Positions 1-64,000 of a stretch of 64,000 nt of DNA are shown piece by piece. The position numbers and the translations under genes were made by a program. Where the stretch lies: positions 496,001-560,000 of the forward strand of contig JAQGEQ010000351.1 of assembly GCA_034620365.1 (NCBI GenBank), in the 5' to 3' direction. Source of the stretch: Pegea sp. RAD2-039. Lineage: Eukaryota; Chordata; Thaliacea; Salpida; Salpidae. A model generated the notes under the pieces. That model was not told the origin of the DNA. It ran no database searches and saw only the letters and a list, made by a program, of their open reading frames with translations. Every line of letters starts with the position of its first letter. The first letter of the stretch is position 1.

Positions 1-179
1 AAGATTGTGAAAAATTATATTTGAAATCAATTTTTGCAAACAGAAAATTTCAAGAAAAGTACTCAGCCTACAAGATCAGAAAACTCCAAAAATAAAACGT
101 TTAGTTAACCGTATAAAATTTTTTCATTAATAAAATCTCTCATAAATGTTCTTTTTTGAAAGTTTTTTATTTATCTCTA

Positions 180-439
<260 letters not shown>

Positions 440-3000
440 GATTCAATGAACTTTCATTTTGCATCAAAATTTGTGAGAACTTATAAACATATGTGTGATA
501 GAACTGATGCTATGTTCTGTGAATATTCAACATTTTGTTCTATCAAATGTTACATGTTACCTAATTTTCTTTTGAATTCAGTTTAATATGATTTAAGCAA
601 CTTATTTAAAAAACTTATCATAAAGTCAAACTGTTTATTAATAAACTAAACAATTAAATTGATTTTCTATTATAACTATTATGTGCGACTGCTAGTTAAA
701 ACTGTATGAAAATGCAGTTTATTTACACAGCACATTTTTTTACTTTGCTTATACCACTTTAAGTCGGTCAATTTCAAAGTTTCAAAAATTATTTGACAAA
801 ACTGAAAAAGCAAATATTATTTTTAGCCAAACATTTCAAATCACCATTCTGTAGCAGAAAATGTACATTCATTAATCTATACGAATTTGAATAACTATTT
901 TTAAGTAGTTCAATAGTTTAATCAATAAGCACCGTAATAAGTACTTCTTTTATCCTCTCATGTATTTTACCCCCTTTTTAAACTGATTTGTAGTTTTTAA
1001 AGCTTTACATTCTTTTAATATAGAAATAAATATGTCTCTTACAACTATTATTAAATAATTTGATATTCCCTGTAATTACAAAAATATTTTATAATTTATT
1101 ATTCTATATTTATTTTTCAAAACTGGTAGTAAAACTTACTTCCAAAATTAAGCAAACATTGTGATCATGTGCATCGAGAAACTTTTAGTATTTAACACTA
1201 CTTGTATTTTAATTTTGTTTAAGTTATTTGAAAATAAGTCTAGATATTTTTAAATAGGTTTTTGTATCTGGTAAAACAATGTGTCTAACAAAAATGTAAT
1301 AATAAATTATTAAGATTGATAATTGAAGTATAAGAAATGATCGAAAATTAGCAAACAATTTGTGTTGCGTATCGATTAAGTAAACACCTAAGTCAAATGG
1401 TGGCAAAATATTACAGTTTGATGACTTTACTTAAACAGCAGTAAGCATATATTGGAAATTAGCTTTATGCCAGTACTAAAATTAATGGTATTAATTAAAA
1501 GATTCTCTGTTTTTAACAGCCTCTTCTAATTTTTATCTTCAGTGTAATGACCAAATATTGAATAACTTAGAAAATGATATGTTAATTAAGTATATGACCT
1601 TAGTAAAATATTGACCTTTTCAAATGATATGTAGTTACCTGGCATAGCCAGTAAATCAGCCATGCTGCAATTTCTAAATGTCAAATTTATGATGTTATAT
1701 AATAGGAAGCACTCGAAAATTGTCATTATGAATGTCAATCATTTGTTAGTTCATGTAAAAACACAGCTTATTAAGAATTTATTGATTTAATGTTCAGTTA
1801 GCGATAAGTAGTTTTTACTAGCCAGTTTTTATTATTATCAAATACATTTTTGTTTAGTAAACAAAGCTTGAATTTGCTTTATTTTATTTTCAGTTTAATG
1901 ATGATATTCAAATTATTTGAATAATTTTCGTTTGTATTTCTTAAGGTGGGTTCATCATAAAATAGCATGCAAAAAATAGTCAATCATGAAAGGCAAAGGT
2001 TTGTCAATAACTATTTTATAATGCAGTTTTCTTCTTATAACTTATTTAAAGAATTATAATAATCGTTATAAAATTGGTTATTACTATCTAAACAAGTATA
2101 AACCATTATTTTTTAAGCTTGTTTGCATACAATTGCAAGTAAAATTACCTTAAAAGTAATGTTTTTTACTTCTTCATTTAAGATTACTTTAAGAAAGTAT
2201 TAGGTTTAAATAGAATAAGTTTTTTATACACTCCTATATTTCTACAGACCATGTTTTAGTTATTTTACTTAGTATGAACATCGGATTTCATTTAATTTAG
2301 AGATTGAATATAAATCAAGTAAAGTAGAATTAGACTTTACGATTTTCAATATACCGTTATAATGAAGTTTATGTTTTTAGACTGACTTCAACTATTTGAG
2401 AAATAAATTTTCTACAAAATTCTATCATTTTGTAAAGTGTCTGGATTTTAACCTTTATATTAGCCTTAAAAACACCATTAGCATCTGCTATTAACTGAAG
2501 ACAGTACCTGCTGCCGTAAATTGAAAACGACTAGATAATGTTGGCTCAACTAACTGGGATTTTGTTGCTAGTATATCTGAAACTGAACGCCCAAGCTCTT
2601 GCTTTGAGCTTATGAGGAACATACAAAATTTTCTTCTATAGTATTCAAACTGCTCTTATAATTTCAAAGTAATGTGAAACTGCATCGACTTTTATTAAAA
2701 CTTTTAACTAATAAATAGGTTTTTTCTAAACCATTTTAGTCGATATAATCAATATGCTTATCATTTTAAAGTCCAAAGTTGGTAAAAGCAAAATATTTTA
2801 GTATAAATTTAGTTTTTCTTGAACAAACTAAAAACAATGTCCTAAATTTAAAACTGGTTATTTTTAAAGTATACTTTTACCAGCTAATCTTGACCACCTT
2901 AAATACTTGTTCTATCAACCTTTGTTTCAACGTCACATTAAATTATTAAAAATATTTTTTAATGTATTTTCAAGCATGAATATCTAAACTTAAAATATGT
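440..3000. other. AT-rich intergenic sequence, no gene seen
   Basis: Stops are frequent in all frames. I found no recognisable exon, RNA gene or mobile element. A slightly more GC-rich patch near 2460-2620 has no readable protein. Confidence 0.5.
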
Positions 3001-3170
3001 GCACGATTTTTGGCTCCTTTTCACGCTAGAGTTAAGACAAGAGAAAGTCGAACACGAAAACGCTTCTCCGTCATATCCGCTAAACACGTAGCAGCTGGCA
3101 GGTTTCGTTTGCTCGACTGTTGTTAGTCACACTCTTTTTGCTATTTGCTTCTGAGTTGACGGTAGAATGC
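3001..3170 (+). promoter_or_regulatory. CpG-rich patch, candidate promoter or 5' untranslated exon
   Basis: This stretch stands out from its AT-rich surroundings by higher GC and about ten CpG dinucleotides, and has no long ORF. Both downstream plus-strand genes, URM1 (acceptor just before 5008) and vigilin (acceptor before 7720), begin with an exon that follows a splice acceptor, so at least one needs an upstream non-coding exon. This patch is a candidate for it. Base composition is seen; the role is inferred. Confidence 0.3.
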
Positions 3171-5007
3171 TGTTTAAGTTATTCATTGTTTCTTAAAACC
3201 TGTTAAGCTTTACTTTTTTGACTATTATTTTTTTGGCAGAAAATGCGGATTTTTCATTTAAAATAGCAACATATTTTGAATTGTTTAGTTGCAGCTAATT
3301 TAGATATATTTTGATGGTAATCATTTTTTAAAGTCAATTTTTTTGTATTTTTAATTTGTATATTTTATAAGCAGAATGTTGGCTCTTACTAAATTTTTAA
3401 TTTTAATAATAATATATTTATTTATTACTTGATTAGGTTTTTGGTCCATAATCTCGTCATCATTTTTGATTTGAAACTTAATTATTACTTCTTTTTAAAT
3501 TTTATTTTATGTTTTGAATTTTTGATCTAATAAGCTGTTCTATAATTTTTGATTAAATATTTTTAAAAAGCTTATTAAATCTATATAATCATATCAAATA
3601 TGATTTAATTTGTATTATTAATTTTAAAAGAATTTATGCAACAGTTAATTGTTAAATATTTGTTTTTTAATGTTTGTTTTAATTTGCAATTGAGATGACA
3701 ATGATTCTGGATTTATTCCAAATAATAAATGTTGTTTATGATATTTTATATATTTCTATTTTTTTGATTCTCTCTTATTTTTTGAAAGAAGCTGCTTCTT
3801 ATACATTTAAAAATTTAAAAAATAAATTTGTTTAGATATTATTTATCTTATAATTACAAGTCAGAAAGATTTAAATGACTTTTACCATCAAATGATTACA
3901 TGTTTAAAAGTTTCTACTTTTCAACAATGTTATAAAATTTTTAGTTTTATGCAATACTTTCAAAAGTTATATTTCTTATATATTTTCATAACTTTAAAGA
4001 GAAACTTATGAGTTTGTAATACTTTGTTTTAGTAATTTTCTTGTAAAAAAGTTTACATTTTTAACTATTTCTTCAATACATTTAATTATAATATTTTTAT
4101 ATTTATTTTTCATTTTATTAGTTTTTTATAACTTGAAAATGTTATTACATTTATTTATTATTATGTATACATTTGTTTAAACAATCTTTTAATGATGAAA
4201 CATTTGGTTTAATATTTCTTTTGTTGAAATAATAACCAGTTTCTATTTAGCTTTTGTGTCTGCTTTATATTTTAAATTATTTTATATATTTGAAATTGTA
4301 ATGAAATTAATGATTTTATTTATGATTAAAAGCACTTTGAAATAATGTTAAATTTATTTAAACCTTGTATGATTTAATGGTTTAATTCTTAATTTAATAT
4401 TTATAAAATAAAGATAAACAAAATGATTCAATTTTTTAAACCTTTATCTATATTATGTTGTTATAACTATATTATTACTATCTGCAACTGTATCTTATTT
4501 TTGAATAAATAATTATATGCAACTATAAAAGTTGTTATAATCCCAACAATTTTTTTATATAAGATAAAAAGTAACTCTAATTAATTAGAGTTGAAAAGTC
4601 TTTTTTTGATTCAATTTTTTTATAAACAATTAAAGCCAACTAGAAATCCTCATCTCATCTTCATCACAAACTTCCTTCATCAAATCATTGAATAGACTTT
4701 TCATTATTTTTTTTTATCTTAAAATGAATTTTCAAATAGTATTCGCATGATACTTTTCTTTGTTGAATAATGACTCCCAAATTTCTCAGTGTTAGTTAAA
4801 CTGTAGATGATTTGAAAGTTATTTTTCTAATGTAATTTTATTTTTCTTCAGTTATATTTTGTTGTCTTCACTTAAAGAGCTGTATACTCTATTATCTTCA
4901 CTTATCCATTGTTATGTAAATAAGTAAGCAAATTTGTATAATCATTATTATTATTTTTATAATTTATTTTCATCTGAAATATAAATTTATTCCATCTGAT
5001 TTTGCAG
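3171..5007. other. AT-rich sequence, possibly a 5'-UTR intron
   Basis: No coding segment was recognised. It ends in an acceptor-like pyrimidine-TGCAG at 5007, about 40 bases before the URM1 start, so it could be an intron in the URM1 5' untranslated region. Confidence 0.3.
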
Positions 5008-5046
5008 ATATTTATAAGACCTTTATTTAATTTTTTTATCAATAAA

Positions 5047-5349
5047 ATGGGATTGAAAGTGACATTAAGATTTAGTGGTGGTGCAGAACTGCTAGTTGGG
5101 AATATAAAAGAACATGATATAACTCTTGAAAAGCAAGCTGACAAATGGACCATCCAAAAGTTACTTACCTGGATCGGTGAAAATTTGATCAAAGAAAGAA
5201 TTGATTTATTTCTTCAAAATAAAACCATCAGACCTGGAATTCTGATTTTGATTAATGATGCTGACTGGGAACTTTATGATAATAAATTAGAATATGAAAT
5301 TGAAGAAAATGATGAAATTAATTTCATCTCAACTCTCCACGGTGGATAA
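5047..5349 (+). CDS. URM1: Ubiquitin-related modifier 1 (URM1)
   Basis: Complete 100-residue protein in one coding exon, matching the family length of about 101. URM1 is a ubiquitin-like fold. Its C-terminal glycine is thiocarboxylated by the E1-like MOCS3/UBA4, and it then donates sulfur for 2-thiolation of wobble uridine in cytosolic tRNAs; it can also be conjugated to proteins. Visible hallmarks are the N-terminal beta strand (VTLRFSGGAELL), the central TIRPGILILINDADWEL block and the terminal Leu-His-Gly-Gly exposing the reactive Gly-Gly. I chose the ATG giving MGLKVTLRF because it matches the family start; the frame stays open upstream to a splice-acceptor-like site at 5007. Neighbours are unrelated. 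Identification is secure. Confidence 0.95.
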   Translation: MGLKVTLRFSGGAELLVGNIKEHDITLEKQADKWTIQKLLTWIGENLIKERIDLFLQNKTIRPGILILINDADWELYDNKLEYEIEENDEINFISTLHGG

Positions 5350-7719
5350 TATGTTTGCATCTAACTTCTGAAAGTTCAAGATTTATCTCAATGAAGCAAC
5401 TCTAAAAATTGTTGTTATTTTTTTTAGATAAATTTTGAATTATGTTATTTTTATTCTAATGCATTAAGTATATACTTAATAACATTTTTATTCATTTTTT
5501 AGAAAAAAACTTTTTCTTGTTCTAATCTTTTTGACATTTTGTCATTATATTGTAACTTAGTTCTAAGATTTTGGATTGGCTTTTGGAAGGCACATCTGTT
5601 CAAAGGTCAGTCTTCCTAGATTTGTTTCAAATTATATTAACACCTCTTCTTAATTTGATTTTATCTTATTTGAAGTCACTATTTGAGTCTTTAGACTAAA
5701 CCATGATAAATGAAACTTATTGAAATTCTATCAAAGTCATCATCACCAATACTTAATCAGACATTTTATAATTAAACTTAAAATGTTAAGAAAATCTCTA
5801 AATGAGGAGTCTACATTTCCTTTATAATTGAAATTAAAATTTGAAGTAACAAATTAATTTTTCTAATTAAAATTTTTATGATGAATAAATTTCTTATATA
5901 TTATACAGTGTGAGTAAAAATGCTTAGTTGCAGTTAAGGAAATTGTTATTTTTATTTTTTGTCCTTTTATCAGAACATCTTATTTTCTATCATTTGTACT
6001 AAATTTATATTTAATTATTTTGGAACAATTTTAGGTACCACATGTTTTAATAAATCTAGAGTTTATTATTCTGAAAGTATGAAACCAATTACCAATTTAA
6101 TAAACATAATTGATTATTATTTTTATTTCAAGTATATGTACTTAAATTTTACTAACTTAGCTGGAAGAATTTTTCTCTGAAAATATTTCATGAGATTTTA
6201 TAAAAAAAAAGTATAAAAAATTGAATTAATAAAACCAGTAAAATCTGAGAGTTTTATTTTTTTTGAATATGTTGGGTGAAAATATTTATTTGATATTTAA
6301 AAGTAATTTTATTTTTTACTTTTATCATTTTACATTTATTCATAAAAATCTTTAGTTATCTTTTAATGGCTTATTTATTTGATTGAACAGTAAGTTTTAT
6401 ATAAAACATCTTTATAAGACCTTCAAACTTAAAAAAAATATTTTTTCCTTTGATAAATCCAACAAAATAACATTTTTATACTTTACAATTTTTAGTTTCA
6501 TCTTTATTGTTTATGATACTTGAAAGTTTTTTGAATTAATCTTTTAATTTTGTTGGATTTTATCTAGTGGATATGTAATGTTTGCTTAAAACCATAATGG
6601 TATTATAAAATACTTGAGATTAAGTTATCAAAACTTAAAGCTTCTCTAAAACTAGATTACAACAAGTGTTTATTTGAGTAAATGGCTTTGTGGCAAATTC
6701 TCTTCTTAAAGTAGTACCAATAACTTGATTACATATGTTTATGTAATTGAAGTTAATTATTGCAATTGTATTTTATATATATGTAGTTGTTTTTTATTAA
6801 AGTTTTATATGTAGTATATTTTGATTACATTTCTTCTACGTTTATTCATATAAGCACTTTTTATAAAGTCGTTTTTCTTTATTCTTTCAATCATAATTTG
6901 TTATCACATTTATAAACAACAAATAAGATGGCACTCACGTTTGAGTCATGAGCACTTATTAAATGCTACTTAAACTTGATGTTTTTAAGTGATCAATGTC
7001 ATTCTAATATTGATTTCCATTTAACTGTTGTTCTTTTTGATTTTAAGTGGGCTTTTAAAACTTGTATTGTTGAAAAGGCCGGTGCCATTCTAATTTATTT
7101 ATTATTTGTACTCAGCCCGCCAGGTCATATCCTAAAAACTATCTTACATTCTGTGTTTTATTATTTGAAGTTTGTTATTATTCAATATAGTCTAGCAGAT
7201 AAAACGAAATTTAACAATTATATATATACTGCCAACAAATAATTTTGTAAATTTCAAATTTCTTCTTTCAATTCTTAGTTGGAAATATATTATTTTGTTG
7301 CCAGTGAGTTTTCAGTCATTTTTAAATGCTTTTTATCAATTTTTTATTTTTATTTTATAGATGTCAACTAATTTGCTTATTTAGTTGGAGTAGTTTTATG
7401 TACAATTTTTTATACTTATTTGTTTATTATAACTGAGCATTTAGATAGCATTATTTTGTTAGAAGCATTTAAATGCTCAACATTTTTATTAATAAATCAT
7501 TTTTGCTTGATGTTACAAGCTGCTAAATTGTAGAATTTACATTTCTTGACAAATTATGTTTTTAATTTTAGGTGAGTAGCATTTTAATATCTGTTATAAT
7601 TGTTTTATACTGCAAATGTTGGATGTGGAATTCGATTAGATCGTTTGGAAATGCTGGTTTCATATTTACACATCAAATAATAAAATTCTTTTTCCTAATC
7701 TTTATATTTTCCTCCACAG
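5350..7719. other. Intergenic or vigilin 5' intron, no gene seen
   Basis: AT-rich throughout. An open frame at 6976-7242 (88 residues) resembles no family I know and has AT-driven composition. A good donor-like AG|GTGAGT lies near 7570, and a pyrimidine-rich acceptor ends at 7719, so a non-coding vigilin exon may sit in this stretch. I cannot place one. Confidence 0.4.
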
Positions 7720-7752
7720 AACTTTAAGTGCTCGGACAACGGACCTGTATTA

Positions 7753-10700
7753 ATGACCATGACTTCTACTGACCAAGGTAAGCAAGGTACTGACCAACCC
7801 TTAGACGTTGTGTTTGAAACTCGTGATGTTTGGAACAGTTAAAACTGCTGCTGAAACTAGTGGAGCAGCAGATTTACCTCCTACTTATTCGGAAGCTTTT
7901 CCACCTCTTAGTAGCGTCTCTAATGGCGAGGCCACTTCTCATGCAGCCGAAAACCAGTGGATCAACCCTCAAATTCAAAAGATTAAATCAAGTGATGTAA
8001 CCCAGGTAACCAGCCAGCTTTCCCGCTGTTAAAACGTCATTTAATCCTCATCTTTATTCTAGATCTTTCATATACCTTTTGAGGAGCGTGCATTTAAGCA
8101 AACTTCATTTGGACATCAGCGACGAGACCAAAATAAAGTTTGCTTAGATATACAGGCGAAGACATCAACCAACATTGAGATCTCCACCTGTAAGGACGGT
8201 TCTCTCTCTATATTGGTTTATGGCAAGACTGAGAATGTTCTGAAGGCTCGATGGGAAATCTTCAACCGTCTTCACACCAGAGTAACCTCTTTTACTAATC
8301 AATCTCTTTTTTATCTTGATAATTTCAGAGCAAACTCACCATGAGTATACCCAAAGAGCATCACGGCGCTATTATTGGCTCTAATGGTGAACGGTTGAAG
8401 AAATTGGAAGAGAAAACGGCCACGAAGATCACTATGCCTAGAATTTTTGAAAGTAGCACTGACATAGTGATTACTGGTAGCCAGGAAGGTTTACATCAAG
8501 CTCGACATGAGATTCAACTGATTTCTGATGAGCAAGTGAGTTTGTTGATCAACTTCTAATCACTTCTATAAATCTCTGTTTATTTAGGCTAAAAAATCGA
8601 TTGAACGTTTGAAGTTTGATCGAGCTTTTCATCCATTTTTGGCTCAACCGGAATTGATTAACGAACTCACCAAGGTTTCTTACTTTTTCAATACAAATAA
8701 CAATTTAGTTTTGAAAAATATCTTTTCTCGACTCTCTATAATTACTTGAACTTTTCAGCAACAAGGATTTATTAAGTTGTAATTCTCTGCTTTCAAAATT
8801 ATCTTATAATTCAACTTTTCATAATTTCCAAAAGTCCTTGTCAATAGTTGTCCACTTAAAAACCTCTTTGCGACTATTCAGTAATAACTTCCGCACTTTA
8901 CGCATGTTTTAATCAAGCTAATTCCATCTTTAAAGCAAACAGTTAAACAAACCTCGCTCCCTCTCTCATCATATCCACCCATGTTAATCTTTCTAATCAA
9001 TCACTAGGACAACAATGTAGCCATCAATATACCGCCACCAAGTGTCCAGAAAGATGAGATTGTAGTAGCTGGTGACCGGCAGGGAGTAGCGGCCGCTGTA
9101 GCTCGCTTAACAGCTGTCTACAACGAGAAGGTTTGCAAAGTGATGTTAGTGACGGGTAGAAACCAACAAGGATATGTTTCAGGTGAAAACTTGCAAAACT
9201 ATTTCAGTTGAAATCTCAAAAATGCAACATCGATTCATTATTGGACCAAAGGGCCAAACATTGAAGGTAACTAACAAATAGGCTTATACCATGTCTCTAA
9301 ACTTACTTGTTGTCCAGGACATTTTAGCCACTACTGGTGTGGCTGTCCAATTACCTCCTAGTAATGTCTTGTCTGAAACTGTGGTCCTCCTTGGTGAGCC
9401 TGAAAAGCTAGGATCAGCTTTAACAACTGTCTATAACAAAGTGAGTGCCCTTATCTCCCCGAAACCTTCCTAAAACCCGCTTTGTAGGCCAACAGTGTCG
9501 CTATTAATGAGATAAGCGCCGATGCTTGGCTCCATCGTCATATAATCGGGAAAGGAGGTTCAGTTTTTAAACCAATCAACGAGAAATACCCACATGTAAG
9601 TCCCTTCCTTTCCTAAATCGCCCCAAAACTTACTCTTCTTCTGAAGGTCAACGCTGAATTTAACTCCGAAGAAAATAAAATCATCTGCACTGGTCCTCCA
9701 GAAGAAGCAAACGCAATCAAACAGGAACTGGAAGATATGATTGCTCAAATGGTGCCCCTCCCTCCGCCCCTCTCGTGTCCTACTGACTCTTTTATCTACA
9801 GAAACGTGAATTGGATTTCGCCGAGGTCGGAGTCGACTCGAAGCATTTCAGCAACATCATTGGCAAGAACGGACAACTCATCAAGAAAGTCCGCTTAGCT
9901 CACCAGGTTCCATAGTCCCCCTTCACGCCCCAACTCACTTCATTATGACGTCATCACCATTTGTAGGTGCAAATCAACATCCCTAGCGAGCCAAGTCAGT
10001 CATCGAAGATTCGGATCGAGGGAAACAAAGAAGGAGTGCAAGCTGCTGCTAAGGAGCTGGAAGCAATTGCTAATCGACTGGTACGTCATCCTTGAGTGTG
10101 ATGTCATCACCGCTGACGTCATCATGATTTATAGGACAATGAGAGAAGTAAAGATGTGATGATCGAACATCGTTTCCATCGCAACATCATTGGACAGAAA
10201 GGAGAGAATATTAAGAGCATCCGGGAACGTTTTCCTGAAGTCAGTTTGACGTGATTCTCTTGTTTCTCTGAATGCTTCGAATTTTTCCTCTCCGTCATGC
10301 TTCGTTGCTTTTATGCTGGTGTAAATGAAGATTACAACCTGTTACAGGTCAACATCAATTTCCCTGATGCTGGCTCTAAAAGTGATGCTGTTAATCTAAG
10401 AGGTCCGAAAAATGACATTGAAAAATGTTATCGTTATTTGAAGCAATTAGGAGATGATATGGTTTGTAGAAAAACCAATTAGTGCAGGTCACATATCATA
10501 TCTTCGTCACAGGTGGAAAAAAGTTACCGAATCGAAGTCCCAATCTTCAAACAATATCATAAAAATATCATCGGTAAAGGAGGAGCTAACATCCGGAAGA
10601 TACGAGATGAGACAAACACTCAAGTGAGGTGACGACGTGTCAGGGTCAAGTTATCAGTTGTTGTTCAAACAGATCGAGATGCCTGGTGAAAACTCGAATA

Positions 10701-13438
10701 ATGAAATCATCACCATCATCGGTAAAAAAGCAGATTGTGAATTAGCTCGAAAGAAGATTAGATTAATTGAACAAGAACAGGTTTGAAATTTGACAAGAAA
10801 TTGAATGAATTGAATAATAAAGAACATTGGTGTAAAGGCAACTATCGTGGAAGAAGTGGTCACCATCAATTCAAAACTTCACAATTACTTGATCGGTTCC
10901 AAAGGTCGTTTAGTTCGTTCAGTCAAAGAGGAATGTGGAAATGTCCAAATTCATTTCCCTGCTGGAGACTCTGGTAGCGATACAGTCACAATTCGAGGTC
11001 CACCTGAAGATGTGAAAAAAGCCAAAGAACAATTGCTAGATTTGGCAAAACAACGAGTAAGTAGATCGGAAAACAAAAGGAAAATCAGCGGCATTTACAT
11101 CTATTATTTGCCAGGAACTCAGCCGATTTACAGCCGAAGTCAATTGCAAAGAAGAGTTGCATCGATATTTGATTGGAAGAGGAGGCAGTAGTATCAACAA
11201 GGTCACTCCCTGCTCCCTATCAACGTGTACTGATTGCTTGTTGCTAGGTTCGTGACGAAACTGGAGCCCGTGTGGTGTTTCCTGGTTCGAATGATAGTGA
11301 CAAAACGCTGATAGTAATCTTAGGCAAACAAGAAGATGTAGAAAAAGCTAAACTGATGTTAGAAGAACAAATCAAAAACCTGGTGAGGCAGCTTACTCAA
11401 CTGAAAGCTTTTTCGTCATTTGACGTCACATCTGCTTCTTTTAGGAAAACATCACTGAGTTAGAGATAAACATTGAACAGCGTCATCACAAGTATTTTGT
11501 GGCTAAACGTGGAGCAGTCCTCACTGAAATAAGTGATGAATACGGGGGTGTGACAATCTCATTCCCGCGAATTAACGAAGATTCCACCGTAGTACGCATC
11601 AAAGGTCCTTCAGAGTGCGTTGAAGCGGCTAAAAAGAAAATGGAAGAAATAGTAGATGACTTGGTGAGTGCGCTTCATCAAAACCTTCTATTCTTCATCA
11701 ATTGATTGTGAAGGAAAATCACGTGGTCATCAAACTAGAAGTAGATGAAAAGTACCACCGAACTTTAATTGGACAAAAAGGTCGAAATGTACAAGCTATC
11801 ATCTTAAAATACAATGTCCAAGTCCGTTTTCCATCTCGTAATGGACCTGCCAAAAGTTCCTCTTTATTAGAAGGTTATTTTGCTTAAATTTTTTATCGTA
11901 ATTCCGATTTCGCCCATTCAACTGCACACGTGGCGCATGTGCAGTGAAGCGGAACCGAGCTGTTGCTTTACGCGTCAATTTTTACTAGATGTTTGTAGCT
12001 CAATAGCGCCTCTACCGATTCAAGTTGCAATTTGCTACGTAGCAAGCTACTACTGACAACTAACTCTTTACTAATCACAGCTGCTGTCCCTACACAAGAA
12101 AACGGAGAAGTTGTCGACGAAAACGAAGCTGCTACCGAAGAAGAAGAGATTAACCGAAAGTTGATTGAGATCTCAGGACACAAAGATAAATGCCAGCAAG
12201 CTAAAGAAGCGTTAGAGGTGAAGAAATGAGATTTGAAAGTTGATGGTTTGAGCAAGAAGACTTTCTTGTAGGCGCTTGTACCAATATCCGAAGAAATTAT
12301 CGTTCCCTACAAGTTTCATCGATACATCATAGGTGCTGGGGGTGCTGATGTTCGTAAGTTTATGACTGAACATGACGTCAACGTCAGCTTACCACCAGCT
12401 GATAAGAACAGTGACGTCATCACGGTATGACGCAGTACATCGTGATGTTACGCATGACTGATTTCGATCACTTGCAGATCACTGGAACAGCTGAGAAGCT
12501 GGCAAATGCAAAAGAAGCTCTTTCAGAGAGCGTCAAAGGATACGAAAAAGAAGAAGAAGATCGGGTGAGTATCGCGTTCAATCGCGTTTGTCGTGTCTGA
12601 TGGCGCTCTTACAGGCGCTGAGGAATTTCTCATTAGAAGTAGAGGTACCATCTCGTTATCATTCACAAATTATCGGACGTCGAGGTGCCACTGTTCTCGA
12701 ATTGTCCAAACGTCACTCAGTTAACATCAAATTCCCCAAAAACGGTGAATCTGCTGACACTAATCAGGTACTCTGCTCGCCAGTACGCCACCTAGTGGTG
12801 AAAATAACTTGTGACGTTTCTCTTAGGATTTGATCCGTATCGTGGGATATGAGAAGAACGCTGAATCAGCGAAGAAAGCAATTCTATCGATAGTAGGAGA
12901 GTTGGAACAACATGTCAGTCAGGATGTTCATATCGATCGCCGAGTTCATCCTCGTTTGATTGGAACTAAAGGAAGAGCAATCAACAAAGTAATGTCGGAT
13001 TACGGAGTTGATATCCGCTTCCCAAAAGATGCAGACATCGTCACTGTTACTGGTGCTCAAGAAAAAGTTGAAGAATGCATCGAATATATTCTTAATTTGG
13101 AAGAAGAATACGTAAGCAGCTTGCTGATGTTAATCTTCATTCTAAAACAGATCATCTTCAGATGCAAGATATCTCAGAACAAGAAGAGACCAGAAGATTT
13201 TCTGCTCCGCGCACCAATACTCGAGGATCGAATAAGAACTCCTCTTCGCAAGCATTCATGGTTCGCGATGCTCCTTGGCATCAACAGGTTGGTCTTCCAC
13301 GCATCTTCTCATCCAATCTTTCAATCTCTTCTTCATCTTCAGGTTGATACTAACAACATGGATGACTTTCCGAGCTTGGGAAACCAAACAGGAAATGGAA
13401 ATAGAAGTACTAGCAGCGCATGGGGCCGCCGAATGTAA
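7753..13438 (+). CDS. HDLBP: Vigilin, multi-KH RNA-binding protein (28 coding exons)
   Basis: Vigilin binds mRNAs and tRNAs and acts in translation and ER-associated mRNA handling. Exons joined by eye: 7753-7777, 7839-8005, 8063-8281, 8329-8535, 8588-8674, 9008-9130, 9183-9266, 9318-9440, 9488-9595, 9647-9751, 9802-9906, 9967-10080, 10135-10239, 10348-10461, 10513-10623, 10673-10780, 10838-11056, 11115-11201, 11248-11382, 11445-11663, 11714-11873, 12081-12217, 12272-12424, 12478-12564, 12615-12767, 12827-13111, 13162-13287, 13343-13438. All phases agree and give 1253 residues, close to the vertebrate ~1268. Twelve KH repeats keep a GxxG loop (GSNG, GPKG, GKGG, GKNG, GQKG and so on); one has AKRG, and the first and third are degenerate. 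N-terminal DLPPTYSEAFPPL and C-terminal FMVRDAPW and DDFPSLG match vigilin tails. The exon start at 7720 follows an acceptor, so a 5' UTR exon is missing. Most introns are about 45-60 bases. Confidence 0.96.
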
Positions 13439-13552
13439 GATGCACCTCTCGATTACCGTCTCTGCGGCGGTCTGTGCCTTTAATTCGTAATTATTTCCAA
13501 GTTAAGGCATCTCCTTTCACCTCATCCTAGCTTTTACCTTCTTTTTATTTTA

Positions 13553-13558
13553 AATAAA
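13553..13558 (+). terminator. Poly(A) signal for vigilin
   Basis: AATAAA lies 115 bases after the vigilin stop codon in a T-rich context. Confidence 0.6.
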
Positions 13559-15629
13559 TGTCTCTTCCCCTAATCACCTTTATCAATTTTTACTGTCGCT
13601 TTTACCTGCTAAGGCATAAGATAAACTCTTTTAATTAGTCCTCGTTCTTCTGTGTTTTACTGTATGATGATGGTTACTTTTTAGTACCAAACAGAAAGCA
13701 TCTTCAATGAAATTTCTCATTTAATTTTTATCGATCAAAAAATTAGTAAATCGTTTTCACATCATCATCATCTTCATCATTTTTTTTCTTAAGTGCGTAT
13801 TGTAGCTGATAAAGCAAAGTTAATCTGTATGACTCAACAAGCAGGTGCTAATCTGTATAACATGCGTCAATTAGTTTACCTTTATTACTAATTATATATT
13901 ATATATTGCTGTTATTGTATTCTTCTTTATCTGATGATAGCTTGTATATAATTGTGTGCTATCAGCAAGCAAGCAAGCGAGCGAGTCTGCTCATTAAGCT
14001 TTAGTTTGACTCTTCATAATTTGATCCATCCAACAACAGCAAGTTGCTTCAAACTAATTGATAGTTTCAGTTATTATTCAGCCAGTAATAACATTTCTTC
14101 TATTAGTGCAATAGTTTTCTCAGTTTGATGATGTCCTTCTTCATCTGCTAAAAAATAAGAAAACTAACCAACTGATTGCATGATATCTCTTCCTACCACC
14201 CTCTATCTAAATATTTGTGACTTTTTCATTCTGCAAGTCGCGCTTGAGGCTGCTGATAATAAACTGTTTTGAAATGAGCTCAACTACCGATCTTTGTTTT
14301 TGAATTTCACGTTTGTTCATCTTTCTCTTTTCTTGGTTGGTTGGTTGGTTGGTTGGTGATTTAATGTAGGTGTTGAAGAACTTTATGTCCGTTTCTGATT
14401 GTTTTTATTATTAAACTTTTTCGACATCACATCTTTAACAATACTAAAAAGCTGGCTTATCTCCTTTCTTCAATCAGTTTGTTGTCTCAAAATATTCTGA
14501 CTCAATAAGATGGAAAAATATCATAAAATATGACTCATGAATAAAAGGTACAAGGAATAGTTCTCTTTGTTTAGATAAAGAAGTCATCAAATCAGCTTTA
14601 TGATATTCAGTAGTTTCTATTTTGAAATTCAACTTTGTAAATATTTTGTTAAAAAGGTTGAAACGAAATAACCTACCAAGTAAAACTCCTTCAACTGAAG
14701 TGCCTTCGGCTACTATCAAAACTAAATAAGTTGTGCTGCTTAGGTTAATTTCTTCAACTTATTGACAGCTTTCAATGTTATTTCGACACATGTTGCAATT
14801 TGAGGATGTAAACTAAACTTGTTGACGATTAATTGCTTTTATAGAAAGTACTTTCACCAACATTTTTATAATATGGTAAAAAAGTTGTACTTAAAGAATA
14901 AGTTGAAATTTAAACAAACAAGCTTGTATCAGAAGATAAAAGGTAGAAATCACATACACTTCAAGCTGTTCGTCATCATTCAGTGTGTATCCGGCATAAA
15001 TGGTAAGTTGCTGGTTACCTTCAAGTAAGAATGCTTCAAGGAAATGAGCTTAGAGAAAACATTAAAAATATCTGATACAAATATATGACTAGTCGTCAAA
15101 ATGTTTAAGGTTTGATGTATGAGTTTATAAAAATATTTTTATTAATAGATTAAACAACAAGAATATAAAAATAATTTATATTGTTATCATATTTGATTTA
15201 AAAAAATTAATTATAACATTTATGATAACTTGAATTAAACTTGAGGTAATAAACAAGTATAAGAAAAGATTAACTTATAAAAGTTTAAAGATCATCATCA
15301 TTTTCAAATTCACTAAGAAAGCAAACAATTATCTGAAATGTAAAGTTTGAGAATTATTTTGAGATAAAATATACTTTATATCGATGTTATTTAATAGGGC
15401 AATAAAATATCAAGTTGTTTAATAACCTTACCATTAAAGTTATTTAAAAACTCCTTGTAACACAGCACGGTATTGATTTGATGCTAATGGTCTACAACAG
15501 AGAGAAGATAATACAACTTACATATACCCCATGGACATTTAGAAAGTAAAGTTGGGTGATTACAAGGACAGTGGTCGTTAGCAGTGAGCTATTTGTCGGC
15601 GACCAGCAAATCTGGTTTATTTCATCTTT
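13559..15629. other. Intergenic sequence with short simple repeats
   Basis: Contains a short AAGC/GAGC tract near 13965-13984 and six tandem TTGG units at 14333-14356. Short open frames at 14474-14719 (minus) and 14819-15028 (plus) match nothing I recognise. No RNA gene was found. Confidence 0.45.
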
Positions 15630-16560
15630 TTTCGTGAGGTGCCTTACATTTCTTCGCCCAAAACTTATTGAAATCTTTTAAGAGTCTGAAGACTTGATGT
15701 ATCTCGTTAATCGACTGAATGGTTTTTTCGATGTCATCAGATCGCATAAAGTTGTTAGTGCAACCTGAAAGAAGTTTCCAGCTAACGCGGTCGTTCTCTT
15801 CAAACCAACCACCTGTAGGTTCATCTGTTGCAGTGGAATCGTCAGCCCCAACCCTTCACCTTATCAGATGGATAGTTGATCTTCACTGTATCCATCAAAG
15901 GCAGTCAAGTGAACATTGAATTTGTCCGGTTAGAAATCCCAAAGCGATCGTTTGTATCCCCTGTTGAGATGTATTTGATTAATGAGAACTCCTCTAACGT
16001 CACTCTTATCCCATAAGTTGATCATTTATTTGTTTCTTATTTCGATTGAAACAAGCATACAAGGCATGCAGGCCTCTTTCTACAAAATTAAAGCAGTCAC
16101 TCAATTTTATCTACAGAAGAGATTTTCTATTCTGCGCTTCTGTGTTTCAACTACAGAACCTAAAGAACTGACATTCGACTACAGCATTTGCTTGGCTGCG
16201 ACTTGAGCGCGGACGTCGAACTTGAGTAGAATGCTGATAAAAGTCGAAGGGGCTTTCACCAAATGTTGAAAGCATCGTACATAAGCAGCAAATCAAGCCG
16301 GGTCAAAAGCTTCCTTATTGATTGAAGAAACTCGAAACTGAAGAAAGTCTGATTTATTATGACACAAGTAGTGTTAAGGGTTGATCTTCGATAGTTGTCG
16401 GAAGAACGGCTAGTGAGGAGTGTTCAAGTTTCAATGGAAGCTTTCAGATCAAATCTTCTGGAAATCCTGCCTGATACCTGGACTAAACAACATGTTTGTG
16501 ACAAGTCCGATGTTCTCATCGGCATTCCATCGTATTTTCCAGTCACTGGTATTTGATGAC
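15630..16560 (-). pseudogene. Decayed coding relic, family not recognised
   Basis: On the minus strand, protein-like stretches run almost continuously but are broken by scattered stops and frame changes. A 73-residue segment ends at a TGA near 15630 and contains GGWFEENDRVSWKLLSG and a helical KTIQSINEIHQVFRLLKDF. An upstream segment contains FAAYVRCFQHLVKAPSTF, and another contains KFNVHLTAFDGYSEDQLSI. GC is higher than in the flanks. This looks like an old pseudogene or mobile-element relic, but I cannot assign a family. A plus-strand reading with an ELTFDY string is likely chance. Confidence 0.35.
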
Positions 16561-17835
16561 ATCATATAACAGGTACGATGATTGGTACTCTTTTCATCAC
16601 ACCCAGAGCTTCATCTCTTTCTAGAACTTCTCAGATTATGAGGATTGGAGGAAGAGTGTGATAGTTTATCTATTTAAGATCAAATATTGAACAAACAATC
16701 GCAAAAAGAATAAATGTTAAACAGTACCCAATAATTTGTAACAAAAGCACAATTAAAAAAAGTAGTAAGGTTATATGTAGCTATAAAACAGTAAATAAGT
16801 GATTTATTAATGTCAAATGAGATGGGTGGTTCTTTTATTTGCTGCAAAGGTTTATGAGAGTAACCCCAGAAATTGGGTTGGAGTCTTCGGTCACTCATGT
16901 GGTAAAATTCGGTCCTTACTGCGTAGGCTTAACTTTAAGTTCACTTGTAAGGGTGCTATTTTATCCAATGATGATGTAGTCAAGAATTTGCGAGAATGCG
17001 ACCGGTACTTGGCCATGTTGCCGTCCTTATCAATACCACATCATTTTGCTACCTAAAGTTGTGATAAAAATTCAGGTAATATTTGAATGGATTCGACTTT
17101 CAGTCGTTTCTATATTTTTGTTTCAGTCAAATATTCTACCACATAAGAGGGCAACTCTTGTGTTTCCTTATGTTGGGATTTGATTGCTATTTTTTGAAAA
17201 ACAGAAACTGCAGACATTAAAGTTCGGGCCATAAACCATATTGCTATAATTTCTGACAAACTTTCTACTTGATGTTTCAATGTCGAAATTGTATCTTGCA
17301 AAGTAACAATGGAATCAAAAATCAGTAAAAATTTCGAGTTTGATAATCAGGGCTACTTTTAATAAAACCTTACTCGATAAATTGCGTTATAGTTTTGCTT
17401 TTCAAATCTGATTAATAGTTTAAAATGTTGTTTGAAATGTGATACGAAATTATTTTATAGAAATAAAACTTCAGTGATTACTTTCTGCCAGATCATTCTG
17501 AGAAATAAATTAATGCAAAAAACTTCAGTCTATTTTTTGTATCCTGTTTTCGATATTCAAAGAAGGTAAAGAAGCATTTAATTATTTTGCCGAAACAATT
17601 TTTAAACTTACGTTTGGCTTCTATATCTTCAAATCTTTTCATTTTATGTCAAATATTACGCTAGTGTTGCACGAACCATTTCTTACTAAATAATCCGCAA
17701 GTTAAAGATTTTCATGATTCAAAGTTCACTGTCAAAATTTGAAGCTTCTTTTATTAGTTGTATCACGTAATCCATTAGCTACAAATTATTAAATGTTCAA
17801 TTTTTCTTGAAATAGAAGTTTTCACTTCGATAATG
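16561..17835. other. Intergenic sequence, no intact gene
   Basis: Short frames at 16680-16898 (minus), 16817-17056 (plus) and 17110-17301 (minus) are slightly more GC-rich than their surroundings. They may continue the neighbouring relic, but no motif is recognisable. Confidence 0.35.
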
Positions 17836-19820
17836 AATTTTCAAAAAATGTTAGTTTTTATTATTTCGATTAATTTTACAAACAAAAAGTCAACTTTATA
17901 TTGCTCATACATTTAACTACAATTTCAGCTTTTTGTAGGAATTTTGTTAATAGTTCAATTGTTAAACGAAATTACATTATTTTTATCTAAAGATGTTTTT
18001 AATTTTTTCATAATTATGTTCTTTTAAACAAAGATAATTTAAATCAAATGTGGTAAATAATAAGGAAAAGAAAAAGTAAACCATTTGTTTAAAATTATAA
18101 ATCTTTTTTGTGTGTCTTCAAACATCACAAAAGAACTAAACAAAGTTTTAACAGTTGTATCAATTTGTAACTTGATGAACTACACTACTTGTTTAATAGA
18201 GGAAAGAAAACAATCTGTAAAACTGAGTTATTGGTGAGAGTAAAATCAACTAAACTTTTTAGCATTCTTCAAAACCTTATTATTTTCTAAAAGAGAAAAA
18301 AGCTGACACAAATATAATTGTGATTTAATTCTATACAAAGTATTTTGTTTGTATATGATATAAGTGATTAAAGTGAACAATATCATATTAGTTTTATGAT
18401 TTACATTAGTTATAAAAAAATACTAAATATTTTATTGCTTTTGATCTAAATAATTTTATTTGTAATATCTATAAAAGCAGTTCAATAATAGAAGCAACTA
18501 TAATTTTATTTAAAATATGATGGCAGCTGGTTCCAAGTACTAATTGTGAAGTATGAGAAAAAAATTCGCTCTGATTAATGTACCAGGTGATATGGGATTA
18601 TTAGGATGTAATGTGTGTCGCCTGAGTTGATATAACTTGAAGGAAGGACTAATGGAAAAGAAATAATCAAACTGAAGGTCAATTAAATTGTGGATAATTT
18701 TCTAAAATAAGAATTAAATCTCATTAAGTCAGTCGAATTTCCAAAGTATCTAAATTGAAGAAGCTGAGACGATGTTTATAACTATCATATTTGATATTAA
18801 GTAATGGTAATAACATTTGGCGAAAGATAGTAAGATTAAATCAGCAACTATGTAATCAATAATTAAATCAAATTTTTTATACAAGTTACAGAATATTAAG
18901 GTAATAGATTAATGCTAGTAGCTGAGTTATTCATCTTAGAGTCCTTTTTTTCTTTTAGACTTGGTTTCTCAAAACTTTAATTTCAATTTTAATGTTTGAA
19001 TTTGTTCTTAAAGTTAAATTGCTCTTCATTAAAAGACATTTTTCATGTTTTGTAAATGATAAGATTATGTTTTAATTTTATCTTATCAATTTTCAAGTAT
19101 ATAAAAAAATCATTTATAACTCTAAAACTTCTATTTAGCTCTTTCAAATTGATATGACTTCTGATAAGATCTTATTTAGTATGTTTTTTGAAAATTGAAA
19201 AGAAATAATTAGATAAATAAATGTTAAATTGAATTAAGAAGGTTTGTCCATCATTTTTGTTAAACTTTTATTTTAATCAAAAATCAACAGAATTCTTAAT
19301 CAATTTTTAACTGTATGATATTTTGAAAAAAGCAAACTTATAACATATCACTAAATATATAGCTAATAATTTCAACTTTTGATCCAACTAATGATGCTAT
19401 ATATTTGCAGACTTCAAAAGGTTATAAACTAAAAATTATTACCTGAGAAGAAAAAATGAATCGTTTAAAAGTCAAAAGCTTCAAATAACTTTCTTTTAAA
19501 TTGAATAAAAACATGAAGACAATTTAACTGAATTTGAGAAATTAATTTATAATAATCAGCTTATCAATGAACCTTAATAACAATTTCCAAACTATCTTTA
19601 ATGATAGCATTTTTAATTAAAATTAAAGGAAAAAGAACAAAGTTTACTAAAAGACATGATTGAAACAAACCCATTTGAAATCTAAATTAAAATTAAAAAC
19701 GTAAAACATTTCAAAACTTTGATCAAGGCTAAACATTATTTAAAATTTAAAAATTGCTAAACGAATAAAAAGCTCAGTAAAGCTGAAACTTCATTTCATT
19801 ATTTTAAAATCTTCATTCTT

Positions 19821-21194
19821 TTATTGATCGCACTTTTTGGATTGAAATCTCTTTCTAGTTGATCTTCTCGTGGCTGTTTGGGTTGGTCTTTGCTTCTTGG
19901 AGCTTCTTCCAACAGCACTAGATGAAGTTCTCTTGATGCTATGTTTTATAGCCGAAACATTTTCAGATGAACTAGATGGGGATGCAGCAATTTTGTTGTG
20001 AGAAACTAACAGAGATGAATATTTTTCATTCATTCCTAATATATCTACAGCTGAAAACCATAATTCTTTAACATCAGTAATTCCTTCTATTTGTTCAGAC
20101 AAGTAGTGGCTTAGATGATCAACTAGCATTTTCATTCCATCAGTTCCAATTAAGGAAAAGTCTTCGTCTTTATCTTTTTCTTGATTCAAGCGTTTAAAGT
20201 TATGAAATAAAAAAGATTTTCCTGTTTTCATAAATACCAGATCTTCAATTACAAACCAATAGAGATTGATTTCTAGAGGAAATCTTCGAACATTCATTAT
20301 CTTAAGACGTTTTTCCATTTCGGAAATCTTCAGCTGCATCTCCACTGCGAGACTGTGAGTAAAGTTTCCTCCAAACACTATGGAGTCTTCTGGCGTATAA
20401 ACTGCATGAATCCAACCACTTGGCATCAAAAATGTGTTGCCAGCAGTTAATGTGACTCGTTGACATTTTTCAACAAGGTCACCAAAAAATACATCAAGGG
20501 ATGTTTTATTTTTGTAATATTTTTCATAAATTTCTAAATTTTTCTTATTTGGTTCAATCAACCAAAATACTTTACATCCTTTTAAGACGTGATACCAGAC
20601 TGAAGTTCCACCAAAATCAATATGGAAAGTGGTGAAGCTGTTTGCAGCTGACATTAAACAATATTTTTGGATCAGTGGATAATTATCACCTTCTTCATCT
20701 TTGAGTTCTCTTGGAAAGAAACATTCAATCCAATCAAATTGATTGATTACAGAAGGTCTTTCAACTTGTTCGTCTAGTTCAGTAAACGAAAACTCTAATG
20801 AAAGAACGTTGTAAATATTTTTTCTATCTTTTGATTTGAAATATTTACAAAATTCACTCATTGTTTGAAATATGGTTGTCGAGTTTGTAACATCTTCAAC
20901 TGGAATAACCATGTCTTTACCTATCAAACTTCCTATCTGGTCTACACCAGAAATACCTTCGGAAGGCATTTTCATGTCAAGACCATCTGATTGTCGGAAG
21001 ACTAATGGTTGTTTGAAACCTGAGGTTTTAATGTAATCCATACTCAACTCTTTTCCATTCATCTCCTTTGCCAGATTCACATTAAATCTTTCATCAACGA
21101 GTTTGTCATCAAGTCCATAAGCCTCAAAGTAGTGACTTTGTTTAGAGCTGCGTTTTGTAGCTTCCGTAATTCGATTTCGTTTTTTTCTCGGCAT
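19821..21194 (-). CDS. KDM7/PHF8-type JmjC histone lysine demethylase, left-arm copy
   Basis: Intronless gene for a 457-residue protein, starting at MPRKKRNR; the frame is open 12 bases further only through a TTG. JmjC enzymes of this clade use Fe(II) and 2-oxoglutarate to demethylate histone lysines. The core at about residues 176-290 matches PHF8/PHF2/KDM7A, with FHIDFGGTSVWYHVLKG, FFGD, GWIHAV and GGNFTHSL. Iron ligands H191, D193 and H263, and 2-oxoglutarate contacts T188 and K206, are all present, so it should be active. Unlike PHF8 there is no N-terminal PHD finger; a basic start and a basic Ser/Arg/Lys tail replace the flanking regions, and the protein is less than half the length of PHF8. 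The stop codon lies inside an AATAAA. It differs from the right copy at residue 25 (Ala here). A PHD-less paralogue or retrocopy of KDM7 is the best reading. Confidence 0.9.
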   Translation of the reverse strand: MPRKKRNRITEATKRSSKQSHYFEAYGLDDKLVDERFNVNLAKEMNGKELSMDYIKTSGFKQPLVFRQSDGLDMKMPSEGISGVDQIGSLIGKDMVIPVEDVTNSTTIFQTMSEFCKYFKSKDRKNIYNVLSLEFSFTELDEQVERPSVINQFDWIECFFPRELKDEEGDNYPLIQKYCLMSAANSFTTFHIDFGGTSVWYHVLKGCKVFWLIEPNKKNLEIYEKYYKNKTSLDVFFGDLVEKCQRVTLTAGNTFLMPSGWIHAVYTPEDSIVFGGNFTHSLAVEMQLKISEMEKRLKIMNVRRFPLEINLYWFVIEDLVFMKTGKSFLFHNFKRLNQEKDKDEDFSLIGTDGMKMLVDHLSHYLSEQIEGITDVKELWFSAVDILGMNEKYSSLLVSHNKIAASPSSSSENVSAIKHSIKRTSSSAVGRSSKKQRPTQTATRRSTRKRFQSKKCDQ

Positions 21195-22867
21195 TTTTAG
21201 ATACAAATTTTCTTTCAGTCTCAGTGATCCAAAATTAAATTATTTCGGTGCTTAGTTAAAACTACAAAATAGAACAAGAAAAACTCAAAAATTCAATCAA
21301 ACACTTAATAATAAATAAAAATTAAAAATAGAATAAATTAAAAATCAATAATTTTATGTTAGTTTAGTGACAAGTATGACTAAGATAACTCGCTATTGAT
21401 AAATCTCAAATTTCTAAATTCATTAAAAGCTTTTATCAAAGTAATGATTTAAGTTGTATGACAAAAAGCAAATGGTTTACAGACAGTTGAACAAATCACT
21501 AATCGAAAGATAAACTTGTAATTAACTTTGATAATTAAAATGATAATAATCATTTGTGCGAGTTTTATCGCTTTCAAGATTGTACCCAATATAACAGCAG
21601 CCAACACAGTCTACTTTAAAAGTTCACGATGTACAACTAGTTACACTGATGTAGTCTGAAGCTCTGCTTCTCAAACAAGCATGTTCTAATTAGCAGGTGC
21701 TAATTCCGCTTTTTACTTTTATGGCCGAGTTTCATTCTGATTCTCATTTCAATAACTGCCTTATTAAATGTCAAGTAAAATAAAATAAAGTAGGATATAA
21801 AGAAGAATGAAAAATATTGGTAAGTATCAAAATAAGAAACATTAAATAATAAAAACTATTCATTGCACCTGTATGAAGTCTTTCCTGCCTTGAAATATTT
21901 CCTATCTTTTCTATTTCTTTGTTTTTGCTAACTGTTGATGAAAATCTTATTCACCTTTAATCGCTGTATTTGTACAATCCTGTGAGCTTAGGTTACTTGG
22001 ATGGTGACTATCAATCAGATCATATAATTTCTGACTAAAAAATCAAACTGACAGAAAAAAATGAACCAACAAAAACATTTGAAAAATAATAGAAAGTATT
22101 TAATGAAGAAAATCTTTATGAATTTTTTATTTATAAATAATTCTAAAATTATGATATAAAAATATATTTAGCAATTTGATAAGTTAACTGAAAATTATTC
22201 AAAATAAATTGAAGTTGACTTAAACAGAATGTTGAACATCAAGAAAAGATGTTGAAGAAAAGATACTTGAAGCAAAGTGTCAAGGTGAGCAATAAACTAA
22301 AATCTGATTTGCAATTTACAATATTCTACATTTCCATCACATTTCACGAATGAATGATTATTTTTAAGTTTGCTAAAAGTATCGCCCAATCAGAAAGTAA
22401 CAAGTTTTAAAAATTTCATGAAAGATAGGAAACAACTTTAATCTATGGATGAAGCCAGAAGAAATAAGTCTTAACTAGATTTTGAAATTTTAATTAAAAG
22501 TCAAACTTTGAAACTTGAATAAAAAAATAAATTATAAAAAATTCAAAAAGGAAATCTAGCAAAACAAATTTTTCAAATGAAATTTTTCTAGTAACATTAG
22601 AAATAAACTAAATAATTGCTCAGTTGTTTGTAGAATAGAAGAATTCAAATTAAATGCAAGAATTAAACAAACTGATCATAATTTTGAACAAAAAGAATGT
22701 TTATGTAAAAATATTTTTTAATAAAAAAAATAAAAAGAAACAAAAAGCGAATTTATAAATTAATAAATTTTATTTAACAACTAAATAGTATTCAAAATAA
22801 AAAGCTTCAACAAAAGTTTGAATAACTACTGATAGAATACATCTAGAGTTTCTAAAAGCTAACTTAC

Positions 22868-23006
22868 AAAATGTAAAGGGAATGCCTGAGGCAATTAACT
22901 CCAAGAGTTTTGCACGCTGACCAATAAGCGAAAGTTGATATCTCTTCATCTTTCTCTTTAGTTTAAAATTATTCACGCTTCAATGCTCATATACTATCTT
23001 AAATCT
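22868..23006 (-). other. Candidate small exon, left-arm copy
   Basis: Mirror of 26615-26753: an acceptor-like T-rich AG, an ATG at 22949 on the minus strand, 27 codons beginning MKRYQLSLIGQRAKLLELI, then a GTAAGT donor. Local GC is above the flanks. Partner exons were not found and the protein is not recognised. Confidence 0.25.
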
Positions 23007-23285
23007 CTAAAAAATGAGAAAACTTAACAAAATTGGATTTCTTCTTTTAATAGTCAATGCTTAAATAGGCTAATTAAAATAAATAATTTTTGAAAAATGT
23101 CATTTATTTACATTTATTTAGTTGAAGCTTTTTAAAAACTTAATAATCTCTTAGAAATGGTTTCAAAACAAATCAATAGACTATGACCAGATGTTAAAAA
23201 AAAATTTGATATTTTTATATAAAAATAATAAATAACAATTTCAGAAACAATTTTAAACCAATAGCATAATAAAATATTTTTGAAA

Positions 23286-26200
23286 CCTGTTTAATGTTTA
23301 CAGAGAAAATGATTTATTTATAAAAATTAAAATAAATGATCATGAAAAATCCTTGAACATTTTTTTGGCTTAATATAAAGAATGTTTTTAATGTAAATCA
23401 AAATATAATCACAAAAAATAATATCAAATAAAATTAAGTAAGAACTGTTTTTACTTTTGAATTTAGTCAAATATAATTATTTTAATTATTATCATAAATA
23501 TAAAATTATCTTCTAGAACTTAAAGATATATCAATGAGGTCGAACGTTAAAATCAACTGGCTACAAAATAAAGACATTCAAAATTTATATATATATCTAA
23601 GGTTTCTAAAACCATTTTGAAAAATGACTATGACTGAAACAACTGGTCATGAAATGTGTTTATTACTAGTTGACTTTATGTTTATACTTTTAAATATTTT
23701 AACCAATTTGTTCTTACAAAGTATTTTCTGCTACTTTTCAATTAGGTTTTTCAGTTGTAATTTAAACATCATTAAACACATATCATGTTGGCTTGGATAA
23801 ACTTTTATTACCTTCATCTGTTTTAATAAAGCAAGAACTCAATTTTATTTATATCAATGAGTACAACAAAAATTATGTTAATACTTATTTGAATACTTCT
23901 CAATTTAGGAAATTGTATATGAAGAGACATTTTAACAAAAAATTGAGAAAAGAAATTAATTAGAAATTTTATAATCAATTTTGATTAGATATGATTTAAG
24001 ATCTCAATTCGATTTTCTAGAAAGCTGTAAACTAAATTATCTTATCGAGTTATTTGTAGAATTATAAAAAGATGAAAATCAATATTTAAATCAATTTGAA
24101 AACAAATCTGACTGAACTATCAAATAATTTACAAATTTGCATAATTCAACTTTCAAAACAATAAAATGAATATTTATCTTACTTCAGTTTCATAATAAAC
24201 AAGAAGCATGTAAAAAAAGATGAAGATGAGACTAACCAACAGATCTTAAACTTGTATTCTTTAAACATTTTTAATTTAAAACAATTCTAAAGCAACTTTT
24301 AAAAAACTTAGTTTAAAAAAAACTACAAATTTTAACAACTTTAACTGTAAATTTTACTTGCACTGTAATTAAACTAAACTCTAAAAATTGTATCTTACAA
24401 AATGGAAGTTTGAAGAATGTAGAGCAAAATATCAAACTTTTAGGTTTTGTAATTCTGATTGCATAATTTAAATATATTTTTATAGGTTCTGAGACATTTT
24501 AGCGCAAGTTCTAATTTAGTTTTAATTATAAAACGACCTTAATAGAATACTGAGCCACTAAATTTAAAAAAGAAAATCAAATTAAACTTTGTGCAAAGGT
24601 AAATTTAACTATTAAGGTTATATTTGAATATGTGGAAAGCTTCTATTACAACTTTTAATATCTTTTCTGTTAAATTTTGCTTTATACAATTTTTTTCACT
24701 TTATTATTTCATATATAGTTTCTCGAATGTTTAAGGGTTAAGATAAGTATATTGTTTCTGAAATTATTTATCTTTAACATTTCTACTTTTATATACAACT
24801 TGGATGAAAGATTTTAAATTAACAGATTTGATTTGAAGATAAGATGATTTTATTAAAATTGATAAAGATGAAGAAGTACTTAACACTGTAGACGCCGCTT
24901 GAGATTGCTCATTGATAATCTTATTTATTATGATAATCATTATTCTTATTTCAAGTAATAAATAGCGTGTCTCTGGGTCTTGCAATTAGAACACATAATA
25001 ATGAAATTATACTAGAATAATAAAGCAAAATGAATGTAAGCTGAAAAATATACTTTAAAAATACAAGTTTCTCTCAGTTTATTGTCAATTTACAATCAAT
25101 ACATTGTTATTACAGCAATTTTTGCTAATGCATATATGATGGGGATTAAATTTAAATTACAAAAGTTGAAAAATATCCAAAATTAAAAAAAATAATAATG
25201 ATCAATAATATTATTTTCGTTGTAAGTAAAACATGAAAAACAATTGAAACAAAATCTTGGAAAGAAAAATGTAGCATTGAGTAAAATAACTGAGCTTCAC
25301 TAAGTAGTTATCAGATAAAATGTCTGTATCTAAGTCTTGTCTGAAACCAGTTCTGATTCACAGTTTTTTGTTGATGAATCCGTTAATATTCATTTCAGTT
25401 TGTGATCAAGATTTAATCATAAAATATTTATTCAAAAAAATATTTATCAAAATAAATAGAGTTAACGATTTACGTTTAGTTGTAATCTGTAGAGTTTTAT
25501 AAAACAATATGAAGTTACAGAGCTAGAAATTATGACAAGCTTTCTTCAAATTAATTTAAAACATTAAATTTGTATTATGTAGATACTATTTTTGAACATA
25601 TAAATACTTAAATATCTAAATAACTATGCTAAGACTTTTTAATTAAGTAAACGTCAACAATAGAAGCTAATATAACTAAATTCTTCATAATTGCTGGCAG
25701 CCAAAACTCCAAATTCATTTATGACAGTTACAACTGCTGTAAACATCAACAATAAAGCTACAACAAAATATCTTTGAGTTTCTGTAGAACTTCACAGCTG
25801 TAATGTTTGAAATAAATATTTGTTTAAGTGAATCGAAAAACTAAGCAATTGTGTAAATATTTTTTAAAGTAAAGATTAAATTGAAACTGAAACAGTTTGT
25901 ATAAGAAACAATTTTCTACAAAAGTTTTCTACTGATTTGTGATAAAATCTTTAAACAAAATTCAAAGTTGAAAGATTGAATTAACAGCAAGTTTAATAAT
26001 TTATTAAATGTAAATTTTTGAAGTAAAATTAATTGCTGCAAATAATTTTACAATTGAAAGCTTACAAGTAAAAGACAAGATGTATTTACAAGTTATCAAA
26101 ATTTAAGCTAAAAACTTATTATATAATTTATTATGATTGTTGATAAATTAAAACAACTAGTAAACCTATCACTTGAGCTATTTTAATAAATAGTTTGAAC

Positions 26201-26336
26201 CATTTCTAAATTTGCTATAAAGGATATAAAAATGTTAATTCGTAAATATATATGAAAGAATTTTTGAAATTACTCTGTCATTGGTATTGCAGCCATTTAG
26301 ATCACATTAAATAAAAAAATGTAGAAAAAAATGCTA
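23286..26336. other. Palindrome spacer (~3.05 kb), no gene seen
   Basis: Unique AT-rich sequence between the two arms. Frames at 24764-24985 (minus) and 25320-25502 (plus) are short, AT-driven and unrecognised. No transposase or RNA gene was seen. Confidence 0.5.
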
Positions 26337-26614
26337 TTTCAAAAATATTTTATTATGCTATTGATTTAAAATTGTTTCTGAAATTGTTATTTATTATTTT
26401 TATATAAAAATATCAAATTTTTTTTTAACATCTGGTCATAGTCTATTGATTTGTTTTGAAACCATTTCTAAGAGATTATTAAGTTTTTAAAAACTTCAAC
26501 TAAATAAATGTAAATAAATGACATTTTTCCAAAATTATTTATTTTAATTAGCCTATTTAAGGATTCACTATTAAAAGAAGAAATCCAATTTTGTTAAGTT
26601 TTCTCATTTTTTAG

Positions 26615-26753
26615 AGATTTAAGATAGTATATGAGCATTGAAGCGTGAATAATTTTAAACTAAAGAGAAAGATGAAGAGATATCAACTTTCGCTTATTGG
26701 TCAGCGTGCAAAACTCTTGGAGTTAATTGCCTCAGGCATTCCCTTTACATTTT
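26615..26753 (+). other. Candidate small exon, right-arm copy
   Basis: Bounded by a T-rich acceptor ending at 26614 and a strong GTAAGT donor at 26754. The ATG at 26672 opens 27 codons (MKRYQLSLIGQRAKLLELI then ASGIPFTF) and a partial codon. The full 68-residue open frame is identical in the left arm. The protein is not recognised, and no following exon was found. Confidence 0.27.
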
Positions 26754-28426
26754 GTAAGTTAGCTTTTAGAAACTCTAGATGTATTCTATCAGTAGTTATT
26801 CAAACTTTTGTTGAAGCTTTTTATTTTGAATACTATTTAGTTGTTAAATAAAATTTATTAATTTATAAATTCGCTTTTTGTTTCTTTTTATTTTTTTTAT
26901 TAAAAAATATTTTTACATAAACATCCTTTTTGTTCAAAATTATGATCAGTTTGTTTAATTCTTGCATTTAATTTAAATTCTTCTATTCTACAAACAACTG
27001 AGCAATTATTTAGTTTATTTCTGATGTTACTAGAAAAATTTCATTTGAAAAATTTCTTTTGCTAGATTTCCTTTTTGAATTTTTTATAATTGATTTTTTT
27101 ATTCAAGTTTCAAAGTTTGACTTTTAATTAAAATTTCAAAATCTAGTTAAGACTTATTTCTTCTGGCTTCATCCATAGATTAAAGTTGTTTCCTATCTTT
27201 CATGAAATTTTTGAAACTTGTTACTTTCTGATTGGGCGATACTTTTAGCAAACTTAAAAATAATCATTTATTCGTGAAAAGTGATGGAAATGTAGAATAT
27301 TGTAAATTGCAAATCAGATTTTAGTTTATTGCTCACCTTGACACTTTGCTTCAAGTATCTTTTCTTCAACATCTTTTCTTGATGTTCAACATTCTGTTTA
27401 AGTCAACTTCAATTTATTTTGAATAATTTTCAGTTAACTTATCAAATTGCTAAATATATTTTTATATCATAATTTTAGAATTATTTATAAATAAAAAATT
27501 CATAAAGATTTTCTTCATTAAATACTTTCTATTATTTTTCAAATGTTTTTGTTGGTTCATTTTTTTCTGTCAGTTTGATTTTTTAGTCAGAAATTATATG
27601 ATCTGATTGACAGTCACCATCCAAGTAACCTAAGCTCACAGGATTGTACAAATACAGCGATTAAAGGTGAATAAGATTTTCATCAACAGTTAGCAAAAAC
27701 AAAGAAATAGAAAAGATAAGAAATATTTCAAGGCAGGAAAGACTTCATACAGGTGCAATGAATAGTTTTTATTATTTAATGTTTCTTATTTTGATACTTA
27801 CCAATATTTTTCATTCTTCTTTATATCCTACTTTATTTTATTTTACTTGACATTTAATAAGGCAGTTATTGAAATGAGAATCAGAATGAAACTCGGCCAT
27901 AAAAGTAAAAAGCGGAATTAGCACCTGCTAATTAGAACATGCTTGTTTGAGAAGCAGGGCTTCAGACTACATCAGTGTAACTAGTTGTACATCGTGAACT
28001 TTTAAAGTAGACTGTGTTGGCTGCTGTTATATTGGGTACAATCTTGAAAGCGATAAAACTCGCACAAATGATTATTATCATTTTAATTATCAAAGTTAAT
28101 TACAAGTTTATCTTTCGATTAGTGATTTGTTCAACTGTCTGTAAACCATTTGCTTTTTGTCATACAACTTAAATCATTACTTTGATAAAAGCTTTTAATG
28201 AATTTAGAAATTTGAGATTTATCAATAGCGAGTTATCTTAGTCATACTTGTCACTAAACTAACATAAAATTATTGATTTTTAATTTATTCTATTTTTAAT
28301 TTTTATTTATTATTAAGTGTTTGATTGAATTTTTGAGTTTTTCTTGTTCTATTTTGTAGTTTTAACTAAGCACCGAAATAATTTAATTTTGGATCACTGA
28401 GACTGAAAGAAAATTTGTATCTAAAA

Positions 28427-29800
28427 ATGCCGAGAAAAAAACGAAATCGAATTACGGAAGCTACAAAACGCAGCTCTAAACAAAGTCACTACTTTGAGGT
28501 TTATGGACTTGATGACAAACTCGTTGATGAAAGATTTAATGTGAATCTTGCAAAGGAGATGAATGGAAAAGAGTTGAGTATGGATTACATTAAAACCTCA
28601 GGTTTCAAACAACCATTAGTCTTCCGACAATCAGATGGTCTTGACATGAAAATGCCTTCCGAAGGTATTTCTGGTGTAGACCAGATAGGAAGTTTGATAG
28701 GTAAAGATATGGTTATTCCAGTTGAAGATGTTACAAACTCGACAACCATATTTCAAACAATGAGTGAATTTTGTAAATATTTCAAATCAAAAGATAGAAA
28801 AAATATTTACAACGTTCTTTCATTAGAGTTTTCGTTTACTGAACTAGACGAACAAGTTGAAAGACCTTCTGTAATCAATCAATTTGATTGGATTGAATGT
28901 TTCTTTCCAAGAGAACTCAAAGATGAAGAAGGTGATAATTATCCACTGATCCAAAAATATTGTTTAATGTCAGCTGCAAACAGCTTCACCACTTTCCATA
29001 TTGATTTTGGTGGAACTTCAGTCTGGTATCACGTCTTAAAAGGATGTAAAGTATTTTGGTTGATTGAACCAAATAAGAAAAATTTAGAAATTTATGAAAA
29101 ATATTACAAAAATAAAACATCCCTTGATGTATTTTTTGGTGACCTTGTTGAAAAATGTCAACGAGTCACATTAACTGCTGGCAACACATTTTTGATGCCA
29201 AGTGGTTGGATTCATGCAGTTTATACGCCAGAAGACTCCATAGTGTTTGGAGGAAACTTTACTCACAGTCTCGCAGTGGAGATGCAGCTGAAGATTTCCG
29301 AAATGGAAAAACGTCTTAAGATAATGAATGTTCGAAGATTTCCTCTAGAAATCAATCTCTATTGGTTTGTAATTGAAGATCTGGTATTTATGAAAACAGG
29401 AAAATCTTTTTTATTTCATAACTTTAAACGCTTGAATCAAGAAAAAGATAAAGACGAAGACTTTTCCTTAATTGGAACTGATGGAATGAAAATGCTAGTT
29501 GATCATCTAAGCCACTACTTGTCTGAACAAATAGAAGGAATTACTGATGTTAAAGAATTATGGTTTTCAGCTGTAGATATATTAGGAATGAATGAAAAAT
29601 ATTCATCTCTGTTAGTTTCTCACAACAAAATTGCTGCATCCCCATCTAGTTCATCTGAAAATGTTTCGGCTATAAAACATAGCATCAAGAGAACTTCATC
29701 TAGTGCTGTTGGAAGAAGCTCCAAGAAGCAAAGACCAACCCAAACAGCCACGAGAAGATCAACTAGAAAGAGATTTCAATCCAAAAAGTGCGATCAATAA
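28427..29800 (+). CDS. KDM7/PHF8-type JmjC histone lysine demethylase, right-arm copy
   Basis: Second intact, intronless 457-residue copy. It differs from the left copy by one residue (Val25 instead of Ala25, one C-to-T change); other stretches of the coding region that I compared were identical at the base level. The catalytic set H191/D193/H263 with T188 and K206 is complete. The two genes point away from the palindrome centre. The 5' sequence is also nearly identical for some 500 bases, whereas 3' flanking sequence differs by about 2-6 per cent, consistent with recent gene conversion over the gene. Retention of both open frames argues that both are, or recently were, under selection. The lack of a PHD finger means histone targeting must work differently from PHF8. 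Confidence 0.9.
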   Translation: MPRKKRNRITEATKRSSKQSHYFEVYGLDDKLVDERFNVNLAKEMNGKELSMDYIKTSGFKQPLVFRQSDGLDMKMPSEGISGVDQIGSLIGKDMVIPVEDVTNSTTIFQTMSEFCKYFKSKDRKNIYNVLSLEFSFTELDEQVERPSVINQFDWIECFFPRELKDEEGDNYPLIQKYCLMSAANSFTTFHIDFGGTSVWYHVLKGCKVFWLIEPNKKNLEIYEKYYKNKTSLDVFFGDLVEKCQRVTLTAGNTFLMPSGWIHAVYTPEDSIVFGGNFTHSLAVEMQLKISEMEKRLKIMNVRRFPLEINLYWFVIEDLVFMKTGKSFLFHNFKRLNQEKDKDEDFSLIGTDGMKMLVDHLSHYLSEQIEGITDVKELWFSAVDILGMNEKYSSLLVSHNKIAASPSSSSENVSAIKHSIKRTSSSAVGRSSKKQRPTQTATRRSTRKRFQSKKCDQ

Positions 29801-32466
29801 AAGAATGAAGATTTTAAAATAATGAAATGAAGTTTCAGCTTTACGGAGCTTTTTATTCGTTTAGCAGTTTTTAAATTTTAAATAATAATGTTTAGCCTTG
29901 ATCAAAGTTTTGAAATGTTTTACGTTTTTAATTTTAGTTTAGATTTCAAATGGGTTTGTTTCAATCATGTCTTTTAGTAAACTTTGTTCTTTTTCCTTCA
30001 ATTTAAATTAAAAATGCTATCATTAAAGATAGTTTGGAAATTGTTATTAAGGTTCATTGATAAGCTGATTATTATAAATTAATTTCTCAAATTCAGTTAA
30101 ATTGTCTTCATGTTTTTATTCAATTTAAAAGAAAGTTATTTGAAGCTTTTGACTTTTAAACGATTCATTTTTTCTTCTCAGGTAATAATTTTTAGTTTAT
30201 AACCTTTTGAAGTCTGCAAATATATAGCATCATTAGTTGCATCAAAAGTTGAAATTAATAGCTATATATTTAGTGATATGTTATAAGTTTGCTTTTTTCA
30301 AAATATCATACAGTTAAAAATTGATTAAGAATTCTGTTGATTTTTGATTAAAATAAAAGTTTAACAAAAATGATGGACAAACCTTCTTAATTCAGTTTAA
30401 CATTTATTTATCTAATTATTTCTTTTCAATTTTCAAAAAACATACTAAATAAGATCTTATCAGAAATCATATCAATTTGAAAGAGCTAAATAGAAGTTTT
30501 AGAGTTATAAATGATTTTTTTATATACTTGAAAATTGATTAGATAAAATTAAAACATAATCTTATCATTTACAAAACATGAAAAATGTCTTTTAATGAAG
30601 AGCAATTTAACTTTAAGAACAAATTCAAACATTAAAATTGAAATTAAAGTTTTGAGAAACCAAGTCTAAAAGAAAAAAGAAAAAAAGGACTCTAAGATGA
30701 ATAACTCAGCTACTAGCATTAATCTATTACCTTAATATCCTGTAACTTGTATAAAAAATTTGATTTAATTATTGATTACATAGTTGCTGATTTAATCTTA
30801 CTATCTTTCGCCAAATGTTATTACCATTACTTAATATCAAATATGATAGTTATAAACATCGTCTCAGCTTCTTCAATTTAGATACTTTGGAAATTCGACT
30901 GACTTAATGAGATTTAATTCTTATTTTAGAAAATTATCCACAATTTAATTGACCTTCAGTTTGATGACTTCTTTTCCATTAGTCCTTCCCTCAAGTTATA
31001 TCAACTCAGACGACACACATTACATCTTAATAATCCCATATCACCTGGTACATTAATCAGAGCGAATTTTTTTCTCATAACGCACAATTAGTACTTGGAA
31101 CCAGCTGCCATCAGATTTTAAATAAAATTATAGTTGCTTCTATTATTGAACTGCTTTTATAGATATTACAAATAAAATTATTTAGATCAAAAGCAATAAA
31201 ATATTTAGTATTTTTTTATAACTAATGTAAATCATAAAACTAATATGATATTGTTCACTTTAATCACTTATATCATATACAAACAAAATACTTTGTATAA
31301 AATTAAATCACAATTATATTTGTGTCAGCTTTTTTCTCTTTTAGAAAATAATAAGGTTTTGAAGAATGCTAAAAAGTTTAGTTGATTTTACTCTCACCAA
31401 TAACTCAACTTTACAGATTGTTTTCTTTCCTCTATTAAACAAGTAGTGTAGTTCATCAAGTTACAAATTGATACAACTGTTAAAACTTTGTTTAGTTCTT
31501 TTGTGATGTTTGAAGACACACAAAAAAGATTTATAATTTTAAACAAATGGTTTACTATTTCTTTTCTTTATTATTTACCACATTTGATTTAAATTATCTT
31601 TGTTTAAAAGAACATAATTATGAAAAAATTAAAAACATCTTTAGATAAAAATAATGTAATTTCGTTTAACAATTGAACTATTAACAAAATTCCTACAAAA
31701 AGCTGAAATTGTAGTTAAATGTATGAGCAATATAAAGTTGACTATTTGTTTGTAAAATTAATCGAAATAATAAAAACTAACATTTTTTGAAAATTGATGA
31801 TTTAAGGATAAAAGAGAAAGATGAATAAAAGTTTTTTTGTTGTAAATCTTTATGTTTAAACTCATCAAAACTACTTGTTTATTTATAAAGATGTTAACTT
31901 TTAAGTCTCAAATCAAACATTAAATCATAGCTAAAAGTTTGCCAAATATATTTATTGCTATATTTATTCTAAAAAGCTATAATCATCAAATGTAAAAAAT
32001 GTTGTTAAACAATTTAAAATATGCTATTTAAATTAAACTAGAAAAAATCTATACTAAAAGATTTATCAATGTTTCGATTTATTAGAGAGTTATTGAAAAA
32101 GTTATTATGAATTGTTATCTAAAAAACTTTTCAATTAATCAGCAGCTGATATTATTAAAGTTCTTTCTTGTCACATATACTTTTTTGTATCAGTACATTG
32201 TTTGTTTCCTGATGTGAAAGCTTTGAAGGAAGCAAAACAAATGCAATTACTAATATTCAGTAAAGAACATGTAGCACAAGGAAGTAAAAAGCTTTGAAAG
32301 CTGGAGTTTTTCACTTTTAATCAATTACTTTTGTGAAGGTATGCAAACCAATGATTACTTTGTGATTTACCTTCCTTTTAATTATCTAAAATCCTTTTAT
32401 TATATCTTTAATATATCTGTTATAAATGGTTCAATTCTCATAGTTTTCTGATTCATTGTATTAATG

Positions 32467-32475
32467 TATAGAAAA
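32467..32475 (+). promoter_or_regulatory. TATA-like box of peptide gene copy 1
   Basis: TATAGAAAA lies 92 bases before the peptide start codon and recurs at the same place in all four units. Transcription would begin about 30 bases downstream, leaving a short leader. The sequence is seen; promoter function is inferred. Confidence 0.35.
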
Positions 32476-32558
32476 CTTCAAATCTGTTACATAAAACATA
32501 ACACTCTGCAACTAACCAACATATTATTTCTCAACAGTTAAAAACTCAAAATCTCAAG

Positions 32559-33279
32559 ATGAACGCCAAAATACTTTTCGTGTTGATTGCTGTATGCCTT
32601 GTTGGTTTTTCAGAGGCTGATTGGTCTCGCTATTAGTAAGTGATATGACTTTTATATTAGCTACCAAACCTTCATCAGATTTCTAACTGATCAATTCAAT
32701 TATCTTATAAATTAAAACTTACAGAAACCTACTTTGCTTAAATCTCTATATGATTTTATCTAACTTAATTAACATGAAACTTTTTGTAGTCTCCGTCGTG
32801 CATGGAGAAGATTCCATCATGTAGCTTATTGCTACCTTGGAGATGAACAGGTAGATTGAAAGTAGTTTGAACAATTTTCAAACATCAAAATTTATTTACA
32901 GGGATATGATCACGATCAATATGAAAAGACATTGGTGTCATTGTTGAATGATTTAAGTGATCAAGTTGGAGAAACAGATGCTCGTATGTTAGTTACTGAT
33001 ATGGCTCGTTATGTTGAAGCTACAAACTCAGGTTTGAACAAATTGTCGATAAATTGAATTTTTAAAGAATTATTATAAAATAGAATCAAGATTATTTCGA
33101 ATTTTTGGTTTTAATGTAATTTTAGAAGCTTCTAATTTATATTAAAAGTAATATCTAATATATTTTCAAAATAATATAATTATAAAACATTTGAATTTAA
33201 ATTTCGACTTTTAGCATCGAAGAAAGACTTTAACTTTGATGGAGCTCTTCCTCATCTAGACACTGATCTTTCCAACTAA
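32559..33279 (+). CDS. Secreted cationic peptide precursor, array copy 1
   Basis: Four exons (32559-32635, 32790-32850, 32902-33031, 33215-33279), all with GT-AG borders and agreeing phases, give 110 residues. Residues 1-20 (MNAKILFVLIAVCLVGFSEA) are a classic signal peptide. The mature start is DWSRYYLRRAWRRFHH, with five Arg in 26 residues, aromatic residues and a lone Cys at 40. From residue 43 the chain becomes acidic (GDEQGYDHDQY, LSDQVGE, HLDTDLSN). Signal, short basic amphipathic segment and acidic tail is the layout of tunicate styelin/clavanin and fish piscidin antimicrobial precursors. A pheromone or neuropeptide is possible. No sequence homologue is known to me, so function is inferred from architecture only. 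Unspliced, exon 1 would meet TAG at once; splicing at TA|GTAAGT avoids it. Confidence 0.85.
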
Positions 33280-33405
33280 TCGAAGTGAAACGATCTCTGG
33301 AAGACTTGAAAATGTTGACTAACAAACTTTTCTTTCTTAAATCTTCTTATTATCATTTAAATTGAGCTTTTTTCATGTTGTTATAATAGAAAAATAATTT
33401 GCACA

Positions 33406-33411
33406 AATAAA
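33406..33411 (+). terminator. Poly(A) signal of peptide gene copy 1
   Basis: AATAAA 127 bases after the stop codon, repeated in the other units (for example 35864-35869). Confidence 0.6.
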
Positions 33412-34260
33412 ATATTCTTAAAACAAATTAACTTTTTATTGACTTAATAACTTCTTTCATTGGAAGTCTGATTTGAATTCAGCGTCAATACAGATAGATT
33501 GATAAAAGAATGAAGTAGAAGGAAATTAAAAGCTTTTATATTATTCAGCAAATGGACATCATCTTTCTACAAATGTTTGAACATAACAATACCAATTTTT
33601 GATTTTGATTATCAACTTGATAAAAGTTCAGTTTTTTAATTATAATTGATATAAATCTTACATAAATCATTAGTTGGTACAAATCTCAAAATAAATTATC
33701 AAAATAAATGTTTATGTCGATTTAATTATCTGAGCCTACAAAATAGCTTACAACAAGGAAAGAAAAATTTGTGATAAATTAACTAAATTAATTTTCAAAA
33801 ATCAATTGAATAAATAAGTATACTTATTTCAATAATAATTTTTATGTGTTTTGAATAATAAGAATTAGTTGTTTTTCGATGTTTAACTTTTAAAATTTCT
33901 TAATAAACTTTATCTAAATTGTATAAAATTTATCTGTAGATTTGTTTCATACTTACTTAACTCAAGTAAAAGTTTCAAATTTGATAAATAACAAATTATA
34001 AATCATTTATGTCCTTTTTACAGCAACAAAACTCTTTATTATTTTGTTAGATAAAAATATACTTAACTAAAAGTTTTCAGAATAAAAATATGCTAAATAT
34101 CTAGTTTAAGAATGTTAGTAAAATAATTGTTTTTACTATAGTCTTTTGTAATTATCTATAACAAAATAAATAAAAAAAATTTCTATTAACATAGACTCTA
34201 AAATTGTAAATATTAATCAGAATAACTTAAGAACTAAAACAATTTTTATTAAAACTTTTT

Positions 34261-36718
34261 AAGGATAAAAGAGAAAGATGAATAAAAGTTTTTTTGTTGT
34301 AAATCTTTATGTTTAAACTCATCAAAACTACTTGTTTATTTATAAAGATGTTAACTTTTAAGTCTCAAATCAAACATTAAATCATAGCTAAAAGTTTGCC
34401 AAATAGATTTATTGCTATATTTATTCTAAAAAGCTATAATCATCAAATGTAAAAAATGTTGTTAAACAATTTAAAATATGCTATTTAAATTAAACTAGAA
34501 AAGATCTATACTTAAAGATTTTATCAATGTTTCGTTTTATTAGAGAGTTATTGAAAAAGTTATTATGAATTGTTATCTAAAAAACTTTTCAATTAATCAG
34601 CAGCTGAAATTATTAAAGTTCTTTCTTGTCACATATACTTTTTTGTATCAGTACATTGTTTGTTTCCTGATGTGAAAGCTTTGAAGGAAGCAAAACAAAT
34701 GCAATTACTAATATTCAGTAAAGAACATGTAGCACAAGGAAGTAAAAAGCTTTGAAAGCTGGAGTTTTTCACTTTTAATCAATTACTTTTGTGAAGGTAT
34801 GCAAACCAATGATTACTTTGTGATTTACCTTCCTTTTGATTATCTAAAATCCTTTTATTATATCTTTAATATATCTGTTATAAATGGTTCAATTCTCATA
34901 GTTTTCTGATTCATTGTATTAATGTATAGAAAACTTCAAATCTGTTACATAAGACATAACACTCTGCAACTAACCAACATATTATTTCTCAACAGTTAAA
35001 AACTCAAAATCTCAAGATGAACGCCAAAATACTTTTCGTGTTGATTGCTGTATGCCTTGTTGGTTTTTCAGAGGCTGATTGGTCTCGCTATTAGTAAGTG
35101 ATATGACTTTTATATTAGCTACCAAACCTTCATCAGATTTCTAACTGATCAATTCAATTATCTTATAAATTAAAACTTACAGAAACCTACTTTGCTTAAA
35201 TCTCTATATGATTTTATCTAATTTAATTAACATGAAACTTTTTGTAGTCTCCGTCGTGCATGGAGAAGATTCCATCATGTAGCTTATTGCTACCTTGGAG
35301 ATGAACAGGTAGATTGAAAGTAGTTTGAACAATTTTCAAACATCAAAATTTATTTACAGGGATATGATCACGATCAATATGAAAAGACATTGGTATCATT
35401 GTTGGATGATTTAAGTGATCAAGTTGGAGAAGCAGATGCTCGTATGTTAGTTACTGATATGGCTCGTTATGTTGAAGCTACAAACTCAGGTTTGAACAAA
35501 TTGTCGATAAATTGAATTTTTAAAGAATTATTATAAAATAGAATCAAGATTATTTCGAATTTTTGGTTTTAATGTAATTTTAGAAGCTTCTAATTTATAT
35601 TAAAAGTAATATCTAATATATTTTCAAAATAATATAATTATAAAACATTTGAATTTAAATTTCGACTTTTAGCATCGAAGAAAGACTTTAACTTTGATGG
35701 AGCTCTTCCTCATCTAGACACTGATCTTTCCAACTAATCGAAGTGAAACGATCTCTGGACGACTTGAAAATGTTGACTAACAAACTTTTCTTTCTTAAAT
35801 CTTCTTATTATCATTTAAATTGAGCTTTTTTCATGTTGTTATAACAGAAAAATAATTTGCACAAATAAAATATTCTTAAAACAAATTAACTTTTTATTGA
35901 CTTAATAACTTCTTTCATTGGAAGTCTGATTTGAATTCAGCGTCAATACAGATAGATTGATAAAAGGATGAAGTAGAAGGAAATTAAAAGCTTTTATATT
36001 ATTCAGCAAATGGATATCATCTTTCTACAAATGTTTGAACATAACAATACCAATTTTTGATTTTGATTAGCAACTTGATAAAAGTTCAGTTTTTTAATTA
36101 TAATTGATATAAATCTTACATAAATCATTAGTTAGTACAAATCTCAAAATAAATTATCAAAATAAATGTTTATGTCGATTTAAATATCTGAGCCTACAAA
36201 ATAGCTTACAACAAGGAAAGAAAAATTTGTGATAAATTAACTAAATTAATTTTCAAAAATCAATTGAATAAATAAGTATACTTATTTCAATAATAATTTT
36301 TATGTGTTTTGAATAATAAGAATTAGTTGTTTTTCGATGTTTAACCTTTAAAATTTCTTAATAGACTTTATCTAAATTGTATAAAATTTATCTGTAGATT
36401 TGTTTCATACTTACTTAACTCAAGTAAAAGTTTCAAATTTGATAAATAACAAATTATAAATCATTTATGTCCTTTTTACAGCAACAAAACTCTTTATTAT
36501 TTTGTTAGATAAAAATATACTTAACTAAAAGTTTTCTGAATACGAATATGCTAAATATCTAGTTTAAGAATGTTAGTAAAATAATTGTATTTACTATAGT
36601 CTCTTGTAACTATCTATAACAATATAAATAAAAAAAATTTCTATTAACATAGACTCTAAAATTGTAAATATTAATCAGAATAACTTAAGAACTAAAACAA
36701 TTTTTATTAAAACTTTTT
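34261..36718 (+). repeat. Tandem array unit 2
   Basis: Second unit, 2458 bases, colinear with unit 1 and differing by scattered substitutions and small indels. Confidence 0.97.
35017..35737 (+). CDS. Secreted cationic peptide precursor, array copy 2
   Basis: Same four-exon structure and 110-residue product as copy 1, shifted by 2458 bases. The signal peptide and cationic segment (DWSRYYLRRAWRRFHH) are identical to copy 1. The acidic part has SLLDDLSDQVGEADAR where copy 1 has SLLNDLSDQVGETDAR. The donor TA|GTAAGT and all other splice sites are intact, as are the TATA-like box and poly(A) signal. No disabling mutation was seen. Confidence 0.85.
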
Positions 36719-39176
36719 AAGGATAATAGAGAAAGATGAATAAAAGTTTTTTTGTTGTAAATCTTTATGTTTAAACTCATCAAAACTACTTGTTTATTTA
36801 TAAAGATGTTAACTTTTAAGTCTCAAATCAAACATTAAATCATAGCTAAAAGTTTGCCAAATAGATTTATTGCTATATTTATTCTAAAAAGCTATAATCG
36901 TCAAATGTAAAAAATGTTGTTAAACAATTTAAAATATGCTATTTAAATTAAACTAGAAAAGATCGATACTTAAAGATTTTATCAATGTTTCGTTTTATTA
37001 GAGAGTTATTGAAAAAGTTATTATGAATTGTTATCTAAAAAACTTTTCAATTAATCAGCAGCTGATATTATTAAAGTTCTTCCTTGTCACATATACTTTT
37101 TTGTATCAGTACATTGTTTGATTCCTGATGTGAAAGCTTTGAAGGAAGCAAAACAAATGCAATTACTAATATTCAGTAAAAAACATGCAGCACAAGGAAG
37201 TAAAAAGCTTTAAAAGCTGGAGTTTTTCACTTTTAATCAATTACTTTTGTGAAGGTATGCAAACCAATGATTACTTTGTGATTTACCTTCCTTTTAATTA
37301 TCTAAAATCCTTTTATTATATCTTTAATATATCTGTTATAAATGGTTCAATTCTCATAGTTTTCTGATTCATTGTATTAATGTATAGAAAACTTCAAATC
37401 TGTTACATAAAACATAGCACTCTGCAACTAACCAACATATTATTTCTCAACAGTTAAAAACTTAAAATCTCAAGATGAACGCCAAAATACTTTTCGTGTT
37501 GATTGCTGTATGCCTTGTTGGTTTTTCAGAGGCTGATTGGTCTCGCTATTTGTAAGTGATATGACTTTTATATTAGCTACCAAACCTTCATCAGATTTCG
37601 AACTGATCAATTCAATTATCTTTTAAATTAAAACTTGCAGAAAACTGCTTTGCTTAAATCTCTATATGATTTTATCTAATTTAATTAACATGAAACTTTT
37701 TGTAGTCTCCGTCGTGCATGGAGAAGATTCCATCATGTAGCTTATTGCTACCTTGGAGATGAACAGGTAGATTGAAAGTAGTTTGAACATTTTTCAAACA
37801 TCAAAATTCATTTACAGGGATATGATCACGATCAATATGAAAAGACATTGGTATCATTGTTGGATGATTTAAGTGATCAAGTTGGAGAAGCAGATGCTCG
37901 TATGTTAGTTACTGATATGGCTCGTTATGTTGAAGCTACAAACTCAGGTTTGAACAAATTGTCGATAAATTGAATTTTTAAATAATTATTATAAAATAGA
38001 ATCAAGATTATTTCGAATTTTTGGTTTTAATGTAATTTTAGAAGCTTCTAATTTATATTAAAAGTAATATCTAATATATTTTCAAAATAATATAATGATA
38101 AAACATTTGAATTTAAATTTCGACTTTTAGCATCGAAGAAAGACTTTAACTTTGATGGAGCTCTTCCTCATCTAGACACTGATCTTTCCAACTAATCGAA
38201 GTGAAACGATCTCTGGACGACTTGAAAATGTTGACTAACAAACTTTTCTTTCTTAAATCTTCTTATTATCATTTAAATTGAGCTTTTTTCATGTTGTTAT
38301 AATAGAAAAATAATTTGCACAAATAAAATATTCTTAAAACAAATTAACTTTTTATTGACTTAATAACTTCTTTCATTGGAAGTCTGATTTGAATTCAGCG
38401 TCAATACAGATAGATTGATAAAAGAATGAAGTAGAAGGAAATTAAAAGCTTTTATATTATTCAGCAAATGGACATCATCTTTCTACAAATGTTTGAACAT
38501 AACAATACCAATTTTTGATTTTGATTAGCAACTTGATAAAAGTTCAGTTTTTTAATTATAATTGATATAAATCTTACATAAATCATTAGTTAGTACAAAT
38601 CTCAAAATAAATTATCAAAATAAATGTTTATGTCGATTTAATTATCTGAGCCTACAAAATAGCTTACAACAAGGAAAGAAAAATTTGTGATAAATTAACT
38701 AAATTAATTTTCAAAAATCAATTGAATAAATAAGTAGACTTATTTCAATAATAATTTTTATGTGTTTTGAATAATAAGAATTAGTTGTTTTTCGATGTTT
38801 AACCTTTAAAATCTCTTAATAAACTTTATCTAAATTGTATAAAATTTATCTGTAGATTTGTTTCATACTTACTTAACTCAAGTAAAAGTTTCAAATTTGA
38901 TAAATAACAAATTATAAATCATTTATGTCCTTTTTACAGCAACAAAACTCTTTATTATTTTGTTAGATAAAAATATACTTAACTAAAAGTTTTCAGAATA
39001 CGAATATGCTAAATATCTAGTTTAAGAATGTTAGTAAAATAATTGTTTTTACTATAGTCTTTTGTAATTATCTATAACAATATAAATAAAAAAAATTTCT
39101 ATTAACATAGACTCTAAAATTGTAAATATTAATCAGAATAACTTAAGAACTAAAACAATTTTTATTAAAACTTTTT
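36719..39176 (+). repeat. Tandem array unit 3
   Basis: Third unit, 2458 bases, colinear with units 1 and 2. Confidence 0.97.
37475..38195 (+). CDS. Secreted cationic peptide precursor, array copy 3
   Basis: Same structure. Exon 1 ends TT instead of TA before GTAAGT, so residue 26 is Phe (DWSRYFLRRAWRRFHH) rather than Tyr. The acidic part carries the SLLDDLSDQVGEADAR form shared with copy 2. Splice sites and signals are intact. Confidence 0.85.
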
Positions 39177-41560
39177 AAGGATAAAAGAGAAAGATGAATA
39201 AAAGTTTTTTTGTTGTAAATCTTTATGTTTAAACTCATCAAAACTACTTGTTTATTTATAAAGATGTTAACTTTTAAGTCTCAAATCAAACATTAAATCA
39301 TAGCTAAAAGTTTGCCAAATAGATTTACTGCTATATTTAATCTAAAAAGCTATAATCATCAAATGTAAAAAATGTTGTTAAACAATTTAAAATATGCTAT
39401 TTAAATTAAACTAGAAAAAATCTATACTTAAAGATTTATCAATGTTTCGATTTATTCGAGAATTATGGAAAAAGTTATTATGAATTGTTATCTAAAAAAC
39501 TTTTCAATTAATCAGCAGCTGAAATTATTAAAGTTCTTTCTTGTCACATATACTTGTTTGTATCAGTACATTGTTTGATTCCTGATGTGAAAGCTTTGAA
39601 GGAAGCAAAACAAATGCAATTACTAATATTCAGTAAAGAACATGCAGCACAAGGAAGTAAAAAGCTTTAAAAGCTGGAGTTTTTCACTTTTAATCAATTA
39701 CTTTTGTGAAGGTATGCATACCAATGATTACTTTGTGATTTACCTTCCTTTTAATTATGTAAAATCCTTTTATTATATCTTTAATATATCTGTTATAAAT
39801 GGTTCAATTCTCATAGTTTTCTGATTCATTGTATTAATGTATAGAAAACTTCAAATCTGTTACATAAAACATAGCACTCTGCAACTAACCAACATATTAT
39901 TTCTCAACAGTTAAAAACTCAAAATCTCAAGATGAACGCCAAAATACTTTTCGTGTTGATTGCTGTATGCCTTGTTGGTTTTTCAGAGGCTGATTGGTCT
40001 CGCTATTTGTAAGTGATATGACTTTTATATTAGCTACCAAACCTTCATCAGATTTCCAACTGATCAATTCAATTATCTTATAAATTAAAACTTACAGAAA
40101 ACTGCTTTGCTTAAATCTCTATATGATTTTATCTAATTTAATTAACATGAAACTTTTTGTAGTCTCCGTCGTGCATGGAGAAGATACAATCATATAGCTT
40201 TTTGCAACGTTGGAGATCAACAGGTAGATTGAAAGTAGTTTGAACATTTTTCAAACATCACAATTTATTTACAGGGATGTGATCACGATCAATATAAAAA
40301 GACATTGGTGTCATTGTTGAATGATTTAAGTGATCAAGTTGGAGAAACAGATGCTCGTATGTTAGTTACTGATATGGCTCGTTATGTTGAAGCTACAAAC
40401 TCAGGTTTGAACAAATTGTCGATAAATTGACTTTTTAAAGAATTATTATAAAATAGAATCAAGATTATTTCGAATTTTTGGTTTTAGTGTAATTTTAGAA
40501 GCTTCTAATTTATATTAAAAGTAATATCTAATATATTTTCAAAATAATATAATGATAAAACATTTGAATTTAAATTTCGACTTTTAGCATCGAAGAAAGA
40601 CTTTAACTTTGATGGAGCTCTTCCTCATCTAGACACTGATCTTTCCAACTAATCGAAGTGAAACGATCTCTGGACGACTTGAAAATGTTGACTAACAAAC
40701 TTTTCTTTCTTAAATCTTCTTATTATCATTTAAATTGAGCTTTTTTCATGTTGTTATAATAGAAAAATAATTTGCACAAATAAAATATTCTTAAAACAAA
40801 TTAACTTTTTATTGACTTAATAACTTCTTTCATTGGAAGTCTGATTTGAATTCAGCGTCAATACAGATAGATTGATAAAAGAATGAAGTAGAAGGAAATT
40901 AAAAGCTTTTATATTATTCAGCAAATGGACATCATCTTTCTACAAATGTTTGAACATAACAATACCAATTTTTGATTTTGATTAGCAACTTGATAAAAGT
41001 TCAGTTTTTTAATTATAATTGATATAAATCTTACATAAATCATTAGTTGGTACAAATCTCAAAATAAATTATCAAAATAAATGTTTATGTCGATTTAATT
41101 ATCTGAGCCTACAAAATAGCTTACAACAAGGAAAGAAAAATTTGTGATAAATTAACTAAATTAATTTTCAAAAATCAATTGAATAAATAAGTATACTTAT
41201 TTCAATAATAATTTTTATGTGTTTTGAATAATAAGAATTAGTTGTTTTTCGATGTTTAACCTTTAAAATCTCTTAATAAACTTTATCTAAATTGTATAAA
41301 ATTTCTCTGTAGATTTGTTTCATACTTACTTAACTCAAGTAAAAGTTTCAAATTTGATAAATAACAAATTATAAATCATTTATGTCCTTTTTACAGCAAC
41401 AAAACTCTTTATTATTTTGTTAGATAAAAATATACTTAACTAAAAGTTTTCAGAATACGAATATGCTAAATATCTAGTTTAAGAATGTTAGTAAAATAAT
41501 TGTATTTACTATAGTCTTTTGTAATTATCTATACGAATATAAATAGAAAAAATTTCGATT
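39177..41560 (+). repeat. Tandem array unit 4, 3'-truncated
   Basis: Fourth unit, colinear with the others until about 41560, roughly 75 bases short of a full period. After that the sequence becomes a LINE endonuclease relic. Confidence 0.95.
39932..40652 (+). CDS. Secreted cationic peptide precursor, array copy 4, divergent
   Basis: Intact four-exon gene for 110 residues. The signal peptide and first part of the cationic segment match copy 3. Between residues 34 and 54 nine changes are private to this copy: F34Y, H35N, V37I, Y39F, Y41N, L42V, E45Q, Y48C and E54K. All nine bases are amino-acid changing and none is silent, while intron 2, which separates the two exons involved, has only one private change in about 51 bases. 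It gains a second Cys (40 and 48), allowing an internal disulfide. The rest of exon 3 has the N and T variants of copy 1. No stop, frameshift or lost splice site, so decay is unlikely; diversifying selection is the favoured inference. Confidence 0.85.
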
Positions 41561-41836
41561 GACTATTTAACGATGTTAGTAAACTTTGACTAATTATTGT
41601 TGATGTCTTCGTAAGAGTTGAAAACAGAAATCCAGTCAACACCTGGTAGAAACTTGTTAATGCCATTATAATTTCCACAGTAAAAATTCCTTTTGCTTGA
41701 AGTTTTAAGGTTCATAAAACAAGTTTGATGGAGCTTGAATTTAATCATGTTGTGATTGCATGTCAGAACAAAGGGTTCTTTTTGATCAACGTAGATAATG
41801 TACTCAGGTTTTGATGTGATGAGAAGATCCAAAGTA
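41561..41836 (-). mobile_element. LINE endonuclease (APE/EEP) relic, C-terminal part
   Basis: The minus-strand frame 41590-41832 reads like the end of the apurinic-type endonuclease domain of CR1/L2-like non-LTR retrotransposons: a LDLVFT-like start (MDLLITSKPEYI), a degenerate catalytic SDH motif (CNHNMIKFKL), then KRNFYCGNYNGINKFL and VDWISVF. The catalytic Ser-Asp is replaced by Cys-Asn, and the rest of the element is missing, so it is a dead fragment. Confidence 0.55.
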
Positions 41837-42032
41837 TCAGCAGCTGATATTATTAAAGTTCTTTCTTGTCACATATACTTGTTTGTATCAGTACATTGTT
41901 TGTTTCCTGATGTGAAAGCTTTGAAGGAAGCAAAACAAATGCAATTACTAATATTCAGTAAAGAACATGCAGCACAAGGAAGTAAAAAGCTTTGAAAGCT
42001 GGAGTTTTTCACTTTTTATCAATTACTTTTGT
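41837..42032 (+). repeat. Orphan 196-bp fragment of the array unit
   Basis: Nearly identical to an internal, non-coding part of each unit (32140-32335 in unit 1), with the same orientation. It starts at cagcagctgatatt and ends in caattacttttgt. It lies within the LINE endonuclease relic and has neither unit boundary, so it is not simply the end of unit 4. The open frame 41798-41995 is incidental. Confidence 0.9.
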
Positions 42033-42251
42033 TTGCCACTTTGACGACAAACTTCCCATTACTGCAAAGATGAAATTAACCTTGACGGGGTCGAGATTCT
42101 TATCCGGTGCAATTGATTCGCCACACATAAGGATAAAACCATGGCGATGACTTGAAGTCTGGAGCTTTTTAAGCACTTCAATCAAAAATGTTTGAATTTT
42201 GAGATCAAAACCGTTGATTGGGATCAAAAATTGGGATTGAGGTGAAATCAT
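42033..42251 (-). mobile_element. LINE endonuclease (APE/EEP) relic, central part
   Basis: On the minus strand this lies upstream of the 41561-41836 piece. HGFILMCGESIAPDKN occupies the place of the ILxGDFNxP motif of LINE endonucleases, degenerate at the catalytic Asp-Phe-Asn. With the neighbouring fragment it makes a plausible broken endonuclease domain separated by the array fragment. Confidence 0.4.
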
Positions 42252-42283
42252 CTGAACTCGGCTCTAAGCTGAATCCCTTTTTG

Positions 42284-43077
42284 ACATTTAAAAATTGAGT
42301 ATCTTCAAAAAAAACAAACAAACCTGGCCGCTGATGCAACATCTAAGAATTCCTTTCTATCTATTGATGAAGTCTTATCTAGCATCTATCACGGTGAAAA
42401 AGATCAAATAGTTGGTTTTATTATAAACCAGATATAATTCTTAACAAGAATCAATTGGAACCGCGCATCAAAACAGAATCTCTTAAGAATTATTAAATGT
42501 GCTGTAAGTGGAACAACCATGTCTAACGGAAATTACAAATAATTCTTAGGTTCTGTAAAAAAAGTGTTTTTAATTCTTGAAATAAGAACTTTTAGTTTTC
42601 AACCTCTTTTAAATAAATATTTATTTTGTCATCTTTTTTATTTCTTCCTTTTGACGTCATCGTTGATGTAAATAAATAATTAAAAAAACTTTACGAGAAT
42701 AAAAACTTTATCTTCAAATTATTAAAAATATTTATTTAATTATTTAATTTTATTATATAATCATTAATTCTTCCTTTTATTATAGAAGTTAGTTTAAAAA
42801 TAATTTCTAATTTTTTCAGAATTTACCAAAATTAAGTTTAAATTAATTTATAACTTTATAAACAGTTTCATCTTTCATTTTATAAGCTTCTCGTAATTCT
42901 AAAGCTCTTATCAGGCGTCCATTTCTTCTACAAGTATCGCAAATTTATGATCCTGCTGTTGAAAATAACATGGATCGAGGCCTGGGCATCCAAAGATACC
43001 GCCTTGCATGCTCTTTTCATTTAGTCGATGGAAATGCTATTTGTAGCTTATTTGAACTTCCTAATAATAATAATTAA
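42284..43077 (+). other. Coding-like islands of unknown identity
   Basis: Two plus-strand frames look protein-like and are more GC-rich than their surroundings: one ending at 42438 (contains KNSFLSIDEVLSSIYHG) and one from 42886 to 43077, 63 codons (contains RPFLLQVSQIYDPAVENNM and ending in a stop). The second region is also partly open on the minus strand (ICDTCRRNGRLIRALELRE), so strand is uncertain. I recognise no family. They may be remnants of a gene or element. Confidence 0.25.
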
Positions 43078-43353
43078 ACAAAAGTTCTCAAAAAAGTGAG
43101 ATAATGGCAGAATTTAAAGTTACAGTAAGTGTATAAATTTATTATGAAGGAAATACCTGGTTTGTTATATTTGATCAGATATACCTCTTGCCAAAATGAT
43201 TATTTTGTGACATTATTATAAAAATGCATGTAACATAATCATTAATATTTTTGCTACAATGCTTAGGATAATTTTTGGCATTTTAGGTTGATAAAAAAAT
43301 TGACTTTGCAAACTTAACAAAACTTTAATCAAATAGATAGTTTGAAGAACAAT

Positions 43354-43491
43354 TCAGCAATAATAGGGCCCGCTTCCATCGAAAATACTTGATATGATAT
43401 AGGTGATGACGTTAAAAACAAAGAAAACATTATGAGATGCATAAGAACACAAAGCAAAACACAGTAAAATGTAAATGAGCATTTTCTTCAT
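43354..43491 (-). CDS. Possible small secreted peptide or first exon
   Basis: A 45-codon frame starts MKKMLIYILLCFALCSYA, a convincing signal-peptide sequence, and ends IFDGSGPYYC then stop. It may be a complete short peptide, or the first exon of a split gene. Position near the peptide array is suggestive only; there is no sequence similarity to the array peptides. Hydrophobic leader-like frames do arise by chance in AT-rich DNA. Confidence 0.28.
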   Translation of the reverse strand: MKKMLIYILLCFALCSYASHNVFFVFNVITYIISSIFDGSGPYYC

Positions 43492-44850
43492 GGTGCTATA
43501 AAACAAGTGTCTACTTGAATCTACTTTCATACAAGATCTGACGGAAGTCTTTTCAGTGCATCACGTCTGAAGGCGAAAAACAAGTTGAAAAATATAAAAA
43601 TTTCATAAAGCATTTTCTACTCAAAAATGTTAACATTGTAGTATTATTTTGAATAATAGCTTTATAAATTTTATTTGCTAGCAAACGTTCAAAAGTGTTA
43701 AAGCCACAAAATATTAACTAAAGTATAGTATTTTTTTATCGATTAAATAAATGCTTTCAAAATTTTATATTTTTTAATGTTTACTTTTTCGTAATGTCAT
43801 TAAATTTTTGCCTAATTGATTGGAACTTTGTTTATTCTACAATATGGTTCATTTTTAAATATTCTGTCAGTCTAACAGAGGTCATGTTAGGAAAAATTCA
43901 AACTGTCGTTTAAAAGTTTGGCTATTGAATTTTTTAAGATTAGTCTGGTGTTTAGGTTCATCATTAGTTGATTATTATGAAATAATTAAAAAGTTGAGAT
44001 TACTTATTATTTTTTTATTCCTGTTAAATTAAGCATCATTTGTTTATCAAATAATTTAGTTATAAATATATTCTCTTTTTTATTATTAGCTTGTGATAGG
44101 CATATGTTTATTTGTTGTTTTTTTATATGGCAGTCACGGCTTTGACTCTAAACTATCTAATTATTAAAAAATTATTTATTCTTGGACGTTACTAGTTTGT
44201 TTTCTAAAGCATATTTTAAATGTTATTTTTATACTCATATTTAGTCAATATTTTGATTTTTTAAAGTTTGATAAGTTAAAAATATTTTAAAATTTTGTTT
44301 TACTTTTTTTGTCTTTTTAGTAGTACTAAAAGGTGGTAGATTCATATATATATATTATTATTGTTATTAGTAATTATTTAAAGTTATTAGCAATATAAAT
44401 TTTTGTACAATATTTTTGAAGTTTAAGCTTATATGTTTTAAGTCTATCAAAGTAAAATATATAGAAACCTTTATTTTTATTTTGTCCTTTTTAGATCAAA
44501 TTATATTTAAATGAAAACTAAATTGTTTTATAAAGTTATTATATGTACATGAGAGTAAAAAATAGTTTTTTTCTGTTTTTGGGTTGTTCATGATTTTATG
44601 TATGTAGTAATAATTTAATTTTTATCTTTTTTATTTATAATATTAATGAAAATTTTTATTCAACTGAATAAGACAACTATTTAATATGATATAACTCAAA
44701 TATGGCATACTTTTCAATATATAATAGTAGTTTTAAATGATTATTTATATATTTACTGATTATATATGATAATTATTGCTGATGATTTTATTAGTAAAGC
44801 TTGAGAGTCAGTTTGTTTTTAGTCTACTTTTAGTTGTTACTGGAGTAGAA
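43492..44850. other. AT-rich sequence before DZIP1, no gene seen
   Basis: No exon recognised. The sequence T-rich then TAG near 44821 could be a splice acceptor for the DZIP1 coding exon. Confidence 0.4.
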
Positions 44851-46788
44851 ATGTGTTCTTCATTAATTGACCATAGCCAGGAAATTGAAAGTGATAAAAA
44901 GTTTGCTGGTTTTCCAGACTTTCATTTTCAGAAAAGATGTTTGGAAGTAAATTGGAGAAAGTTAAGCGCAGTAAATCTTGATAAAGTTGTGCTAGAATTA
45001 GATTTTATGCTTTTGCAGGAAAATATCAGTAATATTACTTTTTGTAATATCGATTTAGTTACAGATTTGGACCCTCTAGTTAATAGACTCATAAAATTAG
45101 CACAGTATACTATAGAATACTTATTACATTCACAAGACTATTTACAAACTGTTATAAAAAGTCTTGAAAATAAAATATCTGATACAATTAAAGAATGTGA
45201 CAAAGCAAAAGAAGATGCTATGAAGCAACATAATGTAATATCTAAACTTAAGGAAGATAATAAAAAAAGAATGAAAACTATACAACAACAACAATTGTTG
45301 ATTGAATCAGGAGCATCAAGTTATTTTCAGTGCCCACATTGTTCAAAAGCATTTTTAAACTCTGCATTTCTTCAAGGCCATATAAATAGAAGACATCCTC
45401 AACAAGCATCTTATATTGGTGATGTTATTGCTCATGCTGAAAATGAACAAAAAAAGCTTTGTAATCAAATAAAAGGCCTTGAAGCAAATCTTCATCATGA
45501 AAAACAAAGTTTAGAAAGCAAATTAACTCAAGCTATAGATTGTAAAGAAAAATGGAACAAAGAAGCTTTCAGTGAGATGAAGATTTGGAAACAAAAAGAA
45601 GAATCTGCATGGCTAGAAAAGTTTAACAGCTTAGAAAAAAAGTATATATCAGAAATAAAAAACTTGAAAAAAAATGAAGTTGTGTATGAAAATAAAATTA
45701 GTTCTCTGCAAAAAGTATTAGAAGCTAATCAATCGAATTTAGGTGATTTAGTAGAAGATTATCGTGAGGAGAAACGTAAAATAAGAAAGTTTGAAAGCAA
45801 AGTATGTGATTTAGAAAAAACTACTGAAGAAAAAATCAAAGAAATGATCAATATGTCCCATGAGTTGATAGATATCAGACATGATACTAAGAATAAACAC
45901 TTTCAACAAGAATTAAAATTGAGTAAAAAGATAAATGAACTTGATGAAAAATTTCAAACCCTAGTTTTACCTAAACAAGATTATGTAGAAGCAAAAGTTC
46001 TGGTCAACACTTCTTCATCTACAGCAGAAATCTCTCAAAATAAAACTAATACTTATAACAGTTTAATTTTGAATGAAAAAGCTAACACTTTACAATCTAA
46101 TAAAAATGTTTTTGTAGAAAAAGTCGAATCGGCAGAATTCGATGAATTGCCTTGTGTTGATAAGGGTGAAGCAAATTTTGAAGATGAACGGTATGAACTG
46201 AAGCAAACATTTAAACCTTTAGTTTGCAGTCTATTTGAAGAGCATTTGAAGAAATATGAAATTGATTCATCTAATAAAAGAATAAGTGAAGAAGAGTTGA
46301 AAGAAAAACAACATCTTTTCAAGAAATTAAATGTTAATGATAGCTATGATGTTTCACATAAGCAAACAAAAGAAAACATTGTCATGGAAATGAATAAAAG
46401 GTTTTCGAAAAATGTACCTCCTAAAATTGATTCTAACTTTCAAAAACCTATAAAAATGACAGACGATGAAATTATCAGAAACGAAATTATAGAAAGAATC
46501 CATGTAAACTCTTATAATGAAAAAAAATGTTCTCAATCGCTAAAAGAAAATGTTAAAGATCAGAATCAGATATTTGAAACAGAGCAGACTAAAGCTGATG
46601 AATATTCTGAGCCAAAACGAAATTTTCTGGATGTGTCTGAAAGCATAAGTAGTACAAATTGTGTAGATAAGAAGATGCCAGACAAAAATTGTAGTATTAC
46701 TTATGTTTCTAAACTTGAGTCAGACTGGGATAAGAGTTCAAGTGATTCTTCAATTCCTTGTTTAGATGACTCATCTAGTATTCAGTGA
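44851..46788 (+). CDS. DZIP1: DZIP1/DZIP1L-like zinc-finger ciliogenesis protein
   Basis: Single coding exon for 645 residues from the ATG giving MCSSLIDHS; the frame is open 23 codons further to an ATG at 44782, but that extension is hydrophobic and may be intron. The DZIP1 N-terminal domain is clear: VNWRKLSAVNLDKV, LQENISNITFCN, then LIKLAQYTIEYLLHSQDYL (residues about 30-115). A single C2H2 finger follows at 161-182 (C161, C164, H177, H182; FQCPHCSKAFLNSAFLQGH). Coiled coil extends to about 380; the tail is charged and low-complexity. DZIP1 proteins act at basal bodies and centriolar satellites in cilium formation and Hedgehog signalling. The chain is shorter than vertebrate DZIP1 (~870). 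ETFB starts 240 bases downstream on the same strand. Confidence 0.92.
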   Translation: MCSSLIDHSQEIESDKKFAGFPDFHFQKRCLEVNWRKLSAVNLDKVVLELDFMLLQENISNITFCNIDLVTDLDPLVNRLIKLAQYTIEYLLHSQDYLQTVIKSLENKISDTIKECDKAKEDAMKQHNVISKLKEDNKKRMKTIQQQQLLIESGASSYFQCPHCSKAFLNSAFLQGHINRRHPQQASYIGDVIAHAENEQKKLCNQIKGLEANLHHEKQSLESKLTQAIDCKEKWNKEAFSEMKIWKQKEESAWLEKFNSLEKKYISEIKNLKKNEVVYENKISSLQKVLEANQSNLGDLVEDYREEKRKIRKFESKVCDLEKTTEEKIKEMINMSHELIDIRHDTKNKHFQQELKLSKKINELDEKFQTLVLPKQDYVEAKVLVNTSSSTAEISQNKTNTYNSLILNEKANTLQSNKNVFVEKVESAEFDELPCVDKGEANFEDERYELKQTFKPLVCSLFEEHLKKYEIDSSNKRISEEELKEKQHLFKKLNVNDSYDVSHKQTKENIVMEMNKRFSKNVPPKIDSNFQKPIKMTDDEIIRNEIIERIHVNSYNEKKCSQSLKENVKDQNQIFETEQTKADEYSEPKRNFLDVSESISSTNCVDKKMPDKNCSITYVSKLESDWDKSSSDSSIPCLDDSSSIQ

Positions 46789-46879
46789 AATTTATGTCTG
46801 AATCTAAAACTAAGCCTTAAGTCTTAACAAGTTCGATTTATCAAATATTTGTTTATTAATGATTATTTATGGAGTAGTT

Positions 46880-46885
46880 AATAAA
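46880..46885 (+). terminator. Poly(A) signal for DZIP1
   Basis: AATAAA 92 bases after the DZIP1 stop codon and 144 bases before the ETFB start codon. Confidence 0.5.
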
Positions 46886-47028
46886 CTTAATGTTTATTTT
46901 TGATGTTATATTTAATTTGCTTATATTTGATTAATTAAACTGTTCATGTTTTTATAGTTCTACATAATAATTTGATATTTGATATAACAGTTATTCAATT
47001 ATAGGAAATAGACTAGAAATTTAGGACA

Positions 47029-48671
47029 ATGGCAAGAGTATTAGTTGGAGTGAAGAGGGTAATCGATTATGCTGTTAAAGTAAATTATATTTGTCTTTTT
47101 TATACTTTTATCTACTTATTTAAATGTTTATAGTTGAACTGATAAAAATATTTTTTTTAGATTAGGGTTAAACCAGATAAATCTGGAGTAGTAACAACAG
47201 GAGTTAAACATTCAATGAATCCATTTGATGAGATTGCTGTGGAAGAGGCAATTAGGTCATTGTAGAAAAAACTTGTTTGTATTTTAAATGATTTTTTAGT
47301 GTTTAAATGTTCGATAATTGAAATGTTTTTAATCAGGTTATCACAGTTTTTATGTTTTTTAAATAAAAATTATACAAAAAAATATATAAAACAATATAAA
47401 TAGATTTGAATTGATAATTATTTAGACAGTTTTGAAATGAAACATAAAGCTATTAGTTTAAATCATTTCAACATTTAATTTATATAATAAATATATTAAT
47501 TATATTTCCTAAAAATACTATTCTGTTTTCATGTAATCAATTTGTTTAGTTGGTTTGCCTGCTAGTTTTTTCTGTAAAAATTTTTTAAAACTAATTTAAT
47601 GATTTTCACAGATTAAAAGAGAAAAAGATTGCCAATGAAGTTATCGCTTTTAGTTGTGGTCCCACCCAGAGCCAAGTAGTTTTTAAATCTTTGTATCAAT
47701 TTTTCTACAACTTTCCTTCAGATATTTTAATCGCTTTTCTTCTTTCAGAAATTATTTTTTGAAAGTAATTAATAGTTCCCCACTTCTGCTACTGATCAAA
47801 TCTCAAAAATAACTAAAGACTCTAATGTTGTGTCTCATCAAATAGTTATACTTTCAGTTTTATAATCATTAAACAAAGTATTGAGCTCTCATAGCTTTCA
47901 AAGCTTTTAATTGCAAGAATGATATGATTTGAGTTTATTACAGGAAACTATCAGAACAGCTTTGGCAATGGGGGCTGATCGAGGTATACACGTGAATGTG
48001 TCTGCTGCAGAATCAGATAAGCTCACCCCTCGCCTTGTAAGTGGAAACATCTTGACTGACTTTCGTTTCACTTAATTACGATTGAATTTGTTAAAGGTAT
48101 CAAAAATGCTAGTCAAGTTGGTAGAGAAGGAAAATATCGATCTAGTCATTTTAGGAAAGCAGGCAATTGACGGTGATAATAATCAAACTGCTCAAATGAC
48201 TGCTGCTTTATTAGACTGGCCTCAAGTAATTCTGACAACTTTCAAATGAGCTGATGAATTTGAGAAGTAAATCGCACAACATTTATACTCAGGGTACATT
48301 CGCTTCAGAGGTGTCAATTGCGGATGGTAAAGCTAATGTGGTTCGAGAAATTGATGGAGGTTTGGAAACGGTGGAGCTAAAAATGCCAGCAGTCATCTCA
48401 TCTGATCTACGGCTAAACGAACCCAGATATGCCACCCTTCCCAATATCATGGTTTGTTGGACATCATCATCAACTTACAAACTGTAATGTAATCCTGCAG
48501 AAAGCCAAAAAGAAAAGAATGGATAAATTGAAACCAGGAGATCTTGGTGTAGCTCTTGGTTCTGATTTAGAAGTTGTACAAGTAGAGGATCCACCTCAAA
48601 GAGAAGCTGGGATCAAAGTTGAGGACGTTAGTGATCTAGTTGCAAAGTTAAAGGACACTGGAGTAGTTTAA
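47029..48671 (+). CDS. ETFB: Electron transfer flavoprotein subunit beta
   Basis: Seven exons: 47029-47079, 47161-47255, 47612-47675, 47944-48036, 48097-48225, 48293-48451, 48501-48671. Phases agree and yield 253 residues (human 255). ETF is the alpha/beta FAD heterodimer of the mitochondrial matrix; it collects electrons from acyl-CoA and other dehydrogenases and passes them to ETF-ubiquinone oxidoreductase. The protein aligns end to end with the family: [50 protein letters not shown] (nucleotide-binding region), the ETFB signature near [17 protein letters not shown], the partner-recognition loop [15 protein letters not shown], and the [10 protein letters not shown] tail. ATG is followed directly by the expected ARVLVGVKR. 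It starts just after AG dinucleotides, close behind DZIP1. Confidence 0.97.
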
Positions 48672-48863
48672 TTGGGTCACTATCTGACTGCTTTATCGAA
48701 CTGCTTTTCACTTATATAACTAAAATTTAATCATCTTCGCTTTATTTATGTTTATTAAACTACTTTTGACTTACATCACAGGATCTATCAGTGTAATGTA
48801 AAGCAATTTAAACTAGATGTTGTTCTTGATAATTTATTTTCTTTTAATCGAAGTTAATTCTAA

Positions 48864-48869
48864 AATAAA
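48864..48869 (+). terminator. Poly(A) signal for ETFB
   Basis: AATAAA 192 bases after the stop codon. Confidence 0.5.
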
Positions 48870-49117
48870 ATTGAAGGGAGAAATTGGCTGAAGTGTTATT
48901 TATGTGAGAGCTGCTCTAGAAAACAGTTGTTCTGTAAATATAACACATGTAGAGCATGTTAGAATATAGCAATAAATATCATTTAACAGACGAGTTTGAT
49001 TAAAAGATTAGTAAATAATTGAAAGACTGCTAGTAGTCACACATTTGGTAGATTAAGTAATTGTTTAGTAATATATCTCACACAACCAAAATTATTTAAA
49101 TATAATAAATTGTGGAT

Positions 49118-50083
49118 TTAATATTCAATATGAAATGGGTATTGCTTGCTGGCTACATCATCAGTAAAAGGACAATATCTCATACCGCGATCTAGAGTAG
49201 AGATCAGTTTGAGATCTTCATCATCAAGAGAAAAATCAAAAATTTGAAAACTATTTTCAATATTTTCTATTTTACTTGCTTTTACTAGAACTGCTTGCCA
49301 CTTTTTTTCAATATTCCAACGTAGCAAGATTTGAGCTGGTGACTTGTTATGCTTTTTGGCAATTTTCAGAATGACTTCCTCTTTTAAAATAGAAGGTTTT
49401 CCTGGCTTGGGGTTCTGCCCACCCAAAGGCCGGTAAGCTGTCAAAGTAATGTCGCGATCATTACAAAATTGTTGAAGCTTGTGTTGTTGTAAATATGGAT
49501 GCATTTCAACTTGGTTAGTAACAGGTTTAATTCTCCCTTTTTCTAAAATTTCACTTATCTGCATACTATTAAAGTTTGAAACTCCAATCGACTTTGTAAG
49601 CTTTTGTTCTTGACATTTTTCCATTTCTCTCCAAATATCGGAAACTTTAATATCCATCAACAAAGGAAATCCATTTTCATCGAGCTTGAAATCCATAGAT
49701 GGTTCATCACCAGCAGGAACTTTGGATACAGGTGTATGAATTAAGTATAAATCAACATAATCTAAGTTTAATTGACTCAAACTTTTCTGCAAAGAAGGAA
49801 GTATTAATTCTGGATTATTACAGCCTGAAATAAGCTTAGTTGTAATAAAAAGGTCATCCCGTTTAAGTTGAAACTCCTCTAAGACATCAGCAACTGCCCT
49901 GCCTACCTCAAATTCATTCTTATAAAATGGGGCTGTATCAATATGTCTATATCCAAGACTGATCGCATATTTGAGAGCCTTATAACAATCATTCCCATGC
50001 ATAAGGTATGTCCCTAAGCCCAAAGATGGGCATTTGACTCCATTATAGAATTTTATAAAACCATTTGAGCTGCATTTGGACAT
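49118..50083 (-). CDS. Aldo-keto reductase, AKR1-like
   Basis: Intronless minus-strand gene, 321 residues from the ATG giving MSKCSSN; the frame opens two codons earlier only at TTG. AKR1 enzymes are cytosolic NADPH-dependent (beta/alpha)8 reductases of aldehydes and ketones. The catalytic tetrad is complete: D49 (YRHIDTAPFY), Y54, K83 (ITTKL) and H116 (LIHTP). Also present are the family signatures GVSNFNSMQI, NQVEMHPYLQQ, TAYRPLGG and, in modified form, VLVKASKIENIENS, which binds the cofactor 2'-phosphate; the usual Ile-Pro-Lys-Ser is changed to Val-Lys-Ala-Ser. The substrate cannot be predicted. It converges tail to tail with ETFB, 447 bases apart. Lack of introns among split neighbours suggests a retrocopy or lineage-wide intron loss. 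Confidence 0.93.
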   Translation of the reverse strand: MSKCSSNGFIKFYNGVKCPSLGLGTYLMHGNDCYKALKYAISLGYRHIDTAPFYKNEFEVGRAVADVLEEFQLKRDDLFITTKLISGCNNPELILPSLQKSLSQLNLDYVDLYLIHTPVSKVPAGDEPSMDFKLDENGFPLLMDIKVSDIWREMEKCQEQKLTKSIGVSNFNSMQISEILEKGRIKPVTNQVEMHPYLQQHKLQQFCNDRDITLTAYRPLGGQNPKPGKPSILKEEVILKIAKKHNKSPAQILLRWNIEKKWQAVLVKASKIENIENSFQIFDFSLDDEDLKLISTLDRGMRYCPFTDDVASKQYPFHIEY

Positions 50084-52352
50084 TTTCAATTGTTAATGAT
50101 ATAAATCTTTACTAACAAATATAATTCTATGAAATATAAACATTGATCATAATCATTATGTCCTACTAATTATAAAATAATTTGTTCTTAAAACTTTATT
50201 CTATTTCAAAATGAATTACAAATATTCGAATGCTACCTTAATATCACAAAATACACTTTCAGTCATATTCTTCAGTTTAAGTTTTTTTAAGCAAATCTTA
50301 ACAAATTGAAAAAACAATTGAACATGAGATTCAAAAAACTAAATATTCTAAAAAAGAAACTCATACAGTTTAATTAAAGTAAAAGAAATTTAATTAGACA
50401 AATATATCAAAACAGTATAATCATGTATTTTCTATAAAAATTTTTAGTAAATGATATTCATAGGTCTTACCTACTTATTTCATCAGAAATAATATATATA
50501 AGTATGTGAATTATAGGTGGTATGCAAAAAGCACTAAAATAAATGATTTTATAAAACATTTCAGCTGTACTTGTAGCAATAAAAATTTAAACAAAAATGT
50601 GATTATGCTACAAATGGTAGATAAGGAATAATCCAATTCATGTCTATTTATTTTAGTTATTATGAAAAATATTTAAGTCATCACAAACCAACATGTTTAC
50701 GATAGAGAAAACACTTTGTGAGTTGCTCTACAAAATCTAATTCATGAAAATAAAAGAAAGCAACTACAAATGTTGCCAACTAATTTATGGGTAATTTATC
50801 ATGGTGTGTATGTAGTAAATGTGTAATGACATTCAAGAATTTATAATACTTTACATTAAAATTATAAAATATTTGTTTTGTGCAAATTCTTAAAGCAGAT
50901 TTGTGTCATAACTAACCTGACCAATATCTTTCAAAAATCTTCTAGCATGATGATGCTACGATTTAATACAAGAACAATATTTAGTTAGTCAAAAGTTTAA
51001 AATGTAAATATGTTTATTTATTTTATCTAAATATTTAGTTAAGTAATTGTGGGCAAGTTTATAATAAAAATTACTTGTGTACAAAAATACACTTATTTTA
51101 TGATCATAGTAATTTTATTTAATAGTTATCTATTTAGTAGTTATATTTTTATGTAAACAGAAACAATCTCTCCAAATCTTCCAAGAATGATAAGCTGATA
51201 TTTAAAAGTATAATAGAAAAAATAGTCAAGTTAACATAAATAGATTATAGAACAGGGGGCCTGGCTTTTAAAAAAGAAAATTTCTAGTCAGATGTGAAGA
51301 GATATTGTAGAGCAAAATCTCTTAGGGCCAGCTAAATTTTTAAGACATGAGATATAGAGTTTATTTCATTAAATATTCGTTAGATAATTGCAATCAAAAA
51401 TATAAATTAAATTTACCAATAAATCCAAGGAATTATAGTGAACCACTATTTAATTGCAAGTATAGATAAAATACTATTCTGACGTTAGCTTAAGATTTGG
51501 ACACTTCTCAACTTGTTTCATTTATAAATCAGCTACATTATTTACAGACTGCTGAGTTGACAAAAATTCTTTTTATTTGATATTATTGTAACAAAAACTT
51601 ATCATACCACCTTTTCTTCAATATAGTGCCTATAATTCTTATAAAATTAACTGTTTTATCTTAAATTTCAACATTTCATTAACTTATACACTTTTTTCTT
51701 GATGTTTTTATGTATCTAATACTAATTGTCACTTTATTTGTTTATTAGTTCATTCGGAGGTATGATTGGTTATGAAAGAAGTATAAGGAGCAAATATTTT
51801 TATGTTAAGAATTTAAAGACTATTATATATTTTCTTTTTATAGGAAGCATCATAATTTCCTAAAAATTCAATTATAAAAAGTTATGAAGCTTGTTAAACT
51901 AATTCAAATTTAAATACTGCAAAACAACTTAAACTCTTAGAAAAGCCAGAATGAAACAACGGTATGTTTTCAATTATCTTTTATTTTCTGACTAAAGTTC
52001 ATTCTAATAACAGTTTCGACTTTTCTCACAAGTGCGAGTCTTGGGTACTCACTTCAAATTAGTTCGACTTTTTAGATAAATCCTTTAAAATAAAAATTCA
52101 GTATCTTTAAACCCAAATGATAAAACTAATACTGAAAGATAATTTTCAAAGGTCATAATAAAAATTAAAAATGTAAGTGTAAGTTGGTGATACTAGTTTT
52201 GCGGAACAATATTTTTAGACTAGCTTTTCGAAAACAATTTACCGATGTTCATTGGACTCTTTGAATTAAAACATAGCCTGTAATAAGTAACTCTTAAAAT
52301 TGATTGAGCACAATACAATCATTTTCACTTAGCTTACTGCTTCATTATTTTC
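50084..52352. other. AT-rich intergenic sequence, no gene seen
   Basis: No exon, RNA gene or element recognised on either strand. Confidence 0.5.
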
Positions 52353-52604
52353 GTCTTAGCTTCCTAAATTTAGATACTTTGTCAATTCGACGGATTAAAT
52401 ACGCCTTAATTCTTATTCTGAAATTTATTCACAATTTATTTGACCTTCAGCTTGATGACTTCTTTTTCATTAGTCCTTCCCTCAAGTTATATCAACTCAG
52501 ACGACACACATCACGTCTTGATAAGCGCATTCACCTGGTACATTAATCAGAGCAATTTTTGTCTCATTCCGCACAATTAGTACAAGGAACTTGCTGCCAT
52601 CAGA
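52353..52604 (+). repeat. Dispersed repeat segment A, diverged third copy
   Basis: Matches 30861-31115 in the right arm and its mirror near 18516-18770, with landmarks such as tagtccttccctcaagttat and a conserved acctggtacattaatcagag. By-eye identity is clearly lower than between the arms, so this is an older copy. Confidence 0.85.
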
Positions 52605-52817
52605 CATTGTCATGTCAGAATCACTCATATATAAGTTCACAGATTTAATTTTGACACAATTGTAAACTGTTTTTTTCTCTTTTTGTTAGTATTAACATTC
52701 TATGTAATTATTCACTGTTATATGCTTTAAGGACTACTCAAATATCACTTGTTACATCTTTTTAATCTTTTTAATCTATATTTATATCTTAATTTGTCGG
52801 TTTATTTATATTTTCTA

Positions 52818-52991
52818 AGAAATTAGGGAGCCTGATCGTCGGTCATCACCACCCAGATAAATTAGGCTTATACAAATACAGCAATAAAGTTGGATAAAAG
52901 AACGCGTCACAAAAGTTAATAGAAACGAAGAAATATAAAAGATGGAAAATATTTCCTAGCAGTAAAGAAATGACTAGGGTACGATGCATAG
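52818..52991 (+). repeat. Dispersed repeat segment B, diverged third copy
   Basis: Matches 27589-27766 in the right arm (mirror near 21865-22042) through tacaaatacagc, an AACRAAGAAATA-like block and a gtgcaatgaatag/acgatgcatag end. It lies after segment A here, but before it in the right arm. Confidence 0.6.
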
Positions 52992-53060
52992 TCTGGCGGG
53001 TGATATCAAACAGTGAAAGTAAGCAACAAGTAAGAAAATGAGTTTGACAAAGTTCTAGAT

Positions 53061-53500
53061 TCAATTTAGTATCAAAATTTTCTGTAGTAGTTGTGTTGTT
53101 CCCAAGATCGTTATCATTTGAATTTCAGAATCTTGAATTCTTCTTGGTATTTTCAAATGAGCTTCTCGAAGTGCTTTGATGTTATTCCTAATGTGCCAAA
53201 CGCAACTAGAAGCATTTTGATATTTTCTTTCCACATTCTTCGGATTTATATTTCTAGATCTATTTGAATCTATACTAGATGTATTTGAATTTCTTTACGT
53301 TTTGATGTCAAACTTTTAGAGTACTGTGTAATTTTCATTCTCCATAACCACTTCATGTACTATTTTTCATTTGCAGAAATACCTTTTGCTTTACAAATGT
53401 GCCAGTAAAGATATTTGGCTACTTTGTTATTGCATTAAAGGTAATGATATAAATGAGCACCTTGATATAATATGGTCGATGTTTTCTGCTTTCGTATCTT
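53061..53500 (-). mobile_element. LINE 3' reading-frame relic (post-reverse-transcriptase region)
   Basis: The minus strand, across frameshifts and stops, carries the characteristic C-terminal landmarks of non-LTR retrotransposon polyproteins: a DHIIS block near 53490, a KxxYWHICKAKGI-like block, then IRRMWKENIKMLLVAFGTLG (the RRxWK...VIGALG motif) and a final ILGTTQLLQKIL before a stop at 53061. The reverse transcriptase itself is absent. Dead and old. Clade (L2/CR1-like) is a guess. Confidence 0.65.
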
Positions 53501-55325
53501 GATTATATACGATAGTTATCATCATACATAATATTATTTGTGAGAACGCGTGTTAGCAAGAAGCGCTCTTTTCATTATTTTTATAAATAATATTATTATT
53601 ATAAACGTTTATTATTATAAATAAATGTAGTGAACTGGGTTTTTTTTGTAATCTAACTTTTCGTTTGCTTATTAAAAAATAACTTAAATAAATTATAAAA
53701 AAGGAACAATTTATAAATCAAGTATCAATGCATGAATTCTAATATACATTGGCAGTAACCATTTAAGAAAATAATGTTTATATTTATTTGGCTGCAAGAC
53801 TAAGTCAAAAAAGTAAACATCGTTACCAGCAGATATTAGTCCAAAGTTTCGCTTGAAACGCCAAAAGTCAGAGCACTGAAAATGGAAGCTATTATGAACT
53901 TGCGATCATAAATGTAAAAAATTACACTAAAAACTTTTTTTTGTATATTCTTTTGTCTATAAATAACCATTACTTTTTAGCTATTAATACTTAATAAAGT
54001 GACTTTTCAGAATGCGATCTCCCAAAAGAGAAGTCAACTTGAAACTTTTGTCAAACACGTATAAAATTTGACTATGATTAATAGTTTTTATTTTTTAAAG
54101 GATTTTAATCCATCGTTAGCAGATCAAGATACCTTAATTAATAATCTTAATCTATAGTAAAAATATATGTACAAAAAAATAAATAAAAAACCATAAAAGA
54201 GCATAAAAACAAAGCCAAAACAATCATGATAATAAATAATAGCTTTATCGTCTAGATGGTAATGTCTATTTTTGTAAACTGTTAGTTCAAAGGTTTTCTT
54301 GTTAACATTGTTATGGGTAGAAGACAACAATTTTCATATTAATATCATTTATCTTTTTCTACACAGATTTAGTTTTAGATTTTAAAACTGTTTACTCTTG
54401 CTTGCTTAGCTTCTTTGGTTGTGAAATTTGTGGAACATTTATAACTTTTATGCTATAATATAATCTGGCTATGAAATTATTTAAATTAAATGCAAAAATT
54501 TATTCTTTATTTGTGCTTTTATATTTTATATCAAAACTTATAAATCAATATACTTTATAACTATGTTAAATAAAGTAAAAACTGTAATAGTTTTATTGTT
54601 TGATTATTATGGATTTTTGTTATATAACTCTTAAACTTTTTCATTTTATAAAGTTTTTATAACTTTTTTTTGATCACTTATGTTATTAGCTTTATGAAAT
54701 CTTATATAAAGATTAGTCAAAATATGTAAAAATTAGTTGAAATTGTTATATAGATAGATTGAATTGTTTACAGCTAATTTATCAAACTTTATTTATCATG
54801 TGTTTTGAAATAATATATAACTTCTTTGAAAACAATTTATGTAAACTAGTTTTTTATGATTGGTAAATATTTTTCATCATCTATACTAACCTTGTATAAT
54901 ATTTGATATATCTAAACAATTTTAGAAACTCATAAATGTAGTTTTGTCGAAAAGATTTGATTTAATTTTTATGAAATTATGTATAGTTTATAATTTTTGT
55001 TTTTTAAAGGTTGCTTTTGTAAATAAATTTTATTTAACTACCCAATGATTTTAATATTGTAAGAAGTTAATATACTTAAGAACATTATACAAATTTAATG
55101 TATTTAATTTTATATTATCAATAAAAGCATCTTACATATTAAATTTTGTTTATCTGTGAAAGATGTTTTGCTAAAATGTTAAGAAGTTTTTAAAGAAAAC
55201 AGTTTTTCAATTTAGATATATTTTTATCTGAAGTACTAAAAAATTAATTGATTCATAGTTTGGATAGTTTTAATTCATTTTGCAGAATATTTTGTGTGTC
55301 TAATTTTAGATAAGTTTTGTCACAG
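53501..55325. other. AT-rich intergenic sequence, no gene seen
   Basis: Contains a short ATT/TAT-rich tract around 53575-53625. No coding segment recognised. An acceptor-like AG directly precedes the ubiquitin ligase start codon at 55326, so the end may be a 5'-UTR intron. Confidence 0.45.
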
Positions 55326-58300
55326 ATGAACACATTTTTATCCTTTGTTTTTCTATCTGTTTATTCCCATCTCATATCAGCAATTATTGTAGCAGTAAGT
55401 GTATTCTTTCTATTTTTTGTGTATGACTATAATTTTTTGTTGATAAAAATATGTAATTATTTAAATTTATTTTTATGAAATTTTATTATTGACAGAATAA
55501 TGACAATAATGAAACAGAAAAGTTTCATGATTTCGAAGCTGAATTTGGAACAACAATTGGTCAGAACGGACTAATGGTGAAACTTTTTTTTAGTTACATT
55601 TATTTGTTTTTATCTAAAAGTGTATTTAGTATATTTGTTTAAAAGTTTATTAAGCTGACTGATTAAAAGATTAATTTAGAGGCTAATCATATTTATTTAC
55701 CACCAAAGTCTATAAAACTTCTTGACCAACAAAATCAAGCTTAAATTTGATAAAATTATGTGTCTAAGAACTTTTTAATGATTTAGTGCTTGTAAGTTCA
55801 TGGATCTCAGAAATTTCCGGATTTTAATTTTTCAAAAATACTTTTATTAAAATTTTTGGAATTTGAAATTTTATCAGGGAATCTTAGTGGCTTCTGAACC
55901 TCCGGATGGATGTATGGCTATTAAGCAGCGCCCATACTTTCCTAATGACTTCAATATCACAATTAATGTATTTGTTCTTATACGACGAGGAACTTGCGAC
56001 TTTGCAGTAAAAGTAAGTTGACTAATTACAAAATGTTCATCATTTTCATTATATTTTGAAATATTTAAAACTTATTTTTATTTTTAATTCCTAGAATTTA
56101 CTAATTACAAAATTGTATTAGGCTGTAATACTTTTTTTACTTTTACTTATTTTTTACATAATTATTTTTATTTTCAAAACATGATGTCAGCTTATAATTC
56201 TATATTGTCTTTTTCAATCTAGCTTGATTGCCTAAACTAAATTTACTTTACAAGTGATTAAGGTTGAACAATTTATCTTCGCAACTGCTAATTACATTCA
56301 GATTTTGAATTTTTCTAGCCAATGATAATTTTCTAATATAAATGAAATATAAATGGCATAAAAACTTATTAAATTTGGTGTTTATTTATTTTATACAACG
56401 CATGGCTACTAATATGACTACAGAAAGATAGCGAAAGGTCATAATTAGCCATAGTTTAGCATAACATGACTAAGTGTCGTTTCAAGCTGATGCACTAATT
56501 ACGTGTGTTGAACTTACTCAGAAAATACAAATCATTTAAAAGTACTGTTTGACTTGTTTTAATGTAATTGAAGTGTGATATAAGACTGACAAATGTTCAA
56601 TTTTCTTTAACCCAGTCAATGTATATTTATAAAAATTGTAGGCCTTTATGAAAAGTTTTACCGTTAAATTATTTGTCAGGTTTTAAATGCACAAGAAGCC
56701 AACTATAATGCAGCAATTGTTTACAATGTAGGCTCGGATGACTTGCTTCATATGGGAAGTTATTACCGTGAGTATTAACAATCATAAATTAACAAGTTTG
56801 GTGAAAAATATTTGTTGTTTAAAGCTCATTTGGAAGATCAAATTAATATTCCATCAGTGTTTGTAGGAGAAACAAGTGGTTTGAGATTGAATAAAAGTTA
56901 TACCTACAGTGCATCGTAAGCTAATTTCTATTTATTAAATTTCAATAATTTTCATCTCATGTATTTAAAGCTTTTTGAATGTTTTATATTTTAGTGATAT
57001 GCCCTACGTGAAGATTATTCAAGGTGAAGCACCTTTTTCATTTAAACTTTACATCATTCCTTTCCTGGCTGTGATTGGAAGTTCCTTTTTAATCCTTCTC
57101 TGCTTCATGGTGCGTTCTGATTATTCAACAAATTTACAAATGACAGACGAAATGTTGCAAGATCTGTTTCTAGATCTTTGTGGTTGATCTGATTTTTATA
57201 TCTTTCTAGGTTGTTCGAGCTTTTCGTCAAAGACGAAGACGGCGTCGAAGCCGACTATCTCGTGAAAGACTAAAACAAATTCCTGTAAAAGAGTTCCAAA
57301 AAGGTTTTTAAATATTTCTATATTAGTCTGATATCATTTCAACAATTGAAAGTCAGTGAGGTGTTAACTAGTTTGTTGGCAATCTTGTAGCAAGCAAATA
57401 ACTTCTTCATAATTCAAAATGATTTGATAGTTAGTAGAAGTACCTTTCATATCTTCTACAACTGGTTTGATCTTCAATTTTTGCTGAACATAAAGTTGTT
57501 AGTTTACAAAATTACTTCATTTGAAATTTCACATTTTTTTCATGAAGTTTTTTCGCATATTTCTCGAAATTCTTTAAAACTTCACTCAACAACAACCAAC
57601 TCTATTTGTAAAACAAGCTTGATATGAATTATTTTGCCAATAATCAGGTTTTAGAAGGATAAAAATAAACAATATAGGATGATACTAGTACTTAGGTTTC
57701 TCATATTCATCAAGCTTTTATTCACAATCAATTATGAATGAATCTAGAATATAACAAAGATCTACAAAGTCCTGATCAGAAGGACTTTATTTATTTTCGA
57801 GAAAACGTTGCAGTTGATGGCGGAAAAGTAGATTAGGAAACAATTAAGTTATTTGATTGATAGCTGAAATATTTTTGTAGTGAATTTCTAGTTGCATGTG
57901 TAGTTTTTCATTCCAACATTTCTTATTTGAACTTGTTAATCAGATTTCTACAAAGATTTGAAATTTAGTGATTTGATAGAAAGAAAAAATCCTTACGAAA
58001 CGAAATCAGAAATAGTATGAGGTTAACCTCTAGGCAAACCAACCAAAATGTTCTATGTGATTGGTGCGGTGTCAAACAGAAGTTTAATCAATTTTTCTTT
58101 GAATAATTAATTAAATGACATCAATTTTGAGATCTTCATCGGATCTAAACTTATCTATTCTTATTTTAAACCTGAAAAATTGATTGAAGATGTCGTTTGC
58201 AGGAGATGAGTACGAATCTTGTGCAATTTGTTTAGATGACTACGAGAATGGCGATCAGCTAAGGATACTCCCTTGTAAGCATGGTAAGTCATCACTTGCT

Positions 58301-61300
58301 ACCTCTGTTCAAGCAATTCGAGTTTGAGTCGACTTCGAAAACTTCGCTACTTCAAGTTGTAAATACTAACTACTGAATAAGTGCTTGTTAGTCTACTTCT
58401 ACTCAAACATATATCAACACCTACGACCTATTTTGTGTATTTTTTATTTCAAGTATTTTGAACTTCAATCAAAGAATTCTCTTCATTTTTTATTTGATTT
58501 GAATTAAATTTTATTTGTTTAGCTCAATTGTATCAATCATTAATCTATCTTTGCTTCGGATAAATTTCTACGATATTAATCTAATTAAATCAAATAAAAA
58601 TTACAAAGTTGTTATTTGAGAAATCTAATATTCAGCTCTCTCTTCATTTGTTTGTTTACAAATTTGTTTAATATTTGAAGAAACTGTAAAATACAACAGA
58701 ATACTTCAAAAATCAGTTTTTACACCAACCTCATATACATGGTAACTTTTCAAGCAATACCCTCAAATTGTGCTCTAAACTTGTTTTTTACTTCGAATTT
58801 GATTGATTTGTAGGGAGTTCTATTAATAGTTACTTCCTGAAATACTTTATTATTGTTGTTAATTTGTTGAGTTTTTTGCATGAACTGTTTTTTATATGAT
58901 TCTTTGAGCTTACATTAAAGTTAGTTTAAAGAAATGTTTAAGAATCAAAACTTGCAAATAATTTCTATTTGCTTTTATGTTCAACATAATAAGCTTTGAT
59001 TTCAGCTGGAGTTTTTCAGCCTATACCTTCCACTAACTTACTATTTGATTTTAAAATAAATATTTTGAAGTTGTATTGAGATTGTGCTGATCATTTCAAC
59101 AACACATGTTTCAAATATTTGCAAATACCAATTTGTTGTTAAAGACATTTTAATATAAACATCAAAACCAACTTGAAATAATAGTTAGCAAGTTGAAACC
59201 AGACAGCAGGCTCTTTTAACGTGTGGGTTTCACTTTCTGGTCATCTACCTACTTGCTTTATACGTCATCATGACGTCACAACTTCCTTCGAATCGATCTC
59301 TTTAGTAGTTTGTCAAAACTTTGATATCGAATTTGTCCTTTAGCTTATCACAGCAAATGTGTGGACCTGTGGTTGACCACCAACAAGCGGGTCTGTCCAC
59401 TGTGCAAGAGAAAAGTCCTAAGTGATGATGAAGATACTACGGACTCTGAACTTGATTATGAAGGTAAACACATCTTTCTGATCTTCTTCTTCATCATCTT
59501 TATCGATTTTAGATGACAGTGATACTAATGAAGGAGTTCCTCTGTTGCGAGGGGGGTCTTTTCCCAGGCCGCGATCTCCGCCCCGCACTGGTTACGGATC
59601 AGGAATGACGTCACCGTACAACAACGCGATCCGTTCTTTCATCCCAACTGCAGCAAATCCTGTGGATCTAGTAGAGCCATCTTTATCACCAAGATCTGCT
59701 CCTAATCTTTATGAGCATTTATCGGATGACAACAGCGGGGTTGGTGAGGACTTGTGGGCAATTGAGGTGGATGGTGGGACACTTGATAGTTATGGAAAGT
59801 CAGCAGTTAGTGGACCGGAAGTTGCTAGTCCCAGATCTACAGAAGCATCCAACTCTTTGTACATCAGGTAAAGTGATCTTAGATAAGAAGATTTGATGAG
59901 TGATTTTGATTTTCAGTTGCGTAAGTGAAACAAACTCACAAGTCAACAGACTATCATCATTCAGTGATTTTGAAGGTAAGTCCTTCTGATCCTCATCTTC
60001 ATTTGCTCTTTGAGTGATGAAGTTTTTTCGTGATAGTTGAGAGACTTTGATGCAAAATTCAATCTTTTGATTAATTATCTATTTGAAAATCAAACTTTTC
60101 TTTTTTGCCTTCGTCTTATTGATCTATTCTCAACTTATTTAACTTCTGCGAGCGCTCTTCAACCTTTTGTCAACAACTTTATTTTTACAATCATTTGTAT
60201 TCTATTTAAAGGTCATCTGAAATTTGTACAAATATTTTGACAGTTCAATTTCACTTTAATATTGTCCATCTAGCCAACTAATCTTTAATTTTCTTAAAAA
60301 CTTGCTGAAGCATGCAAATATGTAGTTTCGTTCTACAGTCTCATCTATCTTACTAACATACACACTTCTGGTTAAAATAATCATCTTATTTTTCATCAAC
60401 ACAATAAAGAGACTCTTTCAGCAGTGTCATCTCTTTAACTTGTAGCCAATAAGTATATTGATTATCAATAAAGAAATAAGTAAATATAATGTTTTTATTT
60501 CTTTTGTAATTTATAAGTTAACAAACAATTGCAAAAACCAAATATAATGATTAAAAATAGTTTTAAAGTTTGAGAAATTTTGTTTCTTTAGTCTTCATGA
60601 GACTTCTTGAAAATGCATCTTCTGTAGAATTTCTTTGTGAAAAAGTATGATGAAGTTTGACAATCAAAAGATACTTGTTGCTACCATTGATAATTTACTT
60701 GTGAAAATGTTATACATCCTTGCAAATACTTGCAGACTAAAAACTAGTAGCTGATAAACTTGTCAATTTGAGAAACAATCTTTCAACACATACAGCTTAA
60801 AGTAATTTTGATTAAGTTTGCAAATAACATGAAGAATAAGAAGCTAGTTAGTATCAAATTTCTTTCATTGAATAGTAACATGACCCGATATCAGACAAAA
60901 ATAAACAACATTTAGTAAATTAAGATCAAATAAATTTGATGTTTGATGTTAACCGCTCTCTAGATGAAGATGCAAACATCAGCAAATATTTAGTAATCAA
61001 TTCTGCAAGGCTTCCATTCTTTGTTTTACTTTCTTCTTTAAAGATCTATTTTATTCAAATCAGCGAATTGAACGTTGTTTGTGTGACTTGAACTTCAATT
61101 TCACTTTTGATTTTATATTACGATACTAATTCTTTTATTAATAACATTTCAATTAACAGTTGTTTTGTTTATCACTTTTTTCATGATTATTCTTTTATTA
61201 CTTACAAATTACTTCACTGCTATTTGTCATTTATTAATCAAATGTTTCAACACTTACTGCCTCAATTTTTCCCTCTATGATTATTACATCATGAACAAAA

Positions 61301-61380
61301 CGAACAAATTCAATTTTCAACTACGTTTTTCAGGTTCGTCTCACTCAATAGAAATTCCTTCAAGCAACACTCTTAAATAG
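55326..61380 (+). CDS. RNF13: PA-TM-RING E3 ubiquitin ligase (RNF13/RNF167-like)
   Basis: Twelve exons: 55326-55394, 55496-55576, 55878-56012, 56680-56767, 56825-56915, 56995-57109, 57210-57303, 58203-58283, 59344-59463, 59513-59867, 59917-59975, 61334-61380. Phases agree and give 444 residues. Order: signal peptide ([19 protein letters not shown]), luminal protease-associated domain (about 30-150, with [15 protein letters not shown] and [10 protein letters not shown]), transmembrane helix (about 173-195, [19 protein letters not shown]), an Arg-rich stop-transfer stretch, and a RING-H2 finger (about 231-272, [28 protein letters not shown]). The acidic DDEDTTDSE stretch followed by EGVPLLRGG resembles RNF13. 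These ligases sit in endosomes, lysosomes and the ER. The last exon (47 bases) is the least certain; reading on after exon 11 would end the protein within a few codons. Confidence 0.93.
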
Positions 61381-61613
61381 TCGTAATCTTTCATTTTACT
61401 TTTTCTTATATGATTTTCCTGTATATTAAAAACTTTTATTTTCATTTTGAAGTGTTGATAGTAGAATAGGTTCTAATTAACTACATCTTATCATTTTTGA
61501 TCCAAACCGATGTATTTAGCAAACTGATTTGTGTCTAATGGTTTGAGGTGTAAAATCCGATAAAAGCTACTCACATATCTCATTTGCCCAAGTTCACCTT
61601 TACAATAAAACTC

Positions 61614-61619
61614 ATCTAT
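61614..61619 (+). terminator. Poly(A) signal for the RNF13-like gene
   Basis: AATAAA 233 bases after the stop codon, supporting the choice of last exon. Confidence 0.5.
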
Positions 61620-64000
61620 AAGCTTGAAGATGAAACTGCTATTAAATTCTTGAAGTAATAATTTTTTGTAACAACGATAAAGCCAAAAACTTCAAATAAG
61701 TTGGTCTTCTGCACATTTTATTTAATGTCATTTGATATTCTTATTGATTTTTTGTTATAAAAGTACAAAATAGTAACAAATAAAACAAGAAAGTTATTTT
61801 TTTGAACTATCAATTAAACTTTATCTTTCAATTGTGCTACAGATAAAATAAGGTCAAAATAAGCTTAGACCTGTCAAAACCCTTCCACATTTTAATTCTC
61901 CATAAAAATATGAGCTTCTAATTAGAGATATGAGCCTTTTCCAAGATTTCAAAAGAATACAAACCATCTATAAAATCATAAAACATCTTACTGCTTATGT
62001 GATATGAGACAGCATTGAGATGATAAATCATCTACTGTATCTACAGATTTCTAAAAACTTGTAGCATTTTCATGTAGTTTTTTGAAAAAAATAACAGTCC
62101 ATCAGCCGAAGCTTTATAAAATAACATCATTTGTAATATAAGATGAGTTTTAGAATGATTGAAAATATCACAGAATATTTGTATAATCAGTTTACTAAGA
62201 ATGTGCAAATCTGGGTAATCAAATAACTTTATATTTGTTGGAGTTATTGAACTCTCAACTTTATTGAAAGCGAACATCTGGTAAAAGTAATAGTAATAAA
62301 AGTCTTATTCTAATAAAGAAATAATATGTAGCTTGAAAAACATTAGTAGAAATTGTGGTAGTCTGGTTACATAATATTTGATAACATATAAGATAAGCAG
62401 TATTATCGAACATCTGATTTAAAATTAATGAAGGTTTTTGTCATCTTAACTTTATAGAATACTTAAAAGATCACAATCTCCCATACGTCCTCAGAAGCTG
62501 ATCATTCAAAATTAAACCGCTCAACAACTTTAAGAATAGCCACTAGAGTAACAGCTTTTTAATAGAATAACCAAGTTTTGGAGTTCCCTTCCCGATTACA
62601 TTGCTACATCAAATTATATCACATCTTTTAGAATTATGCTGAAAAGATATGGTTAAGCAGTTTACTTAACAAGTGATATATAACACTGTCAGTATTCTCA
62701 CTTTCTTCTATTTTGTCATAATAAATTTTTGATTCATAATTTATATTTTATTTATGCCTCTACACTGCTCTAACTCTTTCTATATTAATTTCAAATTGTG
62801 GTACTTAAAACCTTTCATTATATCTTTGTTCATAACACTTGGTTTTTGTTCGCTGTAAGTTAAATTTGTCACTCGCAACTATCCGTTGAATGAATAAATA
62901 AATATATTATTGATTGTTTTTTTAAAGACATATGTTTAAAAATAAGATTATTCGTAATACTTCTCTTATTTACAATTCATCATTTTGTATTTTGAAAATA
63001 ATAAATAAATAACATCCCTGCTATAATTGAAATTTTAAAGTATTGGTGATGTTTAAAATCCCAAAGCAAAATCACTTTAGTGTCTTTGAGATGTTTATTT
63101 TTGATTTTACGTTAAACAAATTTCATTGCTGCAATCAGTGCCGTAAGACGATTATTGTACTATCTTCATCTTGTTATTTAAAGCTATTGTAGGAGTTGTT
63201 TTAAAACTATTAGAGTTTTGATAACCTCTAATAACTGGCAGATATGAAATTCAAATAATTACAAGAAGAAGAACTTTGAAGATTATGAACTGCCAAATAA
63301 AGATATCGTAGAATTGTATAGGAAGTCACCTGATGAAATATTATGTATTTAACATATTCTATCTTAAAACATTTTAGAAAAGGCATTTTTAAATCTTTAT
63401 ATGAAGTAACTTGTTCAATTATTTAAATATTTTAAAGTATTACAGACTTAAGTTTTGTTAATTTATTTTTGATTTTAATAAAATGTTGATTATTGATTAG
63501 CTCAAGATAGAAAGGAAAATGTTGTGATTTTTGTAACTATTGTATATGTATTTGATAATCTTAACTAAGGAAAATAGTCAGTTAAAAATAAATTTCAAAA
63601 GTATTTGTTAAATTACTATGTTTTTATTTTAAAGATTGTAATATTTTTTCCACTTTTTCAATTCAAAAAGTTTTATCAGAAGTTTTAAGAAATGACTGAA
63701 AGAAATTCAGAGAAATAAACCTGGCATAACAAAAGTGATTTTAAAGATTATTTTATTATATTTATGAAGCTAAATCAAAAATATAATTTCTTATTGATAT
63801 TGAGCTGTGAAAAAAATCCACAAGAAAAGATGTAAAAATTCTGCAAAAAACTTCACACTTACAAAATGAATTCAGGAAAATAGTTTGTCAGAAATTTGTT
63901 TAAATTCTTATTTATTTAGAAAAGCCAAGAATTTAACTAAAAGAATTTGTTTAATGTTTTTTCAACCAAATTTTGAAAAAAAAGATGTTTAATGCATTAA
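61620..64000. other. AT-rich intergenic sequence, no gene seen
   Basis: No exon, RNA gene or mobile element recognised; the minus-strand frame at 62041-62277 has no motif. Confidence 0.5.

Follow-up and report, generated by a model that had tools for sequence, protein, structure and literature searches.

Tunicates are a group with known antimicrobial peptides (PMC10608444, PMC8719109). The closest described systems are the linear cationic antimicrobial peptide candidates of Ciona, for 17 of 22 of which a C-terminal anionic helix is reported (PMC7387483); the screen that yielded them selected proteins of 50-100 residues and excluded cysteine. One of these candidates, KH.S908.1, is reported to be active at <3.125 µM on E. 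coli and S. aureus (PMC7387483). The styelins of Styela clava are described as C-amidated (PMC10608444), as are the clavanins of that species, which have 23 residues and are rich in His and Phe (PMC8719109, PMC10608444). Botryllin, from Botryllus schlosseri, is described as a cationic 37-residue peptide from a 158-residue precursor with a 23-residue signal (PMC9966394), and halocidin and dicynthaurin, from Halocynthia aurantium, as short peptides with one Cys that form disulfide dimers (PMC8719109).

We consider it fairly probable that the tandem array described here, which lies in a 64,000-nucleotide stretch of DNA (hereafter, the window), consists of four copies of a tunicate host-defence, probably antimicrobial, peptide precursor (Table 1). 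On the best reading of the sequence comparisons, the corresponding gene family encodes diversifying host-defence precursors that are laid out like the linear cationic antimicrobial peptides of ascidians and carry a glycine probably used for amidation. Related loci elsewhere in the genome were sorted, together with the window copies (group A), into five groups, A to E.

Table 1. Positions of the array, its exons and the adjacent partial copy in the window
Feature	Position	Strand	Remarks
Tandem array, four 2.46 kb units	31804..41560	+	Unit spacing 2458/2458/2457; pairwise identity 97.8-98.9%
Unit 1 exon 1, signal peptide and first peptide residues	32559..32635	+	77 nt, phase 2 end
Unit 1 exon 2, remaining predicted mature peptide and Gly-Asp junction	32790..32850	+	61 nt
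Unit 1 exon 3, acidic helical-hairpin domain	32902..33031	+	130 nt; predicted structure
Unit 1 exon 4, acidic C-terminus and stop	33215..33279	+	Preceded by weak donor, at intron 3
Unit 2 exon 1	35017..35093	+	Splice model
Unit 2 exon 2	35248..35308	+	Splice model
Unit 2 exon 3	35360..35489	+	Splice model
Unit 2 exon 4	35673..35737	+	Splice model
Unit 3 exon 1	37475..37551	+	Splice model
Unit 3 exon 2	37706..37766	+	Splice model
Unit 3 exon 3	37818..37947	+	Splice model
Unit 3 exon 4	38131..38195	+	Splice model
Unit 4 exon 1	39932..40008	+	Splice model
Unit 4 exon 2	40163..40223	+	7/61 nt differ from unit 1
Unit 4 exon 3, with extra Cys48 and E54K	40275..40404	+	Splice model
Unit 4 exon 4	40588..40652	+	Splice model
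Partial fifth copy, upstream region	41753..42052	+	74-75% identity across full 300 nt

Comparison with described peptides

The order of signal, cationic segment and anionic helix given for the Ciona candidates (Ci-MAM, Ci-PAP, KH.S908.1 and others; PMC7387483) was also found in the precursors described here, with the signal peptide called by eye. These precursors and KH.S908.1 share an AL-G-DE junction (PMC7387483). Similarity to KH.S908.1 was detected for three of five queries (p=0.002, 0.013 and 0.010) but was not significant after 65 tests, and the segments in the published table, rather than full precursors, were compared (PMC7387483). The precursors of groups A and B are longer (110-124 residues) than those selected in the Ciona screen and, unlike the peptides retained by its no-cysteine rule (PMC7387483), a selection criterion rather than a general property of peptides of this kind, the four window copies each carry one Cys in the predicted peptide (Cys40). 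Unit 4 has a second beyond this segment (Y48C), and the modelled sister genes have neither.

The peptide of one C189 copy begins with G-W-F, and styelin A is printed as beginning with G-X-F (PMC8719109). By description, the C189 peptides, with 26 residues and five His, are similar to clavanins, whereas the window copies are Arg-rich, with only one or two His. Botryllin and the present family are both, from their descriptions, cationic tunicate precursors of a presumably secreted type, the botryllin precursor being the longer. The window peptides resemble halocidin and dicynthaurin in being short and having one Cys. Nevertheless, no convincing similarity to these two peptides was found in 10 pairs: dicynthaurin gave no pair with p<0.05, and the value of p=0.036 for halocidin was obtained with a copy lacking Cys (C189b), among 65 pairs tried. 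A dimer formed through the lone Cys is possible and would be restricted to the window copies.

The sequence-only reading had likened the precursors to those of styelins, clavanins and fish piscidins. The charge layout held, being that of the Ciona candidates, but styelin membership was not supported: in comparisons with the 20-residue N-termini of styelins A and B, none of the 10 pairs reached p<0.05. The likeness to fish piscidins is one of general layout only. Similarity to published peptides is suggestive only, and the comparisons do not support membership of the array genes in any named antimicrobial family.

That reading had also recognized no homologue, and our database searches gave the same answer, with nothing convincing in Pfam, NCBIfam, PDB or viral contigs and no credible match to any described family. 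The scattered weak Pfam matches of A1/A3 members, the best being to SurA_N_3 (0.00088; 2/5) and SEO_C (0.0013; 3/9), were judged to be due to chance, as were five NCBIfam matches for A1/A3 members (best 0.017). Searches of PDB yielded four weak matches at E≤10 with a single protein (best 0.11) and four with a profile (best 0.008, PINS), all attributed to chance or generic helices. Foldseek, run with the hairpin predicted from exon 3, returned no match at E≤0.001 (10 at E≤10), a result that tells us little because a two-helix hairpin is too small. No relative was found in viral contigs, and six short peptide stretches, searched for as exact strings, did not occur in a limited literature set.

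Gene models in the array and the wider family

The units start near positions 31804, 34261, 36719 and 39176. In all four, exons of 77/61/130/65 nt (the last including the stop codon) and introns of 154/51/183 nt with GT..AG ends give a spliced model with an open reading of 110 residues, and AATAAA is found 126 nt downstream of the stop. These models confirm the proposal, made from the sequence only, of four units of about 2.46 kb with complete four-exon genes, that of unit 1 spanning 32559-33279. The signal peptide running to SEA, the Arg- and aromatic-rich segment and the acidic tail of that proposal were likewise all present, Cys48 of unit 4 being an addition. None of the nine window ORFs of at least 100 aa falls inside the array, as had been foreseen; the exons are about 43 codons long or shorter, so gene finders may miss these genes. 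No gene was seen in the partial fifth copy. An inverted repeat with arms of about 5.5 kb ends where the array starts.

The tail exon is common to 42 loci genome-wide, some of which are perhaps haplotype duplicates. A model of the same type was open in 12/12 group A genes and, at other sites in the genome, in 6/6 genes of group B (four modelled by script, two read by eye). Proteins of groups A and B are 34-35% identical; their intron phases are identical, and exon 1 has 77 nt in 16/16 script-made models. A count of replacement and silent changes in exon 3 between these two groups was set aside, as it ignored a one-codon shift present in the protein alignment. The splice models for groups C-E cover five of 24 loci, and two of these five had rival exon-2 choices, between which the best pyrimidine tract decided. 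The script demanded that exon 1 be 74 nt long and that exon 2 end in frame, in phase 0, so the phase 0 of these five models is consistent with, rather than independent proof of, a shared structure. Exon 1 was looked for and not found at two further loci (L038 and L041), in a search that did not impose its phase-2 end.

Functionless repetitive DNA, in which a chance gene model was duplicated beside a large inverted repeat, would account for the position of the array start, and the 98-99% likeness of the units proves little by itself. The donor of the third intron is also poor (GTTTGA in 12/12 group A copies), and exon 4 is not clearly constrained between unit 1 and a C189 copy, since its 10/65 differences are close to the 34/183 of intron 3. 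Such an origin is nevertheless highly improbable: groups A and B retain frames, phases and the 77-nt exon 1 despite their divergence, and exon 3 has changed less than the introns (p=1.4e-7, from the C189 comparison below). The sequence comparisons thus argue strongly against it.

Contrasting change in peptide and hairpin

The pattern of change was clearest between unit 1 and L009_3042, a copy in a sister array (C83:461-466k). Their 22 predicted mature-peptide codons differ by 16 replacement and no silent changes, plus a 12-nt indel, versus one replacement and one silent change in the signal, none of either kind from Gly-Asp to the end of exon 3, and 12/388 differences in introns (exon 2 versus introns, p=1e-5). 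The peptide change rate in this best pair is about 10 times that of introns. Rapid change in the peptide beside a nearly constant carrier would be expected of immune weapons, and this evolutionary pattern is the strongest evidence for the host-defence reading. Units 1 and 4 differ by seven replacement and no silent changes, with 9/388 in introns. Exon 2 outpaced introns in five of the eight pairs tested (p≤0.0026), which share history, and showed no excess in the other three (p=0.28, 1 and 0.13). No burst was seen between L009_3042 and a C189 copy (six replacement, two silent; introns 67/385). Exon 3 was held back against a C189 copy (2/130, introns 67/385, p=1.4e-7). The L010 pair was left out, as its unrelated third intron inflates the intron rate (introns 1 and 2 alone, 5/205).

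The exon 3 domain is predicted to form a two-helix hairpin, with helices at 4-22 and 24-42 (AlphaFold2, mean pLDDT 93.5), which is common to all five groups. This confident prediction, and the occurrence of the hairpin in groups lacking a clearly cationic segment, would suit a small helical protein that is secreted and functions intact, with cationic helix and hairpin in one bundle (for lipid binding or as a pore) and no release of a peptide. We regard this as quite unlikely: the peptide changes fast and the hairpin does not, which suits separate roles, and in group A a peptide of either 22 or 26 residues precedes a nearly unchanged hairpin.

Charge, junction and candidate mode of action

In the seven precursors for which charge was computed, the peptide had +4 in group A and +7 in group B, against -7 to -12 and -17, respectively, for the sequence that follows the Gly. 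The peptide is therefore cationic, as had been expected from the sequence, but its amphipathicity was marginal against shuffles in window units 1, 3 and 4 (p=0.052, 0.052 and 0.073). It was clear in three sister copies (0/5000 shuffles, 0.007 and 0.016) and not above shuffles in group B (0.23). Gly43-Asp44 is invariant in 9/9 aligned A/B precursors, and no dibasic site was found at this junction.

A secreted signalling peptide (a hormone, neuropeptide, or gamete or allorecognition factor), amidated and with a helical pro-domain, would fit the glycine junction, and receptor co-evolution would explain the restriction of replacement change to the peptide, a confinement to one part also known in recognition factors. 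It is nonetheless an unlikely explanation, given the lack of a dibasic site, the acidic domain counterbalancing a cationic, aromatic peptide, and the better fit of the ascidian antimicrobial layout. For a host-defence precursor, once expressed and secreted, the signal peptide (residues 1-20) would be removed and cleavage by a protease at the Gly-Asp junction would free residues 21-42 (in unit 1, DWSRYYLRRAWRRFHHVAYCYL), with the Gly as putative amide donor. The acidic hairpin encoded by exons 3-4 may mask the cationic peptide until release, after which the freed helix would attack microbial membranes; in the window copies, the single Cys may link two peptides. The family would then provide a clean natural experiment in antimicrobial precursor evolution, with a constant signal and carrier and a fast-changing peptide, and would supply candidate peptides short enough to synthesize, from genes liable to escape gene finders.

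The tail exon is acidic in groups A and B and basic in C-E, which have the tail domain without a clearly cationic exon 2; the domain therefore does more than neutralize charge. Exon-2 charge alone overlaps between groups: two A genes have +2 and +1 with the junction counted, and four C-E genes range from -2 to +1. We tentatively suggest that the approximately 42 loci form an undescribed tunicate superfamily, in which one hairpin is coupled to differing exon-2 cargoes with its charge matched to the cargo, being acidic with a fast-evolving cationic peptide and basic with a cargo of no clear positive charge. Within such a superfamily, the basic hairpin would perhaps itself be the membrane-active part, and these paralogues with an oppositely charged carrier domain add contrast to the comparison. 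As for lineage, mitochondrial COX1 had no match in the assembly, and a rotifer origin, at first suggested by base composition, gave way to a tunicate one. Elsewhere in the genome, one locus encodes cellulose synthase with GH6, which marks the genome as that of a tunicate.

Gene models in the window and their relatives in the genome

The window contains four tandem units, spaced by 2458, 2458 and 2457 nt, with pairwise identities of 97.8–98.9%. The sequence-only reading, which described ~2.46 kb units each with a complete four-exon gene for a 110-residue product, was borne out: the model (exons of 77, 61, 130 and 65 nt; introns of 154, 51 and 183 nt; product of 110 residues) is open in 4/4 units. 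The units are so alike that openness tells little by itself, and diverged relatives were therefore sought across the genome that holds the window (105.7 Mb in 387 contigs, with the window at C83:496001-560000). Group A contains 12 genes, four in the window, three at C83:461-466k, two at C83:102-104k and three on contig C189, all with open models; exon 2 is 61 nt long within the window and 73 nt elsewhere. Group B contains six loci with the tail exon (exon 3), on contigs C6 and C44, two of them near contig ends; four were modelled by script (exons of 77, 97, 130 and 71 nt) and the other two were read by eye from three frames. The remaining 24 tail-exon loci fall into groups C (9), D (14) and E (1), a division of our own. 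The tail exon is thus common to at least 42 loci (12+6+24), part of which may be haplotype duplicates.

Splice models were obtained for five of the 24 group C–E loci (L019, L020, L026, L030 and L033), with a 74-nt exon 1 ending in phase 2 and an exon 2 ending in phase 0, the latter being required by the modelling. Profile comparison of A/B with C/D/E gave a probability of 97.8 (E=8.5e-13, 72 columns), a match inflated by inclusion of the signal peptide. Judged by these comparisons, the predicted genes are real, and their products look secreted. The claim that no homologue is known agrees with our searches of Pfam, NCBIfam, PDB (by sequence and by fold) and viral contigs, which returned no credible family or relative; this scope, with the genome itself, says nothing on other tunicates. 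Short stretches of the peptides had no match in the literature text searched.

A cysteine directly follows the presumed signal peptide in the five aligned C–E members (the five modelled loci) and in exon 1 of L037. The 3' splice-site-like motif AACAG is present at 32532-32537 in unit 1 and at the equivalent place in units 2–4, and lies 21–22 nt 5' of the ATG in all 12 group A models; TTTTTTCAG lies ~13 nt 5' of the ATG in 4/4 group B models, and TTTACAG is found near the ATG in both group D models displayed. These sites may be acceptors, either for a spliced leader or for an intron in the 5'UTR. The C83:102-104k copies, L010:2964(-) and L010:4382(+), are arranged head to head; they match the C83:461-466k copies almost exactly in exons 1–3 and introns 1–2, with large differences upstream, in intron 3 and downstream, and a diverged exon 4, a pattern suggestive of segmental conversion or of shuffled exons.

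Replacement changes in the predicted peptide

Over the 22 mature-peptide codons that could be compared between unit 1 and L009_3042, a C83:461-466k copy, the predicted peptide displays 16 replacement and 0 silent changes, and an in-frame indel of 12 nt in addition. In the same pair the signal has one replacement and one silent change, and the stretch from Gly-Asp through exon 3 has neither. The introns of this pair differ at 12/388 positions and exon 2 alone at 12/61 (p=1e-5 vs introns). For the mature peptide, unit 4 and L009_3042 differ by 17 replacement and 0 silent changes (introns 8/388), and units 1 and 4 by 7 and 0 (introns 9/388). Two of the C189 copies, L011_4373 and L012_6045, differ by 5 and 0 (introns 9/392), a weak case (p=0.014). 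There was no acceleration between L009_3042 and either L011_4373 (6 replacement, 2 silent; introns 67/385) or L012_6045 (7 and 2; introns 72/385). Eight tests of exon 2 against introns gave p≤0.0026 in five and p=0.28, 1 and 0.13 in the others; the compared pairs have a common history, and we regard two cases of acceleration as firm and one as weak. Change in exon 3 is restrained when unit 1 is compared with a C189 copy (2/130 vs 67/385 in introns, p=1.4e-7), with exon 4 at 10/65 vs 34/183 in intron 3, where constraint is not clear. Conversion from a distant copy could have imported the replacement changes, but should also have imported silent ones, of which the pairs between the window and C83:461-466k have 0. 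The cationic peptide thus looks to be under diversifying change, at least in some lineages, on a conserved hairpin carrier.

Charge, fold and likeness to known peptides

Charges computed for seven precursors were +4 (group A) or +7 (group B) in the predicted peptide; beyond the Gly they were -7 to -12 in A and -17 in B. Taken by itself, the hairpin exon (exon 3) has a charge of -5 to -7 in the three A/B tails and of +1 to +4 in the seven tails calculated from groups C, D and E. Exon 2 carries +7 in B, +2 and +1 in two A genes (junction residues included) and -2 to +1 in four C–E genes, and the cargo contrast is therefore clearer in the whole peptide than in exon 2. The charge and helical-moment calculations suggested by the sequence-only reading upheld a cationic peptide, the moment in window units 1, 3 and 4 being only marginal against shuffles (p=0.052, 0.052 and 0.073); it was clearly higher than in shuffles for three group A copies that lack the Cys (0 of 5000 shuffles, p=0.007 and p=0.016) and not above them in group B (p=0.23). 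For exon 3 of unit 1, AlphaFold2 with an alignment of 6 predicted helices at 4-22 and 24-42 (mean pLDDT 93.5).

Among the modelled genes, a Cys in the predicted peptide is peculiar to the copies of the window. Unit 4 has a second Cys (residue 48) after the peptide, so an internal bond would be possible there. Gly-Asp follows the peptide in 9/9 aligned A/B precursors, and Gly at such a position is the usual amide donor. We consider host defence the most likely role of these genes, and a fairly probable one. C-amidation is described for both styelins and clavanins (PMC10608444). Ciona KH.S908.1 reads AAL-GDEG at the position matching the junction, and its synthetic peptide was inhibitory at <3.125 uM, both to E. 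coli and to S. aureus (PMC7387483). Three of five queries, themselves related, resembled KH.S908.1 (p=0.002, 0.013 and 0.010), none surviving correction; among 65 peptide pairs compared, nine were below 0.05, with about three expected. We treat this similarity as a lead.

Neighbouring features

Features of the window outside the peptide array
Feature	Position	Strand	Remark
Perfect TAT repeat	180-439		~87 copies; reads as poly-Leu ORF
Urm1	5002-5349		ordinary gene or gene part
Inverted repeat, left arm	17825-23285		~5.5 kb
461-codon ORF, JmjC and Jumonji helical domains	19821-21206	-	in one arm
Inverted repeat, right arm	26337-31806		~5.5 kb
461-codon ORF, JmjC and Jumonji helical domains	28415-29800	+	in other arm
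Dzip1-like N-terminus	44776-46788		ordinary gene or gene part
Aldo/keto reductase	49118-50089		ordinary gene or gene part; uninterrupted 323-codon ORF

The arms of the inverted repeat are 98–99% alike and ~3.05 kb apart, and the right arm stops where the peptide array starts. The two JmjC ORFs are nearly identical, each uninterrupted, and are perhaps retrocopies of a KDM2/7-like demethylase. Elsewhere, the genome carries a locus by which we take it to be that of a tunicate: a GH6 match is located at C14:74494-75604, with an exon matching Glyco_trans_2_3 and Cellulose_synt upstream; according to the passage cited, the cellulose synthase gene is present in all tunicate genomes and absent from other animal genomes (PMC6523144).
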